From Bacteroidota bacterium (lineage in GTDB: Bacteria > Bacteroidota > Bacteroidia > Palsa-948): a stretch of 36,148 bases of DNA. A program made the translations under genes and the position numbers. How positions within the stretch are numbered: position 1 is the first letter of the stretch; each line of letters opens with the position of its first letter. Location of the stretch: assembly GCA_016195025.1 (NCBI GenBank), contig JACQAL010000020.1, positions 1 through 36,148 on the forward strand. The letters are read 5' to 3'. Below are positions 1 to 36,148 of the stretch, piece after piece. The notes below the pieces were generated by a model. That model worked only from the letters and a program-made list of their open reading frames with translations, was not told the DNA's origin and made no database searches.

Positions 1-411
1 TCCCGTGTTTGTTTGAAATTGCAATGTGCCGCCCGGCTGTGCAGAGCGCATCATAAAATCAATGCTGCCTGCGGGAGAAAGTATGTCGCCAATTTCTTTC
101 GTAACAGGATTTTTACCTGTTGGTACTGTAAACATTTGCCACATATTGTCAAATGTGTTTGGCCCATCCGTGCGGAAGAGGTTACCGGGGGTGAAGTTGG
201 AGGAAGTTGGCATCAAATTAGTATTGATATGAAAGGCTGATAAGGGAAGATTGGCAAGTGTGAAATTTCCAACACCCCCACTTTGAGTAGTAGCCGATGT
301 GTGAACCGCAAAAGGTAAAAGATTATTTACCCATTGAGCAAAAGTGAAATTGGTGTTGAGGCAAAGTAATGCAATTGCAATACTAAAAGCCAATGTAGTT
401 TTGTTTTTCAT
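1..411 (-). CDS. Secreted protein, N-terminal part only (cut by window edge)
   Basis: The 5' 137 codons of a minus-strand gene are present and the frame stays open to base 1. The start is ATG at 411. Residues 1-25 look like a Sec signal peptide: MKNK, a hydrophobic stretch, then a likely cleavage site after TFA in NFTFAQ. The mature part is rich in Thr, Asn, Ser and Gly with no motif I recognise. Its start lies only 12 bases downstream of the stop of the T9SS protein at 424-1956, so the two are probably co-transcribed. It may be another T9SS cargo, but the C-terminus that would show this is outside the window. Confidence 0.7.
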   Translation of the reverse strand, partial: MKNKTTLAFSIAIALLCLNTNFTFAQWVNNLLPFAVHTSATTQSGGVGNFTLANLPLSAFHINTNLMPTSSNFTPGNLFRTDGPNTFDNMWQMFTVPTGKNPVTKEIGDILSPAGSIDFMMRSAQPGGTLQFQTNTG

Positions 412-423
412 AGTGATTTGTTT

Positions 424-1956
424 TTAATGGTTAATAACTAATTTTTGTGAATATAAATTGTTTGAAGTTTCAACTTTTATTATGTAAATGCCATTGGGGA
501 TATCGGAAATGTTTATTTCATTATTGGCTCTATGAACGAACATTGCTTTTATGGAGATTCCCAATAGGTTATAAATATTCAGCGTTGCATTTTCGGAATT
601 AGAAATATTGCTGTGTAAATTTATTATTTGACTTGCGGGATTAGGATAGATGTAAAATATTTGAGAGGAAATTGTGTTTTCAAAAATTCCATTTGTGGAA
701 TCACAATTTTGTGGAATTAAACTGCTATTATAAAAATAACTGTCTACAAAATTACTTATTCCTAATTCGCATTGTTTTCCGTTCAAAGATAAATTGCTGG
801 ATAAAATATTGCAGGCACTTCCATATAAATTAGGATTGGCAATTACACTAAGTGAATCATACCAAAGAGTAGCAATATAAATTTTCCCGTCAAGACCAAT
901 TTCCATTTGTCCATAATCCCTTATACTATCTAAATCATTTGTAAGCCAAACCATAGAATTATTAATGGATGTAGAATCATTATTTCCAGTTAAGCAATAT
1001 TGAAATAAATCATTACCGCTGCTAAAAGTGAAATATAATTTTGAATTATCTGAGGAAAATGCGGAATAATAATATGTAAAAGAATTTATATGTAAATCTA
1101 TTAGATTGCTCACATGTCCTGTTGTATTGTCAAAATCACCAACGCCATTTCTTGCTTGCATATTGCCATTACCAGTAGTGGCTATTTTTTTACCGTTTGA
1201 TGAAAATTTTACAGTTGCAAAATAATCAGGAAAAATTTTTCCGACAGAAGAAATTACAGGAGTTGTTATTAATCCTAATGTATCATCAATTTTATATGTA
1301 AGAAAATTATTTGTATTATATTCATGCGTAATAACCCAATAATCTTTCCCATTTGCATGTTTGGTTGCTGCTACTGCTTCGGTACTTGGTGCAAAAAGTA
1401 AATTATTTTTACCTGTAACATTTCCTAATCCACTATTCAGATTTATATTTACAATCGAATATCTAAAGCCACCTGCACCACTATTTTCCCAACAATCGTT
1501 TGTAAAAATATAAAACAAAGAATCATTACCAGGATGCGGAATAATAAGTGCTGCCTGTGCAGCGCTTCCATAATTTCCACAGCCCATTAATCCCGTTCCA
1601 TTCGGCATTGGCTGCTGGTTTTTATTCCACACAGTATCTCCATCTGTATAAAATAAAAGATTGCCTGCTGTGTCAGACATAACAGCACAGCCTTCGTAAG
1701 TATGTAAATCACCAGTCGTATCTGCAACCGCTGTACCACTGCTAAAATCTAATCCTGCACCACTGCCAAAATACCAATGGTAAGTGCGTTTTATATCGGG
1801 GTTTTGCGCAAGCAACGAGCCTGCCTGCGGCAGGCAGGAAACGAAGAGTGCGAACAATACGAAAAGGGAAAACTGCAATGCAACAGGAGAAAAAAGAGAG
1901 CGCGTCCCGCTCATAGCGGGATGCAGAGCCATATTTTTGAGAGTAAAGTTATTCAT
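424..1956 (-). CDS. Secreted beta-propeller-like protein with T9SS type A sorting domain
   Basis: This 510-residue protein is probably exported by Sec and then moved across the outer membrane by the type IX system. The hydrophobic core of the signal peptide is at about residues 24-41. From residue 60 it has the Bacteroidota pattern HWYFGSGAGLDF, then EGCAVMSD and NLLFYTDGDTVWN, followed by repeated blade-like strands with Trp, Gly and Asp. The last 80 residues form a typical sorting domain: IYPNPAS, then NIYNLLG, then GIYIIKVE, ending in KLVINH. Two palindromic DNA elements lie in-frame in the N-terminal region and encode about residues 11-19 and 40-46. The second supplies Cys41 in FVSC, which could act as a weak lipobox, although cleavage after LLA (residue 50) is equally possible. 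The substrate or ligand is unknown. Confidence 0.85.
   Translation of the reverse strand: MNNFTLKNMALHPAMSGTRSLFSPVALQFSLFVLFALFVSCLPQAGSLLAQNPDIKRTYHWYFGSGAGLDFSSGTAVADTTGDLHTYEGCAVMSDTAGNLLFYTDGDTVWNKNQQPMPNGTGLMGCGNYGSAAQAALIIPHPGNDSLFYIFTNDCWENSGAGGFRYSIVNINLNSGLGNVTGKNNLLFAPSTEAVAATKHANGKDYWVITHEYNTNNFLTYKIDDTLGLITTPVISSVGKIFPDYFATVKFSSNGKKIATTGNGNMQARNGVGDFDNTTGHVSNLIDLHINSFTYYYSAFSSDNSKLYFTFSSGNDLFQYCLTGNNDSTSINNSMVWLTNDLDSIRDYGQMEIGLDGKIYIATLWYDSLSVIANPNLYGSACNILSSNLSLNGKQCELGISNFVDSYFYNSSLIPQNCDSTNGIFENTISSQIFYIYPNPASQIINLHSNISNSENATLNIYNLLGISIKAMFVHRANNEINISDIPNGIYIIKVETSNNLYSQKLVINH
1820..1838. repeat. GC-rich palindrome inside a signal-peptide coding region
   Basis: CCTGCCTGC and GCAGGCAGG form 9-bp perfect arms around one central G. 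The surrounding DNA is much richer in A and T. The palindrome encodes about residues 40-46 of the T9SS protein, between the hydrophobic core and the likely cleavage site. Confidence 0.8.
1902..1924. repeat. Second palindrome in the same signal-peptide region
   Basis: GCGTCCCGCT and AGCGGGATGC are inverted arms with 9 of 10 bases pairing around a 3-base loop. The element encodes about residues 11-19 of the same protein, before the hydrophobic core, and keeps the frame. Confidence 0.7.
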
Positions 1957-2173
1957 TCATACAAGAGCAATAAGAGTACAAAGGAGCAAAAAAAATATGA
2001 TAAAAGCAAATTATTTTATCTCTTCAAAGGAAGGGATTTCATTTTACTCAACCTGCTCAGGTTTCATCTGCTTTAACATAACTTTCACTAAACTATTTTC
2101 ACTTGTTTTGTTTTTATTATTTTCGCCCGCCAATCAAATCAACAATCAGTAATCATTAATCACTAATCAATTT
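1957..2173. other. Divergent intergenic region without a gene
   Basis: This AT-rich region separates two divergent genes. TATTTTCG at 2118-2125 is a 7/8 match to the -7 motif TAnnTTTG and could serve hppA, but no good -33 box is at the right distance. The last 28 bases before the hppA start are a degenerate repetition of the word AATCA, like other gene spacers in this window. Confidence 0.35.
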
Positions 2174-4948
2174 ATGGCAAACTTAATCTATCTCATTCCC
2201 GTCTTTGGAATCATCGGTCTCGCGTATATGGCAATCACCGCAATGTGGGTTACCAAACAAGATGCAGGCGACAGCAAAATGGCAGGCATCGCTTCCCACA
2301 TTGCCGAAGGAGCCATGGCATTTCTCAAAGCCGAATACAGAATTCTCGCCATATATGTTTTGCTTGCAGGAACCGGGCTCGGAATTCTTTCGCAGGTAAG
2401 CAAAGTTGCCTCACACTCTCATATATTAATTGTTGCCGCCTTTGTAACCGGATGTTTTTTCTCCGCGCTTGCAGGATTTATCGGAATGAAAATTGCCACC
2501 AAAGCAAATGTGCGCACCACGCAGGCAGCAAGAACTTCTCTCGCAAAAGCATTGAAAGTTTCTTTTGGCGGAGGCACCGTGATGGGATTGGGTGTTGCAG
2601 GGCTTGCAGTTCTCGGATTGAGTTCACTCTTCGCCATCTTCTACACAAAATTCATGAGCGGAAGTTTTGCCAACGGAGGAACGGAAGAAATGATGCGCGT
2701 GCTCGAAGTACTCACCGGGTTTTCCGTAGGCGCGGAAAGCATTGCGCTCTTCGCGCGCGTGGGCGGAGGAATTTATACCAAAGCAGCCGATGTGGGCGCT
2801 GACCTCGTTGGAAAAGTGGAAGCCGGAATTCCCGAAGACGACCCGCGCAACCCCGCCACCATTGCCGATAATGTGGGAGATAATGTGGGTGATGTTGCCG
2901 GAATGGGCGCTGACCTTTTCGGTTCTTACGTTGCAACTGTTCTCGCTTCCATGGTGCTTGGAAATTATATTATCAAAGATAATCCCGGGCTCACAGATAA
3001 TTTCGGAGGAATCGGAGCCATACTTCTTCCCATCACCATTGCCGGAACCGGAATCATTGCATCCATCATCGGAACTTGGTTTGTGAATGTGAAAGACGAT
3101 GGCGAAGCAACAACGGACAAAGTTCAGAAAGCGTTGAATACCGGAAACTGGAGCGCAATCATTCTTGCACTCGTTGCCGCTTTCTTCCTTATTAAGTATA
3201 TGCTGCCTGCTTCCATGCACATGAGCGGCTTCAATCACGACATTACTTCAATGGATGTTTTTTACGCAGTGTGCATCGGCATGACGGTGGGCGCTTTGAT
3301 TTCTCTCATCACGGAATATTACACGGGGCTTGGAAAAAAACCTGTGCTCTCCATCGTGTATAAATCAGCAACAGGCGCGGCAACAAATATTATTGCCGGT
3401 CTCGGAAACGGAATGTTATCTACGGCTTTCCCCGTAATTCTTTTTGCCGGAGCAATCTGGGGCTCCTATCACTTCGCGGGATTTTACGGAGTGGGAATTG
3501 CAGCGGCTTCCATGATGGCGACCACCGGAATGCAATTAGCCATTGATGCTTTCGGACCGATTGCCGACAACGCGGGAGGAATTGCCGAGATGAGCGAACT
3601 TCCCAAAGAAGTGCGCGAAAAAACTGATGTGCTGGATTCAGTAGGCAACACCACTGCCGCCATCGGAAAAGGTTTCGCAATTGCATCAGCCGCTCTCACC
3701 GCGCTCGCGCTCTTTGCCGCGTATGTAAGCATCACCGGCATTCCCGGCATAAATATTTTCAACGCCAAAGTTCTTGCCGCGCTTTTCATAGGCGCTATGA
3801 TTCCCGTTGTGTTTTCTGCGCTTGCCATGAACAGCGTTGGAAAAGCCGCCATGGACATGGTGAATGAAGTAAGAAGACAATTCAGAACCATTCCCGGAAT
3901 TATGGAAGGAACCGGAAAACCGGAATACGGAAGATGCGTGGAGATTTCTACCAAAGCCGCGCTGCGCGAAATGCTCGCACCGGGCGCAATTACAATTATC
4001 ACTCCGCTGATTGTGGGATTAGTGATGGGCGCGGAAGCATTGGGCGCATATATGGCGGGCGTAACGGTAAGCGGTGTGCTGTGGGCAATCTTTCAGAACA
4101 ATGCCGGTGGCGCGTGGGACAATGCAAAAAAATCTTTCGAGAAAGGAATTGAACTCGAAGTGAACGGGAAGAAAGAAATGTTCTACAAAAAATCCGAGCC
4201 GCATAAAGCAGCGGTTGTCGGAGATACGGTGGGAGACCCGTTCAAAGATACTTCGGGACCTTCGATGAATATTTTAATTAAACTTTCATCGCTGGTGGGA
4301 TTAACCATTGCTCCGCTGATTGCGATTGACCATCCGCTTGCAAATGTTGTGGGAACTTCTGCGGAAAAAATTATCGCCACCGCCAATGCAATGACCTACG
4401 CGGATATTAAAACGCTGAGCGGAACATATCAAATGGATGACTCGCATAGTTTCGTGGAATTTTCCCTTTCACATTTCCTCACCACCGCGAAAGGAAACAT
4501 TGCACTCGATACCAATTATGAAAATAAATTAGTGATGACCGGTGATGTGGCAACTTCATCGGTTGACCTCGCGTTGAGTACAAATTCAATCAACACGATG
4601 AACACCGACCGCGATGAGCATTTGAAGAGCGAAGATTATTTTGATGCGAAAAAATTTCCAACGATTAAATTTGTTTCAACCTCTGTAAAAGAAAACAAGG
4701 AAGGATTTTATCATTACACCGCCATTGGCAATCTCACTATTAAAGGCGCGACTAAACCTGTGGAAATTCCTTTCAACTATCTGGGCGAGTACAAGCCGAA
4801 GTCCAAAGACGGAAAAACACGTCCGAGCATTTACACCTTTGACGGTGAATTTAAAATCAACCGCGTGGATTTTGGCGTGGGTGAAAAGAGTGTTGCGTTG
4901 GGCGAAGAGGTGACTATTTCTTTTTCGATTGAGACGAGGAAGAAGTAA
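2174..4948 (+). CDS. hppA: Membrane-bound pyrophosphatase fused to a C-terminal YceI-like domain
   Basis: The protein hydrolyses pyrophosphate and pumps H+ or Na+ out of the cytoplasm. Residues 1 to about 740 are a complete M-PPase (family length roughly 670-770). They include the substrate motif [11 protein letters not shown] at 206, the following acidic stretch [38 protein letters not shown] at 491 and [15 protein letters not shown]. Ala and Gly at the two diagnostic positions of [10 protein letters not shown] indicate the K+-dependent subfamily. Residues about 748-924 are a YceI-like domain: it starts [12 protein letters not shown] and contains [18 protein letters not shown] and [16 protein letters not shown]. 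YceI proteins are periplasmic lipocalin-like folds that bind polyisoprenoids. M-PPases have 16 membrane helices with both ends outside, so the added domain would face the periplasm. There is one uninterrupted frame. The ion pumped cannot be told from sequence. Confidence 0.95.
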
Positions 4949-5551
4949 TTAATTCCACATTGGGTTTTCAGGGAAGTTGGAAATTATTTCATACTCTTTT
5001 CCCATGCTTTTCAAAATATCCTGCCAGAGCTTGGCATCTGAACTTGTTCCTGCATTCATTACTAAATCAATTGTTGCATCCGCAATCAGCCATGAGTTTC
5101 TTTTTATTTCTTCCTGCAACTGCCCTGCACCCCAGCCGGAGTAACCGATGAAAAGTCGAATCTCATTTTCCGAAATTTTATTTCCTTTAATAAGCGCTTT
5201 CACAGTTTCAAAGTTTCCGCTCCAATATAAATCGCCAACAACAGGAATGCTGCCGGGAATTGCATCGCCTAAGGTGTGAACATAAAACAATGCGTCCCGC
5301 TGAACGGGTCCGCCATCCCATACAGGAAAAAACCCTGCACTGAGCGGAGTCGAAGTATCTCCGAACTCTTCTATTATTTGTCCGAGTTTTAATTCCATGG
5401 GGCGGTTGAGAACAAAACCCACGCTTCCTTCTTCATTATGCGAAGCGAGCAGCACAACCGTGCGCTTGAAATTCGGGTCATTCATGAACGGCTCGGACAA
5501 AAGCAATTTTCCCTGCGCGGGTTTGAATTTTGTGAAATCCAGTTTAACCAT
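4949..5551 (-). CDS. yqgE: YqgE/AlgH family protein
   Basis: This 200-residue protein belongs to the YqgE/AlgH (DUF179) family, whose molecular role is poorly defined. Family motifs are present: GKLLLSEPFMNDPNFKRTVV near the start, GSVGFVLNRPM, GGPVQRD, HTLGDAIPGS, IGYSGWGAGQLQEEI and NSWLIA. The ATG at 5551 is chosen because homologous sequence begins at once with MVKLDFTKFKPAQGKLL. The frame is open further upstream but has no family sequence there. Residues 64-71 (GDTSTPLS) come from a dispersed 22-bp element that has a near-copy between rpmC and rpsQ. It falls in the variable loop before GGPV. The stop codon abuts the hppA stop codon with no base between. Confidence 0.93.
   Translation of the reverse strand: MVKLDFTKFKPAQGKLLLSEPFMNDPNFKRTVVLLASHNEEGSVGFVLNRPMELKLGQIIEEFGDTSTPLSAGFFPVWDGGPVQRDALFYVHTLGDAIPGSIPVVGDLYWSGNFETVKALIKGNKISENEIRLFIGYSGWGAGQLQEEIKRNSWLIADATIDLVMNAGTSSDAKLWQDILKSMGKEYEIISNFPENPMWN
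5340..5361 (+). repeat. Dispersed CTGAGCG...GAAG element, copy 1 (within yqgE)
   Basis: Read on the plus strand, CTGAGCGGAGTCGAAGTATC and two further bases match the copy at 33691-33712 at 20 of 22 positions. This copy is inside coding sequence, antisense to yqgE, and adds about eight codons in frame. Confidence 0.75.
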
Positions 5552-5624
5552 ACTGATTTCGAATCTAACATTAATCTCCGAATGGAATGAAACAATAAAA
5601 GAAAAAAATATCAATATGCAATAA

Positions 5625-5658
5625 AAAAGACCGGCAGAATTAATCGTGCCGGTCTTTT
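5625..5658 (-). terminator. Rho-independent terminator of the giant adhesin gene
   Basis: AAAAGACCGGCA and TGCCGGTCTTTT are perfect 12-bp arms around a 10-base loop, placed 18 bases downstream of the adhesin stop. On the minus strand the stem is followed by a T-rich tract. Confidence 0.9.
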
Positions 5659-5675
5659 GCTTACGGTTAATTATC

Positions 5676-8600
5676 CTACCTGCTAAGAATAATTTTCATG
5701 GTTCCGGTTCCATGTGCGGTTTTAATTCTCAGGAAATAAATTCCGTCTGCCCGGGCGGAAATATTTACTGTGAGATTATTTAACTGCTCAAGAGATGAAT
5801 AAACTTTTTCTCCCAGCACATTCGTGATAGTTACTTCTCCATTTGCTTCTTTACTCTGAATCGTAAATATTCCGCTGTTCGGATTTGGATAAACAGTTAT
5901 TCCTTCAAGAGTAAATAACGTTTGAACTCCCGTGCAGAGGTCAACATAGATTTGCATGGAATCGGAATTGGAACATCCGAGCGAATCGGTAAAAGTATAT
6001 GTAATAGTATGCAATCCTCCGCCTGCTGAAGACGGGTCAAAATTTCCTGCACTCACTCCCGTTCCTGAATACGTTCCGCCCGATGGCATTCCACCCGTTA
6101 ATGCATATGGACCAACCGAAATGCAAACCGTATCGGGATTCAGGGAAAGTGAAACAGAAGGAAGCGGATTCACATTTATTGCCTGAGTTGCTGTGCTTGC
6201 GCAGAACTGTGTTCCGGTTACAGTATAAGTTGTACTCGCAGTGGGAGCAACAACAATGCTGGCGGTAGTTTGCCCTGTGGACCAACTATAAGTGGAAGCG
6301 CCTGATGCCGTGAGTGTATCAGCAGTTCCGCTGCAAATAGTTGTATCGCCTGCCATGATTACTACAACAGGAGGAGAAACAACCGTAACGGTTGCCGAAG
6401 CGGATTGAGTGCATCCGATTGCGCTCGTTCCGGTTACTGAATAAACCGTTGTTGAAGATGGCGCATCTGAAATGCTTGCCGTAGTTTGCCCGCCTGACCA
6501 ACTATAGGTGGAAACGCCCGATGCGGTGAGCGTAATAGTTCCGCCCGTGCAAATAGTCGTTGACGGACTCACGCTCACATTCACAGTCGGAGAAGAAACA
6601 ACAACTGCTTTTGTAGTTGTCTTCGTGCAGCCGGAAGAATTTGTTCCGGTAACTGTATACGTAGTATTTGCGGTTGGGCTATCAACAATACTTGCTGTGG
6701 TTGCGCCAGTGCTCCAACTATAACTTGCCGCGCCCGATGCCGTGAGCGTAATAGTTGTTCCGCTGCAGATAGTAGCGGAAGGGCTTGCGCTCACTGTAAC
6801 ATTCAATGTTGAAACAGTAATCAATTGCGTTGCCTTCGCAGAACATCCGCTTGCGCTCGTTCCGGTTACGGTGTAAGTTGTATTCGATGCAGGACTAACC
6901 GTTATGCTCGAAGTAGTTTGTCCTGAAGACCAAAGATACGTATTCGCTCCCGATGCCGTGAGCGTAACGCTTCCTCCGCTGCAAATGGTGGAAGAAGGAC
7001 TTACGGTAATTACAGTCGAAGGCAACGGGTTCACAGTAATTGCCTGCGTATTTGTGCTCGCGCATCCATTTGAACCCGTAAGAGTATAGGTAGTGCTTGT
7101 TGTCGGGCTCGCAGTAACAGAAGAAGTGGTTTGCCCTCCGGGCGACCAACTATACGTCATTGCTCCCGATGCAGCAAGTGTAACACTGCTTCCGCTGCAA
7201 ATAGTAGCAGACGGAGTAACCGTTATGGTAGTGGAAGGCGCGGTTGTAACAGAAATTGTTTGCATAGAAGTTTTTGTACATCCGGTCGCGCTTGTTCCGG
7301 TTACAGTATACGTAGTGGTTGCCGAAACAACATCCGTTATGCTTGCGGTGGTTTGACCGCCTGACCAACTATACGTGGAAGCGCCCGATGCAGTAAGCGT
7401 AATTGCATCTCCGATGCATACCGTTGATGAAGGGCTCGCGCTTATATTCACAGTAACGGATGAAACGGTAATCGTTCGCGTTGCAGTTTTACTGCAGCCA
7501 ATCGCATTGGTTCCTGTTACTGTATAGGTAGTATTGCTTGTCGGACTCGTCACAATGCTTGCAGTTGTCGCGCCTGTGTTCCAACTATAGGTTGAGCCGC
7601 CCGAAGCCGTAAGCGTTACGTTGCTTCCGTTGCATATCGTAGCAGAAGGAGAAACACTTATAGTTACATTCGGATTTGAAACCACAAGTGTTTTGGTAGA
7701 CGACTTTGTACAGCCGCTTGCATTTGTTCCTATAACTGTGTAAGTAGTATTCACAGTGGGGCTCACCGTAATGCTTGTAGTGGTTTGTCCGCCATTCCAT
7801 ACATATGTATTCGCACCTGATGCCGTGAGCGTAGCGCTGCTTCCTATACATATAGTAGCAGAAGGCGAAGCCGTAATGGTTGTTGTGGGAAGTGCATTCA
7901 CCATTATCGCCTGCGTTGTGGTGGTAGCGCATCCGTTGGAAGCCGTGAGCGTATAAGTAGTATTAGTTGTTGGATTCACAGTAATGTTCGCAGTGGTTTG
8001 TCCTCCGGGCGACCAACTATAAGTGGATGCACCCGATGCAGTAAGCGTAACGCTGCTTCCGCTGCAAATGGTTGCAGAGGGCGTAACAGTTATAGTCGGT
8101 GAAGGAGCAGGATTAACAGTGATAACCTGAGTCGCAGAATTTGTACAACCGTTTCCATTCGTTCCGAATACACTATAGGTGGTTGTGGAAGGAACAACAT
8201 CAGTTATGGTTGAAGTGGTTTGTCCGCCTGGCGACCAACTATATACTGATGCGCCCGAAGCGGTAAGCGTAATTGCATCTCCGCTGCAAACCGTTGCCGA
8301 AGGACTTGTACTGATAGTAACAGTTGCCGATGAAATAGTAATCAATTGAGAAGTGGTGGAAGTACAACCACCTGCACTTGTTCCGGTCACCGAATAAGTA
8401 GTATTTGCAGTTGGGCTTACAGCAATACTTGCACCCGTTTGTCCTGTTGACCATGCATAAGTGGACGCGCCCGATGCAGTAAGCGTTGCGCTGGTACCGT
8501 TGCAAATTGTTGCAGAAGGGCTTGTACTTATGGTAACAGTCGGAGAAGTAACAGTAATTGCTTTCGTGGCAGTTTTCGTACAGCCGTTTGCGCCTGTTCC

Positions 8601-11600
8601 GGTAACGGTATAAGTAGTATTTACAGTTGGACCAACAATGATGCTCGTAGTGGTTTGTCCCGAAGACCATAAATAAGAAGAAGCACCAGAGGCAGTAAGC
8701 GTTGCACTCGCGCCTTTACAAATAGTAGTGGATGGAGCAGCTGTAATAGTTGTGGTCGGCAAAGGATTTACCGTAATGATTTGCGTTTGGCTGCTGCTGC
8801 ATCCCAAACTTGTTCCCGTCACTGTATAAGTAGTGGTGGTAGTAGGCGCCACAGTTTTACCCGCAGTGGTTTGTCCTCCGGGAGCCCAACTATACGTGGT
8901 AGCGCCCGATGCAGTCATCGTTACACTTGTTCCGCTGCAAATAGTTGCGGAAGGATTTACCGCAACGCTCACGGAAGGAATGGCGTTCACCGTAATGTAA
9001 TTCAATTTTGTTTTTGTATTGCTTCCGCTCATGTTAGTAGCAGTAAGCGAAACAGAATAAGTGCCCGCAGTATTATAAGTAACTACAGGATTCTGTAAAG
9101 TAGAAGTTGCCGGTGTTCCTCCCTGAAAAACCCACGACCAGGAAGTAGGGCTGTTCGTGCTTGCATCCGTAAATGTAACATTGCTTCCCGCACAAATAGT
9201 TGTTGGGCTGCCATTAAAATCAGCAACAGGAACAGTGCATGAATTGGTGACGGTGATAGTTCCGGTTTTCACACAGCCATTACCATCGGTAACCGTGCAG
9301 GAATAATTTCCGGCAGCAAGACCTGTTGCCGTTTGTGTGTTTTGTCCTCCGGGATTCCATGAATAAGTATAAGGAACGCTTCCGGTGGGAGTAGCCGTTG
9401 CCGTTCCGTCATTTCCCGCGCATGTTTCGCTGGTCATGCTCATGGAAACAGAGAGCGAATTAACCGTAATTGATTTCGTGGAAGTGTTCGTGCATCCGCT
9501 TGCATTGGTTCCGGTAACTGTGTAAGTAGTATTTGTTGTCGGGCTCACCGTGATGCTTACAGTTGTTTGTCCTGTTGACCAACTATATGTGGAAGCACCC
9601 GATGCAGTAAGTGTGGCATTGCTTCCGCTGCAAATGGTGGCAGATGGAGTAACGCTGATGCTCACAGTTGGAAGCGCGTTCACTGTTACTGCTTTCGTTG
9701 CCGTGTTTGTACAGCCGAGTGCATTTGTTCCTGTAACAGTATAAGTAGTGTTGGAAGTCGGACTCACAGTAATTGCCGCAGTAGTTGCGCCCGTATTCCA
9801 ACTATATGTTGAAGCCCCCGATGCAGTAAGCGTGGTGCTGTTGCCTATGCAAATTGTTGCCGATGGGCTTGCTGCAATGCTCACGGCAGGAGAAGAAACA
9901 GTAATCAGCCGCGTAGCAGATGCAGTGCATCCAATCGCATTTGTTCCAATAACTGTATAGGTTGTATTAACTGTTGGGCTCACCGCAATGCTCGCAGTAG
10001 TTTGCCCTCCAGGTGACCAACTATAAGTGGATGCGCCCGATGCAGTAATTGTTGCGCTGTTTCCCAAACAAATGGTAGAAGAAGGGCTCACGCTGGTTGT
10101 TACCGTAGGAGTAGAAACAGTTATTGCCTGCGTGGCAATAGCAGTACATCCGCTCGCATTGGTTCCGGTAACCGTATACGTTGTATTGGAAGTGGGAGCA
10201 ACCGTAATGCTCGTTGTAGTTTGCCCCGATGACCATAAATAAGTGTTCGCTCCCGATGCGGTAAGAGTAACATTGTTTCCACTGCAAATAGTTGCAGATG
10301 GAGCCGTGGAAATTGAAACAGAAGGAAGAGCGTTTACAGTAATGTAACTCAATTTGGTTTTTGTATCGCTTCCGCTTGCGTTGGTTGCAGTGAGTGTGAC
10401 AAAATAAGTTCCCGCTGTGTTATAAGTTACAACCGGATTCTGCAAAGTTGATGTGGCAGGCGTTCCTCCATTGAAAGTCCAACTCCACGAAGTAGGTGCA
10501 TTGGTAGATTGGTCGGTGAAGGTTACATTCTGTCCAACGCAAATAGTTGTTGGATTGCCGATGAAATCTGCAACGGGCGGTGCAGCATTAAACACGCTGG
10601 AAGAAAATAACCCGCGCCCGTGAGTGGCAACAATTAATTCTTTATCCGAATTTCTCATCTGGAACATATCGCATCGCACATTGGCAAGCCCGGTATTATT
10701 CGGAACATAAGCAGGAGAAGCAGCAGTTACATCGGTGGTTGACCAAACGCCCACTTCAGTAGCGAGAAAAAGTTCTTTCAAATCATTTGGATTATAAATT
10801 GCCCAGCGCACCGGCATGTCAGGAAGATTTCCCGATTCATTTGTCCATGTGCTGCCTCCGTTAGTTGTTCTCCATACATGGCTCACTCCGTAGTTAGAAA
10901 AAGTAACAACCAAATCCAATTCCGATGCGCCAATCTCTACGCAGGATATTGTGCCGGATGGAAACGAGCCGCCTCCAATGCTTGTGGAGGTGGGAGAACC
11001 GCCTTGAGCATTGGTAACTTTGTATAATCTTCCGTTTTGTGTTCCCACAAATAACGTGGTTGTTCCTGCGGGAGCATAAGGCGAAACGCGGATGCATCCG
11101 GCAAGGGCTGACATTCCTGTAATGGTAATTTGTGTTTGCGAAGGCACGCCTCTTATTCCTGATGTGCGCTTGAGTTGAGTGGTGGAATAAGAAGAATAAA
11201 GAATTCCATTTGCATCATCGTAATCGGCAGGGTTAATAAAATCTCCGCTGCTCTGGTCGTTGATAATGTTTGAAAAACTTGCTCCACCGTTTGTAGAGCG
11301 GTAATAAACATTGTATACATACGCAGTAATCTGATAACTTGGGTTTGTCTGGTCAATGAAACAATAAGCGCCATCGCCACCGGTGGCTGAAGTGGTGGCA
11401 TTCATTCCCGCAGTGGTGAATTTCTGAGTGCCGTTATCCTGCGCTCCGGCAAGAAAATAATTTTGTGCGGCAGTGGGATGAATGGCGCAGGCGTAAAACT
11501 GAGTTACGTTATAGCCGGTATTCTTGTTGCTGAAAGCAGGAGTTCCCGCATTCACATTCGAAGAATAATAAAAGCCACCGTCATTTCCGAAAACAGCAGT

Positions 11601-12947
11601 GGAAGAAGAACCGGGAGAATAAACAATGGCGTGCTGGTCGGCATGAACATTCGGGCGCGCACATCCGCCCCACCAACTGGTAATCTGAGTCCATGAACTT
11701 CCGGCATTGGTTGTTTTCATAATATCCACGCCTCCGGCTAAAACATTATTTTCATTGTTCGGGTCAACCGCCAGAATTAAATCATACCATGCCTGCGTGC
11801 GTGTCATGTCTGTAGAAGGGCTGACGCAACTCTGGTCATACCACGAAGGCAGCGTAACGGCTGACCATGTGGTTCCTTTGTTGGTAGTGGTGTAAATATT
11901 CAGCAGCGTATAATTGGTATTGCATACCATTGCATAAACGCGGTTGGCATTGCTGGGAGCGCAGGCAAGTTCAATGTTGTAAAAACCGGATGTAGGAAAT
12001 CCGTTTCCGCCTGTATTTAATTTTGTCCATGAGCCAGCGGCACCCGTAGCGGAGGAATAAACTCCATCGGTGGTAAAAATTCCCATGGAAGCGAAAATAG
12101 TTCCATCGGCTGCTATTTCCAAATCGGCAGCGCGGTTGGTAGAAGCGCCTGTTCCGCTTCCGAGCACTTTTGTCCAGGTGGTTCCTCCATCGGTGGAACG
12201 GTAAACACCATTAGTGCGTGTGGCAGCAAAAACATTTCCGTTAGAAGCCACCACAATTTTCTGAACATAATAAAAATTGGAATTGTTGGTGGAAGCAAGT
12301 TGATTCCAGGTGGCTCCTCCATCGGTGGTTTTCCAGATTCCTGCTCCCTGAATGGCATCAATGTTAAACCATCCTTCGCCTGTGCCTACGTAAAAATTAT
12401 TGGTGTTGGACGGGTCATAGGCAATGCTGGCAACCGCCAGGTTCGCCCAGAAATCATTCACGCTTGTCCAAACGGGAGATGCCACCGTAATGTCGTTTGT
12501 AAACCACAGCCCGCCTCCTACTCCTCCTGCCCACATTTTTTTATTTGTAACATCGTTGGGGTCGAACATGATGGCGCGGGTTCTTCCTCCCACGTTGCTC
12601 GGTCCGCGTTCGGTCCACGAAGCGGTGGTCATGGGAGTTATTTTCTTCTGCGCTTTGTATTGGTTAATCAAATTATACACATTTGCCAAACGCTCGCGCG
12701 GCACATAACCGAGCGCAGGGTCTTTGGTGCGTGCGATGTCCTGCGCAATGGCAAGGTCGGGGCGGTCGGGATTTAATTCCCCGGCATCGGCATCAAAGTT
12801 TTCAGAAGCAATTTCTTTTGCTTCGTTCAAAATTATTTTTCCGCTATGGGAGAAAATAAAAAAGCCGCCAACAAGTGAAAGGGCGGCTGCACCAAGGGTG
12901 AATTTGCTTGTGGTGGCGATAAGAAATTTTGTAAAGATTTTTTTCAT
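5676..12947 (-). CDS. Giant T9SS adhesin: propeller, PKD and 17 Ig-like modules
   Basis: The 2423-residue protein should be secreted by Sec and T9SS and displayed or released. An N-terminal hydrophobic segment (residues about 14-33) is followed by a propeller region to about residue 785. That region has repeated BNR/sortilin-type motifs such as WKTTDGGATWNQL, YRSTDGGTTWTKV and WRTTNGGSTWTNE. Then come PKD domain 1 (about 790-871), Ig-like modules 1-4 (872-1162), one SprB-like module (starts ETCAGNDGTATATPTG), PKD domain 2, and Ig-like modules 5-17 (1321-2259). Each module is 70-73 residues with one Cys in TIC or TVC and one near the end (usually GC), probably a disulfide pair. A further Gly-rich domain and the sorting domain (VYPNPNSG, then GIYFLRIKTAHG) end the protein. 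Adhesion is inferred from architecture; the ligand is unknown. Confidence 0.93.
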   Translation of the reverse strand: MKKIFTKFLIATTSKFTLGAAALSLVGGFFIFSHSGKIILNEAKEIASENFDADAGELNPDRPDLAIAQDIARTKDPALGYVPRERLANVYNLINQYKAQKKITPMTTASWTERGPSNVGGRTRAIMFDPNDVTNKKMWAGGVGGGLWFTNDITVASPVWTSVNDFWANLAVASIAYDPSNTNNFYVGTGEGWFNIDAIQGAGIWKTTDGGATWNQLASTNNSNFYYVQKIVVASNGNVFAATRTNGVYRSTDGGTTWTKVLGSGTGASTNRAADLEIAADGTIFASMGIFTTDGVYSSATGAAGSWTKLNTGGNGFPTSGFYNIELACAPSNANRVYAMVCNTNYTLLNIYTTTNKGTTWSAVTLPSWYDQSCVSPSTDMTRTQAWYDLILAVDPNNENNVLAGGVDIMKTTNAGSSWTQITSWWGGCARPNVHADQHAIVYSPGSSSTAVFGNDGGFYYSSNVNAGTPAFSNKNTGYNVTQFYACAIHPTAAQNYFLAGAQDNGTQKFTTAGMNATTSATGGDGAYCFIDQTNPSYQITAYVYNVYYRSTNGGASFSNIINDQSSGDFINPADYDDANGILYSSYSTTQLKRTSGIRGVPSQTQITITGMSALAGCIRVSPYAPAGTTTLFVGTQNGRLYKVTNAQGGSPTSTSIGGGSFPSGTISCVEIGASELDLVVTFSNYGVSHVWRTTNGGSTWTNESGNLPDMPVRWAIYNPNDLKELFLATEVGVWSTTDVTAASPAYVPNNTGLANVRCDMFQMRNSDKELIVATHGRGLFSSSVFNAAPPVADFIGNPTTICVGQNVTFTDQSTNAPTSWSWTFNGGTPATSTLQNPVVTYNTAGTYFVTLTATNASGSDTKTKLSYITVNALPSVSISTAPSATICSGNNVTLTASGANTYLWSSGQTTTSITVAPTSNTTYTVTGTNASGCTAIATQAITVSTPTVTTSVSPSSTICLGNSATITASGASTYSWSPGGQTTASIAVSPTVNTTYTVIGTNAIGCTASATRLITVSSPAVSIAASPSATICIGNSTTLTASGASTYSWNTGATTAAITVSPTSNTTYTVTGTNALGCTNTATKAVTVNALPTVSISVTPSATICSGSNATLTASGASTYSWSTGQTTVSITVSPTTNTTYTVTGTNASGCTNTSTKSITVNSLSVSMSMTSETCAGNDGTATATPTGSVPYTYSWNPGGQNTQTATGLAAGNYSCTVTDGNGCVKTGTITVTNSCTVPVADFNGSPTTICAGSNVTFTDASTNSPTSWSWVFQGGTPATSTLQNPVVTYNTAGTYSVSLTATNMSGSNTKTKLNYITVNAIPSVSVAVNPSATICSGTSVTMTASGATTYSWAPGGQTTAGKTVAPTTTTTYTVTGTSLGCSSSQTQIITVNPLPTTTITAAPSTTICKGASATLTASGASSYLWSSGQTTTSIIVGPTVNTTYTVTGTGANGCTKTATKAITVTSPTVTISTSPSATICNGTSATLTASGASTYAWSTGQTGASIAVSPTANTTYSVTGTSAGGCTSTTSQLITISSATVTISTSPSATVCSGDAITLTASGASVYSWSPGGQTTSTITDVVPSTTTYSVFGTNGNGCTNSATQVITVNPAPSPTITVTPSATICSGSSVTLTASGASTYSWSPGGQTTANITVNPTTNTTYTLTASNGCATTTTQAIMVNALPTTTITASPSATICIGSSATLTASGANTYVWNGGQTTTSITVSPTVNTTYTVIGTNASGCTKSSTKTLVVSNPNVTISVSPSATICNGSNVTLTASGGSTYSWNTGATTASIVTSPTSNTTYTVTGTNAIGCSKTATRTITVSSVTVNISASPSSTVCIGDAITLTASGASTYSWSGGQTTASITDVVSATTTYTVTGTSATGCTKTSMQTISVTTAPSTTITVTPSATICSGSSVTLAASGAMTYSWSPGGQTTSSVTASPTTSTTYTLTGSNGCASTNTQAITVNPLPSTVITVSPSSTICSGGSVTLTASGANTYLWSSGQTTSSITVSPASNTTYTVTGTSASGCSAKATQLITVSTLNVTVSASPSATICSGTTITLTASGAASYSWSTGATTASIVDSPTANTTYTVTGTNSSGCTKTTTKAVVVSSPTVNVSVSPSTTICTGGTITLTASGVSTYSWSGGQTTASISDAPSSTTVYSVTGTSAIGCTQSASATVTVVSPPVVVIMAGDTTICSGTADTLTASGASTYSWSTGQTTASIVVAPTASTTYTVTGTQFCASTATQAINVNPLPSVSLSLNPDTVCISVGPYALTGGMPSGGTYSGTGVSAGNFDPSSAGGGLHTITYTFTDSLGCSNSDSMQIYVDLCTGVQTLFTLEGITVYPNPNSGIFTIQSKEANGEVTITNVLGEKVYSSLEQLNNLTVNISARADGIYFLRIKTAHGTGTMKIILSR
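6381..7247 (-). repeat. Adhesin super-repeat 3 (modules 13-16)
   Basis: This is the third four-module unit, 867 bp (289 residues), with modules of 72, 73, 72 and 72 residues. Modules 13, 14, 15 and 16 are most like modules 9, 10, 11 and 12 respectively. Module 17 (6171-6380, 70 residues) begins a fourth unit and is the same type as 5, 9 and 13. Confidence 0.8.
7248..8114 (-). repeat. Adhesin super-repeat 2 (modules 9-12)
   Basis: This is the second four-module unit, 867 bp (289 residues), with modules of 72, 73, 72 and 72 residues. Type A starts NPAPSP and ends TLTASNGC. Type B starts NALPTTTIT. Type C starts SNPNVTIS. Type D has VCIGDAITLTASG. Confidence 0.8.
8115..8987 (-). repeat. Adhesin super-repeat 1 (modules 5-8)
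   Basis: This is the first four-module unit, 873 bp (291 residues), with modules of 73, 73, 72 and 73 residues. Its fourth module has VCSGDAITLTASG and SITDVV-like features shared with module 12. It directly follows PKD domain 2. Confidence 0.8.
9462..10334 (-). repeat. Adhesin Ig-like modules 1-4
   Basis: Four Ig-like modules of 73, 73, 72 and 73 residues (873 bp) follow PKD domain 1. They are the same fold type as modules 5-17 but do not follow the later A-B-C-D order as clearly. The two PKD domains before modules 1 and 5 are themselves near-copies, sharing GGTPATSTLQNPVVTYNTAG. Confidence 0.75.
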
Positions 12948-13138
12948 AGAGGTATTAATAAAAACAATTCAACCCCTTTACTACGGAAAGGCGGGTAAAA
13001 GGTTACGCTGAAAAGCGGCTTATCCGCATAGAGTTATTAACGGCTGTTAGCAGCAGTTTAAAGAAGAAACAGGAAGAAGATTCCTATATAATCTTGCCTT
13101 GGTTTATGAAATCCATGCATTCTTAGTATAAAACTAAA

Positions 13139-13306
13139 AACTGGTTGAATTCAATAAGGAAGAGATTGAATTTAATTGCCGTTTGTTTGGTTCCAAACAA
13201 ACGCAGATTGGAGTCAATCTACCACAGATTGGAACCAAACAAACGCAGGTTGGATACAATCTAACGCAGATTGAAGTAAATTTATTGTCTGTTGGAGTCA
13301 ACAAAC
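13139..13306. repeat. Tandem array of about eight 21-bp units
   Basis: Units start at 13139, 13160, 13181, 13202, 13223, 13244, 13265 and 13286. The better-conserved units follow the pattern CGCAGATTGGAGTCAATCTA. The outer units are more diverged. One unit also contains the perfect inverted repeat TTTGTTTGG-TT-CCAAACAAA at 13182-13201. The period is exactly 21 bases with no spacers. Confidence 0.8.
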
Positions 13307-13340
13307 TGCCCTTGTTCAATTATATAAGGGGCGTTGTAAA

Positions 13341-13371
13341 TAAAAGAGGGGATTTAAAATCCCCTCTTTTA
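13341..13371. terminator. Perfect odd-length palindrome, likely terminator of the small lipoprotein gene
   Basis: TAAAAGAGGGGATTT and its exact complement flank one central A (15+1+15). It sits 18 bases past the stop of the lipoprotein gene at 13389-13718 and has A/T tracts on both sides. Its core GGGATTTAAAATCCC recurs exactly inside the kinase gene at 16963-16977. Confidence 0.8.
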
Positions 13372-13388
13372 TTTTTTCTGCAAAGCGA

Positions 13389-13718
13389 TTATCCTCTTTT
13401 TTTCAGTTCTTTCTTAACTTCTTCTTTTTTCTTCTCCATGGTGGGTTTTGGCTTAGCTTTTCCTTTGTCTTTTGCAGCGGCTTCGGCAGCGGCAATAGAA
13501 TCGGCTTTTGCTTTTTCTTTCATTGCCATTTCAGAGGCAGCAACAGAATCGGCTTTCGCTTTTTCTTTTGCAGCAGCAGCGGCAGCAGCCATTGAATCAG
13601 CCATGTGGATTGAATCCTGCTTGTGCTTTTCTTTTGCTTCGAGTTCGGCTTTGCTTGGTCCGCATGCGTAGAATGCAATCATTCCGCCTGCGAGAACGAG
13701 AGTGAGTAGTTTTTTCAT
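13389..13718 (-). CDS. Small Ala/Lys-rich repeat lipoprotein
   Basis: This is a 109-residue predicted lipoprotein. It has a signal sequence MKKLLTLVLAGGMIAFYAC with the lipid-accepting Cys at residue 19. After the Cys the protein is low complexity, with about three 16-residue repeats of the form ADSxAA followed by Ala-rich sequence and KEKAKA, then a Lys/Glu tail ending KKELKKRG. The pattern suggests a charged helical or coiled segment anchored to a membrane. I do not recognise a named family, and function is unknown. It has its own promoter (13756-13784) and terminator (13341-13371), so it is probably transcribed alone. Confidence 0.8.
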   Translation of the reverse strand: MKKLLTLVLAGGMIAFYACGPSKAELEAKEKHKQDSIHMADSMAAAAAAAKEKAKADSVAASEMAMKEKAKADSIAAAEAAAKDKGKAKPKPTMEKKKEEVKKELKKRG

Positions 13719-13755
13719 AGGTACAATTAATTGTTTTGTTTTTGGTTAACCGCTG

Positions 13756-13784
13756 CAAATGTATATTTATTTTAATATACACAA
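13756..13784 (-). promoter_or_regulatory. Bacteroidota-type promoter for the small lipoprotein gene
   Basis: On the minus strand, TTG at 13784-13782 and TACATTTG at 13763-13756 are separated by 18 bases, matching the Bacteroidota -33/-7 arrangement. It lies 38 bases before the ATG at 13718. Confidence 0.6.
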
Positions 13785-13858
13785 CTATTTTTTTAAAAAT
13801 TTCTTTTAGCTGCTTCACCGGCAAGAATCCTATCTGAACAGGTGTTAATATTTATTAA

Positions 13859-13887
13859 TTGCCTTTTCAAAAAAAGTTTTAGTTTTG
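13859..13887 (+). promoter_or_regulatory. Bacteroidota-type promoter for the Ig-like lipoprotein gene
   Basis: TTG at 13859-13861 and TAGTTTTG at 13880-13887 are separated by 18 bases, the same spacing as the divergent promoter at 13756-13784. The ATG follows 66 bases downstream. Confidence 0.6.
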
Positions 13888-13953
13888 CCGCTCATTCTTA
13901 CTAATTGTATTAACTAAAATAACAATTTCTAACCCTAACTTAAAACAATTAAA

Positions 13954-14682
13954 ATGAAAAAACAATTTATTCTCGGTGCTGCCGTACTGCTTGCAGCAGG
14001 AACAATTTGGATGAGCAGTTGCAAAAAAGAAGATACTACTCCTCCTACCGTTTCTATAAAAGGAAGCGACAACATGACTCTTTCTCTTAACGCGGCTCTT
14101 CCTGCAGACCCGGGAGCAACTGCCAATGATGATAAGGACGGAGATATTTCTGCAAAGGTTTCTTCTGATTGGAGCACTGCAATAAAAAAAGATTTAGCCG
14201 GCACTTATAAAGTAACTTATACGGCTTCTGATGCTGCCGGAAATACCGGGACAGTAACCAGAACTGTATATGTTGCTAATGATGCAGCAGCATGGGCGGG
14301 AACTTATTCTAAAACAAATATTCTTGACTCGGTTTTTGCCGATGCACTTCATACCAGTTTTGTTCAAATTTATTCATGGTCAGGAAATGTAGTTGTTACT
14401 GCAAGCACTACTACTAACAACAAATTAATCTTTGACAGATTCAGCGATTACTCCAATTACTCTTCTTCTCAAATGATTTACGGTACCGTTTCGGGAACAA
14501 GCATTACTGTTCCATCACAAACTGCAAATGGAATAGGGCCTGCTCCCGGCAGCGACCATACTTTTCAGGGAAGCGGCAGTAACGTAGATAATGCTGTCGG
14601 TAATTATAAATTCAAAATAAATTCTTCTGATTTAGATATTGCTTCCAGCACTACTGCTTATGATGCTGTTCATTTTAAATAA
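13954..14682 (+). CDS. Lipoprotein with DUF5011-like Ig domain
   Basis: This is a 242-residue predicted outer-membrane or surface lipoprotein. The signal sequence ends MSSCKKED, with Cys23 as the likely lipidated residue. Residues about 29-108 look like a DUF5011/HYR-type Ig domain: PPTVSIKGSDNMTLSLN, ATANDDKDGDISAKV, then GTYKVTYTASDAAGNTGTVT. The C-terminal half is Ser/Thr-rich and predicted beta by its alternation, without a motif I recognise. It has a clear promoter upstream and a terminator downstream, so it is probably a single-gene unit. In related lipoproteins such domains are structural or binding modules; the ligand here is unknown. Confidence 0.88.
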   Translation: MKKQFILGAAVLLAAGTIWMSSCKKEDTTPPTVSIKGSDNMTLSLNAALPADPGATANDDKDGDISAKVSSDWSTAIKKDLAGTYKVTYTASDAAGNTGTVTRTVYVANDAAAWAGTYSKTNILDSVFADALHTSFVQIYSWSGNVVVTASTTTNNKLIFDRFSDYSNYSSSQMIYGTVSGTSITVPSQTANGIGPAPGSDHTFQGSGSNVDNAVGNYKFKINSSDLDIASSTTAYDAVHFK

Positions 14683-14703
14683 TAGTATATCCTGATTTTT
14701 TAA

Positions 14704-14728
14704 AACCCTCTCCACACCGGAGGGGGTT
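14704..14728 (+). terminator. Rho-independent terminator after the Ig-like lipoprotein gene
   Basis: AACCCTCTCC and GGAGGGGGTT pair at 9 of 10 positions around a 5-base loop, followed by a T tract. It lies 21 bases after the stop codon. Confidence 0.85.
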
Positions 14729-14738
14729 TTTTATTTTA

Positions 14739-14766
14739 TTGCGCCTGAATCAAGTTTGTATCTTTA
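14739..14766 (+). promoter_or_regulatory. Possible promoter of the phosphoglycerol transferase operon
   Basis: TTG at 14739-14741 and TATCTTTA at 14759-14766 (7 of 8 bases of TAnnTTTG) are 17 bases apart. The -7 motif ends only nine bases before the ATG, so the message would be leaderless or nearly so. Confidence 0.4.
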
Positions 14767-14775
14767 TTTCCTGAT

Positions 14776-16695
14776 ATGAAAAAAAGTTTTCAGGAAATCA
14801 AACTGCTTCTCCTCCGCCTTTCCGTTGCGCTTCTCACCTACCCCATTTGCAAAATACTTTTCTTCTTTTTCAATCATAGTTATTTTACAGATGTTTCATT
14901 CGGAGAATTTCTGAAAATTCTTTTTTTCGGATTGCGGTTTGATGTTTCAGCAGTAATTCTGATGAACGTTCCGTTTATTTTACTTCACATCATTCCGTTT
15001 GCTTTCACAAGAAAAAACTGGTGGCAATTAATTTTGAAATTCTTTTTTCTGATTCCCAACTCCATTGCCATTCTCGCCAACTGCATTGATTTGGAATATT
15101 ACAAATACACGCTCAAGCGCACCACCGCAGATTTTTTTTCACTCTTCTCGCTCGGTTCTGATGTAACAATCCTGCTTCTGCAGTATGTAAAAGATTTCTG
15201 GTATGTGGGATTAATCTGGATTGCGCTTACTATTTCTATTTGGTGGCTTTATAATAAAACAAAAAGGAGTTATCAGGTAGAAAATAAATTCAACAGTTCA
15301 AGAATTATTTCATGGATGATTTTTAATTCGGTATTAATTGGAATTTTCATTATCGGCTTCCGCGGAGGATTGCAGCTTCGCCCGATTATGCTGATTACTG
15401 CTTCAGAATATGTTTCAGCAAAAAATATTCCGCTCATTCTTAATACGCCATTTACTATCATCACCACTTTTCAACTGGAAAAAATAGAAGAGAAAAAATA
15501 TTTTCCGGAAGAAGAATTAAAAAAAATCTTCAATCCCAATCATCCAGCCATCCAATCATCCAGCCATCCGGCCATCCAGCCATCCAACATTTTTATCATC
15601 ATTCTCGAAAGTTTTTCAAAGGAATACACCACACTTGGAAAAAGAAAAAGTTACACTCCCTTCCTCGATTCGCTGATGAATGAAAGTTTGGTATTTGATA
15701 ATGCTTTTGCCAACGGAAAAAGGTCTATCGAAGGAATTCCCGCAGTGCTCGCAGGCATTCCCGGGCTGATGAATGAATCTTTTATTACTTCCACTTACTG
15801 CGGAAATCAATTCAACTCGCTTGCAAGCGCGCTGAAAGAAAAAAATTATTCCACCGCATTTTTTCACGGGGGAACAAACGGCACTATGGGTTTTGACGGC
15901 TTCTGCGGTTCGGCTGGTTTCGAAAAATACTTCGGACGATTTGAATACAATAATGACAAAGATTACGATGGCGAATGGGGAATCCGGGACGAAAAGTTTT
16001 TTCAGTTTACCGAAAAGAAAGTTTCGGAAATGAAAGAGCCATTTCTTGCAGCGCTGTTTTCACTTTCTTCTCATCATCCGTATACTATTCCGGAAGAATA
16101 TAAAAATAAATTTACAGGCGGAGAGCATCCGATTTTGAAAAGCGTTCAGTATGCAGATTACTCGCTTAAGAAATTTTTTGAGTCCGCCTCAAAAGAAAAA
16201 TGGTTCGACAGCACGTTATTTGTTATCACTGCCGACCACACCGGACCTTCGTCCGATATTTTTTACAGCAACAGCGCTGGGAGTTTTGAAGTGCCCATTA
16301 TTTTTTACAAACACAACAGCCACTTGAAAGAAAAAAAATCCACCATCGCGCAGCAAATAGATATTATGCCAACGGTTCTAAATTTTTTGAACTATGATAA
16401 ATCTTATTTTGCTTTTGGAAATAATCTTCTTGATACGACCTCGAAAAAGTTTGCAGTGAATTTTATCAACAATGTTTATCAGATTTTTCAGGATGATTAT
16501 TTATTGCAGTTTGACGGAAATAAAACAATCGGATTTTATAATTTTAAAACCGATTCGCTGCTACAAAATAATCTTCATGAGCAAACCTCAAAGGTTTTAA
16601 AAACCTTTGAGGTTTCAATGGAAGAAAAATTAAAAGCAATTATTCAAACATATAATTCAGGAATGATTCATAATAAAATGACGGCCGATAAATGA
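14776..16695 (+). CDS. LTA-synthase-like phosphoglycerol transferase (sulfatase superfamily)
   Basis: This 639-residue membrane protein has about five N-terminal membrane segments (residues 10-225) followed by an external alkaline-phosphatase/sulfatase catalytic domain from 272. LtaS-type enzymes move glycerol phosphate from phosphatidylglycerol to an acceptor and leave diacylglycerol. Likely catalytic and metal residues are Glu278 in IILES, Ser317 in ANGKRSIEG (where LtaS has Thr), and Asp487-His488 in TADHTG; the acceptor may be a glycan or another lipid. A six-copy octamer array encodes residues 256-271, exactly at the junction between membrane and catalytic parts. A 33-bp palindrome encodes part of the C-terminal tail. 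The stop overlaps the start of the next gene by four bases (ATGA), suggesting translational coupling. Confidence 0.88.
   Translation: MKKSFQEIKLLLLRLSVALLTYPICKILFFFFNHSYFTDVSFGEFLKILFFGLRFDVSAVILMNVPFILLHIIPFAFTRKNWWQLILKFFFLIPNSIAILANCIDLEYYKYTLKRTTADFFSLFSLGSDVTILLLQYVKDFWYVGLIWIALTISIWWLYNKTKRSYQVENKFNSSRIISWMIFNSVLIGIFIIGFRGGLQLRPIMLITASEYVSAKNIPLILNTPFTIITTFQLEKIEEKKYFPEEELKKIFNPNHPAIQSSSHPAIQPSNIFIIILESFSKEYTTLGKRKSYTPFLDSLMNESLVFDNAFANGKRSIEGIPAVLAGIPGLMNESFITSTYCGNQFNSLASALKEKNYSTAFFHGGTNGTMGFDGFCGSAGFEKYFGRFEYNNDKDYDGEWGIRDEKFFQFTEKKVSEMKEPFLAALFSLSSHHPYTIPEEYKNKFTGGEHPILKSVQYADYSLKKFFESASKEKWFDSTLFVITADHTGPSSDIFYSNSAGSFEVPIIFYKHNSHLKEKKSTIAQQIDIMPTVLNFLNYDKSYFAFGNNLLDTTSKKFAVNFINNVYQIFQDDYLLQFDGNKTIGFYNFKTDSLLQNNLHEQTSKVLKTFEVSMEEKLKAIIQTYNSGMIHNKMTADK
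15541..15588 (+). repeat. Six tandem octamers CATCCAGC inside the transferase gene
   Basis: The units are CATCCAGC, CATCCAAT, CATCCAGC, CATCCGGC, CATCCAGC and CATCCAAC. The total of 48 bases encodes two 8-residue repeats, HPAIQSSS and HPAIQPSN. Gain or loss of one or two units would shift the frame before the catalytic domain. Confidence 0.95.
16583..16615. repeat. 33-bp perfect palindrome inside the transferase gene
   Basis: AAACCTCAAAGGTTTT and its exact complement flank one central A (16+1+16). It encodes in-frame residues in the segment TSKVLKTFEVS near the protein's C-terminus, about 80 bases before the stop. Confidence 0.92.
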
Positions 16696-17606
16696 AAAAG
16701 AAAATCCTTTTCATAATTAATCCCATTTCAGGAGTTGGCAGACATAAAACCGTTGAAAAACTTATTGGGGAAAAACTAAACAGAAACATTTTTGATTACG
16801 AACTCGCTTATACCAAAGCCGCTAAACACGCGATTGAACTCAGCAAAAAAGGCACGGAAGAAAACTTTGATATTGTGGTTGCAGTTGGAGGCGATGGTTC
16901 GGTGAATGAAGTGGGAAGAAGTTTGGTAAATGAAGTGGGAAGAAGTTTGGTGAATGTTGGTCGGGATTTAAAATCCCGACCGGCTTTAGCAATTCTTCCC
17001 TGCGGCTCCGGAAACGGAACGGCAAGGCACATGAAAATTCCTATGAATCTGAAAAAAGCAATGGAAGTAATCAACCGACAAAAAATTTCTGTGATTGATA
17101 CTTTCAATGTGAATGAAGAAATTGCAATCAACACAGCGGGAATAGGATTTGCCGCGCACATTGCGCACGAGTTTTCTAAATTCAAAAAGCGCGGATTCAA
17201 AAATTATCTGAAGATTGCTGTGCGCGATTCCATGAAATATAAATCCCAGAAATGCGAAGTGGAAATGAATGGTGAGAAAAAAGAAATGGATGCATTTATC
17301 ATTGATGTTTGCAACGGCACTCAATGGGGGAACAACGCTGTGATTGCTCCGCACGCAAAAAATGATGATGAAATTTTAGATTTATGTTTAGTAAAAGATT
17401 TTCCATACATAAATTTTCCTTTCCTCGCAACAAGATTATTTACTCACTCTATTCACCATTCAAAATTTGTGGAGTTCAAAAAAATTACTGAAGCAATTAT
17501 TCACCAGGAAAGAAATTATGCTCACATTGACGGTGAGCCGGTAATTATAGGAAAAGAATTAAAAGTGAAAATAAATCCGCTTTCGCTGAAAGTTATTGTG
17601 CCGTAA
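16692..17606 (+). CDS. Diacylglycerol/lipid kinase family protein
   Basis: This 304-residue cytoplasmic enzyme would phosphorylate diacylglycerol or a related lipid with ATP. Motifs: FIINPISGVGRHK at residues 7-19, VAVGGDGSVNEVG at 63-75 with the kinase GGDG signature, LPCGSGNGTARHM at 102-114, NTAGIGFAAHI, and HIDGEPV near the end. Between GGDGSVNEVG and ALAILPCGSGNG there are about 18 extra residues: VNEVGRSL occurs twice through a 24-bp tandem duplication, followed by GRDLKSRP from a palindrome. The frame is intact. It overlaps the LTA-synthase-like gene by four bases. In Firmicutes the pair LtaS and DgkB work together, with the kinase recycling the diacylglycerol that LtaS releases; the same link is a fair inference here. 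Confidence 0.92.
   Translation: MKKKILFIINPISGVGRHKTVEKLIGEKLNRNIFDYELAYTKAAKHAIELSKKGTEENFDIVVAVGGDGSVNEVGRSLVNEVGRSLVNVGRDLKSRPALAILPCGSGNGTARHMKIPMNLKKAMEVINRQKISVIDTFNVNEEIAINTAGIGFAAHIAHEFSKFKKRGFKNYLKIAVRDSMKYKSQKCEVEMNGEKKEMDAFIIDVCNGTQWGNNAVIAPHAKNDDEILDLCLVKDFPYINFPFLATRLFTHSIHHSKFVEFKKITEAIIHQERNYAHIDGEPVIIGKELKVKINPLSLKVIVP
16901..16948 (+). repeat. 24-bp tandem duplication in the kinase gene
   Basis: Copies at 16901-16924 and 16925-16948 differ at one base, and a partial third copy follows. Together they encode the repeated residues VNEVGRSL. Confidence 0.93.
16959..16981. repeat. Palindrome in the kinase gene sharing a core with a terminator
   Basis: GGTCGGGATTT and its complement AAATCCCGACC flank one central A (11+1+11). 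The 15-base core GGGATTTAAAATCCC (16963-16977) is identical to 13349-13363. It encodes GRDLKSRP in frame. Confidence 0.92.
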
Positions 17607-17617
17607 GTTGCCCTAAA

Positions 17618-17659
17618 TCCCTAAAGGGGACTTTGAAAAGTATTTTCTCCCTTTAGGGA
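17618..17659. terminator. Bidirectional terminator between convergent genes
   Basis: TCCCTAAAGGG (17618-17628) and CCCTTTAGGGA (17649-17659) are perfect 11-bp arms around a loop of about 20 bases, with further partial GCCC/GGGC pairing outside. It separates the kinase gene from the convergent Met/Cys-rich gene. Confidence 0.75.
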
Positions 17660-17670
17660 CGGGGCATATT

Positions 17671-18174
17671 CTATTTTTTCTTCACCACCGAATCTTTCTT
17701 CATCATCTTCATATCGCATTTGCCGTCTCCTTTTTTCATTTCAGGGCAACCATTATCATCGTCATCATCATCGCACTTCATTCCGCCTTTATCACAACTT
17801 CCTCCTTTGCACATGCCGCAGCAATTTCCTCCGCTTCCGCTCATCATCGGGCACATCTGATTCATTCCACACATTCCTCCTCCTCCCATCATGCACATTC
17901 CTTTTCCCATTCCCATTCCGCAATTATTCATTCCCATGTTGCAATTTCCTCCGTACATCATTTCCATCCTGCATTCTTTTTTCATTCTACAACCATACAT
18001 GCAGCAACGCAAGCCGCAGCATGCAAGATTCAGAAGCGCAACAATAATTACAAACCATGCAGCCACTTTGAAAAGTATGCTCAGGTTTTCTTTCTGTGTT
18101 TTATACAGAAACCATACGCCCGCGGTGAGTGAAATCAGCGAGAGCGCGATTGAAACATTTGGTAAACAATTCAT
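17671..18174 (-). CDS. Met/Cys/Gly-rich membrane protein, possible metal binder
   Basis: This 167-residue protein has two likely membrane segments (about 6-23 and 33-53). They are followed by a tail extremely rich in Met, Cys and Gly, with Asp and Lys near the end. I count about 19 Cys and 24 Met in the whole protein. Motifs include LACCGLRCCMYGC, MGMNNCGMGMG, NCCGMCKGGSC and a run of six Asp after MKC. Met- and Cys-rich clusters of this sort typically bind Cu(I) or other soft metals, so metal storage, sensing or detoxification is possible, but no known family is recognised. It has a good -7 motif at 18200-18207 and shares a terminator with the convergent kinase gene. Confidence 0.75.
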   Translation of the reverse strand: MNCLPNVSIALSLISLTAGVWFLYKTQKENLSILFKVAAWFVIIVALLNLACCGLRCCMYGCRMKKECRMEMMYGGNCNMGMNNCGMGMGKGMCMMGGGGMCGMNQMCPMMSGSGGNCCGMCKGGSCDKGGMKCDDDDDDNGCPEMKKGDGKCDMKMMKKDSVVKKK

Positions 18175-18199
18175 AGTTTTTTTGTTTTAAATATTTTAT

Positions 18200-18207
18200 C
18201 AAAGGTA
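18200..18207 (-). promoter_or_regulatory. -7 motif for the Met/Cys-rich gene
   Basis: On the minus strand 18207-18200 reads TACCTTTG, an exact TAnnTTTG match, 25 bases before the ATG at 18174. No convincing -33 box is seen. Confidence 0.45.
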
Positions 18208-18266
18208 GAAAAGTAATTTATACTTTTAGGACGATTGAAAATAATTTTTATCATCTGAATTTATTT

Positions 18267-18710
18267 ATGGGCGAAGGGCTTTTGAAATCTTACACAATAA
18301 TTCCACCGGCAATTCCTTCAGCCGGAGTTTATTTTTTTACTACCGACAGCGGGGTAAAATACGAAGTGCGTTTCGGAAGAAGAAAAGATAATATACTTCA
18401 CGCAACAATTGTTTTCGGAGTCATCAACGATGAATACGAAGGCGAAGAATACGTGGAAACAAACCGCGGAGAAGTTTATCACGTAATGTCAACACTCGTA
18501 AAAGTCATTCGCATGTTTATGGCGGAACACAGCAAAGTGATGATTTATGAATTTACCGGCATTGCAAAAGAAGGCGAACCGGATGAAGGCGCAACTGCGC
18601 GGACAAATCTTTATAAAAGATATTTACCCCAAATTTTTCCTCCCGAAGAAGGTTGGTCTTTCAAATTTCAGGGGAGCAATGCGGTGGTGACGAGAAAAGA
18701 AAAATATTAA
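18267..18710 (+). CDS. Uncharacterised 147-residue cytoplasmic protein
   Basis: This single-domain soluble protein has no signal peptide or membrane segment. Visible features are GVYFFTTDSGVKYEVRFGR, ATIVFGVINDEYEGEEYVE, a helix VYHVMSTLVKVIRMFM, and a C-terminal stretch TNLYKRYLPQIFPPEEGW. The pattern (beta strands, helix, strands) looks like a compact folded protein, and it has the look of a conserved Bacteroidota hypothetical, but I cannot name a family. TACTTTTA at 18221-18228 is a 7/8 match to the -7 motif and could be its promoter. A hairpin follows the stop. Confidence 0.75.
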   Translation: MGEGLLKSYTIIPPAIPSAGVYFFTTDSGVKYEVRFGRRKDNILHATIVFGVINDEYEGEEYVETNRGEVYHVMSTLVKVIRMFMAEHSKVMIYEFTGIAKEGEPDEGATARTNLYKRYLPQIFPPEEGWSFKFQGSNAVVTRKEKY

Positions 18711-18739
18711 AACCCGTAGAATAAAATATTCAACGGGTT
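18711..18739. terminator. Hairpin between convergent genes, overlapping a stop codon
   Basis: AACCCGTAGAATA and TATTCAACGGGTT pair at 12 of 13 positions around a 3-base loop. The stem starts right after the stop of the plus-strand gene and covers two bases of the minus-strand gene's stop codon (18738-18740), so it could serve both genes. Confidence 0.75.
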
Positions 18740-20000
18740 AAATCCTGATTCCGATTACAAGGATATCATCTATCTGGTCAAGATTTCCTTTCCATGATTC
18801 AATAGTGCTGTCTAATATTTTTTTCTGCTCATTCATTTCTTTTTCATGAATGGAAAGAAGAAGCTCTTCCAACTGGCGGTACATGAATTTTTTTCTTTTC
18901 GGTCCGCCAAACTGGTCGGCATAGCCATCGGAGAAAAGATAAATTGAATCTCCTTTTTCAAGAGAAATTTTATTTAATGTGAACGGTTTGGGATTCGGAT
19001 GGGAACCGATGGGTTGTTTGTCAGCAGGAATTTCTTGTAATTTATTATTGCGAATAATCCATAACGGATTATTAGCCCCGGAAAATAAAAGTTCATTTCC
19101 TTTTATGGCGCAGAGAGAAATATCCATTCCGTCTTTATTTTCCATCACTTCTCCTTTCTGCCTGAGAGCGCGGATAATTTTTTCGCGAAGTTCATTCAGA
19201 ATTAAATTGGGCTGAAGAATATCTTTTTCATTCACCACTTCATTCAGAAAAGAATTTCCGATCATGCTCATAAATCCTCCGGGAACCCCGTGACCGGTGC
19301 AATCTACCGCTGCAATAAATGTTGTGCTATCGCGATGTGTGAACCAATAAAAATCTCCGCTCACAATATCTTTTGGCTTGAAAAGAATGAATGATTGAGG
19401 CAAATTTTTTTTGATTTCATCCACATCGCTGAGAATTGCCTGCTGAATACGCTGCGCGTAATTGATGGAATCGGTGATGTCTTTATTTTTTTGCTCGATA
19501 ATGTAATTTTTATCGCGGATATCTTTTTCCATTCGCAAGCGTTCGCGAATATCGCGCGCGTAAATTAAAATTGCAGGTCGTCCGTCATAGGGAATAACTT
19601 TCGCGCTGCATTCCACCGGAAGAATTTCTCCCGAGGCAGTTACAAAAGGAACATCGGTATAAATCAATCCTTTCTTTTCCCATACATCGGCAATCACTTC
19701 AGAACTTCTGTTCAGCATTTCTTTCGGATGCAAATCAAAAACTGTAAGCTTCAAAAGTTTTTCGTGAGGATAGCCAAGCAATTCGCTGAGTTTGGGATTG
19801 GCGGTATAAATATTTCCGTTTACAATATCAATTACGAGAAGTGCATCATTCGCCTGCTGGGTAATATTTTCAAAATTACTTTTATCGGTGGAAATTTCTT
19901 TCAGCGACTTCTGAATATTATTTCTTTTCACAAAAAAAATAATAGCAAAAACTCCTGCGAGAACAGCAGAGGAAATAGAAATTATTGTAACCGGGTTCAT
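18738..20000 (-). CDS. Membrane-anchored PAS / SpoIIE-type protein phosphatase
   Basis: This 420-residue signalling protein has one membrane helix (about residues 4-24), a PAS sensor (44-155), a helical linker with the Bacteroidota pattern DSINYAQRIQQAIL (177-190), and a SpoIIE/PP2C phosphatase domain (205-420). Metal-binding residues are in place: SGDFYWF (Asp216), AAVDCTGHGVPGG (Asp233), FSDGYADQFGG (Asp358) and DQIDDILV (Asp411-Asp412). Such enzymes dephosphorylate Ser/Thr in anti-sigma-factor antagonists and similar switches, but no partner kinase is nearby. Its ATG overlaps the TAA of the upstream thioredoxin-like gene (TAATG), pointing to coupled translation of the two. Confidence 0.92.
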   Translation of the reverse strand: MNPVTIISISSAVLAGVFAIIFFVKRNNIQKSLKEISTDKSNFENITQQANDALLVIDIVNGNIYTANPKLSELLGYPHEKLLKLTVFDLHPKEMLNRSSEVIADVWEKKGLIYTDVPFVTASGEILPVECSAKVIPYDGRPAILIYARDIRERLRMEKDIRDKNYIIEQKNKDITDSINYAQRIQQAILSDVDEIKKNLPQSFILFKPKDIVSGDFYWFTHRDSTTFIAAVDCTGHGVPGGFMSMIGNSFLNEVVNEKDILQPNLILNELREKIIRALRQKGEVMENKDGMDISLCAIKGNELLFSGANNPLWIIRNNKLQEIPADKQPIGSHPNPKPFTLNKISLEKGDSIYLFSDGYADQFGGPKRKKFMYRQLEELLLSIHEKEMNEQKKILDSTIESWKGNLDQIDDILVIGIRI

Positions 20001-20995
20001 TAATTCAATTTCTCAAGAACAGGAAAAATAGTTGTGGGGTCAAGAAATTCTCCGATGCGGTCTGGCTTGGAAGTGTAGCGCACAATTCCATTTTTGTCTA
20101 TAAGAAATGAAGCGGGCAAAGGAAGTCTGGGATTATATTTTTCTCCGACAACATCGGTGGGCAACTGCACGCCAAAACTTTTTGCCACTTCCTGCTTTTC
20201 ATCGTAGATGACGTTAATATTAATTCCAAGATTTGTTGTCATGTCTTTATCCACAGCATCTTTTACAGAAGGGCTGACGGTAAGCAATTGAACATTTTTT
20301 TCGTTGAACTTGTGGCGGTGCTGTTCATAGGTTCTCAATTTAATTCTGCACGAAGGGCACCAGTCATTGCGAATGAAAATGAGAAGAACGTGCTGTTTAT
20401 CTTTATAATCTATAAGTGAAATTGTGTTTCCATCTTTATCAGGCAAAGAAAAATTTGGAGCATTTTTTCCCACTTCCACATTTTGTTTTTTCCCTTTCAT
20501 ATATTTCAACGAGCCGCTGGTGAAAATAAAATCCTTTGTTGCAAAAACAGCATTCACAATTAGAGGCAATGCAGGCAGCGCCCATCCTTTCCACCCGCAA
20601 CCATAATGAATATTGCCGTAGGCATAGCAGGCAATAGAAGCAATGACAAGAACCGGGTCAAGCCACAAGAAATCAGATTCAGAAAACCATTTGCGAAAAT
20701 ATTTTTTGAAAGAGCCATAAGCAAGCAGCATTGCAATTGTGATAAAAGGAATTGCTGGCAGGCGGTGGTCGAGAGAAATGCCGAGCGTGAGCATGGAAAG
20801 AAAAATTCCGAGAAGTTGGTATTTGCTTGCATATTTTTCAAACTCGCTCATGGTTGCACCGAATGCGAGAAGCGAAGCAATGGAAGCAATTAAACGAAAA
20901 TCAAATGCAGGAGCGGTAAAATAAACATACGCGCTTAACCCAAGCGATGCTGCAGAAAGAACAACAGAGATGGTTGTGTTGCGGTGAAATGCCAT
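20000..20995 (-). CDS. Membrane protein with C-terminal thioredoxin/AhpC-TSA-like domain
   Basis: This 331-residue protein has an N-terminal membrane part with about five or six hydrophobic segments (residues 8-165). It is followed by a redoxin domain from about 180: VGKNAPNFSLPDKDGN, then FIRNDWCPSCRIKL with a CPSC centre at Cys213 and Cys216, and FLIDKNGIVRYTS. The domain faces away from the last membrane helix; periplasmic thiol-disulfide exchange or peroxide reduction is plausible. The ATG at 20995 is preferred over an upstream in-frame TTG at 21016, because the -7 motif TATATTTG at 21021-21014 would overlap that TTG. Its stop overlaps the start of the PAS/SpoIIE gene. Confidence 0.85.
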   Translation of the reverse strand: MAFHRNTTISVVLSAASLGLSAYVYFTAPAFDFRLIASIASLLAFGATMSEFEKYASKYQLLGIFLSMLTLGISLDHRLPAIPFITIAMLLAYGSFKKYFRKWFSESDFLWLDPVLVIASIACYAYGNIHYGCGWKGWALPALPLIVNAVFATKDFIFTSGSLKYMKGKKQNVEVGKNAPNFSLPDKDGNTISLIDYKDKQHVLLIFIRNDWCPSCRIKLRTYEQHRHKFNEKNVQLLTVSPSVKDAVDKDMTTNLGININVIYDEKQEVAKSFGVQLPTDVVGEKYNPRLPLPASFLIDKNGIVRYTSKPDRIGEFLDPTTIFPVLEKLN

Positions 20996-21013
20996 GGGGA
21001 TGAAAATTAAAAT

Positions 21014-21021
21014 CAAATATA
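21014..21021 (-). promoter_or_regulatory. -7 motif for the redoxin-phosphatase operon
   Basis: On the minus strand 21021-21014 reads TATATTTG, an exact TAnnTTTG match, 18 bases before the ATG at 20995 and inside the short gap after xerD. No clear -33 box. Confidence 0.5.
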
Positions 21022-21035
21022 AAAAAATTATCGTT

Positions 21036-21947
21036 TCATTTTTTTCTCACAGAACGCGGATGAAATTTTTCAATCGTATCGCGCAAATATTTTCTGTCGA
21101 GATGCGTATAAATTTCGGTGGTGGTGATGCTTTCGTGTCCCAGCATTTCCTGCACTGCGCGAAGGTCTGCGCCATTTTCTACAAGATGTGTTGCGAATGA
21201 ATGGCGAAATGTATGCGGACTAACATGTTTTTTCAAACCGATTTGCTGAGCAAGTTTCTTTATAATAAGGAAGACCATCACCGTTGTAAGTTTTTTCCCG
21301 CGGTTGTTCAGAAAAATAAAATCTTCAAAACCTTTTTGCACTGCAAGATGAACTCTGATTTCATTTTTATAAATGTTAATCCATTTCATTGCTTCATTTC
21401 CGATGGGAATTAACCGCTGCTTGTTTCCTTTTCCAATCACGCGGATAAATCCGGTATCGAAAAACAAATCTGAAATTTTCAGATTCACCAATTCGCTCAC
21501 GCGCAAACCACACGAATACATTGTCTCAAGCATGGTTCTGTCGCGATGACCTTTTGCAGAAGATACATCCACTGCAATTAAAAGATTGTTGATGTCATCC
21601 ACATTCAAAACATCCGGAAGTTTTCTGCCGAGCCGAGGAGTTTCTAAAAGTTCGGTTGGATTTTTTGTGACAAGATTTTCGAGAAGAAGATATTTGTAAA
21701 ATGCGCGGATACCTGAAATAACTCTCGATTGTGTTGTTGCGCTTCTTTGAAGTTTATTCAGCCATTCAATAAATTCAGTCAAATGTTTATGTTCGATTTT
21801 CCCCGGAGATAAATCATATTTTTTCTCGGAAAGAAACTGAACAAATCTTTCCATGTCTTCCGTGTAAGCTACAATGGAATTTTTCGCAAGCGATTTTTCC
21901 AGTTTAAGAAACGATTGAAAACCTTTTATATTAACCTGCCATTGCAT
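21036..21947 (-). CDS. xerD: Site-specific tyrosine recombinase XerD
   Basis: This 303-residue recombinase resolves chromosome dimers at dif, with XerC and FtsK. It has the N-terminal SAM-like core-binding domain (1-105) and the catalytic domain (110-303). All catalytic residues are visible: Arg149 in CGLRVSE, Lys173 in GKGNKQR, His245 and Arg248 in SPHTFRHSF, His271 in LGHESI and Tyr280 in TEIYTHL. Length and motifs fit the housekeeping recombinase, not a phage or conjugative integrase. Its start is two bases from the proposed start of the divergent TPR membrane gene. Confidence 0.93.
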   Translation of the reverse strand: MQWQVNIKGFQSFLKLEKSLAKNSIVAYTEDMERFVQFLSEKKYDLSPGKIEHKHLTEFIEWLNKLQRSATTQSRVISGIRAFYKYLLLENLVTKNPTELLETPRLGRKLPDVLNVDDINNLLIAVDVSSAKGHRDRTMLETMYSCGLRVSELVNLKISDLFFDTGFIRVIGKGNKQRLIPIGNEAMKWINIYKNEIRVHLAVQKGFEDFIFLNNRGKKLTTVMVFLIIKKLAQQIGLKKHVSPHTFRHSFATHLVENGADLRAVQEMLGHESITTTEIYTHLDRKYLRDTIEKFHPRSVRKK

Positions 21948-21949
21948 AC

Positions 21950-23659
21950 GTGCGAATATCGAATCAATTCGAATATGCGAATGAATTATATTCGCAAGAT
22001 ATAAACGACCATCCGTTGAATATTATTTTACAGAATATAAAATGGCAAGTTCTGATTCTTGCCGGAATAATTTTTCTTCTATATGCCCGCACGTTAAATT
22101 ATGAATTCATCGGGCTGGATGAGCAATCGCTTCTTGTAGAAAAAAAAACATTCAACGAAAAATTTTCAAATATTCCGAAAGCATTTTTACAACATGTTTT
22201 TCAATCAGAAAATTATCTGGAATCAGCTGGCAGTAAAAAATTTTATCGTCCTCTTTTAACTGTTTCATTCATTATTGACCAGCAGTTTTTAAAAAATAGT
22301 TTTACTTTTTTTCGCTTTACAAATATTCTTATTCATTTTATTGCCGTTATCGGCTTACTGTTTGTTTTACTTCAATTGAAAATTCCATCGCCCATTTCTT
22401 TTTTTCTTTCACTGCTGTTTGCTGTTCACCCGCTTTTAATTCAGGCAATCGCATGGGTTCCGGGAAGAAATGATTCGCTCGGATGTGCGTTTGTTTTGTG
22501 GAGCTTTTATTTTTTACTGAAGTATTTCCAATCTCAATCTCAGAAAAATTTATTTCTCCACTTATTATTTTTTACAGGAGCATTATTTACAAAAGAAAAT
22601 GCAGTAATGTTTTCTATTCCATGTACGATTTTTCTTTTTTTTATTCAGGGCAAAAATTTAGTTCTGAACAAAAAATTAATACTCCCGACATACTATATAA
22701 TTTTAATATGCTTTTGGATTTTCATTAGAAACAGCGCGCTTGGAGAAATAAAAACAAGAGCAACCGGTATGGAATTATATTTTTCCTTTCTAAAAAATTT
22801 CCCACTCGTTCTTCAATATTTTCAAAAAACAATTTTACCTGTAAACCTTTCGGTTATGGCTTCGGTTGATGATACTAATTACGGATTGGTTCTTGCCGCG
22901 TTTCTGTTATTCGGAACCGGGATTTATTTTACCAAACATATTCCCTGGGCAAAAATTTTATTCGGGCTCTGTTGGTTTTTTCTTTTCCTGCTCCCTACTC
23001 TGCTCTTCAGTTATTTTGAAGGAATGGAACACCGAACTTATTTGCCGGCAATAGGAATTTTAATTTCAATTTCGTTTCTTGAACCGATACAGAATCTTTC
23101 AAAAAATTTAAAATTGACTTCACTTATCTTTGGAATGATAATTTTAATTTTCGGAACAATTACTTTTTTTCGACTTCCGGTTTTTTCCAACGAACTTACT
23201 TACTGGAAAAATGCCAATGAAACTTCCGAGCATTCCGCTGTGGTGTGCAGAGATTACGGAATCATTCTTACCAAACTTGGAAATTATTCAGAAGCAGAGA
23301 AAGTATATCTTGAAGGCATCCGCAGAAATCCAAAAGAAATTTTGATTCACTACAATTTAGGCGTAATGTATTTTCGTGCGGGAAAATCTGAAGCCGCAAA
23401 AGAAAATTTGGAAAAGGAATTTGAGATCAACCCGGCCAACTTTATGATTCCGCATGTGCTGGGAATGATTTACAAACAGGAAATGAAAATGAATGATGCA
23501 GCAACCATGTGGGAAAAAGCAATAGCGCTCAATCCCAAATCAACCGATTCATATACCGAACTTCTAAAATATTATTCTCAGAAAAAAGACACTATAAATT
23601 TTTTGCGCTGCAAAAACGAACTGGAGAAACAAGGATTTAAAATTGTCAAGCAACAATAG
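21950..23659 (+). CDS. TMTC-like membrane protein with C-terminal TPR repeats
   Basis: This protein of up to 569 residues has about ten membrane segments and a C-terminal TPR region (about residues 430-560: GNYSEAEKVYLEGIRRNPKE, VMYFRAGKSEAAKENLEKEF). The N-terminal half has GT-C/TMTC-like motifs: YARTLNYEFIGLD, YRPLLTVSFIID, and AVHPLLIQAIAWVPGRNDSL. Similar proteins are thought to be membrane glycosyltransferases using lipid-linked sugars; the substrate here is unknown. The start is uncertain. The frame opens with GTG at 21950, and no in-frame ATG precedes the first membrane helix; TTG at 22016 is an alternative. The first 45 bases are a repetition of CGAAT words, like an intergenic spacer. 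Confidence 0.8.
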   Translation: MRISNQFEYANELYSQDINDHPLNIILQNIKWQVLILAGIIFLLYARTLNYEFIGLDEQSLLVEKKTFNEKFSNIPKAFLQHVFQSENYLESAGSKKFYRPLLTVSFIIDQQFLKNSFTFFRFTNILIHFIAVIGLLFVLLQLKIPSPISFFLSLLFAVHPLLIQAIAWVPGRNDSLGCAFVLWSFYFLLKYFQSQSQKNLFLHLLFFTGALFTKENAVMFSIPCTIFLFFIQGKNLVLNKKLILPTYYIILICFWIFIRNSALGEIKTRATGMELYFSFLKNFPLVLQYFQKTILPVNLSVMASVDDTNYGLVLAAFLLFGTGIYFTKHIPWAKILFGLCWFFLFLLPTLLFSYFEGMEHRTYLPAIGILISISFLEPIQNLSKNLKLTSLIFGMIILIFGTITFFRLPVFSNELTYWKNANETSEHSAVVCRDYGIILTKLGNYSEAEKVYLEGIRRNPKEILIHYNLGVMYFRAGKSEAAKENLEKEFEINPANFMIPHVLGMIYKQEMKMNDAATMWEKAIALNPKSTDSYTELLKYYSQKKDTINFLRCKNELEKQGFKIVKQQ

Positions 23660-23715
23660 TAAATGGTAGTTTGTTTATTGTCCTTTAGTAGCAATTAGTA
23701 ATTTAGCAAATAGAA

Positions 23716-24129
23716 ATGAAACTTATAATAATAAATGGACCTAATCTAAATCTTCTCGGAGTGCGCGAGCCATCTGTTTATGGAAATAAATCTTTTTCAG
23801 AATTTTTAGAAGAACTCAAAAAAACGTTTTCAAAAATTCAGATTGACTATTTCCAAAGCAATGTGGAAGGAGAAATTATCAACAAACTTCACGAAGTAGG
23901 ATTTTCTTTCGATGGAATTATTTTAAATGCCGGAGGATACACGCACACTTCCGTTGCCATTGCCGATGCAATTTCTTCTATTAAAACTCCGGTGATTGAA
24001 GTTCACATTTCAAATATTTATGCGCGCGAAGAGTTTCGCCATCATTCTCTCATTGCGGGAAAATGCAATGGAAGTATTTCTGGTTTCGGATTGGATTCTT
24101 ATAGATTAGCGGTGGAAAGTTTTATGTAA
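23716..24129 (+). CDS. aroQ: Type II 3-dehydroquinate dehydratase
   Basis: This 137-residue enzyme dehydrates 3-dehydroquinate to 3-dehydroshikimate in the shikimate pathway. Active-site segments are complete: INGPNLNLLGVREPSVYG with Tyr22, NAGGYTHTSVA with Asn71 and His77, EVHISNIYAREEFRHHS with His97 and Arg108. Length fits the family. It starts 56 bases after the TPR membrane gene and may be co-transcribed with it. It ends 14 bases from the convergent cytochrome gene, with no terminator seen. Confidence 0.96.
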   Translation: MKLIIINGPNLNLLGVREPSVYGNKSFSEFLEELKKTFSKIQIDYFQSNVEGEIINKLHEVGFSFDGIILNAGGYTHTSVAIADAISSIKTPVIEVHISNIYAREEFRHHSLIAGKCNGSISGFGLDSYRLAVESFM

Positions 24130-24143
24130 CACTAAAAAATGTT

Positions 24144-25046
24144 TTAATGGTTTTTCACCAAATGATTTTCAGACGGAAGCGTTTTCAGATAAATATATAT
24201 TGCGCGCACTTGCTCTTCGGTTAAATGCGGAAACTTTTGCATGGGCGCATGAATTTTTTCTCCCGTTCGTTTTATTCCCTGCCACAAAGCATTTTCAAAC
24301 TGCGGTAAATTATACCTGCCGATTCCTGTAAGAGAATCAGGAGTTAAATTGGAAGCGTAAATTAATTTTCCATGAACTTTAAATTCCATTCCACCCTGCA
24401 TATAACCCTGAGATTTTTCCGGCACCAGATAATTTAATCCAAGCACTCTTTCCGAATGGCAATGATTACAGGCAAGATTATCCACCAAATATTTTCCATA
24501 GTTGGAAACATCCGCTTCGCTTGGTTTTTTTGTGATTGTATACTTGAAAGGTTTCCCTGAAATTCGCAATCCGATTTTTCCAAAAAATTTTATTTTTGTT
24601 TTTCCGGCAACTGTATCTGCTTTCGCTAATGGAGCATCATTCGAGCGCAAATAAATTATGATGTCATTTAAATCTTCTTCGGATAGATTCGGGCGAATCA
24701 TCCACGGCACATAACGACCATCGCGCGCAATTCCTGTTTTCAAAAGATAAGCAAGCTCAGCGTCAGAATATTTTGCCATCACTCCATGCGAAGCCGAATG
24801 AGTAAGGTTTGAAGAATAAACTTTTCCAATAAAGCGGGGAAGTTCTTCTGTTTTCTTTCCAATAAATTTTTTTATTGCATCATTATAATGACACTGTCCG
24901 CAGATATTAAAAGTAAGGTTTTTCCCGTTTTCAAATGAGTGTTCCCTTTTAATCGCAACAGATTGACTGTCTATAGTTTTATATCGTCCAATGCAACTAA
25001 TAATTAAAATGACAGAGAGTATGGAAAAAATATAAGTAATGCGCAT
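24144..25046 (-). CDS. Di-haem c-type cytochrome lipoprotein
   Basis: This 300-residue exported electron-transfer protein has two haem-binding sites: CGQCH at residues 49-53 and CNHCH at 193-197. Candidate axial Met residues lie in both halves (for example PWMIRPN and GGMEFKV). The ATG at 25046 is chosen because it opens straight into the signal sequence MRITYIFSILSVILIISC, with Cys18 in a lipobox-like ISC. An upstream in-frame TTG at 25088 would add 14 polar and aromatic residues. Sequence such as ASNLTPD, with an SSNLTHS counterpart in the first half, is typical of cytochromes related to those of periplasmic oxidoreductases. No partner dehydrogenase is nearby. Confidence 0.88.
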   Translation of the reverse strand: MRITYIFSILSVILIISCIGRYKTIDSQSVAIKREHSFENGKNLTFNICGQCHYNDAIKKFIGKKTEELPRFIGKVYSSNLTHSASHGVMAKYSDAELAYLLKTGIARDGRYVPWMIRPNLSEEDLNDIIIYLRSNDAPLAKADTVAGKTKIKFFGKIGLRISGKPFKYTITKKPSEADVSNYGKYLVDNLACNHCHSERVLGLNYLVPEKSQGYMQGGMEFKVHGKLIYASNLTPDSLTGIGRYNLPQFENALWQGIKRTGEKIHAPMQKFPHLTEEQVRAIYIYLKTLPSENHLVKNH

Positions 25047-25158
25047 ATAATATGGAAAGAAAAAATCATTCCTATTCGACTTTTTCAACTGCCGAAAATA
25101 GATGTCAACTTCTTGTTGAAAAATCTTGAAAAAATAATTCTTCGTATTGAAATTTAAT

Positions 25159-25166
25159 TACCTTTG
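25159..25166 (+). promoter_or_regulatory. -7 motif for the ribosomal run
   Basis: TACCTTTG is an exact TAnnTTTG match, followed by GC and then a leader of about 95 bases before rpsL. The -33 position has only TTC in place of TTG. The leader may fold, but no known autoregulatory structure was recognised. Confidence 0.55.
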
Positions 25167-25265
25167 CGCCCCTTCTGAAGTTCAGCCGCGATTTATCGGG
25201 GATTTCTTCAAGGAAGGTTAAGTTGTTTTGTGTAAACTGAAAATAAAACTGAATATAAAAATTAA

Positions 25266-25685
25266 ATGCCAACGATTCAACAATTAATCAGACACGGGCG
25301 CAGAAAATTTACACGCAAGAGTAAATCCATCGCGCTAAACCGCAGTCCTCAGCGCAGAGGAGTTTGTATAAAAGTTTATACTACCACTCCTAAAAAACCG
25401 AATTCGGCTTTGAGAAAAGTTGCGAAGGTTCGCCTCTCAAACGGAAATGAAATCATCGCTTACATTCCGGGCGAAGGCCACAACTTGCAGGAACACTCGA
25501 TTGTTCTTGTTCGCGGAGGCAGGGTGAAAGATTTGCCGGGAGTTCGTTATCATATTGTTCGCGGAACGCTCGATACAGCAGGAGTTGAAGCGATGAGGCA
25601 GTCACGTTCCAAGTATGGAGCAAAACGCCCGAAAGGCGGTGCGGCAGCAAAAGCAGCAGCCCCAAAAGAAGAAGCAAAAAAATAA
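25266..25685 (+). CDS. rpsL: 30S ribosomal protein S12
   Basis: This 139-residue decoding-centre protein of the small subunit has [12 protein letters not shown] at 40-51 (the streptomycin-site Lys is unaltered) and [13 protein letters not shown] at 84-96 with Asp89, the residue that is methylthiolated in E. coli. The C-terminus has an extra Ala/Lys tail of about 15 residues ([16 protein letters not shown]) beyond the usual end. It is the first gene of the run and starts 100 bases after the -7 motif. Confidence 0.98.
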
Positions 25686-25730
25686 TTTTAACAATAATTT
25701 CGTAATTCGAAAATTAGTAATTCGTAGAGC

Positions 25731-26201
25731 ATGAGAAAATCAAAATCAAAAAGAAGAATTCTCCTTCCTGACCCGAAGTTTCAGGATACGCTTGTTACCC
25801 GCTTCGTAAATAATCTTATGCTAAGCGGTAAGAAAAATAAAGCGTTCGGAATTTTTTATAACACAATTGATATTGTTGCCGATAAAACAAAAGAAGACGG
25901 ATTGCAAACTTTTAAAAAAGCGTTGAGCAATGTAACTCCGCAGGTGGAAGTGAAGTCACGCAGGATTGGCGGAGCAAACTATCAGATTCCGCAGGAAGTT
26001 CGCCCGGAAAGAAAAATTGCTCTCGGCATGAAATGGTTGATTCAATATGCAAACGACCGCAACGACCACACGATGGCGCAAAACCTCGCAGCAGAAATTA
26101 TTGCCGCAGCAAAAAACGAAGGTGGCGCTTGGAAGAAAAAAGAAGACGTTCACAGAATGGCAGAAGCAAACAAAGCATATTCACATTTTAAAATTAATTA
26201 A
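25731..26201 (+). CDS. rpsG: 30S ribosomal protein S7
   Basis: This 156-residue protein binds 16S rRNA at the head of the small subunit. Typical sequence: RRILLPDPKFQDTLVTRFVN at the start, KSRRIGGANYQIPQEVRPER in the middle and KKKEDVHRMAEANKAYSHF at the end. Length is normal. The 45-base gap after rpsL contains repeated ATTCG words. Confidence 0.98.
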   Translation: MRKSKSKRRILLPDPKFQDTLVTRFVNNLMLSGKKNKAFGIFYNTIDIVADKTKEDGLQTFKKALSNVTPQVEVKSRRIGGANYQIPQEVRPERKIALGMKWLIQYANDRNDHTMAQNLAAEIIAAAKNEGGAWKKKEDVHRMAEANKAYSHFKIN

Positions 26202-26219
26202 GAGTACGAGATAAAAGTT

Positions 26220-28343
26220 ATGAGTGACTTACATTATACAAGGAACATAGGAATTGCAGCGCACATTGACGCAGGAAAAACTACTTGCACGGAGCGTATA
26301 CTATATTATACTGGCGTTAACCACAAGATTGGCGAAGTTCACGATGGAGCAGCAACAATGGATTGGATGGTTCAGGAACAGGAGCGCGGAATTACTATTA
26401 CATCTGCGGCTACAACTTGCTTTTGGAATTATCGCAACAATAAATATAAGGTAAACATTATTGATACTCCCGGCCACGTGGATTTCACTGTGGAAGTAAA
26501 CCGGTCCCTCAGAGTTCTTGACGGATTGGTTTTTTTATTTTCCGCAGTGGATGGAGTTGAGCCGCAATCAGAAACTAACTGGCGACTTGCCAATAATTAT
26601 AATGTAACGCGCATTTGTTTTGTAAATAAAATGGATCGCGCAGGCGCTGACTTCCTTAATGTTTGCAAGCAGGTAAAAGAAATGCTCGGAGGGAACGCAG
26701 TTCCGCTTCAACTTCCGCTCGGTGCAGAAGAAAAATTTCGCGGAGTAATTGATTTAATTAACAACCGCGCCATCGAATGGAATGAAGAAGATAAAGGAAT
26801 GACCTTTAAAGTGGTTGACATTCCCGCTGAAATGAAAGACGAAGTTCATCACTGGAGAGAAAAATTGTTGGAATCCGTTTCAGAATTTGACGACCATATA
26901 ATGGAAAAATTCTTCAGCGACCAAAATACAATTACTGAAGAAGAAGTTCTCACCGCGCTGCGCAAAGCAACTATTGCAGGAAAAATTATTCCGATGGTTT
27001 GCGGTTCTGCTTTCAAAAATAAAGGCGTGCAAACAATGCTCGACCTCGTAATGGCAATTATGCCTTCACCGCTCGATAAAGAAAATATTATTGGACATCA
27101 TCCTGATACAGACGAAGTGGTTTCGCGCAAGCCGGATGCGAAAGAACCTTTCACTGCGCTCGCATTTAAAATTGCTACTGACCCGTTCGTTGGTCGTCTC
27201 GCTTTCTTCCGCGCTTATGCCGGAAGATTAGAATCCGGTTCTTATGTTTTGAATACTCGTTCAGGAAAAAAAGAACGCATCTCGAGAATTTTTCAGATGC
27301 ACGCGAACAAGCAAAATCAAATTCCGTTTATCGAAGCGGGAGATATTGGCGCAGCAGTTGGATTCAAAGACATTAAAACAGGCGACACGCTCTGCGATGA
27401 GAATGCACCAATCGTTCTCGAAGCAATGAAATTCCCCGAACCCGTTATCGGTCTCGCCATCGAACCGAAAACACAGGGAGATTTGGATAAACTCGGAACT
27501 TCGCTCGCAAAACTTTCAGAAGAAGACCCGACTTTCCGCGTGAAGACGGATGAAGAATCCGGGCAAACAATCATCAGCGGAATGGGCGAACTCCACCTCG
27601 ATATTATTATGGACCGCTTGAGGCGCGAATTCAAAGTGGAAGTCAATCAAGGCGCGCCACAGGTAAATTATAAAGAAGCAATCACCGGAACTATTGAGCA
27701 TCGCGAAATTCACAAAAAGCAATCGGGCGGACGAGGACAGTTTGCCGATATTGAATTTACCGTTTCTCCTGTTGATGCAGATTTTGAAGTAACAGAAAAA
27801 AATGGCGGACTCCAATTTGAAAATGAAATTACCGGTGGAAATATTCCGAAAGAATTTATTCCTGCCGTTGAAAAGGGATTTCGTGGCGCAATGGTGAACG
27901 GAGTGCTGGCAGGATTCCCGATGCAGACAATGAAAATTACTCTCTCCGATGGTTCTTATCACGATGTGGATTCTGATTCCAACTCATTTGAAATTGTAGC
28001 ACGCACTGCTTTCCGCCAGGCAATTCCAAAAGCAAGTCCGGTTTTACTTGAGCCGATTATGAAAATGGAAGTAATCACACCCGAACAATATATGGGAGAT
28101 GTGGTGGGAGATTTGAATCGCAGAAGAGGAATCATTGAAGGAATGGATAGCAAAGCAGGCGCACAGGTAATCAAAGCAAAAGTTCCGCTCTCGGAATTAT
28201 TCGGATATGTTACGCAGTTGAGAACGCTCACTTCCGGACGCGCAACTGCAAACATGGAGCCGTCACATTACCAGGAAGTGCCGCGCAACTTAGCGGAAGA
28301 AGTAATTGCAAAAGTAAAAGGTAAAAAAGCAGAAAAAGTTTAA
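26220..28343 (+). CDS. fusA: Elongation factor G
   Basis: This 707-residue GTPase drives translocation and, with ribosome recycling factor, splits ribosomes. GTP-binding motifs are intact: AHIDAGKT at 14-21, RGITI at 56-60, DTPGHVDF at 82-89 and NKMD at 136-139. Domains 2-5 follow with usual sequence ([39 protein letters not shown]). It lies between rpsG and rpsJ with no tuf gene, the usual Bacteroidota order. Confidence 0.98.
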
Positions 28344-28356
28344 TCAACCAATAAAT

Positions 28357-28665
28357 ATGAGCCAACAAAGAATCAGAATCAAACTAAAATCCTACGACCA
28401 TCACTTGGTTGATAAGTCGGCAGAAAAAATTGTGAAGACAGCAAAGTCCACAGGCGCTGTCATCAGCGGACCAATTCCTCTTCCTACGAACAAAAGAATT
28501 TATACCGTGCTTCGTTCCCCGCACGTAAATAAAAAAGCAAGAGAACAATTTCAACTTTGCACCTACAAGCGACTGATTGATATTTACAGTACCAGCGCAA
28601 AAACTGTGGATGCGCTCAGCAAACTTGAATTGCCCAGCGGTGTGGAAGTGGAAATTAAAGTGTAA
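28357..28665 (+). CDS. rpsJ: 30S ribosomal protein S10
   Basis: This 102-residue protein belongs to the 30S head and also takes part in antitermination as NusE. Motifs: [20 protein letters not shown] near the start and [20 protein letters not shown] in the middle. It begins 13 bases after fusA, joining the str and S10 clusters. Length is normal. Confidence 0.98.
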
Positions 28666-28675
28666 TAAAAAAAGT

Positions 28676-28749
28676 ACAATGTATAATGTACAAAGTACAA
28701 AGACAAAAATAAAAAGACATAATACTCGATACTTAATACTTGAATTAAA
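28676..28749 (+). repeat. Simple-word spacer between rpsJ and rplC
   Basis: The spacer is built from degenerate words (GTACAA/TGTA repeats, then AATACTCGATACTTAATACT). It has no coding sense and looks like filler repeated from short words. Confidence 0.6.
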
Positions 28750-29370
28750 ATGTCAGGACTACTTGGAAAAAAAATCGGAATGACAAATATGTTTGACGCA
28801 TCGGGAAGATACGTTGCGTGCACTGTCATTGAAGCAGGGCCTTGTGTTGTTACTCAGGTGAAGACAAAAGAGAAAGACGGCTACGATTCTCTTCAACTTG
28901 GCTTTTCTGAAAGAAAAGAAAAACATACTACAAAAGCACAGCAAGGACATTTCAAAAAAGCAAACACAACTTTTAAAAAGAAAGTTGCTGAGTTCAGAGA
29001 TTTTGAAGGCGCACAAAAAGCAGGCGATACCATCACGGTGGAAATTTTCACCGAAGGAGAATTTGTGGATGTGGTAGGAACTTCCAAAGGAAAAGGATTC
29101 CAGGGAGTAGTAAAAAAACATCACTTCAGCGGAGTGGGAGCAGCATCCGGTCACGGACAACACGACCGCCAGCGTTCGCCAGGGTCAATCGGGGCATCCT
29201 CCTTTCCATCACGCGTATTAAAAGGAATGCGCATGGCGGGAAGAATGGGAGACGATCGCGTGAAAGCACGCAACCTGCAAGTGTTACGATTAATAAAAGA
29301 TAAAAATCTTCTGGTAGTGAAAGGTTCAGTGCCCGGAGCAAACGGAAGTTTTGTAATCATTCAAAAATAA
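28750..29370 (+). CDS. rplC: 50S ribosomal protein L3
   Basis: This 206-residue protein lies near the peptidyl-transferase centre. Typical sequence: [18 protein letters not shown] at the start, [19 protein letters not shown] and [18 protein letters not shown] in the central loop, and [19 protein letters not shown]. Length is normal. It starts after a 84-base spacer of simple repeats. Confidence 0.98.
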
Positions 29371-29387
29371 TTAATCATCGAAAACAA

Positions 29388-29405
29388 TCCCGATAGCTAT
29401 CGGGA
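29388..29405. repeat. 18-bp perfect palindrome between rplC and rplD
   Basis: TCCCGATAGCTATCGGGA is fully self-complementary and lies 18 bases after rplC and 24 before rplD. It could form a small hairpin in the polycistronic message. Confidence 0.85.
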
Positions 29406-29428
29406 GTCAAAAAATACGAAATAAGAAA

Positions 29429-30148
29429 ATGAAACTCGAAGTATATAATTCAAAAGGAGAAAAAACATCGCGCAGCGTTACGCTGCCTGCTTCCATTTTT
29501 GGCGCAGAGCCGAATGAACACGCGATTTATCTCGATGTGAAACAGTTTCTCGCCAACCAGCGCCAGGGAACTCACAAAGCAAAACAGCGCAACGAAATTC
29601 ACGGAAGCACACGCAAACTGCACAGGCAGAAAGGAACCGGTGGCTCGCGTAAAGGAGATATCAAGAGTCCTCTCTTCCACGGTGGCGGAAGAATTTTTGG
29701 TCCGCAGGTGAGAGATTATTCTTTCAAACTGAACAAAAAAGTGAAACAACTTGCGCGAATCAGCGCGCTTTCTCATAAAGCAAAAGCAAAAGCAATCACT
29801 GTACTCGAAGATTTTTCTTTTGAAAATCCAAAAACAAAAAATTATGTTGAACTTCTCAGCAACTTGGAAATGTACGGAAACAAAACCCTGCACATAATTC
29901 CCAATAGCGATAAGAATGTGATTCTCTCTGCCAGAAATTTAAGAGAAGCCAAAGTTACTTCGGCAAACTCACTGAACACGTATGATATTGTGAACGCAAA
30001 AAATATTTTGATTTCTGAAAGCTCACTGAAAACAATCGAAAATATTTTGAGCGATGGTTCAGAAGAAACAGCAGCACCAAAAAAAGAAAAAGCTCCAGCG
30101 AAAGCAAAAGTGAAAACAACTACAAAAAAGAAATCTACTAAAGAATAA
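29429..30148 (+). CDS. rplD: 50S ribosomal protein L4
   Basis: This 239-residue protein lines part of the exit tunnel, and in E. coli L4 regulates its own operon. The tunnel loop is recognisable as [31 protein letters not shown] Lys/Ala/Thr tail of about 25 residues ([20 protein letters not shown] onward) extends the normal C-terminus. The next gene begins five bases later. Confidence 0.98.
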
Positions 30149-30153
30149 TTCCA

Positions 30154-30441
30154 ATGAGCATTTATCTCAAACCCATCATCACTGAAAAATTTTCTGCAAT
30201 GGCCAATCAAGGGCGCTATGCTTTTGTGGTTGAAAAAACTGCGAACAAACTCGAAATAAAAAATGCTATTGAGAAAGGATACGGAGTTACAGTTGAATCA
30301 GTGAACACAATTAATTACGGAGGAAAAATAAAAATGAGATATACAAAAACAAAAATAATGTCAGGCATTGTTAAACGCGCGAAGAAAGCAATTGTGACTT
30401 TGAAAAAAGGCGACACAATTGATTTCTACGGAAACATATAA
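30154..30441 (+). CDS. rplW: 50S ribosomal protein L23
   Basis: This 95-residue protein sits at the tunnel exit and docks trigger factor and SRP. Motifs: LKPIITEKFSAMANQGRYAF at the start and ENVNKL-like TANKLEIKNAIEKGYGVTVE in the middle. Length is normal. It is tightly linked to rplD (five bases) but followed by a 103-base spacer before rplB. Confidence 0.97.
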   Translation: MSIYLKPIITEKFSAMANQGRYAFVVEKTANKLEIKNAIEKGYGVTVESVNTINYGGKIKMRYTKTKIMSGIVKRAKKAIVTLKKGDTIDFYGNI

Positions 30442-30442
30442 C

Positions 30443-30541
30443 AGAAATTATAGATTATAGATTATAAATTAAGAATTAAGAATTGAAAACCGAAACAAAA
30501 AAAATAATCTATAATTTATAATTCATAATTTTTAATTTCAA
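30443..30541 (+). repeat. Simple-word inverted spacer between rplW and rplB
   Basis: ATAGATTATA/AATTAAGAATTAAG words on the left are mirrored by ATAATCTATAATTTATAATTC on the right; ATTATAAATT (30461-30470) pairs with AATTTATAAT (30513-30522). A long, weak AT hairpin is possible. Confidence 0.55.
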
Positions 30542-30544
30542 ACA

Positions 30545-31384
30545 ATGGGAGTAAGAAGATTCAGACCGCTCACACCGGGTCAACGGCATAAAGTAGCAAA
30601 CGATAACAGCGACATCACCACGTATGTTCCTGAAAAATCTTTGCTGCGTTCTTCAAAAAGAAGCGGTGGAAGAAACCACACAGGAAAAATGACTATGCGC
30701 TACCTCGGTGGCGGACATAAAAGACGTTTGCGCGTGATTGATTTCAAGCGCGACAAGTTTGATATTCCTGCAACAGTAAAATCTGTTGAATACGATCCGA
30801 TGCGCACAGGACGCATTGCACTTCTCCAATATAAGGATGGAGAAAAAAGATACATCCTCGCTCCGCAGGGAATCCAGGTTGGACAAACTGTTGTATCAGG
30901 AAAAAATGTTGCACCGAATATTGGAAACGCAATGCCTCTTTCAAATGTTCCGCTCGGAACTATCGTTCACAATATTGAATTGAATCCAGGGCAAGGCGGA
31001 AAATTTATTCGCAGCGCGGGCTCTTATGCTCAGCTCACAGCGAAAGAAGGAAAGTTTGTTGTATTGAAAATGCCTTCTGGCGAAACAAGAATGATTCTCT
31101 CTACTTGCATGGGAACCGTTGGCTCTGTTTCAAATGCAGACCACAATCAAGAAGTTCACGGAAAAGCAGGACGCATCCGCTGGTACGGACGCAGGTCGCG
31201 CAACAGACCAGTAGCGATGAACCCGGTTGATCACCCAATGGGAGGCGGTGAAGGACGCGCATCGGGCGGGCATCCACGCTCACGCAACGGGCAATTGGCA
31301 AAAGGATTGAAAACACGTAGCAGAACAAAACGCTCCAACAGATATATAATGGAAAGAAGAACTAAAGGATACGGATCAAAATAA
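30545..31384 (+). CDS. rplB: 50S ribosomal protein L2
   Basis: This 279-residue protein binds 23S rRNA domain IV and helps form the peptidyl-transferase centre. Typical sequence: [20 protein letters not shown], then [19 protein letters not shown]-like [20 protein letters not shown], and the catalytic-core segment [20 protein letters not shown] with its conserved His. Length is normal. Confidence 0.98.
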
Positions 31385-31404
31385 TAATTTATAAAAAGTA
31401 AAAC

Positions 31405-31728
31405 ATGGCTCGTAGTTTAAAAAAAGGATTCTTCATAGATTTCAAACTCAACAAAAGAGTTCAGGAAATTGTTGCAGGAAAAAAGAAATATGTAATTAAA
31501 ACCTGGTCGCGCAGGTCAATGATTACGCCTGAGTTTGTGGGATTGACTTTAGCCGTGCACAACGGAAATAAATTTATTCCTGTTTATGTAACAGAAAATA
31601 TGGTAGGACATCGGCTTGGAGAATTTTCTCCAACGCGCACTTACCGCGGACATCACGGGCACGTTAAGGCAGAAGCAAATGCTCCTGCACCTGCTCAAGC
31701 GGCAACGCCAGCACCAGCAGCAAAATAA
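31405..31728 (+). CDS. rpsS: 30S ribosomal protein S19
   Basis: This 107-residue protein of the 30S head contacts S13 and the A-site region. Typical sequence: [19 protein letters not shown] at the start, [20 protein letters not shown], and [19 protein letters not shown]. Beyond the usual end (about residue 88) there is an Ala/Pro-rich tail of about 19 residues ([19 protein letters not shown]). Confidence 0.98.
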
Positions 31729-31756
31729 AGTATAACGATATAAAAAAAGAAATATC

Positions 31757-32182
31757 ATGGGAGTTCGTAAACGTGAAATGGCAGAAGCAAGAAAGGAGGA
31801 AAAAAAATCCACCTACTTCGCGAAGTTGAATAACTATCCGACTTCACCGCGCAAAATGCGCCTGCTTGCTGATTTAATCCGCAACCGCCCTGTGGAAGAA
31901 GCTCTGAATGTTTTGCGTTTTCACAGACAGCATGCATCTCTTCCGCTTTCAAAATTAGTTGTTTCAGCAGTGAAAAACTATGAAGCAAAAACCGGTTTGC
32001 GCGCGGAAGACAGTGCGCTGTTCGTAAAAGAAATTCGTGTGGACAGCGGTGCAATGTTGAAACGCTTCCGCCCTGCTCCGCAAGGACGTGCGTACAGAAT
32101 ACGCAAACGTTCAAATCACGTAACGGTAATTCTCGATACAATTCAACAAGAAGAAGTACAAACAGAAACAACAAATCAATAA
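31757..32182 (+). CDS. rplV: 50S ribosomal protein L22
   Basis: This 141-residue protein has a loop that reaches into the exit tunnel. Typical sequence: YPTSPRKMRLLADLIRNRPV and KRFRPAPQGRAYRIRKRSNH near the end. About 20 charged residues (MGVRKREMAEARKEEKKS) precede the usual N-terminus, and the tail ends QQEEVQTETTNQ. The ATG at 31757 is the only good start before the conserved part. Confidence 0.97.
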   Translation: MGVRKREMAEARKEEKKSTYFAKLNNYPTSPRKMRLLADLIRNRPVEEALNVLRFHRQHASLPLSKLVVSAVKNYEAKTGLRAEDSALFVKEIRVDSGAMLKRFRPAPQGRAYRIRKRSNHVTVILDTIQQEEVQTETTNQ

Positions 32183-32216
32183 CTCATTAACTCAATCACT
32201 CAATAACTTTTTTTGA

Positions 32217-32948
32217 ATGGGACAAAAAGCAAATCCAATTGGTAATCGCCTCGGAATCATCCGCGGATGGGACTCTGCATGGTATGGCGGAAAAAATTAC
32301 GCTGACAAACTTTTCGAAGACGAGCGTATTCGCAAATACATACAAGCGCGTTTGCCGAAAAGCAGTATTTCCCGCGTAGTGATTGAACGCACACAGAAAC
32401 TTGTTACCGTTACAATTCATACGGCACGTCCCGGGATAATCATCGGGAAAGGCGGACAAGAAGTTGACAAACTGAAAGAAGAATTAAAAAAGATTACTGG
32501 AAAAGATATTCAGATAAATATTTTTGAAGTGAAGCGCCCCGAAGTGGACGCGCGCATTGTTGCCGATGGAATTGCCCGCCAGATTGAAGCGAGAATTTCT
32601 TACAAGCGCGCTGTAAAAATGGTAATTGCATCTTCAATGAGAATGGGTGCCGAAGGAATTAAAGTTCGCGTGGGCGGACGGCTTGGCGGAGTGGAAATCG
32701 CACGCAGCGAAGAATTCAAAGAAGGAAGAACTCCTCTTCATACGCTTCGTGCGGATATTGATTTCGCAATTGCTGAAGCGCACACTTCCATGGGAAGAAT
32801 CGGAGTGAAAGTTTGGATTTGCCGCGGAGAAGTTTTCGGAAAAAGAGATTTGTCTCCAAATATTTCCGACAGACGCGATAAGAAAAAAGGCGGAAAAGGA
32901 AAAGAGCGCAGAGAAGATCGCGGAGACAGAAGAGATAACAGAAGATAA
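32217..32948 (+). CDS. rpsC: 30S ribosomal protein S3
   Basis: This 243-residue protein forms part of the mRNA entry site. It starts [20 protein letters not shown], has the KH-domain signature [20 protein letters not shown], and the C-terminal domain [20 protein letters not shown]. After the conserved [17 protein letters not shown] the chain continues with a Lys/Arg/Asp-rich tail of about 27 residues, ending DRRDNRR. Confidence 0.98.
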
Positions 32949-32952
32949 GAAC

Positions 32953-33013
32953 AATTAAAAATTAAAAAGGAAAATTCAAAATCAACTCCAAATAAAACTT
33001 TTTAATTTTAATT
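32953..33013 (+). repeat. AT-rich inverted repeat between rpsC and rplP
   Basis: AATTAAAAATTAAAAAG (32953-32969) and CTTTTTAATTTTAATT (32998-33013) pair almost completely, with one bulge. A stem in the message between the two genes is possible. Confidence 0.6.
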
Positions 33014-33030
33014 TATAATTTTAAATTGAC

Positions 33031-33450
33031 ATGTTACAACCAAAGAAAACAACATTCAGAAAAATGCATAAGATGGTTCCGAGCGGAAACGCACGCAGGG
33101 GAACTACGCTTGCATTCGGTTCTTTCGGAATTAAGGCAACCGAAACCGCATGGGTTACTGCGCGCCAGATTGAAGCCGCGCGTGTTGCCCTAACTCGCCA
33201 CATTGGAAGAGATGCAAAAGTTTGGCTTCGCATTTTTCCCGACAAGCCCATCACCAAAAAACCTGCAGAGGTTCGTATGGGAAAAGGAAAAGGAAATCCG
33301 GAATACTGGGTGGCAGTGGTAAAAGCAGGTCGCATTATGTTTGAAATTGAAGGAACGGACATGGCAACAGCAAAAGAAGCGCTTCGTCTCGCAGGCGATA
33401 AACTTCCATGCTTATCAAAATTCATGGTGAGAAATGATTATTCAGCATAA
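33031..33450 (+). CDS. rplP: 50S ribosomal protein L16
   Basis: This 139-residue protein lies at the A site of the large subunit. Typical sequence: [14 protein letters not shown] at the start, [22 protein letters not shown], and the loop [20 protein letters not shown]. Length is normal. It is preceded by an 82-base AT-rich spacer containing an inverted repeat. Confidence 0.98.
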
Positions 33451-33472
33451 TAATTATTGAATAAAAAAGAAA

Positions 33473-33676
33473 ATGAAAAAAGCAGATTTATCTCAACTTT
33501 CAACCAGCGACCTCAAGGAAAAACTTGCGGAAGAAAAAAATTCGCTGGGCAAAATGAAATTCGGGCATTCAATTTCCCCGGTGGAAAGTCCCATGCGTAT
33601 TCGCAACGGAAGAAAAACCATAGCGCGCATGATGACCGAACTTCGCAAACGTGAATTGGCAGAAGCAAAAAAATAA
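33473..33676 (+). CDS. rpmC: 50S ribosomal protein L29
   Basis: This 67-residue helical protein lies near the tunnel exit. It starts MKKADLSQLSTSDLKEKLAE and has the C-terminal helix IARMMTELRKRELAEAKK, both typical. The stop codon is the start of the stem ATAACAC-GAA-GTGTTAT (33673-33689). Confidence 0.96.
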   Translation: MKKADLSQLSTSDLKEKLAEEKNSLGKMKFGHSISPVESPMRIRNGRKTIARMMTELRKRELAEAKK

Positions 33677-33689
33677 CACGAAGTGTTAT
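33673..33689. repeat. Short hairpin overlapping the rpmC stop codon
   Basis: ATAACAC and GTGTTAT are 7-bp perfect arms around GAA, immediately before the dispersed element copy 2. Confidence 0.75.
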
Positions 33690-33690
33690 G

Positions 33691-33712
33691 CTGAGCGTAG
33701 TCGAAGCATCTC
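33691..33712 (+). repeat. Dispersed CTGAGCG...GAAG element, copy 2 (rpmC-rpsQ gap)
   Basis: CTGAGCGTAGTCGAAGCATC plus two further bases match copy 1 (5340-5361) at 20 of 22 positions. The outer edges ATGCT (33688-33692) and AGCAT (33105 bases on, at 33705-33709) are inverted. Confidence 0.75.
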
Positions 33713-33728
33713 ACTAAATAAAAAATAA

Positions 33729-33992
33729 ATGGAAACTCTTGTAAGAACACGCAGAAAAGAAAAAGTCGGACTCGTTACGAGCAACAAAATGACAAAAACA
33801 ATTGTTGTTTCGGTTGAGCGCCAGATCAAACATCCGAAATATGGAAAGTTCATCAGGCGCACGAGCAAATTCATGGCGCACGATGAAAAAAATGAAGCGA
33901 ACATTGGAGATAAAGTAAGAATTGTGGAAACCCGTCCGCTCAGTAAAAACAAATGCTGGCGGCTGGTTGAAGTAGTAGAGAAAGTAAAATAA
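33729..33992 (+). CDS. rpsQ: 30S ribosomal protein S17
   Basis: This 87-residue OB-fold protein binds 16S rRNA. Typical sequence: [20 protein letters not shown], then [19 protein letters not shown] and [20 protein letters not shown]. Length is normal. The gap to rpmC holds a hairpin and a dispersed 22-bp element, unusual for an otherwise compact run. Confidence 0.98.
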
Positions 33993-34009
33993 TTTTAAAA
34001 CGGTAAGTT

Positions 34010-34375
34010 ATGATACAGCAGGAATCAAGATTAGTTTGCGCAGATAACAGCGGGGCAAAAGAAGTCCTCTGCATCCGCATTCTCGGAAGCACGCGCAGAA
34101 GCGCAGGCATCGGAGATAAAATTGTAGTGACCATAAAAAAGGCGCTTCCCGATGGCGGAGTGAAAGAGCACACCGTTTCAAAAGCGGTGATCGTTCGCAC
34201 GAAAAAAGAAATCCGCAGAGCCGATGGTTCTTACATCCGCTTTGATGATAACGCAGCGGTTCTTCTTAACGAAGTGGACGAACTGAAAGGCACGCGCATT
34301 TTCGGTCCTGTTGCAAGAGAGCTTCGCGAAAAACAATTCATGAAAATAGTTTCATTGGCACCCGAAGTGCTTTAA
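34010..34375 (+). CDS. rplN: 50S ribosomal protein L14
   Basis: This 121-residue protein contacts L19 and the bridge to the small subunit. Typical sequence: [20 protein letters not shown] at the start and [20 protein letters not shown] at the end. Length is normal, and it starts 17 bases after rpsQ. Confidence 0.98.
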
Positions 34376-34387
34376 TAAAATAGAACA

Positions 34388-34708
34388 ATGGCAAAGTTGA
34401 AAATAAAAAAAGGCGATACCGTGAAAGTAATTTCCGGAGATGACAAAGGCAAGCAAGGCAGAGTGCTCTCGGTTGACACTGCTACTTTCCGCGCAATTGT
34501 GGAAGGAATCAACATGGCAACCAAGCATACAAAACCTACTGCTAAAAACACAAAAGGCGGAATCGTTCACCAGGAAGCAAGCGTTCATCTTTCCAACCTC
34601 ATGCTCGTAGATGGAAAAGGAAACGTAACGCGCGTGGGAAGAAAAATTGATGAGGCAACCGGAAAACTTGTTCGCTTCTCAAAAAAATCTGACGAAATAA
34701 TTAAGTAA
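34388..34708 (+). CDS. rplX: 50S ribosomal protein L24
   Basis: This 106-residue protein is an early assembly factor of the large subunit. Its KOW motif is visible in [40 protein letters not shown] follows, and VGRKI near the end. Length is normal, 12 bases after rplN. Confidence 0.98.
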
Positions 34709-34729
34709 TAACAGAAAATATATTTTGCA

Positions 34730-35449
34730 ATGGCAAAAGAACAAAAGAAAAAAGCGGAGAAAGCAGAAGCAGGAGAAAAAACTTCCGCCTCTCATGTTGC
34801 TCCTAAAAATTATACTCCTCGTCTGAAGACGAAATATTTTAAAGAAATTGTTCCGGCTCTTCAGAAGGAATTCAGTTTTAAAAGCCCGATGCGCGCTCCG
34901 CGCCTGCACAAGATTGCAATCAATCAGGGTGTGGGTGATGCAGTGGCGGACAGAAAAATTATGGAAGGCGCTTTGAACGAAATGTCAATCATCACAGGGC
35001 AAAAACCGGTTGCCACTCTTTCAAAGAAAGATATTTCAAACTTCAAAGTGAGAAAAGGAGTTGCGATTGGCGTGAAAGTAACTTTGCGTTCTGATAGAAT
35101 GTATGAGTTCCTCGACCGCTTTATTTCCACTGCCCTGCCCCGCATCCGCGATTTCAAAGGAATCAGCAAAAATGGTTTTGACGGAAGAGGAAATTACACG
35201 CTCGGAATCACGGAGCAGATTATTTTTCCTGAAATCAATATTGATAAAGTAAATAAAGTTCGCGGAATGGATATCACGTTTGTAACTTCTGCAAGAACAA
35301 ATGCAGAAGCGCACGCTCTGCTGAGAGAATTCGGAGTGCCGTTCAAAAAAGAAGAAGACGAAAAGAAAAAAGGACATAAAGCGGAAATGATTTTCGGTGG
35401 AGTTGCAAAAAAGGATATTAAAAAAGAAACTAAAAAAGATTCAAAATAA
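34730..35449 (+). CDS. rplE: 50S ribosomal protein L5 with extended ends
   Basis: This protein binds 5S rRNA. Core sequence: [20 protein letters not shown], then [20 protein letters not shown] and [20 protein letters not shown]. At 239 residues it is about 55 longer than usual. The N-terminus has about 25 extra residues ([20 protein letters not shown]), and the C-terminus about 25 Lys/Glu-rich residues, ending [13 protein letters not shown]. No closer in-frame ATG precedes the conserved NYTPRLK. Confidence 0.97.
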
Positions 35450-35458
35450 TTTTACATC

Positions 35459-35728
35459 ATGGCAAAAGAATGCATTAAAGCAAGACAAAGAAAACGCGAA
35501 GTGCTCGTTGACAAATACGCGGCAAAAAGAAAAGCGCTTAAGGAAGCAGGCGATTACATCGCGCTGAGCAAACTTCCGCGCAATTCTTCAAAAGTTCGTT
35601 TGCGCAACCGCTGCAAAATGAGCGGACGCGCGCGCGCTTATTCACGCCAGTTCGGAGTGTCGCGCCTTGTTTTCAGGGAATGGGCGCTGAATGGAAAAAT
35701 TCCAGGAGTAACTAAATCAAGTTTTTAA
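35459..35728 (+). CDS. rpsN: 30S ribosomal protein S14, zinc-free type
   Basis: This 89-residue protein has no CxxC pairs, so it is the C-minus form that does not bind zinc. Typical sequence: [40 protein letters not shown] and the end [11 protein letters not shown]. It starts nine bases after rplE. Confidence 0.98.
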
Positions 35729-35746
35729 AATTTAATTCATCTATAA

Positions 35747-36139
35747 ATGGACACAATCGGAGATTATTTAACAAGAGTTCGCAACGCGATAAAAGCGAAT
35801 CACAGAATCGTGGAAGTTTCTTCTTCAGGTTTGAAAAAAGAAATCACGCGCATTCTGAAAGACAAAGGATACATTCTCGACTATAAGGTTGAAGAAAATC
35901 CTGTTCAGGATAAAATTAAAATCGCATTGAAATATCATCCTGCGACAAAACAATCTGCTATCAAAAAAATTCAGCGCGCAAGCCGCCCGGGACTGAGAAA
36001 ATTTTCTTCCGTGGAAGATATGCCGCGCGTATTGAGCGGACTTGGAATCGCAATCGTTTCCACTTCCAAAGGAGTGATGACAGATAAAGAAGCGCGCAAG
36101 ATGAATGTCGGAGGAGAAGTAATTTGTTACGTTCATTAA
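35747..36139 (+). CDS. rpsH: 30S ribosomal protein S8
   Basis: This 130-residue protein binds 16S rRNA helix 21, and in E. coli S8 represses the spc operon. Typical sequence: DTIGDYLTRVRNAIKANH at the start, KIQRASRPGLRKFSSVEDMP in the middle and ISTSKGVMTDKEAR-like VSTSKGVMTDKEARKMNVGG near the end. The gene is complete and ends nine bases from the window edge. The spc cluster (rplF onward) presumably continues outside. Confidence 0.98.
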   Translation: MDTIGDYLTRVRNAIKANHRIVEVSSSGLKKEITRILKDKGYILDYKVEENPVQDKIKIALKYHPATKQSAIKKIQRASRPGLRKFSSVEDMPRVLSGLGIAIVSTSKGVMTDKEARKMNVGGEVICYVH

Positions 36140-36148
36140 TAAAATAAA

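Follow-up and report, generated by a model that had tools for sequence, protein, structure and literature searches.

Block-wise growth of domain repeats is an established process. In the work of Bjorklund, Ekman and Elofsson (2006, PMC1553488), a peak in similarity between domains a set number of positions apart is described as the mark of several domains having been duplicated together, and the duplication unit given there comprises seven domains in nebulin and usually four in the case of fibronectin-3 domains. In the super-repeats of the titin A-band, as presented in PMC10665226, an ordered series of domain types forms the unit and domains at like positions are the more similar ones. The Acinetobacter BAP, as described in PMC4647330, is a giant bacterial surface protein with Ig-like modules of several types, in which one unit of modules, E-F-G, has a copy number of 2 or 4. 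The account of Periscope Proteins in PMC8201768 and PMC9704523 concerns tandem folded-domain stalks that bear a head domain, and highly identical tandem repeats belong to its definition. CHU_C and Por_Secre_tail anchors are reported among the fibrillar-adhesin-like proteins of Bacteroidetes in PMC8286594.

The gene considered here lies in a window of 36,148 nucleotides from a Bacteroidota bacterium, and it resembles each of these systems in part. The lag peak found in its modules is of the same kind as in the cases of PMC1553488, but those are eukaryotic, while here the unit is present in three copies in a bacterial secreted Ig-like stalk. With titin (PMC10665226) it shares the ordered domain types; the titin units, however, are longer, mix Ig and FnIII domains and have thick-filament partners, whereas the unit here consists of four domains of one fold with no partner known. 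The BAP of PMC4647330 belongs to another organism group and another module family, and the Periscope definition of PMC8201768 and PMC9704523 contrasts with the 66-70% DNA identity seen here. The closest solved relative by both sequence and fold is GhpA of Aureispira sp. CCB-QB1 (PDB 9flp and related entries), a chain of 5898 aa with long Ig-like arrays, the comparison covering its Ig-like domains, with 21-26% identity in structural alignment. A literature search on super-repeats in bacterial surface proteins or in this Ig family found nothing on this gene or pattern, and a search by title found no publication on GhpA itself. The case is unusual locally and known in kind; its value is that of a clean bacterial example of block-wise growth in an Ig-like stalk.

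From N to C terminus, the protein consists of a head, a first PKD domain, modules 1-4, a different repeat, a second PKD domain and modules 5-17; a short segment dissimilar to the modules then leads to the type IX sorting tail. The open reading frame contains 17 Ig-like modules of about 72 aa each, of which modules 5-17 span positions 6162-8981, in agreement with the interval 6171-8987 originally proposed for the super-repeat. The features are as follows.

5676..12947, minus strand: open reading frame (2423 aa) for the surface protein, comprising the head, a stalk of PKD and Ig-like domains, and the T9SS tail
10584..12770, minus strand: head (aa 60-788), predicted tandem beta-propellers of the GH74 xyloglucanase fold (phmmer, AF2, Foldseek)
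10329..10583, minus strand: PKD domain 1 (aa 789-873)
9453..10328, minus strand: Ig-like modules 1-4, outside the A-B-C-D register, module 1 being nearest to type B
9237..9452, minus strand: single different repeat between module 4 and PKD domain 2, with 11 bits only against the module profile
8982..9236, minus strand: PKD domain 2 (aa 1238-1322)
8109..8981, minus strand: block 1, modules 5-8 (A-B-C-D), 873 bp, 291 residues
7242..8108, minus strand: block 2, modules 9-12 (A-B-C-D), 867 bp, 289 residues, predicted to form four beta-sandwich domains
6378..7241, minus strand: block 3, modules 13-16 (A-B-C-D), 864 bp, 288 residues
6162..6377, minus strand: module 17, A-like in its short loop and trailing linker only, identity giving no placement
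5895..6161, minus strand: last extracellular segment ahead of the sorting tail, dissimilar to the modules
5688..5894, minus strand: Por_Secre_tail, type IX sorting domain (aa 2352-2420; Pfam and TIGR04183)

The different repeat at 9237..9452, where there is no Pfam match, is presumably of the kind called SprB-like. The modules belong to Ig_7 (PF19081, Ig-like domain, CHU_C associated), for which the whole protein scores 112.7 bits against a Pfam cut-off of 27.3, single modules reaching about 21-24 bits each and falling under the cut-off alone. An NCBIfam match to CPSaseIIsmall in the protein was dismissed, its score being far under the cut-off. The predicted structure of block 2 comprises four beta-sandwich domains (pLDDT 94.7), with uncertain interdomain angles because pTM is 0.69, and among solved structures it is closest to the Ig-like domains of GhpA (Foldseek E 1.2e-15; by VIA, Z 12.8-13.9 and rmsd 7.1-9.7 over 279-281 residues). 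Since the phmmer score of the block against GhpA carries a large composition bias, the structural matches were given more weight.

A Pfam search of the head (aa 60-788) reported no family, and phmmer matched it to 2cn2 (1.5e-8). The AF2 model of the head (pLDDT 88.4, pTM 0.83) predicts tandem propellers with the overall tandem beta-propeller fold of a GH74 xyloglucanase, and in the Foldseek search every one of the 23 best rows is a GH74-type enzyme that degrades xyloglucan (TMq 0.61-0.67, 15-18% identity). At the other end of the protein, the tail is a type A C-terminal sorting domain (Pfam 49.4 bits, cut-off 27; TIGR04183 44.5 bits, cut-off 23), and the SprA translocon is represented in the same genome by two pieces above cut-off, on contigs C21 and C70. 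Because the sorting tail is accompanied by an SprA gene in the genome, export by type IX secretion is likely. The term "adhesin" that has been applied to the protein is an interpretation, the head being predicted as a double beta-propeller like those of GH74 xyloglucanases; the protein may be a rod at the cell surface whose head binds or cuts glycans. The whole is most likely a type IX-secreted surface protein in which a GH74-like double propeller is carried on a stalk that was lengthened long ago.

All 17 modules were cut at a fixed offset from the first conserved Cys and then aligned, and all pairs were compared. In modules 5-17, mean amino-acid identity is 58.4, 58.3 and 58.0% at lags 1, 2 and 3 and 68.6% at lag 4, followed by 60.1, 57.0, 54.9 and 63.9% at lags 5 to 8, so that the elevation at distance four anticipated from the sequence is present in the identity matrix. 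DNA identity behaves in the same way, at 68.9% for lag 4 vs 60.5-61.4% for lags 1-3. The period-4 statistic of modules 5-17 is reached by 0 of 20,000 shuffled module orders, in protein and DNA alike, and when the best of periods 2-6 is chosen in each shuffle the observed value is reached in 1 of 5,000 cases for protein and 0 of 5,000 for DNA. Pairwise similarity thus peaks at a distance of more than one domain, beyond what shuffled orders produce, which is the signature of block-wise expansion. These significant versions of the test count the Ig modules alone; in a variant that counts the PKD and SprB-like units as modules, the period-4 P value of the window is 0.064.

Identity is 68.1% within module types (12 pairs) vs 58.2% between types (54 pairs), the best DNA match lies in phase for 11 of the 12 modules of 5-16 (the exception being module 7, which matches module 9), and ungapped DNA autocorrelation of the array has peaks at 216, 867 and 1737 bp. 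Fifteen alignment columns, a shared deletion among them, are type-specific, with one type uniform there and its residue rare in the other modules; over 5,000 random partitions the mean count was 2.4 and the highest 13. The A-B-C-D super-repeat of modules 5-16 is real, and its three units of 291, 289 and 288 residues have the length of about 290 residues expected from the preliminary description.

The motifs by which the types had been recognized are less dependable than the register itself. NGC, proposed as the ending of type A in full or in a shorter variant, is no marker of that type: it is present in modules 6, 8, 9 and 13, of which 6 and 8 are not A modules, and absent from modules 5 and 17. 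What the A modules have in common is a deletion of 1-2 residues ahead of the Cys at the NGC position together with a PGG insertion, which also occurs outside type A in modules 2 and 8. The type D motif VC(S/I)GDAIT holds in part, with GDAIT found in modules 8 and 12 and missing from the third D module. Module 17 had been taken as the start of a fourth unit, and it does share the short loop of type A, but its identity to A (61.0%) is close to that to C (60.5%), with 55.2% for both B and D, and it does not join type A in the trees, so it is not clearly an A module. The absence of a clear fourth start and the out-of-phase best DNA match of module 7 are both points that weigh against the block-duplication account. 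Modules 1-4 were also considered as another A-B-C-D unit and rejected, since their mean identities to the types are out of order.

If the array arose by duplication of whole blocks, then modules at like positions should form clades. For modules 5-16, the unconstrained nucleotide maximum-likelihood tree has the same likelihood as a tree in which A, B, C and D are each monophyletic, the amino-acid tree forced to this monophyly is only 1.3 lnL worse (AU p 0.39), and a tree that groups neighbouring modules is 80-84 lnL worse and rejected. Like-position modules therefore form clades within modules 5-16, and do so more weakly with all 17 modules, where module 5 stands apart from 9 and 13 and module 7 groups with module 2. 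Support for single nodes is modest because each module is short, at about 72 aa, and rich in T and S. The DNA identity of blocks in register is 69.2% between blocks 1 and 2, 70.0% between 2 and 3 and 66.2% between 1 and 3, vs 59-62% for rotated blocks, and exact 21-mers are shared at lag 4 only. In a toy simulation, which uses random letters and ignores selection and real substitution patterns, the observed period-4 value was reached in 898 of 900 runs with four-module duplication, compared with 0 of 900 for single-module, 2 of 900 for two-module and 0 of 900 for three-module duplication. The observed value of 8.64 is nevertheless lower than the means of 15-20 given by the four-module model, and for this reason the growth of the array was probably mixed or subsequently blurred.

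Duplication of four-module blocks of about 870 bp, as first suggested, is the best explanation of modules 5-16 on the combined evidence of periodicity, trees, 21-mers, type-specific columns and simulation. The three blocks are very probably descendants of a single A-B-C-D ancestor, produced in a T9SS-secreted stalk by old in-frame block duplication. Modules 5-16 would have arisen through two tandem duplications within the stalk, each in frame and about 870 bp long, and these may have been made by recombination between homologous module DNA. The additional modules would lengthen the Ig-like rod and might thereby hold the GH74-like double-propeller head away from the cell, and after such old duplications the copies would have diverged as ordinary separate domains.

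The suggestion that strains may differ in block number can be set against the age of the duplications. For pairs of blocks in register, NG86 dS amounts to 1.15-1.28, which is close to saturation. At fourfold-degenerate codons, identity at lag 4 is 47% vs about 41% (p 0.0085 for modules 5-16 and 0.037 for modules 5-17), but the signal loses its significance if the best period from 2-6 is chosen, since 945 of 5,000 shuffles reach it. The reading under which the array has grown recently and is still unstable, with block number differing between strains as in a length-variable Periscope-type stalk, can draw on the strong difference in stalk length between species (17 modules vs 4 and 2 in the nearest same-genus orthologues), but it is very improbable, because length variation is tied in the accounts of PMC8201768 and PMC9704523 to long, highly identical DNA repeats, and here the block DNA is 66-70% identical, with no exact repeat in the array exceeding 21 bp. 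Because the copies are diverged and the exact repeats short, slippage or homologous recombination should find little to act on, and the array should not readily collapse in assembly. Current growth of the array and strain-level variation in block number are accordingly not supported by the sequence; the duplications are old, and the array is not a fast-changing region. A visible higher-order repeat need not imply length variation today. That the repeats were collapsed or falsely joined in assembly is a reading invited by the draft state of the genome (79 contigs), but it is extremely unlikely, given the shortness of the exact repeats and the single open frame that runs through all modules up to the sorting tail; identical extra blocks merged into one copy might still have escaped notice. 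Growth by single-module duplications, with the period of four arising by chance, predicts that identity drops with distance, as it does in several other arrays of this genome; in modules 5-17 the shuffles, the rejection of the neighbour-grouped tree and the negative period-4 values which the single-module model yields in the toy simulation leave it with next to no credibility.

If a shared task, for example binding or bending at regular intervals, kept every fourth module alike, whether or not duplication was involved, then type-specific residues and loop lengths would recur at fixed positions and module order would be retained despite near-saturated synonymous sites, both of which are seen. 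Common descent is indicated instead by the unconstrained nucleotide tree and by the restriction of shared 21-mers to lag 4, and the pattern is kept in none of the orthologues examined and has no known interaction partner, so position-specific selection is a distinctly unlikely account of the array. It is also unlikely, to a somewhat lesser degree, that the A-B-C-D order itself is functional, with four domains acting as a titin-like structural period of a type IX stalk in a bacterium, kept by selection while the DNA diverged. Were the order functional, it might repeat a site for binding or bending at intervals of four domains, or keep like modules apart as a protection against misfolding between neighbours.

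The comparison of stalks among relatives covered 23 head-matching loci (sets of 9 and 14), of which 4 of the 14 run off their contig and some possibly come from the same organisms. Module matches above 50 bits within the head-bearing open reading frame were found at 2 of the 23, with four modules in genome G005 and two in G004, the rest having none or weak ones. These two are the closest same-genus orthologues, with heads 69% (G005) and 66% (G004) identical to that of the present gene. The G005 orthologue has a PKD domain, four modules, a different repeat and a PKD domain in the same order, and then other domains in place of modules 5-17. Because the orthologue stalks hold only 4 and 2 modules, the 13-module array is either lineage-specific or lost in G005 and G004. 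A search with block 2 in the genus, sampled as 7 genomes with one per species, returned, after itself, blocks 3 and 1 of this gene as the best matches (71 and 69%); the next match, at 54% over the whole block, lies in another gene of the same genome. The head is conserved across many Bacteroidota, and the stalk differs from lineage to lineage.

A survey of arrays, which was not systematic, took in 57 hand-picked loci with 102 open reading frames of at least 500 aa, 52 of them with at least five module hits. Among the 37 arrays with at least eight modules, the window included, period 4 at P <=0.005 occurs in 1, that of the window, and it was not found in the sister arrays of the survey. In several other surveyed arrays identity declines with distance. 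One array of genome G002 (L105) has a period of 5 with P 0.001, which is possibly a second super-repeat or else a chance result among about 180 tests. Four survey rows with P 0.001 at period 6 were dropped, being arrays of 8 modules for which the statistic is undefined.

The two PKD domains had been described as near-copies. They are 82% identical in protein, but their DNA is 72.5% identical, and PKD domain 2 is 81% identical in amino acids to PKD domain 1 of the G005 orthologue, which is as close as it is to its own PKD domain 1; the pair thus consists of old copies.

The head of the surface protein, which was analyzed by alignment, Pfam search and fold comparison, is placed below together with the features upstream of the gene and elsewhere in the window.

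10584-12770, minus strand: head of the surface protein, about 730 aa
13193-13281 and 13459-13589: upstream of the surface-protein gene, short tandem repeats (21/42 bp and 48 bp)
13954-16695, plus strand: small bacterial-surface Ig-like protein and sulfatase, upstream of the same gene
2174-4948, plus strand: ORF of 924 aa, H+-pyrophosphatase with a YceI-like domain
26220-36139, plus strand: EF-G, followed by ribosomal protein genes

The head shares 48-70% identity with 18 aligned relatives, and the Pfam search of the surface protein reported no family over it; its predicted fold is GH74-like. The conserved head is also contained, at 49% identity, in a 5569-aa open frame of another genome (locus L045, contig C69 of G013), where the stalk that accompanies it differs from that of the window protein and is much longer.

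Giant repeat proteins also occur elsewhere in the draft genome of the window (contigs C22, C52, C13 and C41; ORFs of 4831, 4652, 2700 and 2311 aa), and in the arrays measured among these proteins identity mostly drops with distance. A period of five was observed in the 10-module Ig-like array of locus L105 (G002, contig C3), with P 0.001 among about 180 tests, and this array is possibly a second super-repeat.

In the 924-aa ORF, the YceI-like domain lies C-terminal to a complete H+-pyrophosphatase within a single frame. The ribosomal protein genes tested in their region were L3, L4, L2, S3 and L5, and AT skew is strong (about 0.2-0.28) in the window from 28 kb onward.
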